Below are positions 1 to 64,000 of a DNA stretch of 64,000 nucleotides, one piece after another. The position numbers and the translations under genes are program-made. Each line of letters opens with the position of its first letter. Position 1 is the first letter of the stretch. This DNA is from Gautieria morchelliformis. Its lineage: Eukaryota > Basidiomycota > Agaricomycetes > Gomphales > Gomphaceae. The stretch spans positions 39,069-103,068 of the forward strand of contig WHVA01000417.1 in NCBI GenBank assembly GCA_015179125.1. Direction: 5' to 3'. Below the pieces are notes generated by a model, which saw only the letters and a program-made list of their open reading frames with translations, was not told the origin of the DNA and made no database searches.

Positions 1-211
1 AGAGGACGGAGGCTTCCTCCCAAGCTGACTAACAGGCCGGTAGTTTCCAGTCCGGCGACAGGTATCCTGTCCTGTCCATGCAGCAAGACGATGGAACCTC
101 TGCAGAAATAAGCGCTGATGTGGCACCGTGACGGAGTAAATAAGTTCGTGACGGTGTACCATTAAGTTTTTCGCGATCCCTAATATTTCACGGTTCGAAT
201 TTGTTCTCAGT

Positions 212-1334
212 ATGGACTCGCTGGTGGCATACGGAAGTTCGGATGAAGACGAACAGCCAGACAAAGAGTCCCCGTCTCCCACTGTAGACACGAACTTCAG
301 CCACCCCCAGCCCAAAAGGTCTGTCCAGCTTTCCAGCTTTGCTTTACCACCATGGCCAACTAGTGGCGATCCTTAACCCATATCAATGTAAACCTCTGAC
401 CTACAGAAGCCTGCCCTCGCTTCCACCTACCTTGACGCCCCCTGTCCCGGAATCTTTGCCGTCGAAACACCAGGGCCGTATTCGAACGCACCCGCATGTC
501 GAAGGCCAGTTTGCATCATATGTCTATGTGCCCGTTCCGCTGGAACATGACGCTGCTAGAAGGATCGGCAAGGTGGTAAGCCATGCGATAAAACACGCAA
601 AAGGCCTGGTTCCCAGTATAAACGCTATCATCGAGGAGCGGGCAACATGGAACAGTGAGGGAAACGAACGAGAGTTACATGTTAGTTTGTCTCGCCCAGT
701 TTACCTCCGGCATCACCAGCGGGAAGATTTCAAGAAAGCTGTCCGAAGCATAGCTTCCTCAAATGCCCCGTGAGCAAATCTCTATTATACACACGGGGCA
801 CAAAAACTTCCTCATTTCCCTATTTCAAGGTTCCCGGCATCCTTTGCCACGTTTGCAACATTCGCCAACGATGAAAAGACACGTGCATTCCTGGCCTTAG
901 AGGTTGGCGCAGGCCACTCAGAAGTTTGTACTTGGCCCTGCTGATCTAGATCAAAGCCGCTTATCTAGTCGTTCATGTAGTTTTGTAAACTCGCTGAAGA
1001 TCTAACTCCCACCTTGCGCTCCCTATACCAAAGTGAATATTATGCACAACCCCGCTTTCATGCGTCGTTTGCGTGGGCATTATTGGATGCATCCCCTAAA
1101 TTGCAATCAGCCTCCTGTCCAGAAGTGCTGTCGGATGCAGATGCCACGATTTCCACAGAATCAGGACTATTCCCCCACCCCTCCCATACTATCCGAGAAT
1201 TTCCACCATCATTGCTGGGGAGTCTCACAGATGAACTCGGCGAACAGCTACGGCATCGCGGAGAGTTTGGCGTATCAGAGATCAAAGTACGCATTGGAAA
1301 GACTGTTGTGGCATATCCGCTATGCGGTCAATAA
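212..1334 (+). CDS. USB1: U6 snRNA 3'-end phosphodiesterase, USB1 family
   Basis: USB1 trims and finishes the 3' end of U6 spliceosomal RNA in the nucleus; it is a 2H-family phosphodiesterase. The model has four exons (212-318, 407-769, 830-923, 981-1334) with GT-AG introns of 88, 60 and 57 nt. All phases join to one 305-residue frame. The start is the first ATG and opens with the short acidic N-terminus (MDSLVAYGSSDEDE) often seen in this family. Both catalytic HxS motifs are visible: HVSLSR (H127, S129) and FHASFAW (H215, S217). Between them lies the family signature around NDEKTR and LEVGAGH. The gene ends 336 bp before the next start on the same strand. Identification rests on the two motifs, their spacing and the usual length of about 300 residues. 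Confidence 0.9.
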
Positions 1335-1670
1335 TTTTAAGTTGTATCATAGTGATATACATTTCATTTTTGTTTTATGTAAGGATATGCCTCCCAAGTC
1401 GTCCAGTGTTGAAAGTGATTTGGTACCAGAATGCTTCGGTTTTGTATGTTTTTTTTTTGCAGAGACTTTATCGACCCGTTACATAGAGCACGTGACGTTA
1501 TGTGACGAGGCGGAAAATAAAGCGGAGATGGCCCAATACTTGATCGGAGGCACGTGACTACAGAAACATGTACGCGTCTGGCTCGTCCTCAACTCTCTAA
1601 ACTCTGCCTCTCAAGATACCCATCTGTTCATCTACTTCACGCTATATTTACCGCATTCTCTCACATATTC
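1335..1670 (+). promoter_or_regulatory. Intergenic promoter with two CACGTGAC E-boxes
   Basis: This is the only space between the USB1 stop and the start of the LRR scaffold gene, so it should hold the scaffold promoter. It contains two CACGTG palindromes at 1489-1494 and 1551-1556, both extended to CACGTGAC on the plus strand, about 62 bp apart. A CCAAT pentamer lies between them near 1533. CACGTG is the core bound by bHLH factors such as Cbf1 or Pho4 types; binding here is inference. A pyrimidine tract ending in GCAG near 1450-1461 could be the acceptor of a 5'UTR intron. Confidence 0.45.
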
Positions 1671-4600
1671 ATGCTTGCAACGTCTACAGTACTTCGCTCA
1701 CCACCCAAGCCGGGTTGGCAGACAGATGAGCTCGAGGACGAATGGATAGAGCCATTCTCTTCCAACAGTGACGAAAACATATCCATAGTCAATTCTCTCT
1801 CCATTACATCTCAGGGCCGCTTTGATGATGTTGCTCCGAAGGACCCCATGCTTTCCCCAGCACCGCCCTCACCCACAACTCCCGGCACCTTTTTGATCCG
1901 CGAGGACCAGCTCGCAGCACCTATCCTCCCCAAACCACTACTCAAAGGTAAAAGCAAAGGCCTCCTCAAGGATTTTTTTAGCCCTCTTGCGTTGGAGACT
2001 ATGTTTGAACCGCCATCCCCGATGCAGAATGAGATGCGACCTGCGCCTTCGCCTCCTTTGCCACTGGATAATACAGTTCCTGTCGACAATGAGCTACAAG
2101 AACAAGAAGTTGAACTAGCAACTGTCGACGGCTCAGTGGATGAAGGGCTAGGAGTTTGCAATATGGAGGAGGAGACTCGTTCCGTTTCAGCTACCGGTCG
2201 CGGGAATAATGAGGGCGGGGACCAGGAACCGTTCAAGGGTGAAGATGTTATTCTGGCGTCGGACATCCCAAACCTCGTCTCCTTTGATGGCCGGAAACCC
2301 AGCACATCGTACAAATTCACATTCTCTGCGGCTTGCCCAAGGGCAGCCAACCGCATGCCGAATTCCTCGCCGCTACCAGTCAAAGATAAATTTCAGGCAC
2401 CCCCGACCGACCCACGGCTGCGCCTTTTTCAGTTTCAATATGATACCTTCACCCGCGATCATCTCTCCGCCATGGTCGATTCCATCGCCGTCCACACACC
2501 ATCGGATTCCAGCAAACCTGACTCGCCAGATAACGTGTTATCCGGCGGTCACGCGCACAGGCGACCTCCATCCGCTCAAGAGGCACCAAATACACACTTA
2601 CGAGCCACGAAGCGTCTTAAACTCACTCCCCCGGAGGATAATGACAATGCGTTTGGATCCAAGACACGCAAAGACTACGTTGGGGAGTCAAAGAGTCTCA
2701 TGAAGATGATTAAGCAACCGCGTACGCCCTCTATGACGACCACCGTATCTGCTAAGGAAAATATTAAACCTACCAACACGGAGAACTATGGCACCGTAGA
2801 AGATCGACCTCGGAGAGTTCCCTTTGGCGACCGTAAGTGCTCGTTTTTGGACTTTCCACCCTGATTCGTAGGTTTGTGTCTGTAGTTCGCAGTATGTGGT
2901 CTAGCGAGACATCCTCGGAGGCTTCCGGTTCACAACATGATTCAAAACAATGCCCCAATCCATCCACCGCTCATGCGTCAACATCCCTTCATCCCGTGTA
3001 TCCCACGTCAACGGTGGCTCCATCCATACCCTCCTCATTGTTCTCATCCACGTCAAACTCCAACTCAAAGCCATCTAGCACCGCGTCTGCACTAGGATAC
3101 CGCCGCCAGGCGGCCGATCTCATGGCCCAAATTCGGAAAGATATGACTACAGGTAAACGACTTGTCTCACTCGAAACGGTAAAGGATAAGACTATGGACG
3201 AGGTCGACGACAAGGAGTGTAGCACCCCGCTCCAGGTTTGCGTTACGCCCGCAAGTCCTAGTAGTGCCCAAGTGGTGCCACCAGAGAAATCCGCAGCGCA
3301 GTCCTCGAATTCTCAGCCCCCTGCACCCCCACTTTCCCAGCCCTCAGTTGACACTGAAAGACAGAAGCTGCACCTTACTCGCACCGTTCGCAAGCCGAGT
3401 CCTCGCAAGCTGTTGCGGAGGTTAAGTGCCGCCGATGAGGTTGACCGTGAGCTCGCCATGAATCAATCGAACTCTGATCCGTACTTTCCCGTCTCTCCGA
3501 CAACTGGGAACCCGCACACACAACCTGCAGAGCAACAGCCCATCGATGCTAAATACTTTCCGGAGTCCTCCCTATCACCCACGTCTTCCTCTCAACAAGC
3601 TTCGTCACGTCCGCAGACTCACCCTCAGTCTCAGTCTACTCAGGCGCTTCATGCGGCGTTGCACGTTCCAATGCCCACTCAGACCAATTCCCTAATCCCT
3701 CAGCCAACCACTGAGCCGGGTCGTGTGGTTTCTGGTGGCACGGCTAGTAGCGTTGAGACAGCCGACTCAGTGCTGACACGCGGCACAACTGCGACTAGCA
3801 CCACGTCTGTGATCACCGGACGGACCGCAAGCACGGCATCTGTCGTTTCTGCGCCGTCATTCGTGAAGCATGCTGGCCCGATACAGATGACTCGAATTGG
3901 GCCAGAAGACGTTCCCAGTTTGCCCGAGATGGTCGGCGGAATGCGGTTTGATCGCCAGTTGATGCGTTGGGTCAAGGTTGGCCCAACTAAAGAGCCTGGG
4001 GTACTTAGGGAAAGCAAGGGTTCGGTTGGCCCGAGCGAGGAGAGCGAGGATCCGTTTCGGAGCTTCGAGAGTCTCGAGAGCGGCCAAGTGGGGGATCTCG
4101 CAGATGCTCAGCCTCCAGCGGTCACGGATGATGCACAGGCAGGCGTTGACGATGCCAACGATGACCATGAATCCCGAGATGACATACTCGCAGCGGCTGT
4201 CACGGCAATGTCGCTCCACGATGATGATACTGATGATTCTTTGGAGTTTGACTACGACTCCGCGGGGGCTCTTGTGGAAGTCATGACCGGTATTGACTCC
4301 TATGACGAGACCACAGATTCAGAAAGTGACCAAGCTCGTCCAGGAGAGGGCCTGGCAGAAGAGGGCAATGCCGAGGATGACACCGCTACCATTCCACCTC
4401 GGAATACAGTGGTAACCATTTCCCCGAACCCAGTCACGCTGCCCGAGCCTTGCAGTACCCCCATTCCTGCACACCGTACGGGTCTTGCCGCTCCCCCTCG
4501 GTCTGCTCTCAAGAACAGGAACGATTCGTTGCATCGCCGAGCACCAGGCTCTGCCATTCGGACACCGAGCCGCCTGTTCAGCTCAGCCCACCGCCGGTCT

Positions 4601-6883
4601 GTGAGCTTTTCTGATGGACGCAAGGACGGCAAGATCAAGGGTCTCGGTCGAGACACAGGAGACGAGATGAGCGTCCTGGGGCCCAGTTCTGATCTGTCCA
4701 GTCCAAGCGCGAGGGGCAAACGGATCGCAGCCATGTTGGAGAACCTAGCTGAGCCCAGCGGCGAGGATCCGACGCCCTCCAGAGCTAGCGTTAGCTTACG
4801 TCCATCTACAGGCATGGGCCAAGCGCAGCCACATACCAACGCCTCGTCACGGCGCCCGTTTGCTCGATCTAACGGGGAAAAGGCGTTGTCGCTGGCACAG
4901 GGCAATCAGACTTTCCTCACAGAATGTTCGTTCGGCGTGGCACATGACAGGCTGGTCCAGGTGATCGAGGACGTGCATCCTTATCTGCCCCACTGGGAGA
5001 AACTAGACCGCATCAACCTCAGCAAGAAGGGTCTCGAAAGTGTGGCTAGACTCAAGGAGCTTCTGCCCAGATTAGATGCGCTCAGTCTGTGAGTGATGGC
5101 GAAGCTCTGGACAAAATTAGCCCGAGCCTCACTGATCGTGCAGGGACGGAAATGCTTTACTTTGGTTGACGGGCGTGCCCAAGATGATGCGGACATTGTC
5201 TGTGGCTTGCAATCGGTTCGTCTGATTTTTTCATGGGGTGTTCCTTGCTCATTACGATCTTAGACTCACAGCCATGACTTCGTTTAATCATCTCATGAAC
5301 CTGGAGAAGCTAGACATCAGCAACAACCAGATTGAGTCTTTGCAGCGCAAGTTTGTTCCTTAAGCCTCATCGCTGCGCCCCAGATGACATGCATCACAGA
5401 ACTGTCCTGTCTGAAGCGTCTGCGTGAATTGAATGCCGATGGGAACGCAATCACTAGTCTGGACGGCCTCGGCGAGCTCGATGGTCTCACGAAAGTCAGT
5501 CTCAGAAATAACCGTATCACCCAGGTCGACTGCAGCGAGCTCCACTGGTAACATGTATTTCCCTTTGAAAATGCTACTTTTTCGCTGACTGGGCTGTTCC
5601 AGGCCACGCGTGGAACTGTTGAACCTCAGCGGCAACCGGCTTGGCGGCATTGCAGGGCTGTCTTGCTTGGCCTCGCTGTCTGCATTGAACCTCGGTGCGT
5701 GGGCTGACTTGGCTTGATTCGCTTCTTCTTCCACCCTGAATCCGTGTTCCGGGGACTTGCAAAGACCACAACAGCCTCGTGTCACTAGATGCCGACGGGC
5801 CGATGCCCAGGCTACGCACGCTCCGCGTGAGCAACAACCGTCTTGCCCGCCTGGACGCGTCTCGGTTCACCCACATCCGGACACTGTACGCGGACAACAA
5901 CCAACTGTGCGGCGTGGACGGCGCGCGGAAGCTGCACAAGCTGGAGAATCTGAGTTTGCGGAATCAGAACGGCACAGGACTGTGAGTGGCCGGACTGATG
6001 ATCATGGCGTCCAGATTTGGGCGGAGCTTCCGAAAGGTTGACGGATTGTGTCCCAACAGGACCCTGTCCACAACAGACATCCGTGACGTAAAACGTCTGT
6101 ACTTATCAGGTACGGCCCCCCGTATCGGGCCTGAAGCGCCCTTTTTTGATCCCGCGATGGTTCTATTATAGGCAACCCGCTGTCCTGGTCGTTCCTGCAA
6201 GAGCCGTGCTACAACCTGGTCTACCTCGAGCTCGCGGCGTGCAGGCTGACGCAGCTGCCGCACGAGGCGTGCAGGCTGCTGCCGAACGTGCGGGTGCTGA
6301 ACCTGAACTACAACTTCCTCACGGACGCGCGGGCGCTGGACGGGCTCAGCCGGCTCCGCAAGCTCACGCTCATCGGGTCGCGACTCAAGGGCACCAAGCC
6401 GCTGATTCGCATGCTGCGGCGGATGCCCGACATGGAGATGCTGGACTTGAGGTATGGTTTCGGTCCCGGTGCAGCTCGGATGGGATCTGAAGATTTGCCT
6501 TTCTATTCGGTCCCCACAGGATGAACCCGTGCACGCTCGGATGGTACCTGCCTGTGCTCGTGCAGGACGTGCCTGGTGCGCTGCAGCCAAGCGAGGCGGC
6601 GCGATCGGGGCGCGACGTGAAAGGCGAACCGGGAGGGGCAGCGCATGGCGGGCCCGCGCCCAGGTATCGCGGGGACGCGTGGCAGGAGCTGGACGTGAAG
6701 TTCCGGCGCGACCTGCCGGACGAGGCGTACGTGGGGCGGCTGGCGTACCGCGGGCTGGTGATGCGGGCGTGTCCCAAGGTGCGGCTGCTGGACGGGGTGC
6801 TCGTGGAGGGGCGCGAGCGGGAGAAGGCGGAGCGGCTGCTGCAGGGGGTGCTGTGTGCCCAGCCGCGGGAGCGGCGGACGTAG
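1671..6883 (+). CDS. cdc11: Leucine-rich-repeat spindle-pole scaffold, Nud1/Cdc11-like
   Basis: This is probably the spindle-pole scaffold that anchors the septation-initiation / mitotic-exit kinase cascade. Ten exons (1671-2832, 2886-5088, 5144-5215, 5264-5346, 5400-5547, 5603-5694, 5765-5981, 6060-6109, 6172-6451, 6520-6883) join in phase to 1556 residues. Residues 1 to about 1080 are low-complexity, Ser/Pro-rich and probably disordered. They include a short conserved-looking block (DFFSPLALETMFEPPSP, residues 101-117) of the type I associate with Cdc11 proteins. The C-terminal third, from about residue 1090, is a run of 22-23 residue LRRs; segments such as LDISNNQI, LNADGNAI and LNLSGNRL recur at the expected spacing. 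The small exons fall inside the LRR part. The start is the first in-frame ATG. The family call comes from architecture and length; another LRR scaffold of the centriolin group is possible. Confidence 0.75.
5347..5399 (+). other. GC-AG intron in the LRR scaffold gene
   Basis: No GT donor gives an open, in-phase join here. The nearby GTTTGT donor leads straight to a stop. Using GCAAGT at 5347, the usual form of a non-canonical GC donor, with the acceptor CACAG ending at 5399, keeps the frame. It also restores a repeat of exactly 22 residues between LDISNN and LNADGN. The intron is 53 nt, like its GT-AG neighbours. Confidence 0.75.
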
Positions 6884-9661
6884 GATTTTCGGATGTGGTG
6901 ACGGTATCTGTTCTAGCTACTTTTATCTGGCTCCTATCAGAGTGTGCTCCTATTTGGGATAGCGCAAGCAACGATTGCACGTCGATGCGGATTTTATATT
7001 GCGAAGCGCAAGGGCGAACAGTCGACTTGTTACATAACGAAATTTCATTGAGTGCGCTTCCGGCCTTCGGACCCCAGGCACGGCGTGCATCCGCCATTTT
7101 CGAGTGAAGCTCCGGGTTCTCCGCTCACCCCTGCCGCATTAGGAAGGCTGCTTCTCCCCGGGAGCTGTACCCACAGAAAAATCAAATTTCATATTAGCTG
7201 CAAAGCTTCGTGTGCGACAATTAATCGGGTTTACGCCGTCTGCCCGTGACTGGCCCGCGGGCGTGTCGGTCCCGGCCGGCACGCGTGCCTGAGCCGGGTT
7301 GGTAATAATAATAACATCACTCGATTCATTGTGCTCGCTGGAGGGACTGCCCCCCTCGCCTATCCGCCCAGCCGCACAGGCTCCAGTCCCATCAACCCCA
7401 GGCATCGTGATGATGCATCTGGCACAGAGTCGGCGCCGGCGAGCACACCAGCACGCAGCCCACCTTCTCTCCCCGGCGTGGGAGCGTGCGTGTTGCAAAT
7501 ACATCCGTGGCCCTGCAGCGAGGGGCCTTCCTGGGCCCCAGCGCGCCAACCGCGGGTCCGACGACGGATGCCGATGACTTGCTCTTGCCACAATTGCGCA
7601 TGTTCGTGGGGCTCCATTAATTGTAATTAATGGTACGCTTCCTTCCTTATCCGATATCCCAGCGCCGACTTGGGTGTGCTTCGCGGGCTTCCACTGGCAC
7701 TGGCAGCAGATGACAATAATAGCCGGATGTGGCATGCCGGGATATATACCGGTGTATAAACTACAAATTCTGTATATTCCTCGCTTTGCGGGTATGTGCG
7801 GGATTTGGCGTGGCCTGTTTGAGAGAGATATCGGATGTGCGGGGCGTGCAGCGTGTTGGATTAATTGGAAATGCACCCACTTTGAATCTGAGCATTGGCA
7901 ATGCAGCCACGACTTGGCACGGGTCGGTGCCGTGGCGAGAGCGCGGGGAGTCGACGCCAAGGGTAAACGCTACAGTCATTGCCCAGAGCAATGGGTCAGC
8001 AAGCGCACCGTGTACCATTGCATGAGCCTCCCAAGCTCCTCCCGCGCAACGATCACGAAGCAGCGCTCCCATCCGTCCCCGACTGATTAATCGCATTACC
8101 CATGATCTAGGATCTCCTTTCCTGTTCCTCACAATGATTAATTCGTGATTCATGAACTAGCCGAGCACATATTCCCCCCCCTTTATCTGGTGGCATCTGC
8201 AGCCCTTTTTGGTGTAATTGTAGATCTGCCAGTGAACCCAATCTACAGCGCCCGGCCGGCCGGCCGCATGCCGCACCGCGGCACACAGCGCAGCTACCAC
8301 GACCACGGTGGTGTGAACTCTGCGGCTGCGTGGGAGGCAATAACCTTCCCAGCTCTCGGCTCGGCGCTCCTCCCGAGCCTGCACAAGCTCTGACCCCGTG
8401 ATGTGATGCCGGGCTCTCAGGTCGAGACTCTGTGCTGCCAGCGCATGCCTGGGTATTCTTGCTCTGCACTGTAAATATACACGCAGCCACTGGTCGCGAA
8501 ACTCTTGACCGTGGTGGCATGTACGATATCCGGCTGCATATTCGCTGGGAGCTGGCACGGGTGTGAGCGAGGGAGCCGTACTGGGGGCGGCTGCCAGTGG
8601 TGGCTGTGGGGCGATCACTGATGCAGCACTCACTTATCGGGCGGGCGATCCACACATGCATAAGGCAGTGTGGTGAATGCCATCTATGCATCGAGACGCG
8701 CGGGCGTCGGTGCGCGGGCGGTCTGCATCAGCGGGTCCAGCTGCAGGCGCACGCGCCGGCGGCGTGACGCGAGGGGGACTGGGCGCGGGTGGGAGCGCGG
8801 GCGAGCGACACGGCACCCCGGGGGCGAGGCTTGGCCTGGGGATCGGGGCAGCACGGGTCGAGGGGTGATCGTCGAGGATCCGAGGAGGCGTGAGACCAGC
8901 GCGATGTGTGGGAGAGCGGGTGCGTGGTGGGGACGGGGTAACCAGGTGAGCAGTGGAAGACGCAGCGATCGAACAAAGATGCAGATGGATCAACGAGGGA
9001 AGCTCTGTCAGACAGGCCAGACGCAGACGACACAACCCATCACGAGATCAGCAGTCGCTCGCCCGAACGGGCTAGCCGCGAGGACCCAATGCGCAGATCA
9101 CATCACCCAGCCATCGTGATCAGCGTCCCAAAGCAGCCCATAGCAGTATAGTGCTCTTTGTCGCCCCCAGAAGCGCACGCGAACAGCGAACAACATCACC
9201 AGTGCGACGTTCATTGCGTCTTGCGTCTGGCGATCATGATTCGTGCGCGTCCGCTCATGCACGCGGGGGTGCGTGCACACCGTCGATCACCCTCTCCAAT
9301 AGTCCATAGTCGCAGCACGTCCACAAACAAGCACACTCATTCCCACGGTCTACCACCGCCACCGCCTGCTGGCCTGATGGTGGCGTCGCTGCATCTGCCA
9401 GTGCGGAGGTTCGCCTGCCCGGGGCGAGACCGCGCCGCCCTGGCCCATGATACATTGCCTGCTGCCAAGCCATGTCCTTGAATAGCCCTCTAGATGTCTT
9501 TATACCGAGTGCTCGGGGAATGTGTGCGCGGGATCGACAGGCCGCCGTACTTAGGCCTTGTTTCACGCTGGGCGCGGCACAGCCATCCATGCATCAGTAT
9601 TACTGTAAGTGCGCAACAAATGGCAAACCGTAGACGACCACCGTGATGTAGTGCGCACACG

Positions 9662-9690
9662 AGTAATAATAATAATAATAATAATATTGT
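9662..9690. repeat. AAT trinucleotide microsatellite
   Basis: An uninterrupted run of AAT units lies inside the gene-free stretch, flanked by GC-rich unique sequence. Confidence 0.85.
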
Positions 9691-10094
9691 CACTATGGCT
9701 ATGCTATGTACATGTTCTGCGCTGCGGCGCGCAGCATTAGTCGCGCCGCTGAGAGGGGGGAAGGGGGCACAGGAGGGGGAGTCGGATGAGTCTGCGCGAA
9801 TCGCAGGGAGAGGCCATCTTCGAGTTTGAGTTCAAAAGCCTACGAGACAGCCCATCCACACGCAGGGGGCCACTAATGCGTTCTGGGATGCCCCCCATTG
9901 TCCAGTCGAGCCTCCGGACCGCGGCTCCAGGCTGAAAGCCCCGGTACGCGGTGCCCCGGCTCGACCGGAGGAGGGCTGAGATTGCGCATGGAGCTTCGAT
10001 TGCGTGGGCGAGTTTTCGAGTGTACGCGTTTACGAGTTGTAATCTACAACCCTCAACCGTCGCCATTTAATCTCGCGTGAGTGGCGGGAGACAA

Positions 10095-10212
10095 TACGCG
10101 TCTCGTCGCGAGTGTCGTGCGCACCCCGTTTCGAGCGTCGGGTGTACGAGAGTTTAATTTGCAGCTCCCCTAGACGTCTCGTCTCGAGTGTCGTGCAATA
10201 CAGCGCACCCCG
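10095..10212. repeat. Imperfect direct duplication around a GAGTGTCGTGC core
   Basis: Two blocks, about 10095-10128 and 10172-10212, share the order CGTCTCGT, CGAGTGTCGTGC and GCACCCCG. The second has an 8-nt insertion before GCACCCCG. The function is unknown. Their position about 1.6 kb upstream of the homeodomain start would suit a duplicated protein-binding module. Confidence 0.5.
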
Positions 10213-11812
10213 ATTCCCAGCTTCGCGCTATTGAGTCGCGATCTGGCCCTTGCTTCTGCGCTGCCAGTGCCACGGCAATTAACAGCTGGCCTTCGGCGGC
10301 GCTGCGCATTGAATACCGTGTATCGAATTGACACATCCTCCCGAATCCGGCCCAGCCTTCCGTCGCGCCTTGAATACTCCATGTCGTGTCGTCCTCGCTT
10401 CCCTGCTGTCCGGCTGCACGGCCGGCGCGCGCCTTTCCGACGCGACGCCCGTTTGACGTGCTTACGTGCCTTGGCGGTGGCCAGCTGACCTGACACTACC
10501 TGCCACCGAGTGCTCGTGCTGAGTACTAATTTCTGAGTGCCCAGGTCGTCGCCGTGGCTCCGCCATTGAGTCCCGGGCCGTCGTCGCCGTCACGTCCACC
10601 CCCCGCCTTTTCGACGTCGTCCGCGCGTTCTAACTCCGTCCCGGGCGGGGTGTGTCAAGGGGGGGAGAGGGGGGAGGTGCTTCCTTCCCCCTCTTCTTCT
10701 TGTCCGGCGTTTCATTTCCCCCCGGCCATTCATTCCACGTCCACGTCCACGTCCGCGCTTCGCCGCCTGCGGGGGCTTCGCGGCGGACCCGCACATCCGG
10801 CCGCATGCGGCGTGTGCGGTCGCGCTGCCGCCGCGCCGCCTCTGGCACTGGCAGCGCGGCGGCGGGCGGGCTGGGCTTGGCTTTCCCGCCGCGCGCGTGC
10901 GGCGCACGCCACCGGTCGTGATGGGCCGCGTCCGGGGGGGGCTGCGTCCCGGTGTCCAATGAGCAATGGGCTACGCACCCCGCTCGCGCAGGCCCCGTCC
11001 CGGCGTCCAACGTTTGTTACGCCCAGCTGCGTGCTTCCGTGCTTCTGACGGGCGGCCTGGGATGGATGGATGGGTCTACGGTTTACGCCCGCGTACGGCG
11101 CGCGTGCTTCGGGGGTTCGGTGCCTCCCTCGGCGCGCGGTGCCTCGCTTCGAGTCGAGGGGACGGGCGACGGTGACGCGGGGTGTCACGCATAATATGGC
11201 TGGCGCGGCGCTAACGGCTAACGGTGCGCGTTATGAGGCCTGCGGCCTGGCGGACTTTTGGGCGAGAATATTTGATGATGATGGGTTGGCTACGAGGACG
11301 ATGCGCGGTCGGACGAGTGTGCGCGTCGTGTTGCGTGCGGGCAGTCATTCTTCTGCGCGTACGCCTGGGCGTGGAGGGCACAACGCACGCCTGGAGGACG
11401 CCTTGCGCACTGGGACACGACACCGGCACGGGGAGCGTCATGCCTGCCATCACGGACGGCTCGCGGAAGAGCCTTGCCATCGCCCTCGCCGTCTGTCGTG
11501 CCATGCCTGATTTGTGGTGATTCGCCTTGGGGGCAAGAAAGGACGCCGTTGGCTGAGACAGGATACGTCGCGGTGACGTGTGGGCGCAGGTTGCGGGCTC
11601 TGGGCGGTGACTCCGTGACGTGACGTGCTTCGTGATGGCGCGCGAGTCCGGTGTCCGCGCAGGACGGACTGGCCGCGCGCCCGGGCGGGGGCGCCAGGTA
11701 CTGCGTATTTGGTAATTATGGCTGAGCCGCAAAGGGAAATCGCTGTTCGCTTCCCGATGAGGGCATATTCGGGTGGTTATAAGCAGCGCGCTGGAGGACT
11801 GCATGGCACGAA

Positions 11813-13428
11813 ATGTCTGAGACGCTGCTCTACAATATTCCTGCCTGGTCCAAAGACATCGACCCCGTCGGCGACGACGCCCTCCGCGCCCCCGTGCTCG
11901 ACGCCGCTGCGATCCGCGCCCCCGTCCTCGACGACGCCCTCCTCTTCCCCGACGTCTACCCCGCCCGCGCCATGTCCGACTCCCACTCTGACTCCGCGAC
12001 CGACCCGGGCTCGAGCTCGCCGCCGACCGAGCCCGACTACGACCCCGCGCGCAAGCCGTCCCTCCCGGGCATCGGCGCCCTCACGCACAGCACCCCGAAC
12101 CTCGACGCCCCCGCCGCGCACGCCTTCCGCCGCGCGTCCCTCCCGACGCTCACTGCCGAGCTCGCCCTCTCCCCGCACCCGTACAGGCCCCGCGGCGCCG
12201 CCGCCGCGCCCTTCGACCACCTCGCCGCGTACGCCTTCCCCCCCACCAGCACGTCCCCGTACTCGCCCGTCTCCCCCGACTGGACGCAGCCGCCGCCGCT
12301 GCAGAAGCCGCCCAAGCGCGCGCGCGCGTCGCCCCCCGCGCCCACCGCCAACCCCGCGGGGCCCCCGTCGCCGCCGCGCCGCCCCCGCGGCAAGCTCCCC
12401 AAACACACCACCGACCTCCTCAAGGAGTGGCTGCACGCACACTCGGACCACCCATACCCCTCGGAGGACGAGAAGCGCGACCTCTGTGCACGCACGAAGC
12501 TCAGCATGAGCCAGGTCTCCAACTGGATGATCAACGTGAGTCCCACCGGCCGCGCCCGCTGACCCTGACGCTGACCCCGCCCCCGCCCGCGCAGGCCCGC
12601 CGCCGCATCCTCGCGCCGTGCAAGCAGCCCCCGCCCGTCACCGCGACGACCACCGAGCCGTACCGCCACACCCTCCCCGCGCACGTCGGCCTCGTGCCGC
12701 ACCACCACCAGGGCATGCACGCCCCGCTGCACCACGCGCCGCACCACGTCTCCGTCCTCCCGCGCCACTCCTTCAGCGCGCCGTCCCCGGGCCACCCCTA
12801 CCCGCACCCGCACGCGTACACCGCGCACCCCGCGTCCGCCGGGCACTCCGTGCAGGGCTACCCGCACGCCTCCTACGGCGGCTCGTACGGCCTGCAGACG
12901 CACGCCTACGCCTCGCCGTCCGCGCCGTACGGCTACGCCGGCAGCGGCGGCGCGCGCGCGATCGGCTCGCTCGGGTCGCTCAGCATGTACGGCGGCGGCG
13001 GCGGCGGCAGCCCCGCGAGCCCCGGCGGCATGTACGCGCAGAGCGGGCACACGACGGGCTCGCTCACGTCCCTCGCGTCGCTCGGCTCGTCCGCGTCGCT
13101 CAGCTCCCTCGGCGGCGCGAGCGCCATGTCCGCGGGGTCCCTGGGCTCGAGCGCGATGGGCGGCGGCGGCAGCCTGTACGGGTCGCAGTCGCACCCGAAC
13201 GCGCTGTCCCTCCCGCTGCCGCTCCCCAGCGCTAGCCCCGGGCTCGGCGCGCGCTATGCGTCGCACAGCCCGCAGAGCGCCGCGCCGTACGCGCACGGGC
13301 ACGCCGGCGGCGCATACCCGCCGTCGCCGGACCACAGCGCGCACTCGCAGCACGCGCACAGCGTGAGTCCGCAGAGCCACGCGGGGCACCTGGGCGGGGC
13401 GAGTGCGCAGGAGGAGTATGCGGTATGA
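11813..13428 (+). CDS. TALE/KN-type homeodomain transcription factor
   Basis: This is a nuclear DNA-binding regulator. Two exons (11813-12535, 12595-13428), joined in phase 0 across a 59-nt intron, give 518 residues. The homeodomain spans about residues 190-252. Its KN-type helix III reads QVSNWMIN followed by ARRRILAP, and the intron falls between the N and the ARRR, splitting the recognition helix. The usual WF of helix III is WM here. Residues 1-190 are acidic and Pro/Ser-rich. The C-terminal half is rich in His, Tyr, Gly and Ser, with short runs of HHH, GGGGG and repeated SLGSL/SLASL. Extreme third-position GC produces long mirror frames on both strands. No partner homeodomain gene lies beside it, so the sequence gives no support for a mating-type locus. 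The specific target or ortholog is unknown. Confidence 0.85.
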
Positions 13429-13434
13429 GCGGCG

Positions 13435-13498
13435 GGGGGGCGCGGGGAGGGGGGCGAGGGGCGCGGGGCGGGTGGGGGAGGAGTGGGGGTTGGGGGGC
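13435..13498 (+). promoter_or_regulatory. G-run cluster (potential G-quadruplex) right after the homeodomain stop
   Basis: Beginning 7 nt after the TGA, the sense strand carries about nine runs of three to seven G separated by 1-5 nt loops. This is far denser than the rest of the window. It would lie in the 3'UTR of the mRNA and can be read as an RNA or DNA quadruplex-forming tract. The role in mRNA stability or termination is inference. Confidence 0.5.
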
Positions 13499-13936
13499 AT
13501 CATGATTATGGCGAGCCGCTATTTATCCGCAGAGGCCGACGGTCTTGAGACGAGGCGAGGCGGCGCCGCGCGGGAGAGGAGGCGAGGACCGAGACGCGGT
13601 CTCGGGCTTGAGGGACAGGGCGCGCCGCGCGGCCTGCACTCGAGGCACACTCGCATGCGACACCCCCCACGCAACAGGCACGGCGCACCCCGAGTGACCC
13701 ACCGCGTCCCGCGGACACACCACACCGCACCCGCACCCGCCCGCGACGCGCTGCTGCGCCTCGACTGGGACATGCCATGCATCGCACCAAATTAAAGCTC
13801 TATCGTGTTATCGTATTCAAGTGTCAAGTCTCGCTCTCGGTATCCCTATCCCTATCTTGCTGGCAGTCTATGTCCGATATTGTGTTCGTGTCCGTGTTTC
13901 GTATTTCAGTCCGTGTTCGATTTCTTGTGCATTCCT

Positions 13937-14030
13937 CCTGTTCTTGTTCTCGTTCCTGTTCTTGTTCTCGTTCCTGTTCTTGTTCTCGTTCCTGTTCTTG
14001 TTCTCGTTCCTGTTCTTGTTCTCGTCCTGT
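13937..14030. repeat. 18-bp pyrimidine-rich minisatellite
   Basis: About five head-to-tail copies of an 18-bp unit (TGTTCTTGTTCTCGTTCC) end in a degenerate copy. The strand bias is strong (T/C on plus). The open frames over it are simply the repeat read as Ser-Cys-Ser-Arg and do not indicate a gene. Confidence 0.85.
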
Positions 14031-15579
14031 GTCTTGTTCTGTGCTGTTACCCAGGCTCTCGTGTTAATCGTGTTACGTGCTTGTGTTCCGTGTCTAGTCT
14101 CGTGTTACAGTAATCGCAGTGTCAATGAATACCTGTTCCCATACATGACTGCGTGAAGCCGCGAAGGCGTATGTACATGTGTGCCCCCTCCACGCTGCAT
14201 ACCTTGGCACTCCACACTGGCACTGGGCTGCGCACATATATTGCGAGCGCGCATTGGACATGCTGCACACGCAGCTCGTCGACGAATGCGGCACGCCGAT
14301 CGCCCACGCCTGCCGCCTCCTATTAGCGTCTCCGCCGATCCCGCACCCTCTGCAGTCTCCCAGTCCCACGCTGCCCGGTGACGGCGGCACGTGCATGCAC
14401 ATCCCCATCCCACGAACAGCCCCTGCTAAAATAACGCGCCTGTGACGCATCGGGCGACGAAGCTGGTATCTGATAAGTGTCGCAGGCGCGGCACGGGAGG
14501 AATATACTGAGGACCCGGCTGCAGGGCAGGCGGACCGGCAGCCCCGCACCGTATTCTGTATTCCCCGCACGAGCCGCCAATTAACCGAGACTGTATCACT
14601 GCGGGACGCCCTCCCGTCCTCAGCCTCGCTCCTAGCCCCTACACCGGGGTCCCGCCGCTGCGTCGCCATGGCGACAGAGCACTCACTGCCTCGGGCTTGG
14701 AAGGGCGAGCTTGGGAGGGGAATGATGGACGCGCGCGCGCATCGCATTCGCACATCCACGAGTGTGGACATGCGCGGCGCAGATCACGCACAGTGGTTAC
14801 GCACACGCACGCACAACGCTCCCGCGGCGACCATCACATCCATACCATATCCAGGCGCGCAGAACATCAGCGCCACAGCATCACGGCATCTCGCGGCGTC
14901 AGCAGATCGTCCGCGAGCATTGCCCGCATCAGCATCACTCGCCTGCGCAGGCGAGAGATAAACTACACAAACTGTCTCCTCAATTATCTGCATAACGGGC
15001 GAGTCGGTGGCGCCGATCGCCATCGACACCCCGAAGCGAGCTCGGTCCCGCGATCACCCACAGACGCAAAGTTCTCCAAGAATAGCCGAGGCCGCATGAC
15101 CCCCCGCATCCGGCCGCAGATTTACGTCCATGCCCATCTGGGAACTGGCCTTCGCCCCGCTCATGATCCCCTGACCACTACCACTCCCGCGGGGCGTGCC
15201 GGCCGCACCCCCCCAGACCCGCACCAGACTCTCTGCCCGGACTCTGCGGATCTTCTTCGCGCGTGGAGGTGTGCGATCATATGCGCCGTATCTGGTCTGC
15301 GATCTTTACGTCTGCGCGTAGATTCGTATCATCACACTTTATGCTTATGGGGCAGTATGAGATCGTGCCCATTAATACACCGTGCTGTGCCGTCCGCCGT
15401 TCTGGCGCCTGCCTTATCCGCACTTATCACTCGCGCCGCCCGGGGCCGTGGCCCCATTTCCCTTCATTTAGTCAGGAACACCTTTGATTGATCCTGTCTT
15501 GCGCATAAGGGTATACTCACCGGCGCGCCATTCAACCAGAGACGCCGGCGTGCATTCGCGACAAGTCCCATGCATCCTG

Positions 15580-15830
15580 GGCGGCACGCTCCTACTTATC
15601 TCTATTCAATGCCCCCCGGGCCCATCTTCCCTTCGAATCCCCCGCTATCAACTGGGGCTCATTGGCCGCGTGAAAGGGGAGCTGGCGCGCGCGTGGATCA
15701 TCTCTTTATCGTGGTAACTCTCGCTGCACAGCGCCGGGCAGAACCCGAGTCTATTCAGCGGCCCCATCCACAATCCCGACCGTCCCGGCATTCGAACCCG
15801 ACGCACGTATGAGCCTGGAGGTCGTGCCCG
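15580..15830. repeat. Dispersed repeat R3, copy 1
   Basis: It matches 25224-25540 in several blocks in the same order: TACTTATCTCTATTCAATGC, ATCTTCCCTTCGAAT, GATATCAACTGG or its variant, GCGTGAAAGGG, and CCATCCACAATCCCGACCGT. Indels break the similarity. No terminal structure or coding capacity was seen. A TTCGAA-containing segment superficially resembles a Pol III B box, but no tRNA-like fold was found around it. Confidence 0.6.
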
Positions 15831-16628
15831 CCCGCCGGAGCTCCCGGCGATGAGCGGTCGAAGCACGGCATCTGGCGGTGGGTCTTTGTTGGTAAAGCCA
15901 GAGCAGAAAAATTCCAATTGCACGCTATCGAAGGCCGTGCCCTGCACGGGCCCGGTTGCCACCCACACAGCCTGGCACGGGGCACCCCCGCGCTTCACCA
16001 GCGTAGGAACGCACGCACACGCACACACGCGCACACACACCCTGGCCTGGCGGCGGCCCCGCGCACGTCCAGGTCGGACGCTGCAGCCTGCTGCTTACCG
16101 TAATACACGCTTGCCGCCCCGTGCGGTCCCATCGGACGGGACCTGGATGTCGCGTCCGCCCTGGCCTTGGCCCCACCAGAAGCGGCCCCCCGTCCGAGTC
16201 GTTCGCAGCTTCGGTGGCGCATCTTCTGGCACTGATCCACCCCCAGGTCCAGGCCCGCGTCGCACCAGGCAGGCTCTAGTGAATGAATTACAACAATGGG
16301 GGGCTGGTGTTTCCGGCTCGCGCCTCGCCTCGCGTCCGCGCGGGCGGCTGCGGTGAAGCCGTGAAATGCGCTGAATTGTGATAAAGTGGTAGTGCTGTGG
16401 GCTCGGAGAGGGGCGCGTGATGGATGCGCCTCCTGGCACGCCCTGGGATAAGTGTGTTATCATAAGTCTGTTCTTCCAATACCGTGCGTGATGGAAATAT
16501 GTGGAAGGGCCTCCGCTGGGAATACCACGGCTGAACTCGGACTTATGCATCTCGTCGGGTGCGCGCCGCTGAATGACTGCCCGGCATCTCAGCCTTCTCG
16601 GGAGGTGCTTCGTGCGCGATGGGCACTG

Positions 16629-16900
16629 CTGGTTCTGCACAGCTTTGCACCGCCATTCTATAGTAAACCACATATGTCGTGGCCCACCGCGATCACCACC
16701 GCCAGACAATCCATACATGCAGCAGGATCCCCACAGCACAGAACAGACCAGCACGATCACCTGCGGCCGCACAGCTTTACACCGCCATTCCACAAACCAC
16801 ATATCTCGTGCGTCGTGGCCCAACGCGATCACCACCGCCAGATAATCCATAACAGCACGATCCCCCAGAAATGAACAGACCTGAGCGATCAGCTGCTGCC
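16629..16900. repeat. Two-copy tandem repeat of about 135 bp
   Basis: The sequence around CACAGCTTTGCACCGCCATTC and GCGATCACCACCGCCAGA appears twice, near 16640-16765 and 16770-16860, with point changes and a short indel. Confidence 0.65.
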
Positions 16901-17219
16901 GTCAGCGTCAGACGATCATACGGCGCTAGCCGCGAGGTACGCTTACGCTTATGGTGCTCAGGGCCATCCATAACTCGACGGCCATCCTGCCCCCACATCC
17001 CGCATCAAGAGCTGGAGCTTGATCCTGATCAGCATTCAAGCTCATTCAAAGGCGTGCTGATCAGACGGACCCGTGCGGTCGGCGCGCAGGGTACCTAAAG
17101 TAGGACAGCCACATTTGGCAAGCGCAAGGGATACATGCACAAACAGAATGTGTTGTCGCGATAGGAGTACCGCAGGGGCTGTAATGTAATCCGTATTGAC
17201 TCAGGAGTAATGTAATGTA

Positions 17220-18345
17220 GACTCAATGACTGGCTGCGTACATCACCAGCACATACTACGCACTTGCACTGATCGAACCAGACTTAACAATAGCATACAT
17301 CAGATCCGCCGAGATGTACCATTTGTGGCACAGCACAGGTTAATCAGAAAGTGAGGCCCAAGGCGCAATGTAAGTATACCGTGGCGGCCTACGAGCTCAC
17401 CGCGCCTGCACTGCAAGACGGCTGCAGTCTGCGACAGTTCAAACGCAGCAACATCTGCAAACGAAACCACACTCACAATAAATCAGATCCGCCGACACCA
17501 TTTGGCACGGTGGGCACAGCTAATATGTTTCCAGCTGGCAAGCACCGTTGATAACCTTGCAGGTCCTGATTACCCCTACTTACGCATTTGTTGATCTGCG
17601 TGTTCTACCATTGCTGATTCGCAGCCTCCACTACTGATATACCTTGGCCTACAAGCCAATCGCACTTGCACTGCAAAACGGCACACGGTATCAGTCGACA
17701 GACAGTTCAACACAACATGAACGAGACTTACAATAGTATACTAGGTCAGATCCGCCGAGTCCATTTGTGGGCACAGCTAATATGCTTGCAAATTGCAAGT
17801 GCATTAGTCCAAGTGCCGCGCTGTTCTGTACTGTAATATTCACGCAATGACTAGCTGGCGACAATCACCTGGCGCATTAATGTATACCTTGGCCTACGAG
17901 CCAACCGCATCTGCACTGCAAAACGGCACACAGTATCACTGTATACGACAGTTCAACGCAACATGGACGAGACTTACAATAATATACTACATCAGATTCG
18001 CCGAGTCCGTGGGCCCAGCCGATATGTCTCCAAATTGCAAGTACATCCACAAGTCAACCAGTAAATGAGTCCGAGTCGCGCAAATAGGACTGCTGTACTG
18101 TACTGGAATACTCACGCATTGAATGACTGGCTGCCGACAATCACCTGGCGCATCAATGTATACCTTGGCCTACGAGCCAACCGCTCTGCACTGCAAAACG
18201 GCACACAGTATCACTGTATACGACAGTTCAAACGCAACAACATCTGCAAACCGAACGCGACCCACAACAAATCAGATCCGCCGACACCATTTGTCACGGC
18301 GGGCACAGCTAATATATTTCCAACTGGCACGCACCGTGGATAACC
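17220..18345. repeat. Satellite-like tandem array (units of 240-280 bp) beside NLR gene A
   Basis: At least four diverged units start at the motif GCCTACGAGCTCACCGC or GCCTACGAGCCAACCGC (near 17387, 17648, 17890, 18170), with a more decayed unit before them. Each continues through GCACTGCAAAACGGCACAC, CAGTTCAA, AATCAGATCCGCCGA and GGCACAGCTAATAT. The array lies just downstream of the minus-strand NLR gene. A three-unit version is found in copy B. Confidence 0.75.
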
Positions 18346-18957
18346 TTGCATGTTCCGACTCCCCCCACCATTTGTTGATCTGCGTGTGCCGCCCATCACC
18401 CGCTGATGATTGCAGAGGCTCACCGGTCCAAGCGAACGAAAAATCACCGGTAGATCCATCAGAAAGTGAGCCGCGCGCCCGCAGCTCGAAATGGGCTCAC
18501 CGGGCTCACGCTAGTAATAAACGACAAATGACTCACGGCTCACGCGCACAGCATCCCGCCAACAGAAGCAACGAATCTCAAGCCGCCTCCTATTTACGAG
18601 ACCGCAGCAAGGACAGGGACGTCAAGCAGACCGTGCTACGACCCGAGTCCGCATTGACCCCCCAAGACTTGAGCCTTTTGGGGCCGGAACTTAGTAGGTA
18701 GCTCGGAGGATACGCGCATAATGCTGAGGGAAGGAAGCAATGTGCAATTTACATGATGGTGGCATGACAATGTTACCTGTAAATCGGAAATACAGGAAAC
18801 TCCGTGTCGGCCTCGCCGGGTTCGTGCCTCATGTATAGGTCATACACGCTAGATCACAGTGAAGGTCAGCCACGCGACTCAATGAATACTAACATAGGTG
18901 GGTATCTTTGCAGTCCATCAAGTAAACACGATGTATTGGCTACACGTAAGCATAAGT

Positions 18958-23223
<4,266 letters not shown>

Positions 23224-23785
23224 GCCATAAGTCCTGTCAACTTGCCTGCTAATCCAAGCTCTGCCATAACGTCGAGTTGGTGGTTGTTGTAACAGCTGAG
23301 ACCAGCGCGCAGTGAATAAATACTTGGCTGCGGTGGCGCCTGCCGTGGGCAATGCATACATCGTGGGCCCCCTACAATGCAGTGTGGCACCAATGAGCAT
23401 TGCCGCGCAACCTTTCAAGTCACGTGCAGCCAAGGTTACTCGTTCGAAAGTGATCATTGACCCGTGGCTAAGTGCACTGCAGGTATATTCCAGTATTTGA
23501 ATATCTTCCTGGTATCATGGTTCGAAACAGAAAGTAGTCAAAATTGAGGTGGATGGCCCCATCCTCAGGGAAGATACTACTGGTGACTTTCCGTAGCCCT
23601 AAATTCCTAAACTCTTAGTTCTAAGCCGGCTCCGTGTGACAGCCGTCGAGTTAAACAATGGTGAAAGTGCTCTAGTCACCGATCCCACCGTCCAATGAGT
23701 GGGTCCATGGTTGGCTAGCCAATACTTATGCCTGCTTGCCAATCCTCCAGCTGACGGCATGCATCCTATTCTTGGAAAACATGGC

Positions 23786-24895
23786 TGATGTAAACCTTGG
23801 ATTACTAGCTCTCAGTGGTGAGTTGGAATGACGTAGGATCAGTTTCACAGCGAGTCAAACCATCAGCGTTTTTCCCGGATCCAACAGACGCTTATGTCGC
23901 TGTCGACGCAATCACGCCAATTTGGCCTCTTACATTCTCAGGTGGCAAACAGGTTATTATCCTAGGGTTTTGTTGGTGAGCTGTACTGACATCCGGGCCC
24001 CTGTGACCTCTTTCATCTGACACACCCTCAACCCAGGCCGCTTGGCTTAGATCCTTGCAATCAGGTTACAGTATTATTGACTTGACAGTTAAGTGGGGTG
24101 TGGTGAGGTAAATGGAATGAACAAAACGTTGCTGCGGTCCAAGTCTTTTTACCGCCAGCCAGTTCGCCTTTTTTTTCCACACCCCTTCCGATGACAGGTT
24201 TCCGCAATTAGCCAGGGAGGCTGTCCACAGACGTTGCTATAGTCCACACCTTCCTTGTTGTCCCACGCTCAACTTTACGGTGATGTTCTGTAATTCTCAA
24301 AATTTATTCAGAATGCTACTTATTCACCGAGATTTGGATCGTGAGCATGCACCAAATGCCTATCTTATAAACTTGTTGGTACAGTACTCAGCGCCCTGTG
24401 AGCATCGGCAGTCCGACTGCCACTGGTAGTCGATGCCGATTTATTAAACCCAAATGGTGGCAATATTTTTGAACTTGGGGGTTGTCTAGCGCCACCACCA
24501 TGACCTACGAAATTACAAGTAGAGCTACTTTACTATGTCGAACAAACAGGAATTACCAGAGGGACACGTTCATTAGTATGCATATTCGAAGATGCATCAT
24601 ACTTCAAGTTGTCGAAGAATACATCCACTTTGAAAATGGTGGCCGTTCTCGTTGGTCTTGCAAAGTTAACTTGATCCTTGTATTCCCGGAGCATAGTACT
24701 GTTGTCTGTACAATCACTACTGTAGTAGTGTAATTCTAGACGAAGATTGTGCGAGTATGCTCAGCGCTCATTAAGCTCATGTTAATAACCTACCGGAAAG
24801 CATAATATAGATGGGACTATGTGGAGTCATGAGGTGCTAGCTGAGATCTCAGATCTCAGCCATTACGATTAATCACAAAATAATACAAGAAAAGA
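23786..24895. other. Non-coding interval upstream of copy A
   Basis: This stretch is AT-richer than the first 17 kb. I see no gene, no long ORF with family features and no clear element termini. Confidence 0.45.
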
Positions 24896-25215
24896 AGTCA
24901 ATCATTCTAGATAGCCCATCCTCTTGGCGTACTCCTGCTGTTCGTCAGTCGTAAGCTCATCCGTGCCTGCCCAATAGTGAGCATTGCTGGACCTCGCTCA
25001 GAATCGGCTGTGACGCGTTTTGAAAATCTCCTCCATATGCAATAGCCACACAGGTCCGAAGATGTTGTCAGGGTTCAGTCGGCACTGAGATTGCAAAGCG
25101 AGTCCCAGCACAGGCGACTGAGCCCAGTCAAGAGGGTCGAATGTGCGTGGATGACCCTCGTCGGAATTTGAGTATCTATTACAAGGCTCAAATCTGGCTG
25201 TAGATGTTCATGGTG
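24896..25215 (-). pseudogene. Degenerate second copy of the INCENP terminal exon
   Basis: This repeats the last exon of the INCENP pseudogene at 25682-25973 and its flanks (ending MGYLE then stop, followed by the same AATACAAGAAAA stretch). It has small indels that break the frame around the RFRARTSSANW block. The copies are separated by repeat R3 and an R2 fragment. It is therefore a local duplication of the 3' end, not a separate gene. Confidence 0.75.
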
Positions 25216-25223
25216 CAAAGGAC

Positions 25224-25655
25224 CCTACTTATCTCTATTCAATGCCCCCCCGAGCCCATCTTCCCTTCGAATTGGCATACCCCCGATATCAACTGGGAGA
25301 ATCCTCATTGGGGGCGTGAAAGGGATGTTGGCGCGGGCGTGGATCATCACTGTGCGCGCGTGCTTGCCTAAGTGCAAGTGTGACTTCACCCGTCACGGTG
25401 TGCACAGCGCCGGCGAGTCTATTCATCAGCGGACCCATCCACAATCCCGACCGTCCCGCCGCTCGAACCCGACGCAACTTATTCTGAGCTGCAGGTTGTG
25501 CCATGGCACCCAGCCCCGCCGGAGGTCCCGTCGCTGGACTGTAGGGTACGTATTTGATCTTCCCGTAGTACATCATGGTTCGAAACAGAAAGTAGTCAAA
25601 CTTGAGGCGGATGGCCCCATCCTCAGGGAGTATACTACTGCGTGACTTTCCTCAC
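25224..25655. repeat. Repeat R3 copy 2 followed by a fragment of the duplication-unit end (R2)
   Basis: 25224-25540 matches 15580-15830. From about 25575 to 25655 the sequence matches 23517-23590 and 38898-38970 (GGATGGCCCCATCCTCAGGGA and flanks), a piece of the right end of the segmental duplication. Confidence 0.65.
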
Positions 25656-26866
25656 AATATAATACAAGAAAAACAAGTCAATCATTCTAGATAGCCCATC
25701 CTCTTGGCGTACTCCTGCTGTTCGTCAGTCGTCAGCTCATCCGTGCCTGCCCAATTAGCGCTGCTGGTCCTCGCTCGGAATCGGCTGTGACGTGTTTTGA
25801 AAATCTCCCCCATACGCAATGGCTGCACAGGTCCGAAGATGTCGTCAGGGTTCAGTCGGCTCTGAGTTTGCAAAGCGAGTCCCAGCACAGGCGACTGAGC
25901 CCAGTCAGGAGGGTCGAAGATGCGTGGACGACCCTCGTCGTCGGAATTTGAGTATCTATTATAAGGCTCAAATCTGGCTGTAGATCATCATGCTGCAAAG
26001 GACAACGTACTCGCTGTTACTGTTTACATAATGTCAGGCAGCTCGATACTCTCACTCGGGACAATAGGATCCTCCTGTCTGGCTTGCAACATCTGAACTT
26101 GAACTCGCGCTTGCATCTGAGCATGAAGTGTTTGCGAGGGTTGCCGAACGTCTTCCGGGCCATTGAGGGGCACTCCGACCTTGAGCAAGGCAGCGGACTT
26201 AGGCTCTCCTTGGCTGGATCCTACCAACTTGACACTAGGTTGGGAGGCTGAAGCAGGCAGACCAGGCTGTTTAAACGACTTGGTTGTGGAGCTTGATGCA
26301 AGCTGTGACTGGGACAGATATGCATTCAGTGCAAGCTTTCCGATACGAGAGTTTCCCAAGTCTCTTTTATCCTTGGACAAGGGTTTCTTGACCAGCGGTT
26401 TCTTCTCGATCTCTACGACGACTTGGCGCTTCTTAGTGACTTCCTCTTCTGCCTAATTTTGTGGAATATTGTCACACGGCTTCAGGAATGTAAGGTGAAC
26501 TGTTCTGACCTTTTTGACCGTTGTCTTGGCATTTTTCTCGGAAGCCTCCTCACGCTCTCTCTTGTGTCTGTCTCCCGGGTGCTTGCTTTTCTCAGCAGCG
26601 TCTTGATCGGCCTTCTTACATCAGGAAAAACCCGAAATTCTGGTTGCGGCGCCTACCAGCACGTCGCGTCACGTGGTCTACCGTAGCCCACGTAGTCGCG
26701 CGCGTGGCTGCGTAAGTCCACATAGTCCTCCGTGCTCAAACGTCCTTATGTATTATATGTTAGATACATATCCGGGCCCTTTCTACCATAGACATCTGCT
26801 GTCTATGGTCGGCTAGAGTGCAAGCGCATATCTACCATAGAAATACATGGCGCAGACTGTACACAC

Positions 26867-27423
26867 ATGACTGCGCGCGCGTTCGATATCTTCCAGCGCC
26901 CGGACAAGCCTGGCTTCCTTGTTGGTGCCAATGCGCTGGACGTATCCTCCATCGGCTTTGCACTCGGTTTGCTTTCAGACAATGCATCCATTGTCGCAGA
27001 TGCCCATGATCGCGTGCATAACGAGGTGCAGGCGCAGAGTGGGTTCCAGCTTGACGGGATTCAGCAGGATGGGAGTTTCAGTCAGCATCAAGGCCTTTTG
27101 TACAATGGTATGTCGGCTAGGCTGTATTGGAGGATTGTCATGTTGAAAATATAACACAGGAACTTATGGCAAGGATTAGCAGTGCGTGTCCCGTCTGGAG
27201 TTTCATGTTCCGAACTTTGTGTTTCCTTACTAAATGCGTGCTGGCTAGCTCCAATGATGTCTGGGAGTTGGAGATTGAAGCCGGTGGCACGCGTTTCGCT
27301 GCTACAGGGCCATCTAGGACCGCGTTTGAAAACCTTACTATGAACGCGTCCCAGTGGATGATCTACCAGAACACCGTAACGGGTGTCCTCCATTGGGATT
27401 CAGCTACAGGGATGCAGGCTTCC
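26867..27423 (+). pseudogene. Polysaccharide lyase family 8 fragment inside T1
   Basis: PL8 enzymes (hyaluronate, chondroitin and xanthan lyases) cleave uronic-acid polysaccharides. The fragment has DNASIVADAHDRVHNEV, then DGSFSQHQGLLYNG at an intron donor (gt at 27108), a tiny piece GTYGKD after an acceptor at 27159, then NDVWELEIEAGGTRF and WMIYQNTVTGVLHWD. These are typical of the catalytic-domain start and central part. The N-terminal start, the C-terminal half and a valid splice after GKD are missing, and the frame ends at a TGA. It is a captured, broken piece. Confidence 0.7.
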
Positions 27424-27692
27424 TGACGGGCACGTATCTACGCAGCACGCCGCGGGTGGCTCAGCGCAGCGCCATATTTCCTCAGGTATGGCTTTGAATT
27501 GGATGTGCTTCATTTGCGTCTGCATGGCATAAGTATATCTGATGCCCCTGAGGAGGAGGCATGGCCGCAGGGAACTCGGCCATCGATCCCCGTGCTCCAC
27601 TCTAACAGTCATGTGACTGGTTATCTCTAAGCTGCGTCCTTTCTTCTTCCTGACCACCACAACTGCGTACCCGTTCGAGCATACTGACCTCA

Positions 27693-28072
27693 ATGGCTCC
27701 AGCGGCTACCAAACGGAAAGCTCCACAGGAGATCAACCTGACCCAACTCCCCACCCATTCCACTGTGCTAAAGAAAACCTCAACTCACGAGGATTCCAGC
27801 TCGAGGACCCGTCCTCGGTTGGGCCCCGCACCAACCGAAACCCTCATTACCAACCCCAGTTCACGCAGTCGCCTGACCGAAAAAGGACTCGAGTATCGTA
27901 AGTACCATCTATCTTGAGCTATGTGAGTACTCTACCCTGAAATGTGCCAGAAATCCAGGTAGAGGCTGACAAGCAACGACTTACACGTCAATGGGAACGT
28001 CGCCTCACGCGCGAGGAGGAAGCCCGAGCCTTGGATGCGGAGGTTGCGGCTCTTAGGGATGAACGCCAATGA
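27693..28072 (+). CDS. Small two-exon hypothetical protein inside T1
   Basis: Exons 27693-27897 and 27951-28072 join across a 53-nt GT-AG intron and close exactly at a TGA, giving 108 residues. The N-terminus (MAPAATKRKAPQ) is basic and Ser/Thr-rich. The C-terminal 40 residues are highly charged and heptad-like (RQWERRLTREEEARALDAEV), probably a coiled coil. I recognise no family. It may be a captured gene fragment that happens to be open. Confidence 0.45.
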
Positions 28073-28263
28073 TTTCGAGGACGAACCTGGGCCTCAGACA
28101 CATACGTGTTCCTGTGGCCCCAAATATCTACTCATTTTTTTTTCTTTCGTTAGGTCCAGGAAGGATCCAGGCGAACGAGGTCCGTCATCCACATACCCCC
28201 CCCCCCTTTTTTTTTTTTTGGTTATTGCACTCACCTTTCATCTAGTTTGCGTTCAAGGCCACA

Positions 28264-28688
28264 ATGGCGGTTGTCACAGCCGCCTCGAAGCCTTCGGTGT
28301 CCAATGCCATTCGGCGCCAGACAGCCAGCGCACCCGTACCCCTCCGGTCTGTGACGCGCGATGCGGCCCAACCACATCGTCCATCTGCCTCCTCACCAGG
28401 TCCACGTCCTGGCAAGGTCACATGGACAGGACCCACAGAGAACAGGGTCTAGGCCCTGGCGCGTCACCAGCAGCGCCTGCATGATCACGGAGGGTGCGTT
28501 TTTTGCCACCTGTTTATATCTGAACCATTGTCTTACTTCCTGTATCTTGTTACAGCGCGCATGCTGGATTCCCGAACATCGTCACAAACCCTCGAAAGCC
28601 GACGTTCAATGCTGCCAAATTCGCTAATGCCGCCAAATTCGCTCGCGCTGCCCAGGCACTCGATGACGACGAGCACTCGGATAGTTAG
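28264..28688 (+). pseudogene. Exon-like remnant of unknown gene inside T1
   Basis: An acceptor-like pyrimidine tract precedes 28258. A frame beginning MAVVTAASKPSVSN runs to a TAG at about 28450. The same frame then reopens and, across a plausible intron (about 28494-28558), reaches NPRKPTFNAAKFANAAKFARAA and an acidic end before a TAG. It looks like two exons of one gene with a stop between them. No family is recognised. Confidence 0.3.
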
Positions 28689-28907
28689 AGGGCACTAGCT
28701 GCATCCTCGTTCCCGTGCAGAGCGTGTATAATATATGTAAATCTTCCATTTGCCCAATCCCAATGACTGTATTATACCCTATCTGCGTGCCTACACCGGA
28801 ATCCAAAGGCTGCGCCGCCGTTCTATGCAACTATACACGCCGTATGGGCGTAGCTACACACAATATGCAGCCTTGGGGAAATGCTACTGCCCCCTACGTC
28901 GCCTCTC

Positions 28908-29083
28908 TAGTGCCCTGTAGCGGCTGGCCTCAGCGGACTACAAATCCCTACGGAGCTTGGTTGCGTGCTACAGGGCACTACGTCGCGCTACGACGGCAGG
29001 CGGTCGGCTACGGAAGGCTACATGACAGGGGGGGTTGCTACGACGCTAAAGGTGTTACGTGCGCTACGTAAAGCTAAGTAACA
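28908..29083. repeat. Inverted repeats near the right end of T1
   Basis: TAGTGCCCTGTAGC at 28908-28921 is matched by its exact complement at 28967-28980. GGTGTTAC near 29051 is complementary to GTAACACC ending near 29084. GCTAC/CTACG motifs recur throughout. They are probably transposase-binding or structural subterminal repeats of T1. Confidence 0.6.
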
Positions 29084-29639
29084 CCCTCTTTTTTTCCTGA
29101 TGTAGATGCAATTGCGGCCCTTCGTTTGTCCATTTCCCTAAGTCTCGCCGCCTTTCTATCTCTTCTTGTTGCTATCGTGGTATCATGAGTACGTGCAGAC
29201 AGTGCCATTGAAAAACAAACCTTCTTCGCAGCTGCAGCCGCGAGTTGGATGCTCCTGAGGGGTTAGGGTTTGCCCCGCTTGCTGGCCCCCATGGCACTAC
29301 TGACACTGGAGCCCACAACCTTAGATAGAATTATGGACGCCTGAGAAACCAAACCAGGCCGGACAGAAGCCGTCAAGTTTTCTTGGCTGGAACCCCTCGG
29401 ATTTCGCTCCGCTGAGTCCTAGTTGAAAGGCATGAGTGCAGTTTATGGTGGTCATGTAACAATGGAACTATACCGAAGAGGCAGATTCCCCATGGGCTTC
29501 CTCGTGTCGTATGATGGGGTTTTCCTGGCTGGTAGTATATTCTGTTCCGAAGGAAGACTGGGGCCACGTGGACTGACCATCAAATATGGATGTACCATTT
29601 GTGGCACAGCACGGGGTAATCAGAAAGCGAGGTCCAAGG

Positions 29640-30410
29640 CGCAATGTAGGTATACCGTGGCGGCCTACGAGCTCACCGCGCCTGCACTGCAAGACGGCTG
29701 CAGTCTGCGACAGTTCAAACGCAACAACATCTGCAAACGAAACCAGACTCACAATAAATCAGATCCGCCGACACCATTTGGCACGGCGGGCACAGCTAAT
29801 ATGTTTCCAACTGGCAAGCACCGTTGATAACCTTGCAAAGTCCTGATTACCCCTACTTACGCATTTGTTGATCTGCGTGTTCTGGCGAACTTTATACCAC
29901 TGCTGATTCGCAGGTGCCGCCCATTCGCAGCCTCCACTACTGATATACCTTGGCCTACGAGCTAATCGCACTTGCACTGCAAAACGGCACACAGTATCAG
30001 TCGACAGACAGTTCAACACAACATGAACGAGACTTACAATAGTATACTAGGTCAGATCCGCCGAGTCCATTTGTGGGCACAGCTAATATGCTTGCAAATT
30101 GCAAGTACATCCCAAGTCAATCAGTAAATGTGTCCGAGTCGCGCAAATAGGACCGCTGAATATTCACGCATTGAATGACTGGCTGCCGACAATCACCTGG
30201 CGCATTAATGTCACTATACCTTGGCCTACGAGCCAACCGCATCTGCACTGCAAAACGGCACACAGTATCACTGTATACGACAGTTCAAACGCAACAACAT
30301 CTGCAAACCGAACGCGACCCACAATAAATCAGATCTGCCGACACCATTTGTCACGGCGGGCACAGCTAATATATTTCCAACTGGCACGCACCGTTGATAA
30401 CCTTGCATGC
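29640..30410. repeat. Satellite-like array beside NLR gene B
   Basis: Three units are homologous to the array in copy A, starting near 29667, 29952 and 30226. Copy A has at least one more, so unit number has changed since the duplication. Confidence 0.75.
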
Positions 30411-31039
30411 ATGTTCTGATTACCCCCCACCATTTGTTGATCTGCATGTGCCGCCCATTCACAGCTTCCACCCGCTGATGATTGCAGAGGCTCACCGGTC
30501 CAAGCGAACGAAAAATCACCGGTAGATCCATCAGAAATAGAGCCGTGCGCCCGCAGCTCGAAATGGGCTCGCCGGGCTCACGCTAGTAATAAACGACAAA
30601 GGACTCACGGCTCACGCGCACGGCATCCCGCTAACATGCGCGGCATTCGAGAGAAGCAACGAATCTCAAGCCGCCTCCTATTTACGAGACCGCAGCAAGG
30701 ACAGGGACGTCAAGCAGACCGTGACCCGAGTCCGCATTGACCCCTCAAGACGTGAGCCTTTTGGGCCGGAACTTGGTAGGTAGCTCGGAGGATACGCGCA
30801 TAATGCTGAGGGAAGGAAGCAATGTGCAATTTACATGATGGTGGCATAACAATGTTACCTGTAAATCGGAAATACAGGAAACTCCGTGTCGGCCTCGCCG
30901 GGTTCATGCCTCATGTATAGGTCATACACGCTAGATCACAGTGAAGGTCAGCCACGCGACTCAATGAATACTGACGTAGGTGGGCATCTTTGCAGTCCAT
31001 GAAGTAAACACGATGTATTGGGTACACGTAAGCACAAGT

Positions 31040-34000
31040 TTATGCAATAGCTGCTTGGTGCTCCGTGCTGCCTGGCTGGAAGGGCTTGGTTCTTGCTGCC
31101 TTGTGCGCTCGCAGAAGCTCAACAATCGTGGAGTGACCTTTCGACAGCGCCGCCTCCAGCGCCGTGCCGATTGTACCGCCTGGAGCATCCACATCCGCGC
31201 CATTCTCGAGTAGCATCTGAACGATATCGGTGGAGCCATTATACGACGCCGATTGCAACGCAGTTCCATCCTCTCCGCCAAGTGCGTTGACGTCGGCTCC
31301 TTCCTCGAGCAGAAATCGAACCATCGCCGCATTGCCTGGCTTCATCGCGGCCGACTGCAACGCACTGCCAATCTCTCCCTTGCGGGGGTTTACCTGGGCT
31401 CCCTTCTCCAGCAGGAGCCGAACGGTCCCCTCGTGCCCGCGACCCGACGCTGCCTGCAGCGCGTTGCGCCAGTGTGATCCCTGGAAGGTTATATCCGCTC
31501 CATTGTCCAAGAGTAACCGGACAATTCCTTCGTGGCCCTTATATGACGCCGCCAGCAGCGCGTTGCGCCAGAGTGATCCCTGGACGTTTAAATTGACATC
31601 CGCTCCATTGTCCAAGAGTACCTGGACAGTTCCTTCGTGGCCATTAAATGACGCCGCCAGCAGCGCAGTACCATATTCCTTTTCCTCTTCTTGTGCATTT
31701 ACATCCAACCCAGATCTCAACAAATCTTGGCATGTTCGTTTCAGCCCAGCAACCGAAGAGTAATATAGAGGTGAGGCAAAGATTTTCTCGGGGTTGCCTG
31801 GTGCTAGTCCTGCTAGTGCTAGTCCTGCGTCCATGTCTGCATCGTAAAGCCGTACCCAGTTTTTATACATTGCATCTCTGGGCTGAAATAGGGCCATCAC
31901 CAGTCTGTGAAGAGAATCAGATTCACCGTCAGCATCTGATTGAGCATGGTCCATCCACTGTCTGGCCGCATAATCAGAAAGTGGATATGTCCGTCTCGTG
32001 GTTGAGGACACGCAATTATGCTCGCTGAACTGCAACAGATAAGCCAGACATGTTTTGGCAATATACCTGTCAGCAACCCTACGGTTGAAATGATAGTATG
32101 ACAGCTTTGGGTTTTTCTGTAGGTGTTCCGAGGTGAGATATTCTCGGACCGAAAAATGAGCGAGTCTGAGCGAGCTCGCTTCTCTGTCCTGGTTCATCCC
32201 GTCCCCATCCCGATGTACCTTGACCTCCGTGACGACAATAGTGACGAGACTGGAACATATAGTTACTATATTTCGTGGATCCCAAGGCCGTCGGCCTGGG
32301 TCAAATAGCGGACCATCTTCCGCGTCAGGATCGGTGGCCAGTACCTCAACAGCTTCTTCCAGTGATATCGGTCGAACCGCGAATGCGAGCCACTGCAACA
32401 TCCTGAGAGCATCCCGTCTATGTTCCTCGTGAATAGCCGATAGAATTCTATCGTAGGTCTCATATAGTGTCCTTGGTAGAGATTTGAGTGCTTTCCTGAG
32501 CTCGGTCGGAGAGAAACAATTTCGAAGTGCATCTAGCTGGCAAACAGCCCATCGAAACCTTGCTGTCCTGTCAGTACATCTCAGCATAGATGCGCACAGA
32601 CTACATTACATTCCGTGTGCGCCGTTAATCAGTGTACTTTCAATCAATTGCTTCTCTTCTGGTGAGCATCGCCTGAACTTGATATTATGATCAAGTGTCT
32701 TGCACACATGGGTACGGATGTCATCGTCGACTAAACACGCGTCCATGGGCACTTGGTGTGAAATGAGGGTATCCAATGTTTCTTCAATGTCACGGTCCCT
32801 CCGACTACTTGCCAGCATGTGTATCGTGTCAAGACCCCAACCATGGATCTCTCGAAGCATGGTCAGCAGCTCGTCTCTTTGTGGACATTGATCAAGGGCG
32901 TCGAACACAATATAGACGTTCTGAAAGGTACCGATGATGGCCTTGAGGGTTGCCATCAGCTGCTCTGGAGTTGGGGGTCGTCCTTCTTCGTTCGCCTCGA
33001 AAAGCTTCGCTAAGGCGACGGGGATGGTTGGGCGCTGCAAAGACAATTGCTTTATGGAGGATCGAAGGGCATCATTCGGCCGCGTGTCGCTGCTGCGGAA
33101 ATCAAAATAGAAATACACGAACGCGACCGATGGATCCAGCTGGCAGCGACGAGATACGTCTTCAATGATAGTGGAGCTTGAGGGCACATTCGTTAGCTAG
33201 AAGGCGATAAATCTCAACCAGCATGATGTACTTACCATAGAACAGTCTTTCCAGCGCCGGCTAACCCACTATTTGAATGGCACGACTCAAACAAGCTGGA
33301 TAATAGAAAACTCACGTATCCCATGAAGCCATAAGAATGAATTGGCCATGTTTGTCCATTCGTGGAAATCGTCACCCCCCAAAAACCATGTGCCGGTCGC
33401 CTCCTGTCGCTCCTTACAGACATTCGTATGTTTTGAGTGGTGCTCGGGAGGCGATATCCAATCGTGGATTTTTGCCGTTGCTCCGCTATACAAGGACCCC
33501 GCAGGATGAGGCATAATGACACCACAGGGTAACAGAAACATTAAACATACTTAATCTTGCAACAGCAGCCTCTTTTTGCAATTCTTCCACTCCGGTAGGT
33601 ACCGTTTCGACTCCTGTATGTCCCAATGTCAATCGTCTGAAAGGTTGTCAATGAGTTTGCCTACAAGGGAGGGGGTGTAACATACGTCTGATCTGCGTTC
33701 AAGGCTGCGCTTAAGAGCTGCTGAAACTGTCCTAGATACTCGAGAGACTTCCTTGCTTCGCCCTCTTTGAATGGCCAGATCAGCGCTTGCATGCGACGAT
33801 TAGCCTCTAACTTCTTGTGGAGAGTTTCAATCTCGGCCTGACACCGCGGAAGGCCATCGGGATCTTTTAGCAGCTTGCTCAAAGCAGGTAATCGAGATGA
33901 TGCGTTGGTTTCATCATCCGTTGGCGATCGGAGAGATGTATCCTGGTCCACAAGTTCCACTAGCTCTTCCACTTCAGCTAGGACTCCTTGCAGTCCCATC

Positions 34001-34143
34001 AACAGATCGCGCAGCTTTTTCTTATCTTTGGACGCATTCTTGACACCATTTCCGTAATTGAAACATGTCGTGATAGTTGCTGAGGTGAGCTGAAGAACGC
34101 CAATGATGCTCGCTGATTGGTTGGTTAGCATACGAGCAGACAT
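31040..34143 (-). CDS. NACHT-ankyrin (NLR/STAND-like) gene B, intact frame, Walker B variant
   Basis: It has the same architecture as gene A, with an unbroken model: exons 33686-34143, 33551-33636, 33316-33480, 33236-33260, 32610-33176 and 31040-32567, giving 942 residues. The N-terminal 150 residues are helical, with a hydrophobic first segment (SASIIGVLQLTSATITTCFNY) as in HeLo-like or SesA-like fungal NLR domains. The P-loop GAGKTVL comes from the 25-nt microexon. Walker B reads VYIVFDALDQC; the expected glutamate is glutamine here and Glu in copy A. About seven ankyrin repeats follow, and the C-terminus matches gene A. The acceptor of exon 3 differs from a simple copy of gene A (CCCTGTAG there is CCCTGTGG here), but an AG a few bases downstream keeps the frame. 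The T2 transposon begins 125 bp upstream of the ATG. Function in non-self recognition or cell death is family knowledge, not shown here. Confidence 0.85.
33236..33260 (-). other. 25-nt microexon carrying the P-loop of NLR gene B
   Basis: It is identical in length and position to that of gene A, with introns of 55 and 59 nt on either side. Retention of the upstream intron would end the protein shortly after WLHGI, leaving only the N-terminal region. Confidence 0.8.
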
Positions 34144-35460
34144 GCCATAAGTCCCGTCAACTTGCCCGCTAATCCAAGCTCTGCCATAACATCGAGTTGG
34201 TGGTTGTTGTAACAGCTGAGACCAGCGCGCAGTGAATAAATACTTGGTTGTGGTGGCGCCTACCGTGGCACTGTTGGTAGTCAACCCAATGAATCCTATT
34301 GGGTGGACCCACTGAGGATTCAGTATATAAACCATTATAGCTAGTGTAAATACCAACAGAACCTGTTGAAACTTCAATGAATCGGTTTCAGTGGAAAAAG
34401 TTTCGTTTCAATGAGTTGGTTTCAGGGGTTGACTCATGGGTATTCAGGGATCCTACAACGGAAGACCAATGGATTGAACCAGGCATTTCGAGTCGACGAC
34501 CACTGGGTTCCCGTGAGATAGTCACTTACGACCCCGTGGTTCTATCACCACATTTCAGAGATGCAGCCACTGAATGTCACTGGCCTGAGATCTGAATAAT
34601 ATGAGGCAAATCACTGAAGATTCATGAAATTTGTAGTGAATGCTAGGTTGTATAGCTATGAGTTTTCAATGGTTATTGCCTTGCAATCTTGTTCAAATGC
34701 CATGGGATACCAGTTAAACTTCCCCATTATTTCAAGTCATAAATGAATATATACAAGGGAAAATACAGATGAAACATAAGGTGAAAATCACTAAAATACC
34801 GCTTTCCAATCCGTGAAACCCATACCAGGGTGCTTCAGTGGAGCGGCAGAATAGCGATGAAACCTTGACTCAGCCTGCGTTCATTTGATATCTGTGCCAA
34901 ATAATGGTCAGCGTGTAAGTGCTCCTGACTGTGGCAGCATCTGAGACATGTATTGGCATGCCTGTGGGGAGGGGAGGGGAGATCGTGAGCAAGATGCTAT
35001 TTTTGATGTGATAACCCAGTGGACTGCCGGCGAAAGGAGCTGATCAAGAGTACGAGTGGAGGGTCAGAAAAGAACGGACACGACGTACGCGGCTTCGTTT
35101 TCGACACAACATGCTCGACAGACCGTGCGTCCACGAACGGTGTGCATCTGTGCTTGGCGATGCAAGACATGAGAGCAATGCAAGACACAAGAAAAAGTAT
35201 ATGACCTGCATAACAGCTGGTACCAAAAAGAAAAACAGAATCAGTCGTGGCTAGCAACCCCCACCGTCAGCTGCACGCACCCGACTCATGCTCAATGATC
35301 GCTACCTTGGGGGATTCCGCCAGCTCCCACGCCGCATCCCTGAGGCAATCCTCCGGTACAACGTGTCCGAGTCCACAATCAGGATAAGCTCGCCCACACG
35401 TATGGCGCGCCCGTTCGCTGCCCACGGCATCCACCGCCGCCCGATCTCCTCAAACGTCTC

Positions 35461-37200
35461 TGTCAAGATTGGTTTTCAGGCGTTAATATCGTGTATTAGT
35501 GAACACAGCGAATGCCCGAATAACTTGTGCGAATAAGTATGCCGTTCGGCGAATAGGTGAACCAATGAATGTTCACAAGGTAAGAGGGTTTGCCTAAACG
35601 GGGCTCACCCTATCTACAGTCGTAGCGAAATAGCCCGTGACTCTTGACGATGTAACGTGCAAGGTCTCATGGAAGGGCTGTCTAAGTCTCGACAATCCCT
35701 TCGCTGGCGAAGGTGCTCCTTCGGAGCCCTTCGCCAACAGCACAGAAAATGGTTCGAAGGCTAAGGTAACGAAGATGAAGTATGAGAACTCACCAGTGAT
35801 GCCTAAGTCCTCTGCTAGTCGAAGATGGAAATCTCCAAGAGAAGGCTTAAGACGATGACCACGGCGAGGTCAAAGCTGCACAAGATGAACGACATATGAT
35901 AATTGAACTGGGGAATATACATGCGAATGTAAACTACTTATATTGAATTCTCGTAAGGTATCAGCGAATAGGAAAGAGGCCGTCACAAGTCAGGGTTGGA
36001 TAGGGGTGCGCAGTCATGATACAACATAGATGAAATAAACATACAATAGAATGTGAGAAGAGGGAGAACATGAAATGACGGAGAGTAAAGGTGGCGAAGG
36101 CACTTATGGACAAAACCATGTCTTGGGACCCGCATACATGCTACCCTGCATGGACTCTTGGTCTACTGGGTTGATTCCGCACGACCTATGGAAGGGATGT
36201 CCTGCGAACATACTTTGACCATACGAACGCCCAATGGGGTTGGATTTAAGAAGACGATGGGGTTAATGATGAACCATCATGCCGGGTGAATGGTATCGAT
36301 CGTATTTGATGGTGTGCCTGCTGGCGAATGATGTGAGCAGCGAATAGCCGTTCGGTGAAATGCAAGGAAGGGCGAACAGAAGTGACATAGGGGAGGAGAG
36401 GTCGAGGTGGAGGGCGAAGCCGAGCAAACACTGAGGAGGAGTAGCGAAAGGGAAAATGGGGATACCAAGGTGCAGGAAATACACAGGTCATGACAACCCA
36501 ACTATCAGAACACCATCGGAAGAGGGTCGAGCAGAGGAGGTGGTAGGCCCAGTGATGACTGCCGAGTCAGTCCCAAGACGTCGATCGTGCGTTTGACGGC
36601 GTGGCTATGGTAGTTGGCACGAACAGCGAGAATTGGTTTCCGAACATGACAATGGTGATCAGAACGAACACGGAGGTTGTCAGGGGACACCCTGTTTTCC
36701 ATTTCCAGTTCCGACTCCGCTTCTGGTTCCAATTCCATCTCCGCCTCCGCTTTCGGAAATGATTCCGCTTCTGGGAGAACTTCCACCAGTTCTGTTCGCC
36801 TTGCCAGTTCCACTCCAATTTCCGACTTCCACTCTCGGAACAGTGTCGGAAATCAAGCGACTCACGTAATAGGTGGCATCAAGGGTCGATCAAGGGTCAG
36901 GGTGGTCAGGGAGATGCAGGGTTGATGGCGGGTGCCAAGTGTTGTCCCTGGCTGCGCAGCGTAGTATAATACGGGCTTGCTGACATTGGGGGTCCTTAGA
37001 CTTTTCTCTTTGGATTTCCCCTTGTCAGGTGAGAATCCCCTCTCTTGTATACTCTATTCATTTATACATACTTTGGATTTCCCCTTGTCAGTTGTGTGGT
37101 AGTGTGATCTCCACAACTAGCCGGGGTTGCCCTTACAGAGGTGGGGTGAGAAAATAGGAAAACTGAGCTTCTGAGTATGGGAAATAAATGCATCATGACA
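35461..37200. mobile_element. L4-A: LTR-type insertion in the GT2 fragment (TSD GTCTC)
   Basis: It begins TGTCAAGATTGG and ends AAATGCATCATGACA, with GTCTC duplicated at 35456-35460 and 37201-37205. The first kilobase matches L4-B (40428 onward) closely, and the last 20 bp, including AATAAA, also match. It is enlarged by the nested LTR1-A. TG...CA ends and a 5-bp duplication indicate a solo LTR or small LTR derivative. No protein is encoded. Confidence 0.85.
36678..37137. mobile_element. LTR1-A: solo LTR inside L4-A (TSD GAGGT)
   Basis: A 460-bp sequence with TGTCAGGGGACACC at one end and GGTTGCCCTTACA at the other is flanked by GAGGT (36673-36677, 37138-37142). Its inverted homologue is LTR1-B at 42976-43820. 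It contains a TTCC-rich stretch and a short direct repeat around GGATTTCCCCTTGTCA. Confidence 0.85.
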
Positions 37201-37840
37201 GTCTCCTCGACTGCCAGGTGCAGTGCGCACTCCTCGATGTCGAGCTCCACATCCGCAGCCGTCAGCGCACTGCTCGACGTCATCGTGAGTGTGGTTGCGC
37301 CCGAGCGTGCCGAGTTCGAGCTCGCACCCACACCCGCACCCACCGCCGTGATAGGCTTTCACAGAAAGGTGCTGACTGGTTCTGTTAGTTCTCAAAATAC
37401 TAACGTACCTCATTGACATGCTTGTCAGAAATATTGGAGGAGGGATCGTTGATGTATGTGTTGTACACAGGGGATGGGTCGAGCGAATGCCCAACTCACC
37501 ATCTTCCTTTTCACAGCCTCAATCGGTCTCTCTATTAAATCGTGCGACAGCTTCCGCCACGAAGAACAGCTGGGACAGCTACCTGGTATGGTGGTGGAGA
37601 ACCTGGGATCACTCAGGTTGCGGCTGAGCATGCAGGCGGTCCGGTAACGGTGCAGGAGGGATCAATCTCGCGTGTGCGGTCAAGCTGAGTTCAAGACTCT
37701 GCCCAACCAGGACATGGGTGTAAGGAGGAGAGTGGGAGAAGAATACTACATGCGCTACGACGAGGCGAGTTGAGGGGCTGACCGTGGTGGCGATGGCGAG
37801 AGCGAAGGATGAAGAGCGCGCATACATTCGTTCTTGCATT

Positions 37841-38643
37841 AGTCAGCCAGGTCGTACTCGGACTCATCCTGTGCCTTTCGCCTTCCGCCAGAAATCGATT
37901 ATCTTGCCTACTAGGTATTAGCGCAACTCGCGATCATACCCCAGACACTTGCACTAGTACTTAGTTGACTTCTGGAGATTGATCATGATTAGATAAAAAA
38001 AAATCTCATTCGTCATTTGGACTGTGCATTTTTTCCTGTACCTAAATTTCAGTACTTGTATAGTACTGATTTTTAGTGCTCTGTGAAATTATCTTTTGGG
38101 GACTAAATTTCAGTACAAGTTGGTACTATAATTTAGCTGTAGTGCAAGCAGAACTGAAATATAGTGCTTATTCTTTCTACGGTGTATACTTAGTGCTGTA
38201 TCTCAAAAGCAGTTGTCACTTGGGGCCGCAGTAGCATTCTGGCACCTCAAGCATGGAAATTCATTGATACATATATGGAAACTTCAGTATATTTGCCCAG
38301 AAATATATATATTAATTCACTGGATTTCACTGAGTGCTCCATGAGCTATCTTGAAAAATTTTAAGTGTGCGAACAACGGCAATCCAGGCCTCGGAGCACT
38401 GAAATTCTCATGACAATTACGTTGAATATGTAGTTCCTATGGCACGGAAACTAAGTGACAAAGCCACTGAAAATTCTACTGGTCCAACCACTTGAATAAT
38501 TTCATTGGTTTTTTTTAGGAAACCCGGTAAGCCCAAATTTCATTGGTTTGTTTCAATGGGGGCTGTTTCAATGATGTACCCACTGAAAACAGAAACCCCA
38601 TGGGTAAACCCACTAGGTTTCAATGGATTCACTATCCACAGTG
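37841..38643. other. AT-rich subterminal part of T2
   Basis: No coding sequence is seen. Repeated motifs (CAGTACTTG/CAAGTTGGTACT, TTCAGTAC, AGTGCT) in both orientations look like subterminal binding sites of the transposon. Confidence 0.5.
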
Positions 38644-39192
38644 GTGGGCAATGATCGTGGCCCCACTCATCCTCTGGCACTGGACCAGTTCCGCCGAATC
38701 TCACTTCCACCCCACCGACAGCCTTCACCCCATCTTCATCCACACCCACTCATCTGGGCCCTTCCTACAACGTGGGGCACTGCGCAACCTTTCAAGTCAC
38801 ATGCAGGGGCCACTGCAAGTTACTCGTCCAGTGATCACTGACTGGGACTTGTGGCTAAGTCCTCTGCAGGTTTTATTCCAGTATTTGATCTTCCTTGTAT
38901 GGTTTGAAACAGATAGTAGTCAAAACTGAGGTGGATGGCCCCATCCTCAGGGAGGATACTACTGGGTGACTTTCTGTAGCCCTAAATCCTTCAACTCTTA
39001 GTTCTAAATTGGCTCCGCGTGACAGCCATTGAGTTTGGGACCGATTTCGGTTCAACTGTAACTGTGAAAGTGCTCAAGTCACGGGTCCCACCATCCAATG
39101 AGCGGATCCATGTTTGGCCAGCCAATACTTATTTCTGCTTGCCAATCCTCCAGCTGATGGTCACTATGCATCGTATTCCTGGAAAACATGGC

Positions 39193-39971
39193 CCGGATGT
39201 ACTATCTCCAAACGGGATGTGGATCAGCTCTGGATGTGGTTCAGAAGGATTTCTCATCACCCAGCTCATGTTTTATAACATGTAAATTGCTAGTATGTGA
39301 TTATATAGATATATAAACAATGAACCCCTTATTTTCTTATATGAAAAAAGCATTGCTCAAAGCAAGGCAAGTGGCCATAAATTCAGGGTCACCTCATTTG
39401 ACACCCCTCAAGGACTCAATTCAGGATGTAAAATTCTGGCAATTTTACAAAAACAAATATACATGCACTATCTAATTTCTGTGTAGTGATGGGCAAGGCC
39501 CGGCTTGCTCGGGCTTGGGCTTGCCAAATCCTGAGCCAGGCCCTTACCAGCAGGCCCGGCTTGGGCCGCAGCCTGTTGGTGGGGAACTTGTAAGGAGCCG
39601 GCATAACTATTAGTGGAGGTCCAATACGGCCAACCACTTACGCACACCAAAGGTAAGACACGGGCACCTAGGCCTGTGTCTCCTCATATAAGTAGTCTAT
39701 GAAAGGATACATGTAAACTAGAGAGAACCTACCCCTGAACATCTATTTGGTTACGACTGGTCATCCCATCCACTAAGAGATATTTTGAAGTCCTCTCTAA
39801 CCCTCTTACATTTTTTGACCTGTCTTCAAAATCCAACACCTTTTGAAACTCCCCAACCTGATCAACTGGTGAGCATATCGCACAAATTCCCATAACTAAT
39901 CAAGACCTATTATGTTGACTTGAACCGGCTGAACATACCAACGAGAAACGCGCCCACAGCGTGCTGCCAGC
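39193..39971. other. Interval before Retro A gag, probably its LTR and leader
   Basis: 39480-39590 is rich in GGCCCGG and begins AGTGATGGGCAAGG, resembling the end of a hAT-like element but with no partner. From about 39588 (TGTAAGGAGCCGG) the sequence looks like an LTR or leader: a TATA-like CATATAAGTAGTC near 39685, then a pyrimidine-rich stretch up to the gag ATG at 39972. The LTR ends cannot be fixed because the 3' partner is outside the window. Confidence 0.35.
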
Positions 39972-40427
39972 ATGGATGCGGTACGTACACTCGATACTAC
40001 TCATGGTGAACACCTAACGGCATTCCATGAGGCACTGAGTAGGCGACAAGGGGGTGAACGGGGTACAACGCACCCGCCGTCCCAAGCATCGCTTCAAGTG
40101 ACCAGCTGCAAGGGATCTATACCCTCAGTGGACACCTCCAACGAGGTTAGAGTGGAGGATATACCACTCCTTCCCTCTGTCTCAGACGTGCTCTCTAGTA
40201 CTCAGCACGTCGAAGCTCCCTCGGACCTTCGAAGGGCCAAGGTGGAAGCTGTAGATGCCCCTGGGAGCGCTGAGCACAACCCGGTGGAAGCAGCAGTCAG
40301 CGATAGCGCTGACGTTGTCCCTTCCAATGATGAGGCGAGAGCCCCTGTCAAGTGGGAGGATTTCAATGGCTCTGAACACCCTTACGGTCGCCTACCGACT
40401 GGTTGGGGAGAAACCAAGCCTAGTAAC

Positions 40428-41997
40428 TGTCAAGATTGGATTTTAGGCGTTAATATCGTGTATTAGTGAACACAGCGAATGCCCAAATAGCTTGTGCGAA
40501 GAAGTGTGCCGTTCGGCGAATAAGGTGAACCAATAAATGTTCAGAAGGTAAGAAGGTTGCCTGAACGGAGCTCGCCCTATCTACAGTCATAGCGAAGTAG
40601 CTGGTAACACTTGACGATGTAATGTGCAAGGTGTCCCGGAAAGGTTGTTTGAGTAGCAACAATCCTTTCGCTGGCTAAGGCGCTCCTTTGGAGCCCTTCG
40701 CCGACAGCGCAGATAATAGTACGAAGGCTAAGGTAACGAAGGTGAAGTACGAAAACTCACTAGTGGTGCTTAAGTCCTCCTCTGGTCCAAGGTAGGAATC
40801 TACAGGAGAGGGCTCAAGACGATGATCACAGTGAGGTCAAGTTTTGCACAAGATGGACATATGATAATTGAACTGGGGAATATACATGCGAATGTAGACT
40901 ACTCATACTGAATGCTCATATGATGCTAGCGAATTGGAAAGAGGCTGTCCTGAGTCAGGGTTGGATAGGGGTGTGCAGTCAGGATACAGATAGATGAAAT
41001 ACATATACAATAGAATGAAAGAGGATTGCGAACATGAAACGATGGGGAGGAAAGAGGGCAAAGATACCTATGTATGAAAACACGCCTTGAGATCTGCATA
41101 CATGTTACCCTGCATGGACTCTTGGTCTGCTGGGTTGATCCCACACAATTTACGGGTAGGACGTCCCGTGAATGCATTCCGGCCATAGGGACACCCAAAG
41201 GGGGTTGAGTCGAGAAGATGATGGGACCAGTGATGAACCATCAAGCGGGGTAAAGGATGTTGATCGCGTTTGATGGCGTGCCTACTGGCGAATGATGCGA
41301 GTAGCGAATGGTCGTTTGGTGAATGCGGCAAAGAGTGAATGGAGCGAGGTGCAAATGGAGCAAACATAGAGGAGGCATGGTGGAAGGGAAGGGCGAAGCC
41401 AAGTGAACATAGAGGAGGAGTGGTGAAAGGGAAAATAGGGATAGCTGAAATGGGTCATGACAACTGTATAGAGTGAAAAATTCAGCGAAGCTAATTCGTC
41501 CTGCCTTGCAGTGGTATGAGTCCCATTGAGTCCAACCTGCATGGAGGCTGCAACTGACACTATCTGAATGCGTCCTGAGCATGTGGGTCTGTCATGGAGT
41601 GGGAGTTTAACAGATGATGGGTTCTATGATGGATGACGGCCCCAACACCTGGGGTCCTGACAGGAATGATGCGAATAGTGAATGTGAAAGCAGTATGGCG
41701 ACGAATATTTTGGCAAGGTATTCGCTGGTTTGGGAAGTTGTTCGCTGGTTTGGGAAGTTGTTCGCTGGTTTGGGAAGTTGTTCGCTGGTTTGGGAAGTTG
41801 TTCGCTGGTTCGGGAAGTTGTTCGCTGGTTCGGGAAGTTGTTCGCTGGTTCGGGAAGTTGTTCGCTGGTTCGGGAAGTTGTTCGCTGGTTCGGGAAGTTG
41901 TTCGCTGGTTCGGGAAGTTGTTCGCTGGTTCGGGAGGTCATTCTCTGTGTGTTGAGGGATAATTTGCAGAATAAACGAATCATGACAGTAACGACTC
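40428..41997. mobile_element. L4-B: LTR-type insertion in Retro A gag (TSD GTAAC)
   Basis: It starts TGTCAAGATTGG and ends ACGAATCATGACA. GTAAC flanks both sides (40423-40427, 41998-42002). It is homologous to L4-A over about 1 kb and at the extreme right end. The remainder has diverged and holds the 20-bp minisatellite. Removal rejoins the gag frame (TKPSN to DSMQST). Confidence 0.85.
41721..41940. repeat. 20-bp minisatellite, 11 exact-length units
   Basis: There are eleven head-to-tail units TTCGCTGGTT(T/C)GGGAAGTTG. The first four have T at the variable position and the last seven have C; only the last unit carries extra changes. L4-A lacks it. Long open frames on both strands here are an artefact of the period and of missing stop codons. 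Confidence 0.95.
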
Positions 41998-42975
41998 GAT
42001 GCAGTCGACGCGTACTAGTCATGAATTCCATGAACTGGATGCAGCTTCGCACAGTTCTTACATGGAATTCATGATGAATATACTGTATGGTCTAGACAAT
42101 GACATGCAGAATGAATTATACGCTTGAGCTGAGAGATACAAAAACATTAAACGTACAATGGACTTAGACTCCAACACTACACATAGCATAGTCTCTTCCT
42201 TCACGCCTGCTCAGCTGTCCTATGCCATGGGCACACCACCCGCAGCAGAATCCTCCCATACAAGAGATGTACATCAGACAGGAAGTAGTGCAAAGCATAA
42301 CCTTGAATGACTCCAGCTCAACAGATGAATTCACCGCGAGCACTGAAGTACCCCATAATCGTACCAGATCATCTGAACTGCTGGACATCATTATGTTGCG
42401 AGGCATAACACCAGGTGGGAATGTTATGAAGCCCAGCATCCCATGTGAGATGCACAAGGCAGCGGATCAAACTCCTCCCATGAGCTACTTCATGAGGAAC
42501 ATCGCCCCTGCTGGACAACCAGACCCAGATGGATCAGACTCGTCTGACTCAAGCATCCAGTAGTAGCACAAGAACACTCTGCACTGCCAAGCGTCCTGAA
42601 AAGAAGAGTGACGACCATGAGCAGCGGAGGTCCAAGAAGGACACAGTGACTACAGTCAAGATTGATACACCCACCGCTTATAATGGCACACCAGACTTCG
42701 ATGCCTTCGAGCATTGGTCATATGCCGTAAACGTGTAGTTTGAGATTACTGGATTCCCCAAGAAGCACCACGTCAAACAGATGCTTGCTTTCATGTCAGG
42801 AAAGGCACAGCAGTATTTTATGATATTTGTTGCACCAGATGTTAAGAACTGGACCGTCAAATCTGTGGGACACGGTCTATTCAACTATTGCTTTCCCCCT
42901 GCTTTTAGAAGGCAGATGAGGACACGTTTCAATGAACTCGTGCAAGGGAAATGCACTGTAAAGGAATATCTTCGC

Positions 42976-43820
42976 TGTAAGGGCAACCCTGGCTGGTTGT
43001 GGAGATCACACTACCACACAACTGACAAGGGGAAATCCAAAGTATGTATAAATGAACAGAGTATACAAGAGAGGGGATTCTCACCTGACAAGGGGAAATC
43101 CAAAGAGGAAAGTCTAAGGACCCCCGATGTCAGCGAGCCCGTATTATACTACGCTACGCAGCCAGGGACAACACTTGGCACCCGCCATCAACCCTGCATC
43201 CCCCTGACCTCCCTGACCCTTGATCAACCCTGGATGCCACCCATTACGCGAGTCGCTTGATTTCCGACACTGTTCCAAGAGTGGAAGTTGGAAATTGGAG
43301 TGGAACTGGCAAAGTGAACAGAACTGGTGGAAGTTCTCCCGGAAGCGGAATCATTTCCGAAAGCGGAGGCGGAGATGGAATCGGAACTGGAAGCGGAGTC
43401 GGAAATGTTATAAGGGTACAAGGAGGGAGATGGAGACAGAGACGGAATGGAACACAATGCGCAATGCGCGAGACGAAACACTAGTGAGGACTGCTGTTAA
43501 CTCACTCAACTGGACTCAAGCTATGTGAGTGGACGGGCTGAAACCGATCGATTTGTTGTAACTAATGATCTAGCTACTTATACAAGTCAGTCATAGGGGT
43601 GGGATACCGGCAGAAAGTATTGGAACATGAGCCGGTATTATGACCGGTGACGAGCCACAGAAGCGGCACATGGATGTGACAGCAGACAGATCACTAGCTA
43701 GAAGGGTGGGGAAAATACTAGAAATCATAGGATAAATACTACTGGATTCACAACAGGAAATGGAGTCGGAACTGGGTGTGGTGTCGGAACTGGAAATGGA
43801 AAACAGGGTGTCCCCTGACA
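42976..43820. mobile_element. LTR1-B: solo LTR (reverse orientation) in Retro A gag (TSD TTCGC)
   Basis: It reads as the reverse of LTR1-A, from TGTAAGGGCAACC to GGTGTCCCCTGACA, with TTCGC at 42971-42975 and 43821-43825. It is interrupted by LTR2. Removal reconnects gag between KEYLR and ARLPDITEF. Confidence 0.85.
43406..43755. mobile_element. LTR2: 350-bp solo LTR nested in LTR1-B (TSD GGAAA)
   Basis: Ends are TGTTATAAGG and ATTCACAACA, flanked by GGAAA at 43401-43405 and 43756-43760. The interrupted LTR1 sequence continues on both sides. No coding sequence is present. Confidence 0.85.
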
Positions 43821-44335
43821 TTCGCCTGCTGTGATCAATGGCGGCACGACTGCCTGACATCACTGAGTTCCAGCTGATACAGCGGTTCTGGGACGGTGTA
43901 CAGTCATACTTACGCCTGAAATGGACTGAGAACGGATTTACCCCTGAGTTCTCCACACTAGACGACCTGGAACTGTCAGCAGAGCAATATGAGAATGCGG
44001 AAAGCTTACGACTGTACGAATCACATCAGGCTGGCAAGGAAGTGCAAGTGTCCACAACAACGCATGCAGACCACCTGACAGTGACAGGGAGGGCGTGCTC
44101 GAGTCAGAGGATGAATAGAACTGCAAATAAGCAAGCACTCACTGTCCGGAGCAACCACTGGCGTAGCTTCAAACTGTCAGCAACCACTGACATCGCACGT
44201 CCCACTTCTGCATTTACACAGCCAAAACTGCATGATCCTTGTGCTGCCATGACAGTACCTCACGTACAATGCCCTCAGATGATGCCAGAAAAATGCAACA
44301 AACTACAAGCAAATAATCAATGCTTCATTTGTGAG

Positions 44336-47314
44336 TGTTTTGGAACCCTTCAAGACTTTGGTGTTATTGCTAACACTTCAATCTATCAGAACGTGTCGTT
44401 TATGAGACTTCAAGAATATTAAACAATGCTGCAGCACAACTCCAGAAATAATTTAATATTTGTACCTTGGTTGCAATCCGCGTAAAAACTAGTCCAAGTT
44501 AATACGGATGGAAGGCAATACATTTCTCAGCAGCACTGAAAAATAAACTAAAAGACTGTAGGTTCAAGGACAGTATTGGGGTCCAAGTGTATTCCAAAAT
44601 ATAAAGGAATGTACTTAGCAGGCGAATTTATAAATGGACTGCCCTGATAATCTACCAGCGCACAGCAATAAAACGAGGGATGAACGAGTTTTATGGAAGT
44701 GACTTGTGAAAGTCTCCAATCAGGAAAATCAACTGATCAGATCGTCTCGGGTATTGGAGTGCGAATGGCAAGACTATCAATTGACAGACTCACTCTGTAG
44801 AATTACACCTGGAGGATTAGTCCAAGTGGCTAAGCAGTAAAGTAACTACTTAACAAGGAATTAGACACTAAAGTAAGTGAATAACCCTAGCTGGGATTAG
44901 CAGCTTAGTAAGATGCAAGTCACATGAGGTCACATGGATAGAAGATGTTAGATTGTTAGAATGATAATTCAGGGAGGTCAGAATGGCCTCCTTTTATATT
45001 GTAAAATACACAGGATTACATAAAATGGGGTTCTTCTATCTATTAGGCGAGTGATGTCATATGTAAATATTTGCACTGCTAAAACACACCCTCATAACTA
45101 TTGCGGTGTGTTTGTGCAAAGAAATTGGAAATAGATAGCCAATCACCTTCCCTGGTTTGCACAGCCTTTCACAGCCATACACAGCCTTGCACTGCCCTGC
45201 ACAGCCGCTATGACATCAAGGGGCCTATTTGGTGTCATAGCGTTGTGTTTGGAGGATCCATTCATCCAATAGGCTTTGCTAAACCTGCACCCTAGTTTTT
45301 GTTTTGGAACCCTTCAAGACTTTGGTGTTATTGCTAACGCCTCTGTCTATCAGAACGTGTTGTTTACACGACTAGTAGAATACCAGTTCAATGCAGCAGC
45401 ACAACTCCAGAAATAATTTAATATTTGTACCTTGGTTGCAATCTGTGTAATAACTAGTCCAAGTTATTACAGCTGGAAGGCAATGCGTTTCTTAGCTGCA
45501 CTGAACAATAAACTAAAAGAGTGTGTAGGTTCAAGGACACTATCGGGGTCCAAGAGTATTCCTTTTAATAAAGAGGGATTAGGCTCCGCAGGAGAGTTTG
45601 TAAGTGGATTGGGTCGACCAACGTCAATGCACTGCAATAATGAGAGAGTAATGTGAAGTGGCTTTCGCGCACAACTTGACTTGACTTGTGAAAGTCACTG
45701 AACAGGAAAATCAACTGAACAGCTCGTCTTGGGTATTGGAGTGCTAATTGACAAGAAAATCGATTGCCAACCTCACTCTGTAGAGTTTCACCCAGCGTGT
45801 TAGGCTAAGTGGCTAAGCAGCAAAGCAACTACTTAACTAAGAATAGTTACTCTAAGCAAGAGTAGTATTCTAGTTCGGGTTAGGAACTTAGGTAAGATGT
45901 GCAAGTCACACAAGCTGTGTAGGATAGAAAATGGGTAGATTGATTGCTCAAAGGGAAGGCAAAGGGCCTCCTTTTATATTGTAATGTACAAGAGCTTAGT
46001 AAGCAGGTAGAACCTTCTATCTATTAATGGAATGGGGGAAGAAGCTTGTGGAAGATGGAAGAAAGGGTTGGAAGAAACTGGCTGTTTCCAGGGGACTCTA
46101 CCATGCTTCCTACCAATCAGAGCTTGATTTGTCAGGAATGACTCACTGAAAAGGGTCATGTGCCATAGCACAGCTTGGCTGAGTCATGTACTCCTGACTC
46201 ACCAAGTTGTGCCTGGATTGGTTGAGTCATTGAGGCTGTATCTCCAGATAACCATGTATTTGGCACTCAGAAGCTGAGTAAGCAGTTCTGAGCCAATTAG
46301 GGCTCTGTAGCCATAATTACTAAGAGCACTGCTTAGCACAGCTGAGCATAGCCTGGTACAGCCTAGTTGTCATGACTGACCATGATCCCCATTGTTTGGT
46401 GAAGCCAAACAGGCTGCACAGTTGCTATGGCTGCATATAGCAACTGTTTGGGACTCAGCTGGAAATACTGAGGGAGCCATCCTGCCGGACTTGTGGGTGC
46501 TTGGGTGACCATAAGTCCGAAAATGCGGCCACCGCCGAGGTGCCCAGCGGAGTTTGAAATAGAGCGCCCGGAACAGAGTTGTGGGTGCTAGAGGATCCAC
46601 AACTCTGTAATGACAGAAAAATGGTAGTTTGAGCCATGGAGACTTTTGGAAAAATAAGGAAAAATATAAGATAACTAGAGGAATGTTTGAAAAGCCTTTC
46701 CCCAGTTATATTAACAGCATACAGATACTGTTAATTCTTCAAATGTGTTTTTACATGTTGTCAAGACAAAAGGAAAAGACTAGGGCTAGTTGAGCAGCCT
46801 TCCTTGGCTGGTTGAACAGCCGTTCCCTACAATTTTGGCTTTGTACATCTTTGTGTGGCTTTATACACAGCCTTGCACAGCCATGGTTGCTATGATGCAA
46901 GTCATGTGCCAGCTGGGTTTGAATTGCACAGGCTTGTGTAAGTGGTAGAGGACGCATTCAGTCTCAGTGGCTGAGTTTGAGTGAGCCAAGGTACCGGAGT
47001 TGTAGGTGCTTGAGTGCCTGCAACTCCGAATTCACAGTTCGTGGAAAGCTCCGGTCTGAGTTTGAAACTGAGTGGCTGTGGCAGAGTTGTGGACGTGTAT
47101 GGGTTCATAACTCTGCCTGACAGAATAAGGAGTTTTTGAGCCAGGGAAGCCAAGTTAAATGGCGAAAAAATAAGAGGAAATTCGAGGAATATTTGAATAG
47201 AGTTTTCCCAATAATAGCCACGTATATTTGCTACTATCAGCTGGGAAAACAAGGTTTTAAAATGATTTTAATCCTTTTTTCGTGAGGTTTTTCATTAGCA
47301 ACGGTTCCCACACA
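44336..47314. mobile_element. Composite non-coding LTR-type insertion in the gag zinc knuckle (TSD GTGAG)
   Basis: It begins TGTTTTGGAACCC and ends GGTTCCCACACA, with GTGAG at 44331-44335 and 47315-47319. Removing it reconnects CFICE with QKGHL of the zinc knuckle. Inside, the start sequence recurs at 45299, and stretches such as GGCCTCCTTTTATATTGTAA occur in both halves, so it holds two related LTR-like units. A third region (46.5-47.2 kb) repeats GAGTTGTGGGTGC and TGACAGAA motifs. No protein was found in 3 kb. It is possibly a chain of nested solo LTRs; inner boundaries are not resolved. Confidence 0.7.
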
Positions 47315-47467
47315 GTGAGCAAAAGGGACACTTATCTTGAGATTGTCCTCGCCGCTCCACAGTAAGGCCCCCTGGCATCCAGGCAGCAACCGTGAACTTC
47401 GTGAAGCTGCAAGAAGCCTCAGATACAGCCCATAATCAAATGGAGCTACAGCTGAACTGCATGAACC

Positions 47468-47836
47468 TGTCAGGGTTCACGCGTTTCCTTCCACAAGTTT
47501 CTATTTCCTTCCATGAGTTTCCGTCACCTTCCGTCAGTTTCCGTAACCTTCTACAAGTTTCTATCATCTTCCACGAGTTTCCACAACCTTCTACAAGTTT
47601 CTGTCTCCCCTATTATGTAAACCTTGCCAGCGCTATAAGACTTTAGCCAGTGTGGTGGTGTTTCCTCAGCTTGATCTCTGAGGATACCCACTACACAGGC
47701 AAGTCCCCATGTATCTATCGTTGGTAGATTTATAAACTGAGGATACCCACTACACAGTTGGTTATTGTCCTTGCATCGGCCGCTATCTCCTTGAGTATCT
47801 TTAGGTTGTGGCTTCGTCATTAGTGTTGCCCTCACA
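47468..47836 (+). repeat. Probable 5' LTR of Retro 1
   Basis: It starts TGTCAGGGTTCACG directly at the break in Retro A gag and ends GTTGCCCTCACA 60 bp before the Retro 1 gag ATG. It contains a TATAAG box near 47631, tandem variants of CTTCCACAAGTTTC and a duplicated GAGGATACCCACTACACAG. The 3' partner is not visible, so the right end is inferred from the CA end and position. Confidence 0.5.
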
Positions 47837-47896
47837 GAAGATCAAGCTCATAGGACGACCCCACACACTTTTCTTAACCAACCTTCATCTCAGCCT

Positions 47897-49590
47897 ATGG
47901 CAGACCAACTCCCGGAGGCATACTGGGACTCTTTGGGTGAACATGGGCCATTTCTTCGAGGCCTCCTTTCCAGCCAAGCGCAGCAGCTGCAGCAACTTCA
48001 ACTGCAGGATCAGGAGCTGCACAATCAGATTGTTAATGTTCACAACCACTTAGCCCATGCTGCCACCAACGCTGCTGTTGCTGCTGCTCAAGCCCTTGCG
48101 CCCTCAGTACCTCATAGTGTCCCTCCATCTACTCGCTCTATCAAAGCAGCAGAACTGGAGAAGTTCAATGGAGACCGTGCAGAGACTGAAGGGTTTATCA
48201 GATCTATCAAGTTGTCCATCACCATACAGCCAGCATCCGTCCCAGATGAGTGCACAAAGATCCTATATGCTCTTTCCTTCATGACAGAAGGCTCTGCGGA
48301 GATATGGGCACACAACGAGACACAGGCTGTCATTGATGGCACCTCCTCTATATCCACTCTGGAGGAGTTCATTAAACGTGTGGACGAGGCCTTTGGGGAC
48401 CCAGATCGTGCCAGAATGGCTCGCACTAAGCTGCATGACCTCAGGATGATGTCAGGAATGTCGGCAGATGAATACATGGCTCAATTTGAGATCCTGGCAG
48501 GCAAGACAGGCTTTAATGATGAGGCACTCGAGGATGCCTATGCTCGTGGCCTTACAGCAGGTATCCTTGACAAGATCCACTGTTACGACCGTTCATTTCC
48601 GACTTCCGACCTTCAGTTCCGCAACACTTTCCGCCCATCCGATATTTCCGACATTCCGCCCTTTGTTCTATTCCCTTGTTCTTTCGACTCTATTACTCGG
48701 ACCCACCGGACCCACTTCATTGTTCATCAAGACCATATATCCGGTCACCCTTGTAGTTCGTTGTCAGACATGTTTTCCCAACCCCTTGTTCTTTGCCATT
48801 GTTTTACCTTACCCTGAACCCCCCTTGTAGTCCCATTGTTTCCCGATTAGTTAGTTTCCACGCATTGTCTACTCGACTTCCGCTTCCCCCGGAATTTGCG
48901 TAGTACTAACCCATTACCTGTTGTCTCAGCTCTTTGTATAAAAGCCTGTCATGTATGTCTGTTATTCTGCAATCAGATAATCACCTTCAATACTTGATTT
49001 CCTTCGCTCCATCTCCTGTTCTTAGCACAGTGAGTCTAGCAAGACCTCCATCTTTCCGCCTTCCATCTTCCGCCTCAATTCTGCCTCAAGTTCCGACGAA
49101 TCTTCAGTTCAGTACATTCCGCCTTCCGACCCATTTCCGAAATACCTAGGACGATAGTTCATTGGGGGTGCAACCTACAAGTTGAATCCGCTGTCCTTTC
49201 CAGCTCCAACTTAGCAGAAATCTCGATACGTAACATCCATGCCCAGCCCTTTCTTCCACCCATCCTCAAAGGCTGGAAGGAAGCAGCCTGTCAGATTGAC
49301 AGCAAATCATCGCCATAGGTCAGGAAGGCACAGACACCTCATGTTCCTAATCACCCTCCTCCTGCCCGACCACTCCACACTCCTGCTACGGCACCTGTTG
49401 TCACAGCACCACCCAGTAATGCGACACCTATGGACATTGACTCATCCCGCCGCCGCACCGAAACACGGACCTGCTACAACTGTAAGAGACCTGGTCACAT
49501 TTCACCAGACTGTCCTGAACCTTGCAAGCCACGAATCCGTGCAAACCTCACAGAGGCAGACATTGCAGCAATGTCTCTAAATCTGTAGCA
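47897..49590 (+). pseudogene. Retro 1 gag, interrupted by LTR3
   Basis: The frame from ATG 47897 (MADQLPEAYWDSL) has a Gln-rich coiled stretch, then a capsid core (LEKFNGDRAETEGFI, YALSFMTEGSAEIWA, FGDPDRARMARTKL, ADEYMAQFEILAGKTGF). It breaks after ILDKIH at LTR3 and resumes as AQPFLPPILKGWKEAACQ. A CCHC knuckle CYNCKRPGHISPDCP lies near 49470-49515, in a frame reached after indels, followed by a stop. Confidence 0.75.
48581..49235. mobile_element. LTR3: solo LTR in Retro 1 gag (TSD TCCAC/TCCAT)
   Basis: Ends are TGTTACGACCG and ATACGTAACA, with a 5-bp duplication showing one change. Removal restores the gag frame (DKIH to AQPF). Inside is a promoter-like TTGTATAAAAGCC near 48934, then an A/C-rich leader and many TTCCG-type repeats. 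Confidence 0.8.
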
Positions 49591-49664
49591 GCGGCAATGG
49601 AGGAACGCAAACAGAAGGTGGAAGCCCCTGTCCAAGAGGAAGGAAAGGGTTTTTAGGCCAGTCA

Positions 49665-52600
49665 GTGGTGAAAGACATGCCCCGCTCGACGAATCGGTTT
49701 TCAGTTCTCGAAACATGTACAATAGGGATCACAGGCGATATGATGCATCCTTCTCCTATCCCTGATCGAACTAAAACCAAACCAGCCATGCCGAAAACCC
49801 AACCCATCGCTCCAGTTGCTAATGCAAACCTTCCAGTCCCTCTATATGTCCATACTGCGGACCTCCGCCGATGCACCAAAGTACCTCTCAAGGTCCACTC
49901 TGTTGACACAGGGCATCCACTTGCAATTGACTCCCTCCTTGACAGTGGTGCTACAGGGATGTTCATCGATGTGGAGTTTGTAAGGGAACACAGACTTCGG
50001 ACCCGTCCCCTACCTCGTGCCATCCCTGTCTACAATATTGATGGTACCCCAAATGAGGCTGGCTCAATCAAGGAAGAGGTCGACCTCATTTTCACCTTTG
50101 GGGATCATACGGAACGTGCCACATTCTCTGTCACGAGCCTTGGACGACTTGCCATCATTCTTGGTCACACATGGCTTGTTGAACACAACCCAGAAGTTAA
50201 CTGGCGTACAGGAGACGTGAAGATGACACGCTGTCCCAAGTCATGTGGGGGCAGACCTGTTGTCAGAGCGCCCACAGTCGAAACTGTTCCAGAAGAGAGT
50301 GTAGATCAAGAGGAGGTTCCCATACAGCACACCCGCTCCCTACTTGAGGAAGGAGACAGGACCTTTGTCATCTTTGTGAATGAGAGTCCTAAAACGATTG
50401 GCGCAGGCTGGACTGTCTCCCAACAGCTTGCTGAACGGGCCAGCAAGTCTGCACCAGTCAGATCCTTCGAGGACCTTGTCCCTAAACCATACCAGGAGTT
50501 CAAGGATGTGTTTTCTAAGGAGTCATTTGACCAACTGCCTCCTCGAAAACCCTGGGACCATGCGATTGAGCTCACTCCAGGTGCACAACCCTTCAGCACA
50601 AAGGTTTACCCAATGTCACTGGTTGAGCAAAGGGAACTGGATAACTTCCTTGAGGAGAACCTGAAGAGCCATCGTATCCGTCCTTCCAAGTCACCTATGG
50701 CATCTCCAGTCTTCTTTGTGAAGAAAAAGGACGGCAGTCTTAGATTTGTGCAAGACTACCGGAAGCTCAATGATATAACAATCAAGAATGCCTATCCTTT
50801 GCCCCTTGTTCCAGACATCATGAATAAGATTGCTGCTGGAAGGGCTAAATACTGCACAAAGCTTGACATTCGCTGGGGATATAATAATGTACACATAAAA
50901 GAGGGAGATGAGTGGAAGGCAGCCTTTCGGACAAATAGGGGCCTGTATGAACCTCTAGTCATGTTCTTTGGACTCACGAACAGCCTAGCAACCTTCCAGA
51001 TGATGATGAATGACATCTTAAAGAGTCTCATCAATGAAGGGGTTGTGGTGGTGTTCATGGATGACATTCTCATCTTCACAGAGTCGCTTGAAGAACATCG
51101 TAGGATTGTACGATGTGTCCTTGAAATCCTCTGGGCCAACAACCTGTACCTCAAACCTGAAAAATGCCTATTTGAGCAACTAGAGGTGGAGTATCTTGGC
51201 CTCATCCTCTCTCAAGGACAGGTTGCCATGGACCCAGTCAAGGTTGCAGTGCGGGACTTGTTAGCAACTAGGGGCTATGGCAGGGAAGGTTCGGTAGAGT
51301 TCTTAGAAAGCTAGAATCAAATATACTCTCTCAGTGAATTTATTGTCACTGATGTATTAATACAGTACCTAGAATCAAATATACTACATGATTTTCAGTC
51401 AACATGCTATGTAAATATGAAAGATACTACTCGCCTCTCTCAGTGAATTTATTGTCACTGAGAGAGGAGTGTAATCCTGTCTCAGAAGGCATATACTTGC
51501 ACCCGGCCCTTTAGCGCCCAAGGGCTCGCGCGTCGAAGTCATTTCAAACTCCGCTGGGTGCAGCCGCCTGTGAAAGTAGAAATAACAGAATGAAATGGAG
51601 AGATAGAGAGTGACTGGAAAATTTCGAAAATAAGCAGAGAAATGGATGCATGGTACAAGAACAGTATGAGAAAATATTGAAACACCACACAATAAATTGA
51701 ATATATTATGCTTGATTTTGGTGCAGGAGCATAAATGCACCCAACAGGACTGGCCAATACCACGTAACGTCACTGAAGTCAAATCATTCCTTGGTTTCAT
51801 CAACTTCTACCGTCGATTTGTGGAATACTTCTCACACATTGCAAAGCCCCTCAACCAGTTGACAAAACAGGATGCCCAATGGTCTTGGGATCTGAATGGC
51901 CCAGAGCAAGTGTCCTTTGACAAGCTCAAACTCCTCATCACCTCAACACCGATCCTTGTCCTCCCTGATCAAGACAAACATTTCCGTCTTGAAACAGATG
52001 CCTCAGCCTATGCCACAGGAGCAGTACTGTCCCAGCTATGTGATGATGGCAAATGGCAGCCTGTGGGGTTTGTGTCCAAAAGCCTCAATGATGCTGAACG
52101 CAACTATGCCATCCATGACAAGGAGCTTCTTTCTGTGATTCAGGGATTAGAGGAATGGCGCCACATCTTAGAGGGAACGAAGCACAAGATTGAGATTCTC
52201 AATGACCATCAGAATCTCACCTACTTCTGCACTGCACAAAACTTGAACCGTCATCAAGCACGCTAGTCACTCTACCTCTCTTGCTTTGATTTTGAGCTGA
52301 TCCATCGTCCTGGTCGTCATTCAGCCAAGCCTGATGCACTCTCACGACACGTGGATCATAAGCGGGGGGAGGAAGACAACCAAAATCAAGTCTTACTTAC
52401 CCCTGACTTGTTCCACATCAAGGGGAATCCCCCAGAGGCTGGCACGCAGTTAGTCCCAGGTGAAGGTGATGCTTTCCTCAATCGAGTAAGGAACTGTGTA
52501 GACCGGGATGAAAAGGTTGTCAAGGCTCTCAAAGAACTGGGTTCCTCTGGAAATTTACGAGGAGAATAGTGGTCTGAACAGGATGGGCTTGTCCTCTATC

Positions 52601-53801
52601 ACAACAAGGTGTACGTGCCGCTTGATGCAAAACTACGACATGACATAGTGAAAGCGCACCATGACATGCCTCTCACCTGTCACCCTGGTCATTGGAGAAC
52701 TACTGAACTAGTTGCTCGGAGTTACTGGTGACCTGGGATGGGACGTTACATTGCAAAATACATAAAGGCCTGTGACCTGTGCAACCGGACAAAAACCTTC
52801 CCTGCTTCTCCCATTGGCAAGCTTCTACCAAACCATATCCCAGACCGTAGATGGCAGGTTATGTCTGTTGACTTGATCGTAGAACTGCCTACCAGTCATG
52901 GCTATGATTCTCTCCTTGTTGTCATCGATCGCCTCTCAAAGCGTGCACATGTCATTCCCACCACTTCAGATGTAACTTCGGTGGGAGTCACCCGACTCTT
53001 CCGTGATCATGTTTGGAAACTTCATGGGCTCCCTGAAGAAATCATCAGTGATCGAGGCACACAGTTCATCTCCCAGTTCATGCATGAACTGAACAAACTT
53101 CTTGGTGTCAAAGTCGCTGCCTCTACTGCTTATCACCCCCAAACTGATGGACAGACCAAAAGGGTAAATCAGGAGATTGAGCAATACCTTCAACTATTCA
53201 TCAACCAGCGTCAGGATGATTGGTTCAAATGGATATCCTTGGCCGAGTTTGCCTATAACAACCGAATCCATGCCTCAACCCAGATTACACCTTTCATGTT
53301 GGACAGTGGCCAACATCCAAGACTGGGACTGGAACCAGTCCAGGAAACTCGACTTGAGGCCCTGGATGAGTTCACAACACGGATGGAAGCGGCCACAAGA
53401 GAAGCTCGTTCAGCCCTGTCCAAGGCAGCAGAGGACATGGCACACTTCTATGACGTGCACCATAGAGCAGCCCCGGTTTATAAGCTTGGTGGCAAGGTTT
53501 GGCTCAATGCACAAAACATCACAACCACTCACCCAATGAAGAAGCTAGACCACAAGTGGCTAGGCCCCTACACTGTTAATAAGATGGTCTCACGAAATGC
53601 CTATGGTCTAAATCTTCCTGCATCCTTTGGTAGCACACATCCAGTGTTCTCTATTGTCCTGCTTCGGCCATATGAAGATGACCCAATTCTTGAACGTCAT
53701 GCCCCTCCACCACCCCCCCTGTCATACGGGATGGAGCCGAAGAATATGAAGTTGAAAGGATTCTAGACAGCAGGATGTTCCGTGGAAGGTTGGAGTATCT
53801 C
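49665..53801 (+). pseudogene. Retro 1 pol: protease, RT, RNase H, integrase, partial chromodomain
   Basis: Protease has the active site DSGATG. RT shows FFVKKKDGSLRFVQDYR, KLDIRWGYNN and the catalytic FMDD, then breaks at 51259 for an inserted LTR and resumes at DWPIPRNVTEVK. RNase H has ETDASAYATGAVLS; integrase has SVDLIVELP and ISDRGTQF. The frame ends in a chromodomain start (EEYEVERILDSR). Defects: TAG at 52264, TAG at 52567, TGA at 52729 (within an expected WW), and lysine at 53158 in GQTKRVNQ where the catalytic integrase glutamate belongs. RT also shows NSLATF for the usual NSPATF. Nearly all are C-to-T or G-to-A. The element is inactive. Confidence 0.85.
51259..51746. mobile_element. 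Solo-LTR-like insertion in Retro 1 pol (TSD GGACT)
   Basis: Ends are TGTTAGCAACTAGG and TGCACCCAACA, flanked by GGACT at 51254-51258 and 51747-51751. Removal joins DPVKVAVR to DWPIPRN. Internally AGAATCAAATATACT and CTCTCAGTGAATTTATTGTCACTGA are each duplicated. Confidence 0.8.
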
Positions 53802-54152
53802 TGTAAATAACCCGTGTATCTACATGTACATTAGTTATTACATAATCCCAGTGGGCCCCTTAGGGACCCACTGTATAGTTTATGCGTGGGAACCGGCCAG
53901 CGGTCCCCATTGCATCTTACCCTTACACTGTCACTACGTAGCATCAGAATACCACACATTGGTCAAGTTCTGTCGTGCTCTTGTGACCTGAGGCTTAAGA
54001 TAGATATCTTTACACCTTTTTGAACTATCCTGCGGTTGATCGCCACGCGACCAACCGATAGTGGATTCGAAGCAATCTTGAAAAAGATCGCTGCGTTGAC
54101 AACTAAACATTGTTGAGACCCTCCAGTAGACCCTCTACTGTCGGCTGCGAGC

Positions 54153-57100
54153 ATGATGATTCCACGCAGTCGAAGACGGACCCGAGCGACGAGCTTGAGG
54201 TCCACACCCCAGGCGCAGCTCAGTGACACGACGGCTGACGCTATCCTGGACCAAGAGACCAGGACGATAGAAGACGGAGAGATCATAGATCTCACTGCCC
54301 TCGTCCCCTCAGCAGAGGACGAGGAAAATCCCAACCACGTCTCGTCGAGCGTGGCTGAAGAAGAGACGACGCCGGGCAACGAGCCGGCGCCGCCCCCCCA
54401 TCTCTCTCTGCCCAAAGACAAAGGAAAGGGCAGAGAAGTCTCGCCGTCGTCGGACGGTAGAGCAACAACGTCAAGACGGGCACAAAGCCACGACTCAAAC
54501 AGATGCTCACGAAGTAGAGCGACGACGATCGTCCCTGAAGGAGGACGACGGCAAAAGAGACGAGCCCCAGACGATGGTCAGGACTCAGAATACTCAAGCT
54601 CTAGTCGCAAGAGCTCAAGGGCTCACGCCATCGACCACGAGATGGCAGAGGCCCTGAACAAACAGGTGCAGGCTGCGCTGCACCGAAGTATGCTGATGCG
54701 CCACAAGCATGATCAGCTGGCATCACAGCTTGACAACGCCGCCGCCGCCCTAATGGCAATCGGCAAGGAACTCCACCAGGCGGAGGAGGTCAGGCTGCAA
54801 GACGCAGCCACGCTGGAGGACGTCCAGAAAGCACTCCACCCACCCGGGGAACGCGACGCAACTCGTCTGAGCTCGCGACAGTCCGCAGCTAACGAACGCA
54901 GTCGCGACGTGCGCCGAAAGGAGCGAGACAAGCAGCGAATGCCGCCACCAGCTGTCCCGGTCAAACAGGACGTAAGGTTCGGGAACGAGCCTCAGGAACA
55001 ACCGGCTGCCCCAACGGACAGCCGTAAAACGATCCAACAGATCATTAGGGATCAGGTCACCTCAGGGCCTGACTCTGAAACGATGACCGAGAGCTTAGAG
55101 CTCGAAGTCGCACACTGGCAGCGTAAAGAAGCCGCAGCCGCACGCCGCCACACACGGGCACTCGAGCTACTAGCGAAGAACGCTGAAGAAACGGTGGCCC
55201 ACAGCCACACCACTCAACTACCCGACGAGCAGCTCACGCAAGCCGTACAAGACGCACGGCAAGCGCGCGCAGCCTACAACAGCAGGCTACGGATCCGCAA
55301 CGCGGGACTGACCGGGGACACCAGGCACAAAACGCCCCCAGAACCGAGAGCACAAAATGCTCCCGATCCCGAGCCCAATCCGGGCCCGGGGCCCGTCAGG
55401 GCATATAACAGCCTGCCCCGCGCGGCGTCACAACCGCGCGAGCGATCCATGGCCCCAACGGAAGGCCAGGGAATCCCTGACCAGGCCGACATCGTACCAA
55501 TGGAGCCGTACGACGGGATCACACGGATTATCTGCGTGGCGTTAGCAGACGCCGCGGACACAGACCCGGAGAAGTCTGTGCTAGCAAAGGCCGGCGTAAA
55601 ATTGGCCCACCCCGAACCATATGCAGGGGGATCGGACCTCGAAGAGATTGAAGTCTTCGTGGCAGCCATCCTACGATGGCTAAAAATGAATTGCCTCCTA
55701 GGGCCAACCAGCATTGACACGCAGGTCGGCTATGTGGGCACTCGCCTCACCGGCGAAGCCCAGGAATGGTTCCTTCGAAACGTTGAACGCTTCGATCGCC
55801 AGGTCCACAGCTGGACGCTGGAATCTGTGATGCAAGGCCTTCAAAAGAGGTTCCTGCACACACTGACATACCATCATGCATCGAATAAGTTCGACGCGGT
55901 CATGCAAGGCATGAAAACCGTTCAGGAGATGCTGAACGAGCTCACGAAATACGCGGCACGTATGATACAGCCGCCAGACGAGTACATGTTCCGGAGACGG
56001 TTCGTATCGGCGCTGCGCGAAACACTGCGCAACGAAGTCCTCAAAAAGGGCTATAATGCCGAGAGCAGCTCAATAGAGCAACTCTTCGAGACGGCCCGGA
56101 TGATCGAGGAGGCATCCCAATACAACATGGGGATGCGCCGCGCAGAAAGCGTGGCAGCAACGGCAAGCGCCGCCCGGCTCACAGGGAGCAAGCCGTTGAC
56201 ACAAATGGGCCTGACCAGGCCCAGCCTGTTCGCAAGAAGCAGAACAGGTCAACGGCTACCGCCCTCACGCCCAGCACAAGCTGGACGCCCGCCTGAAGCT
56301 AAACAGCCTCAAGCATCAGGATCGTCCCCGAGACCTGCCCCACCGACGAAAACATCGGGCCGGCCCAACGACAGGCCCAGCGGCAGCCAAAGCAACACCA
56401 CATGCTTTGAATGCGGCCAAGCTGGCCACAAGAAGGCAGAATGCCCCTGGCTTAGGTCCGGTATAAGGACAGCGGCCGTGAGGTACGACGGTGAAGCCGA
56501 GGATCCGGAGACGGATCCTGATCAAAACTCTCTTCAACAGATTGATGAAGAGGGGGAGGGTGATCCCCAACCCAATGACACTCCGGATAACGGAGACACG
56601 CCCACTGAAGAGTGGGACCCTGAGCCGTCCCAATACTATGAATGGGACGAAGAGGTGGAGGACACCACCTACAGGTCCAGCGTGATCAGATTCGCGCTGG
56701 AAGACGAAACCGCCACGAAAGTCATGGCGGCACGCACATCGGTCACGCCAGACAAGGCGGCCGAGCCGGTGTATCACCACCGAAGCAAACACAGAACGCG
56801 GCCAACGCGTCCACGTAGTGAGAACCGTACCCTATGGGGGTACTGGGAAATAAACGGCGTAAAAGCCCACTGCCTGCTAGATAGCGGCAGCGAAGGGGTA
56901 CTGCTGTCCCCCGAATTCACGCAAGCTACAGGGATGAAGACATTCTCCCTGGAGCAACCAATCACGCTGCAGCTAGCCTGCATAGGCAGCCGTTCCATGA
57001 TCAACTATGGAACGAACACGACCATCAAGTTTGGTCGCGGGACATACGACGAATACTTTGACATAGCAAACGTCGAATATTACGACGCGATCTTAGGGAC

Positions 57101-57281
57101 ACCGTTCCTAAGGAGATTTGGCATAACCCTGGACTTCTTGAGCCCAGGGACGATCCGCAAGGGAAATGAAGTGATCCCCACAGGCAAGGTCTCATTCGAC
57201 GACGACGAATCGAAGAACGAGGACAAAGGGCCACGGGTGAGCAGGATCACCCAAGCGCCGACGCCGAACCTGGCTCATTGA
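54153..57281 (+). CDS. Retro 2 gag-protease, open frame of 1042 residues
   Basis: The start ATG at 54153 (MMIPRSRRRTR) gives a long basic, disordered N-terminal 450 residues with RE/KE-rich coiled segments. A Ty3-type capsid follows (PEPYAGGSDLEEIEVF, YVGTRLTGEAQEWFLR, FDAVMQGMKTVQEML, around residues 480-660). Then come a CCHC knuckle CFECGQAGHKKAEC (about 750) and a retropepsin domain with DSGSE (about 910) and ILGTPFLRRFG. The frame is open throughout, unlike pol. The stop at 57279-57281 precedes the RT frame by 77 nt and in another frame, so pol would need its own start or a bypass. Confidence 0.85.
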   Translation: MMIPRSRRRTRATSLRSTPQAQLSDTTADAILDQETRTIEDGEIIDLTALVPSAEDEENPNHVSSSVAEEETTPGNEPAPPPHLSLPKDKGKGREVSPSSDGRATTSRRAQSHDSNRCSRSRATTIVPEGGRRQKRRAPDDGQDSEYSSSSRKSSRAHAIDHEMAEALNKQVQAALHRSMLMRHKHDQLASQLDNAAAALMAIGKELHQAEEVRLQDAATLEDVQKALHPPGERDATRLSSRQSAANERSRDVRRKERDKQRMPPPAVPVKQDVRFGNEPQEQPAAPTDSRKTIQQIIRDQVTSGPDSETMTESLELEVAHWQRKEAAAARRHTRALELLAKNAEETVAHSHTTQLPDEQLTQAVQDARQARAAYNSRLRIRNAGLTGDTRHKTPPEPRAQNAPDPEPNPGPGPVRAYNSLPRAASQPRERSMAPTEGQGIPDQADIVPMEPYDGITRIICVALADAADTDPEKSVLAKAGVKLAHPEPYAGGSDLEEIEVFVAAILRWLKMNCLLGPTSIDTQVGYVGTRLTGEAQEWFLRNVERFDRQVHSWTLESVMQGLQKRFLHTLTYHHASNKFDAVMQGMKTVQEMLNELTKYAARMIQPPDEYMFRRRFVSALRETLRNEVLKKGYNAESSSIEQLFETARMIEEASQYNMGMRRAESVAATASAARLTGSKPLTQMGLTRPSLFARSRTGQRLPPSRPAQAGRPPEAKQPQASGSSPRPAPPTKTSGRPNDRPSGSQSNTTCFECGQAGHKKAECPWLRSGIRTAAVRYDGEAEDPETDPDQNSLQQIDEEGEGDPQPNDTPDNGDTPTEEWDPEPSQYYEWDEEVEDTTYRSSVIRFALEDETATKVMAARTSVTPDKAAEPVYHHRSKHRTRPTRPRSENRTLWGYWEINGVKAHCLLDSGSEGVLLSPEFTQATGMKTFSLEQPITLQLACIGSRSMINYGTNTTIKFGRGTYDEYFDIANVEYYDAILGTPFLRRFGITLDFLSPGTIRKGNEVIPTGKVSFDDDESKNEDKGPRVSRITQAPTPNLAH

Positions 57282-57358
57282 AGCCAGGAGGACGAGTCGC
57301 GGGACGACTCGTCCTCGAACTCGCCCTACAGTCGTAGGGGAGACGCTCTCACCTAACG

Positions 57359-60300
57359 GTGAAAGCGATGGGAAAGAGGAAAGTGGGCCTGTGCGCCGCA
57401 GGACCTAATAGACGCCAACAGCGCCTAATGGCTTCTAAGCCAACCACTACCATCATCCTCACGGATGATGACCTTCCTCGCCTCCGCGAGGAATGGATGG
57501 AAAGAATCACTGACCTAGTCAGTGGAATTCCATTAGAACTCCCGCCACTGCGGGAGATCAACCATGAGATCAACCTCATCGATCCCAACAAGCACATGCG
57601 GTATCGACTACCGAAATGCCCCGAACACTTCTGAGAGGAACTGTCGGCAAAGATAGAACAATACACCACGGCAAAGTGGTGGATTCCGGCAGTAGCACAG
57701 CAGGCAGTGCCCATGCTGTGTGTGCCGAAGAAGAACGGTACGTTGAGAACCGTCTTCGATCTGCGCCAGCAGAACGAAAACACGGTGAAGGACGTCACGC
57801 CCTTCCCGGATCAGGATATCATACGCAGCGACATGGCTCGCTGCCGATATCGAACTAAACTCGATATGTCAGAAGCATACGAGCAGATCCGGATCCATCC
57901 AGATCACGTAGCAAAGACAGCCTTTGCCACGATCCTCGGCACCTTCAGGAGCCAGGTGATACAGATGGGGGACTGTAATGCCCCATCAACATTCCAACGG
58001 CTGATGACAGCCATTTTCCACGAGTGCATAGGTCGCTTCGTCCATGTATACATGGATAACATCTTCATATTCTCGCTCTCAATACAAGAGCATGAAGAAC
58101 ACCTCTACATCGTCTTTGACAGACTGAGGAAGAACCACCTCTTTCTGAGCAAGAAAAAGGTGGACCTCTACTCCATCCGAATGGAGTGCCTCGGCCATAT
58201 GATCGATGGCCGAGGGGTACATGCCGACGAGGATAAGATGCAACGCATCCGCGAGTGGCGCAGACCACGGATGTTCAACGACATCCAGCGTTTCCTCGGG
58301 CTCATACAGTATCTGGCACACTACATGCCGGATGTTAGCGCATATACCACCCCGCTATCGGCTGTGCGTGTAATAACCGTCCATTCGAATGGACGCCACT
58401 GCTTGACAAATGCTGGCAAAGCATTAAGGCGTTGGCCTGTAAGGCCCCGATCCTGTGTCCAGTAGACGCAAGGTGCCCAGAGCCGATCTGGGTGATCACC
58501 GATGGATCAAAAGCCGGCATCGGTGCGGTCTACGGCCAAGGTCCTGACTGGAAAACTTGTCGACCAGCCGGCTTCTTGTCAAAGAAGTTCAGCGTTGCTC
58601 AGCAACACTACCAGACTCACGAGCACGAGACTATCGCGGTGCTCGAGGCTCTCATGAAATGGGAGGACAAACTGCTGGGGCGAAGGTTCACCCTCATCAC
58701 AGGCCACAAGGGACTCGAGTACTTCGAGACCCAAAAGAGCCTATCTGACCGACAGGTCAGATGGTGGGAGTTTCTCTCCCAGTTCAATTTCAACACCGTA
58801 GAGAACAAGGTAGCGGACTGCCTGTCACGCTACTACGAGAGCGACACGAGTGATGACAATCACCCGGACCACGTCTTCGTGAACGCGGATGCGCGTTTAG
58901 ATCCGGACGGTGAGTTATTGCCCACCGACCGGTATGTCGAGCTGCGAACAGCGGCGACAAGACGCTCTAAACGCCTCGCTGAGAAGACAGAGGCGAGAGT
59001 AACGGAAGCCGCCGCATTAAACGAGGGCTCACCAGAGCCCGCGAACGTCGCCGCGTCCAGCGACAACGACGATGACGTCAGAGCCATCGCCGCAGGAATG
59101 ACGGCGCACCCCTGCGCTGGATCGTCGAGCAAGGTGTAGACCTGTCTAAGGTCCTACGAGACGCGTACCATAGGGACACCATGTTCACAAAGATCATGGC
59201 ACACCTGGACGCGCACCCGAGATTCGGGATCCGGGACGGGCTGATCTGGACTAAGAATCAGCTCAAGAGAGATGTCATTGCCGTCCCCCACTCTGTTCTT
59301 CAAGGGGGAAGGAGGCTGATCGAAATTATCATCGATCGGGCACATCAGATAGTCGGCCACTATGGCCATCTGAAGACTTCGAACTACGTTCGAAGAGCAT
59401 ATTGGTGGCCGGCATGAACCCAGACATAGAAGCGTTCTGCACATCGTGCGCGAGGTGCCAGATGACGAAAACTGGGCCACAACGGCCCAAAGGCCTACTA
59501 CACAGCCTACCCATTCCGGATAGGCCGTGGCAGTCGATTGGCATCGACTTCATGGGGCCCCTGCCCAAATCCAATACCTGATGGTAGTCATCAACCGACT
59601 AACGTCGCTCGTACACCTCGTGCCAACCACGACAAGTGTGTCAGCCAAGGGAGTAGCCTGGCTGTTTCTGAAAGAGGTCATCCGACTGCATGGAGTTCCC
59701 GACTCCATCGTCTCGGACAGAGACTCAAAGTTCACGTCGATCTTCTGGCGTGAACTCCAGCGACTCATGGGGACTAAGCTCCTCATGTCAACTGCCTTCC
59801 ATCCACAAACGGATGGAGCAACCGAGCGGGCAAACCGCTCGATCGGCCAGATATTGCGCGCGGTCATCAGAGACGATCAGAAGGATTGGGCAGTGAAATG
59901 CCCAATGGTTGAGGTCGCCCTCAACAGCAACATCAGCGCGACCACAGGATTCACACCTTTCGAGCTGAACCACGGCTATATGCTGCGGATAGACCTCCCC
60001 ATATCCACGGACACCCCGTTCAAGGGGGTGGCCCGATTCGCACATCAGGCAAAATGGAACCTGATGGCGGCACACGATGCAATCATAGAGCATCGAGTGA
60101 CGCAAATGTTTCACGCAAATAAGAAACGTATGGCGAGCGACAGGTACGCGGCCAACGACCGCGTCTACCTTTCGACACAAAACCTAACTCTCCCGAAAGG
60201 AAGAGCCAGAAAACTAGTCCCACGGTACATCGGACCGTACCACGTCATCGAGGCTCACAACGACCCCTCGACGGTGACCCTTGATCTTCCGACGAACTGA

Positions 60301-60614
60301 AAAGCCGTCGCATTTCACCGGTCTTCCATTCCAGCCTCGTATGGCGATACGAGGCTAACAACGACGAATTATTCCCTCGTCGTGAGGCCAAGTCATTTTA
60401 TGACTTCGGAGCAAATGACGACGAGGAGTGGCTCGTCGATGAGATTATCGCACATCGATGGATAAACTCGACGGACCTGGAATTCCAGGTCCATTGGACC
60501 CTAGGCGACATGACATGGGAACCCATGTCGTCCTGCAAGGACCTTGAAGCCCTGGATAGCTATCTAGAGCTTCGGGGGGTGGGCAAGCCATGCAACCTCC
60601 CCAGACGCCGCTAG
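57359..60614 (+). pseudogene. Retro 2 pol: RT, RNase H, integrase, chromodomain; multiple breaks
   Basis: RT: LREINHEINLIDP, MLCVPKKNGTLRTVFDLR, TKLDMSEAYEQIRI, and YMDN where YMDD is expected. RNase H: WVITDGSKAGIGAVYGQ and VADCLSRYYES. Integrase: zinc finger H-H-C-C around AHQIVGHYGHLK and CTSCARCQ, then IDFMGPLP, IVSDRDSKFTS and GATERANRS (D, D and E present). The chromodomain EEWLVDEIIAHRW...VHWTLGDMTWEPMSS ends at TAG 60612-60614. Breaks: TGA at 57632 (CGA expected) and single-base frameshifts near 58365, 59110, 59415, 59565 and 60290. The chromodomain would direct integration to methylated heterochromatin in an active relative. Confidence 0.85.
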
Positions 60615-60737
60615 ACGCGTCTGTCACATGCAGGCCACGTGACGCGCCGGCCACGGCACGGTTAAATTTTCACCTCGGATCTTTCCGAGGGCGCATCGCT
60701 TCTTGGAAGCAACCACCACCATCATCTACCCACGAAG

Positions 60738-61861
60738 ATGATGCCCCCCAAAGATGGGATGGACGTTGACCCATCAACGTCCACAACGCGAACAACGGCC
60801 CCGAGACAAGGGGCCGCAGACATTCTCCGTGCTCCGATAGACCAGGAGCACTGGATGATCGTGGGATGGGAGGATGCCCTCGCCATCGTCCACCCGGACG
60901 ATTGCGCAACATGCGCGGACTACGCCGTGCACCTTAGGGCCACGACCGGCACCCGCAAGGTCAAATTGCGGGACGAAGACATCGGCGACGCCGTCGATGC
61001 AGCTTGGGGATGGCTCCCAAGGGGCATCGCGCACGACGCGCGAGAAGAGCCCCTCCGGGACGTCCACGACCTCAAAAAGAGGTCAAGGAGCTAGAACGCA
61101 CGGTCGAGGACCGCGACGATGCGCTCGTAACCGAGCGCGCCAGGATCAAGGAACTGGAGCAGCAGCTGAGTGCATCCCAGCTCCAGGTTACCCTGGTCCA
61201 CGCTGCTTGAAAAGGCCGCGACATGACCCGGCCACAGACCCAGTGGCCGGGCCATCTTCACCTCGCGCGACGGCGCCGTTGCCGGCGCGCGCAACATCGG
61301 GGCTCGCGTCCCGATTGTCGCGCCAACTCCGACCACGACAACAACGGAAGGTCAGAGCGCACCTTCCGACTCTGCGTACGGCGTCCCAGATGGATGGGAG
61401 TCCGACTCGTCCGTCTGGAAGACGTACGACCCCAAACAGGCACAGCGGCTGGCAGAGCAGCCAAAGAAAAAGCGCAAGAAATTGCGCGGCTCCCTCCACA
61501 CCGTCAATGGGCTAGCCATTGCGAAGGAAAGCGCAATCAGCGCTTACCTAGCGGCGTCATCGTCGCACACCATCAACGACCCCGCCCTTCAGCGGCGGGT
61601 AGCACAGGTCGAGTACATCGGGCTGGCGTGGCCCTACCTCCGCCGGCGGGGACAGTTGAGTCGGTTCATCCTCCCTACCCGGGGGAGGGAAGGCTATCCC
61701 ACTCGGAGATCCACCGATCTCCGAGACAGGCCTCCTACCACGACCGGTAGGAAAGGCCCAACAAGTCGTACCCAATGGTACGACGTCTGCCCGCTCGACG
61801 AACCCCGCTTCGTCGAACTCATAGCGCGGCAAAAGAAACGCCGCAGATGCGCGTAGCGCGA
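60738..61861 (+). pseudogene. Accessory coding region 3' of the Retro 2 chromodomain
   Basis: The first frame (60738, MMPPKDGMDVDP) has a folded-looking part (EHWMIVGWEDALAIV, DAAWGWLPRG), then shifts into LKKEVKELERTVEDRDDALV, a clear coiled coil (to about 61209). Further frames give YGVPDGWESDSSVWKTYDP and, at 61482-61856, NDPALQRRVAQVEYIGLAWP to RQKKRRR. Codon and base composition match the gag ORF of the same element. At least two frameshifts separate the pieces. No family is recognised; position suggests an extra 3' ORF of the retroelement. Confidence 0.5.
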
Positions 61862-62032
61862 GATGATCGGCGTATTCAAACGCATCGAGCGGAACAACGC
61901 CTCGCAATCCCAAAAGGGATTGTCTCGTGATAGCGGGCGGTACCCCGCACGACATCGCGGCCATTCTAAGGGTTGGATACACAACCCTGAAGGAATCCCT
62001 CCGCCATCCGTGACAACGTGGTGGCACCTTTC

Positions 62033-63504
62033 TGTTTTGGAACCCGTTGAACTAAACGTAAAAGTGTGGTGTTAAACACAATTCTAAAGTTCAATCAGAG
62101 ATTTGACTTTACAAGCACACGCAAGCTTCGAAACTATTTTAACGGAGAACCAATTAAGAAATTATACTCCAGTAAACAATCAGAATCAGTATTGGTACAG
62201 GAAGTGTAGCAATAGAGATTTAACTGAACACGTGTAGTTCTTAGATTGTGCAATACTTTGTGAGGTCAAAGAATGTTATTAGGCGTCCAAGGGTCCAGAT
62301 ACTTTAAGGGGAAAGCTACCTAGAGTCTTAGGACGCGGGTCGAGTGAATTAAAGACAACAATAATCCCCAAGATGTGAAAAGATAGTTCTGCGCTTGAAC
62401 TCTTCCTCAGTTCAAGTATGTCACTATTCTTGTGGCTTTTCTGGTTTTCCAACTCAACAAACGTAGGATATTAACTCACTTACCCTGAGTTAGGTTAATA
62501 TCTGCAGTGCGTTGATTGATCAAGAAAGATCAATTACTCAAAAGGCTATTAACCCACTTAACTCAGAGTTAAGTTAATAATCTATTGCGTGAATTGAATA
62601 ACTAATAACCAAGTCTATTAGATCACTGCTCAGAGTGGCGTCTAATGGTACAGGATTACTAATCAGTTACTCTTAGTAATGTTGCTGTTCGCAGCACGAT
62701 TATTCAGAGCCTGCTGCAATTAAAATAGAGCACTCTTGTACTTCTCAGAGCCAATCAGAGTTGCTGCAATCTAGACTGTAGCCAAGTCAGTGAGCCAGTA
62801 CTTCGGTACAAGGCTGTGAAGTCACACTTCAGTTACTCAAGGTATGAGTGGTTTGGGTGAAAGATATTGATTGCTTCACTGCTAAAACTGCAGGCTTATT
62901 TATACTGCATCTATCTAGCTTATGTAACTACTGCCAGGGAACCTTGTAGAGGCTTCTACTAATGTGAAGAACCTTGTGAAGCTTAGAGAAGCTTCAGGAA
63001 AGGTTTGGAAACTATTGGAAGGCTGTGGAAGGTTCTATTGCTATATTGGGTTAAAGTCACAGCTCTGTGACAGTAAAGCTAAGAGTATGTAAGAAACTCC
63101 CACGCTCATGTGATTATCATGTGACAAAGGAAAGTCATGTGACTTCATGCTGGATTGAGGTCATGTGACTGTGTCATGTGATTGTCAGGTACCGTAGATA
63201 ATCAAGTGACTTTGAGGTCAGGTGATTGTCAGGTGACTGTAGATAATCAGGTGACTTTGAGGTCAGGTGATTGTCAGGTGACTGTGGATGATCAGGTGAC
63301 TTTGAGCTGTTTTTGAGGTCATTGATAGTCATGTGACCGTGGGGGATTCTTAGCTAAACTATCAAGAGATTGTTGTATCTTGTGGACCCAATGTGAGTGT
63401 AGCATAGAAATATTAATACAACCTTCCTTGAGGACATTTGAAACTAATTAACTACCTAGTAAATGTTCATAAATAGGTAGCTACTTTGTGGACGATCCCT
63501 AACA
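62033..63504. mobile_element. Non-coding LTR-type insertion in the Retro 2 accessory region
   Basis: This is an AT-rich 1.47 kb block in GC-rich surroundings. It starts TGTTTTGGAACCCG, like the element at 44336, and ends GATCCCTAACA. The flanks CTTTC/CCTTC match at four of five bases, and the sequence on either side rejoins (GTGGCACC...TTCAACC). It contains several AATATTAACTCACTTA...GAGTTA near-palindromes (62470-62600) and a tandem array near 63180-63310. No protein was found. Confidence 0.7.
63180..63310. repeat. Tandem repeat of about 46 bp
   Basis: About three units contain GTGACTTTGAGGTCAGGTGATTGTCAGGTGACTG then TAGATAATCAG or GGATGATCAG. They lie inside the insertion 62033-63504 and are rich in CAGGTGA / TCACCTG motifs. 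Confidence 0.8.
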
Positions 63505-63888
63505 CCTTCAACCTAGACAACATGGACATCTGGATGTGGTTGAAGGCCCTTGCACCCCGGGTCAAAGGGGTCGCATCACCGCTCAGGGCGAGGCTACTCG
63601 ACCTCTTCGGCTCGACGGACCAATGGTCGAGCCTCGTCGACGCAGGGAAGTGCTGACGCCTCAGAGCACCACCCTGCAGCTCTCAATCACGGGCCCATTC
63701 CCTGTGGAGGGCCGAGCCGGCCCCGACATCCACTCGCGGAGATCGCGAGATGGTTGGCCCGCTACGCGGGAGTCACTCGCGAGCGAGCGGCACGCATTGA
63801 ACATTACGTTCAGCGCAGCATGACCAGCGCGGCATTCAGCGCCGCCGCCCGTGAGGGCCAACAAAGGTCATCGAGACCAGCCATGTGA
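63505..63888 (+). pseudogene. Continuation of the Retro 2 accessory region
   Basis: GC composition returns to that of Retro 2. One frame gives IWMWLKALAPRVKGV and RARLLDLFGSTDQWSSLV before a stop near 63655. Another gives EIARWLARYAGVTRERAARIEHYV up to SSRPAM and a TGA near 63886. The pieces are helical and basic; I do not recognise them. The plus-strand orientation matches the upstream ORFs. Confidence 0.35.
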
Positions 63889-64000
63889 GGGCCGCGGTGC
63901 CGTGACCCCTCACTCACGCTCAGCTCCGACCAAGAGCTGGCGCGCTTCCGGCCCCCTCCTCAAACAGAGGACCCGGCCGTTGAGGCCATGCTCCGCGAGG

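What the first reader, a model, noticed from the sequence alone, without database searches (positions are those of the whole stretch)
25682..29588. Dead INCENP gene whose exon is restored in frame by removing a TA-flanked element
Seen: minus-strand exons around the IN-box (PPDWAQSP, NPDDIFGP, RFRARTSSANW) continue upstream only if 26619-29102 plus one TA is removed. The join is in frame and the element has perfect 12-bp TIRs. Known: INCENP is an essential single-copy partner of Aurora kinase, so a dead copy implies an intact one elsewhere. Inference: a duplicated INCENP was hit by T1, then lost its 5' part at the duplication junction and collected a nonsense codon and a 1-nt loss.
Basis: partly seen in the sequence, partly recalled or inferred. 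Interest (0 to 1): 0.75.

Follow-up and report, generated by a model that had tools for sequence, protein, structure and literature searches.

The report
Truncated INCENP copy broken by transposon
In a mushroom genome, a duplicated and truncated copy of the cell-division gene INCENP is interrupted by a small DNA transposon that itself carries a stolen piece of an unrelated enzyme gene, while the annotated INCENP gene lies nearby with an uninterrupted site; it is a well-documented but largely ordinary case.

Summary
Window 25682-29588 (minus strand) is the 3' part of an INCENP gene (IN-box PF03941), interrupted by a 2,484-bp element (T1, 26619-29102) with perfect 12-bp inverted repeats and a TA on each side. 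A 96%-identical homologue on contig C981 has the unoccupied site, one TA, in frame. C981 carries the annotated INCENP of Gautieria morchelliformis. One Gypsy insertion, with matching 5-bp target duplication, spans the two contig ends: the gene lies about 42 kb away, same strand.

Corrections. (1) TA is not the family's signature: 14 of 18 members examined have matching 2-bp duplications of varied sequence. T1 fits non-autonomous PlavakaB (CATCA..TGATG ends; related elements hold a Plavaka transposase). (2) The 5' end is a blunt duplication breakpoint, so the copy was probably born truncated. (3) The '1-nt loss' is a 4-nt deletion; an 11-nt insertion was missed. (4) C981's gene has an apparent 1-nt frame break, possibly an assembly error, and its deposited model skips the 33 residues around the T1 site, which eight relatives keep as protein.

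T1 carries about 540 bp, intron included, of the only polysaccharide-lyase-8 gene found: a Pack-type element. New member of known kinds.

The parts
25682..26618 (-). INCENP copy A, part 3' of the T1 insertion (IN-box at 25799-25945; stop codon at 25682-25684)
   Evidence: PF03941 56.7 bits; about 96% to C981
26619..29102 (.). T1, non-autonomous PlavakaB-type element, 2,484 bp, 12-bp TIRs CATCAGGAAAAA; TA duplicated at 26617-26618 and 29103-29104
   Evidence: terminus and TSD definition from passages of PMC12730594
29103..29588 (-). INCENP copy A, part 5' of the T1 insertion, truncated at the duplication breakpoint 29588/29589
   Evidence: about 96% to C981:265343-265832; blunt junction
26865..27400 (+). 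captured fragment of a polysaccharide lyase family 8 gene inside T1 (match to the donor-like gene begins at 26852), intron included
   Evidence: 93% to C553 over 549 columns; PF08124; absent from sister elements C12, C206, C250
29265..29265 (-). nonsense change GAA to TAA relative to C981
29160..29162 (-). place of a 4-nt deletion relative to C981
26019..26029 (-). 11-nt insertion relative to C981, C173 and C670; brings an in-frame stop just before an intron donor
24873..25223 (-). INCENP fragment B, a second partial copy (91% to C981:266435-266786)
   Evidence: PF03941 45.6 bits
17313..29588 (.). duplication unit 1 (repeat-bearing ORF block plus the INCENP 3' part)
29589..34268 (.). start of duplication unit 2 (copy of 17313-23348, 88-92% with gaps)
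53802..64000 (+). Ty3/Gypsy element whose 5' LTR is at 53802-54014; it continues onto C981, where its 3' LTR has the same 5-bp target duplication ATCTC

Best explanation
A stretch holding a neighbouring gene block and the 3' part of INCENP was duplicated in direct orientation with a blunt join inside INCENP, which left a 5'-truncated INCENP copy about 42 kb from the annotated gene (duplication and breakpoint shown; a tandem event and the order of events inferred). That copy was hit by T1, a transposase-less PlavakaB element that duplicated TA on insertion and must have been moved by a transposase supplied in trans (insertion and unoccupied homologous site shown; trans-mobilisation inferred from related elements that hold a Plavaka transposase). 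The copy also collected a nonsense change, a 4-nt deletion and an 11-nt insertion, so it is a pseudogene. T1 belongs to a subfamily that arose when an older element took up about 540 bp of genomic DNA from a polysaccharide lyase 8 gene (donor-like gene and elements without the fragment shown; copying mechanism unknown).
For: IN-box and homology; unoccupied site with single TA in C981; coding nature of the site from eight relatives; T1 repeat family; 14 of 18 copies with matching 2-bp flanks; PlavakaB definition, 2 or 3 bp TSD and CATCA..TGATG (passages of PMC12730594); PF18759 within TIR-bounded relatives C572 (253 bits) and C367, and by coordinates C207, C271, C340; PF18759 not reported within T1; PL8 fragment and donor-like gene; contig adjacency by a shared Gypsy insertion with ATCTC on both sides and 99.4% end overlap; blunt junction.
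Against: No transcripts, reads or other strains were examined. The C981 gene is not clean: apparent 1-nt frame break, bridged by a predicted intron in the deposited model, which also leaves out the 33 residues around the T1 site. The tandem reading leaves about 37 kb of other sequence between unit 2's start and the C981 gene, with only small shared pieces in between. Codon changes are few: of 25 coding differences 14 could be assigned, C981 6 silent to 1 replacement, copy A 4 to 3, too few to prove different constraint. 4 of 18 elements lack matching 2-bp flanks, and C164, a 6.4-kb TIR-bounded element, shows no PF18759 match.
Confidence: 0.92

Rival explanations
1. T1 lies in, or is spliced out as, an intron and the region is a working INCENP gene.
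For: The deposited model of the C981 gene has a predicted intron that covers the T1 site.
Against: Eight relatives keep that stretch as protein; the reading-direction ends of T1 (TACATC..GATGTA) are not GT..AG; copy A lacks the 5' part and has a nonsense change, a 4-nt deletion and an 11-nt insertion.
Confidence: 0.03
2. T1 is a TA-specific element such as Tc1/mariner.
For: TA on both sides at this locus; one further copy, C146, also has TA.
Against: Other copies have AA, AT, TG, GG, AC and CC repeats; the termini and transposase of related elements are Plavaka.
Confidence: 0.01
3. The truncated copy is still used: its intact last exons could encode an IN-box peptide that binds Aurora kinase as a decoy.
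For: The IN-box frame has no stop in any of the four matches, although at least three of them lie in damaged or partial copies; A against C981 dN 0.012, dS 0.052.
Against: Young copies keep short frames by chance; no promoter or transcript evidence; C173 and fragment B are likewise partial.
Confidence: 0.03
4. The INCENP copy is a dispersed segmental duplication rather than a direct tandem one.
For: About 37 kb of other DNA now separates unit 2's start from the C981 gene; other INCENP relics are dispersed on C173, C102, C670 and C238.
Against: Same strand, same neighbourhood, and unit 1 and unit 2 start at the same base at the INCENP breakpoint.
Confidence: 0.25

Closest known systems
PlavakaB DNA transposons (CACTA/EnSpm-Mirage-Chapaev-Transib group), as defined in PMC12730594 (passages seen)
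   Same: 5'-CATCA..TGATG-3' termini, 2-bp target duplications, relatives in the same genome with a Plavaka transposase (PF18759)
   Different: T1 has no transposase and no TET/JBP gene was looked for; it carries a host gene fragment; placement on the transposase tree was not tested
Pack-TIR elements (PMC8277862, abstract and outline seen)
   Same: TIR element with a captured host gene fragment, several copies, donor-like gene elsewhere
   Different: fungal and Plavaka-type; the mechanism was not tested
Histone H3 capture by a hAT element in Pseudocercospora fijiensis and relatives (PMC6710886, abstract and outline seen)
   Same: host gene sequence captured and multiplied by a fungal DNA transposon, original gene kept
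   Different: other superfamily, hundreds of copies and RIP there; 9 loci found with the PL8 fragment here
INCENP (IN-box family PF03941)
   Same: IN-box, SANW tail and gene structure shared with C981 and other basidiomycete proteins
   Different: the copy lacks the 5' part and is broken

Membership tests
PlavakaB (non-autonomous member) | termini 5'-CATCA..TGATG-3' | tested here: met
   CATCAGGAAAAA..TTTTTCCTGATG; definition
PlavakaB (non-autonomous member) | 2 or 3 bp target site duplications | tested here: met
   2-bp match in 14 of 18 elements, 3-bp in 0 of 18; single TA at the unoccupied site
PlavakaB (non-autonomous member) | Plavaka transposase (PF18759) | tested here: not met
   none reported inside T1; present in TIR-bounded relatives C572 and C367. 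T1 is therefore filed as non-autonomous only
PlavakaB (non-autonomous member) | transposase groups with PlavakaB on a tree | not tested
   no tree was built
Pack-TIR element | host gene fragment between the TIRs, with a homologous gene elsewhere | tested here: met
   PL8 fragment, 93% to C553, intron kept; C553 extends beyond the fragment on both sides
Pack-TIR element | fragment-bearing element copied by transposition | tested here: met
   fragment in 9 loci; matching 2-bp flanks at T1, C758, C399, C286 and C726, not at C287; C1096, C427 and C326 were not examined for flanks
Tc1/mariner | target duplication always TA (recalled) | tested here: not met
   TA in 2 of the 14 elements with a matching 2-bp repeat
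INCENP | IN-box (PF03941) | tested here: met
   56.7 bits over cut-off 22
Pseudogene | disabling lesions relative to a homologue | tested here: met
   truncation, nonsense, 4-nt deletion, 11-nt insertion, T1
Pseudogene | no functional product | not testable with these tools
   no transcripts or proteins held

The most novel reading that the evidence does not exclude
Non-autonomous PlavakaB elements of Gautieria are a gene-capturing (Pack-type) family, and the captured polysaccharide-lyase exon is still used, for instance in chimeric transcripts: its 80-codon stretch can be aligned in 9 of 9 loci, 7 of them without gaps, and replacement differences among copies are fewer per site than silent ones (0.025 against 0.056).
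Probability: 0.1. Interest if true: 0.5.

Novelty: new member of a known kind. Interest (0 to 1): 0.3.

Why it matters
It is a clean natural case, with the unoccupied site, donor-like gene and transposase-bearing relatives all in one assembly, of a Plavaka-type element that has taken up a host gene fragment. Gene capture by fungal DNA transposons is in print for hAT, and capture of TET/JBP genes by Plavaka is too; my text searches for Plavaka with gene capture and CACTA with gene capture and mushroom listed no paper. It also shows how an essential gene can shed truncated copies without harm while one gene stays.

Tried and rejected
Tc1/mariner reading of T1: rejected by varied 2-bp flanks. T1 as a spliced intron: rejected for this copy by independent lesions and by relatives' proteins, although the deposited C981 model has a predicted intron there. 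Reading the 99.4% end overlap of C468 and C981 as proof of adjacency: set aside at first, because the overlap lies wholly inside a many-copy Gypsy element (45 matches listed, 33 of 1,953 candidates scored); the shared 5-bp target duplication then decided it. In that overlap there are 38 gaps (37 of 1 nt, one of 3 nt; 27 in runs of one base) and 8 mismatches in 8,096 columns, so single-nucleotide frame breaks in this assembly need not be real. Direct LTR search in the window found nothing because the second LTR lies on the other contig. Rfam: no match in the window. The 11-nt insertion could be a transposon footprint (TA-TGTAAACAG-TA); not resolved. Literature searches for INCENP pseudogenes in basidiomycetes gave no paper that holds the term INCENP among the ten listed; searches gave the two capture papers cited. 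Other INCENP relics (C173, C102, C670, C238) were mapped but their origin was not worked out.

Full report
What the window is. The window is the end of contig C468 (C468:39069-103068) of a 122-Mb assembly. The best protein match to the INCENP homologue on C981 is JB92DRAFT_2906603 of Gautieria morchelliformis, on a contig of 282,502 bases, the length of C981. The organism is thus this truffle-like mushroom.

The observation. Copy A of INCENP runs on the minus strand from 29588 to 25682 and holds the IN-box. T1 (26619-29102) interrupts it, with perfect TIRs and a TA on each side. C981:265343-267220 is about 96% identical and has a single TA at the site. C670 also reads across without T1. The site is an exon: eight relatives (P0012, P0016, P0019, P0024, P0027, P0029, P0035, P0063) out of the 77 proteins align through the residues around it. 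Against this, the deposited Gautieria protein leaves out 33 residues there, by a predicted intron; I take this for a model error. P0004 and P0005 end their match just before this stretch.

The second gene. PF03941 matches four places in the genome: C173, C981 and two in the window. C981 is the only one whose reading extends to an INCENP-like start; C173, A and fragment B are partial. In C981 the frame breaks once by 1 nt, in a run of C at about 264520; the deposited model bridges it by an intron, but relatives have protein at that place (P0002; P0016, P0019, P0035). The assembly has single-base gaps: in the 8,096-column overlap of the two contig ends there are 38 gaps and 8 mismatches. So the break may be an error; I cannot tell without reads. 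Codon comparison of A and C981: 14 silent and 11 replacement differences in 396 codons, dN/dS 0.23. Fourteen could be assigned by a majority of the other relics: C981 6 silent to 1 replacement, A 4 to 3. Eleven (4 silent, 7 replacement or nonsense) could not. This leans to constraint on C981 but is small.

Where the gene lies. The overlap of the contig ends lies inside a Gypsy element (RT, RNase H, gag and integrase domains) with many other copies at up to 96% (only the best 33 of 1,953 candidates were scored). The 5' LTR at window 53802 is preceded by ATCTC; the 3' LTR on C981 is followed by ATCTC. This is one insertion seen from its two ends, so the contigs adjoin. The annotated INCENP then lies (64000-29588)+(274417-266756), about 42 kb, from copy A on the same strand.

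How copy A arose. The homology to C981 ends at 29588 and the copy of 17313 onward begins at 29589, with no shared base at the join. Unit 1 and unit 2 agree at 88-92% with gaps, and 93-98% in the ungapped pieces listed for most of the two-copy families. A direct duplication with one end inside INCENP explains the missing 5' part without a later loss. That it was tandem is inferred; about 37 kb of other sequence now follows unit 2's match. Fragment B (91%) and small pieces at 23517-23592 and 38897-38974 point to older INCENP fragments in the same place.

What T1 is. 18 elements were examined for flanks: 14 have matching 2-bp repeats (AA, AT, TG, GG, TA, AC, CC), 0 a 3-bp repeat; the four without are C367, C287, C206 and C12, the last two nearly the same sequence. 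A 2025 paper describes PlavakaB: 2 or 3 bp target duplications and termini CATCA..TGATG (PMC12730594, passages seen). Left-end and right-end searches gave 46 and 38 places. The 6.5-kb element C572, with the same ends, holds a PF18759 transposase (E 5e-75), and C367 too; by coordinates alone matches also fall within C207, C271 and C340. The 6.4-kb C164 element shows none. T1 has none. T1 is a non-autonomous member.

The captured piece. T1 236-784 (window 26852-27400) is 93% identical to C553, minus strand, with the intron. C553 is the only place with PF02278 matches and the only PF08124 match outside the T1 family. C553 reaches beyond the fragment on both sides. The sister elements C12, C206 and C250 have T1 1-248 and 785 onward with other sequence of about 360 bases between. 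So the fragment was taken up from DNA, not from mRNA. Nine loci have the 80-codon exon stretch, 7 without gaps (C287 and C427 have gaps); against the host gene they show 4-7 silent and 4-11 replacement differences. This does not show use.

Verdict. A real, well-resolved case of an ordinary kind: a truncated duplicate of an essential gene hit by a non-autonomous transposon. The less expected part is the host gene fragment inside a Plavaka-type element. Searches for it in print; none listed a Plavaka element with a captured gene other than TET/JBP, but only listings and the cited passages or abstracts were seen.

Noticed in passing
window 26852-27400: T1 carries a fragment of a polysaccharide lyase 8 gene with its intron; donor-like gene at C553.
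   Followed up: yes
window 24873-25223: Second, older INCENP fragment (91%) next to copy A, with a further small piece at 23517-23592 that suggests an insertion of about 1.3 kb between.
   Followed up: partly
C173, C102, C670, C238 (L005, L041, L039, L040): Four further loci with partial INCENP homology at 77-93% to C981: the gene has shed fragments repeatedly.
   Followed up: partly
window 17313-23348 and 29589-34268: Duplicated block with many 99-base-spaced repeats (ankyrin-like by eye, not tested).
   Followed up: partly
window 53802-64000: Ty3/Gypsy element cut by the contig end; two LTRs differ at 3 of 213 positions across the two contigs.
   Followed up: yes
window 55936-64000: Single-base gaps relative to C981 (37 of 1 nt), most of them missing in C468: unpolished contig end.
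   Followed up: yes
window 26019-26029: 11-nt insertion flanked by TA, possibly a transposon footprint.
   Followed up: partly
window 12001-13000: Local G+C of 77%, far above the surroundings.
   Followed up: no
C12 and C206; C1096 and C427: Pairs of nearly identical T1-family loci on different contigs, perhaps duplicated or allelic contigs.
   Followed up: no
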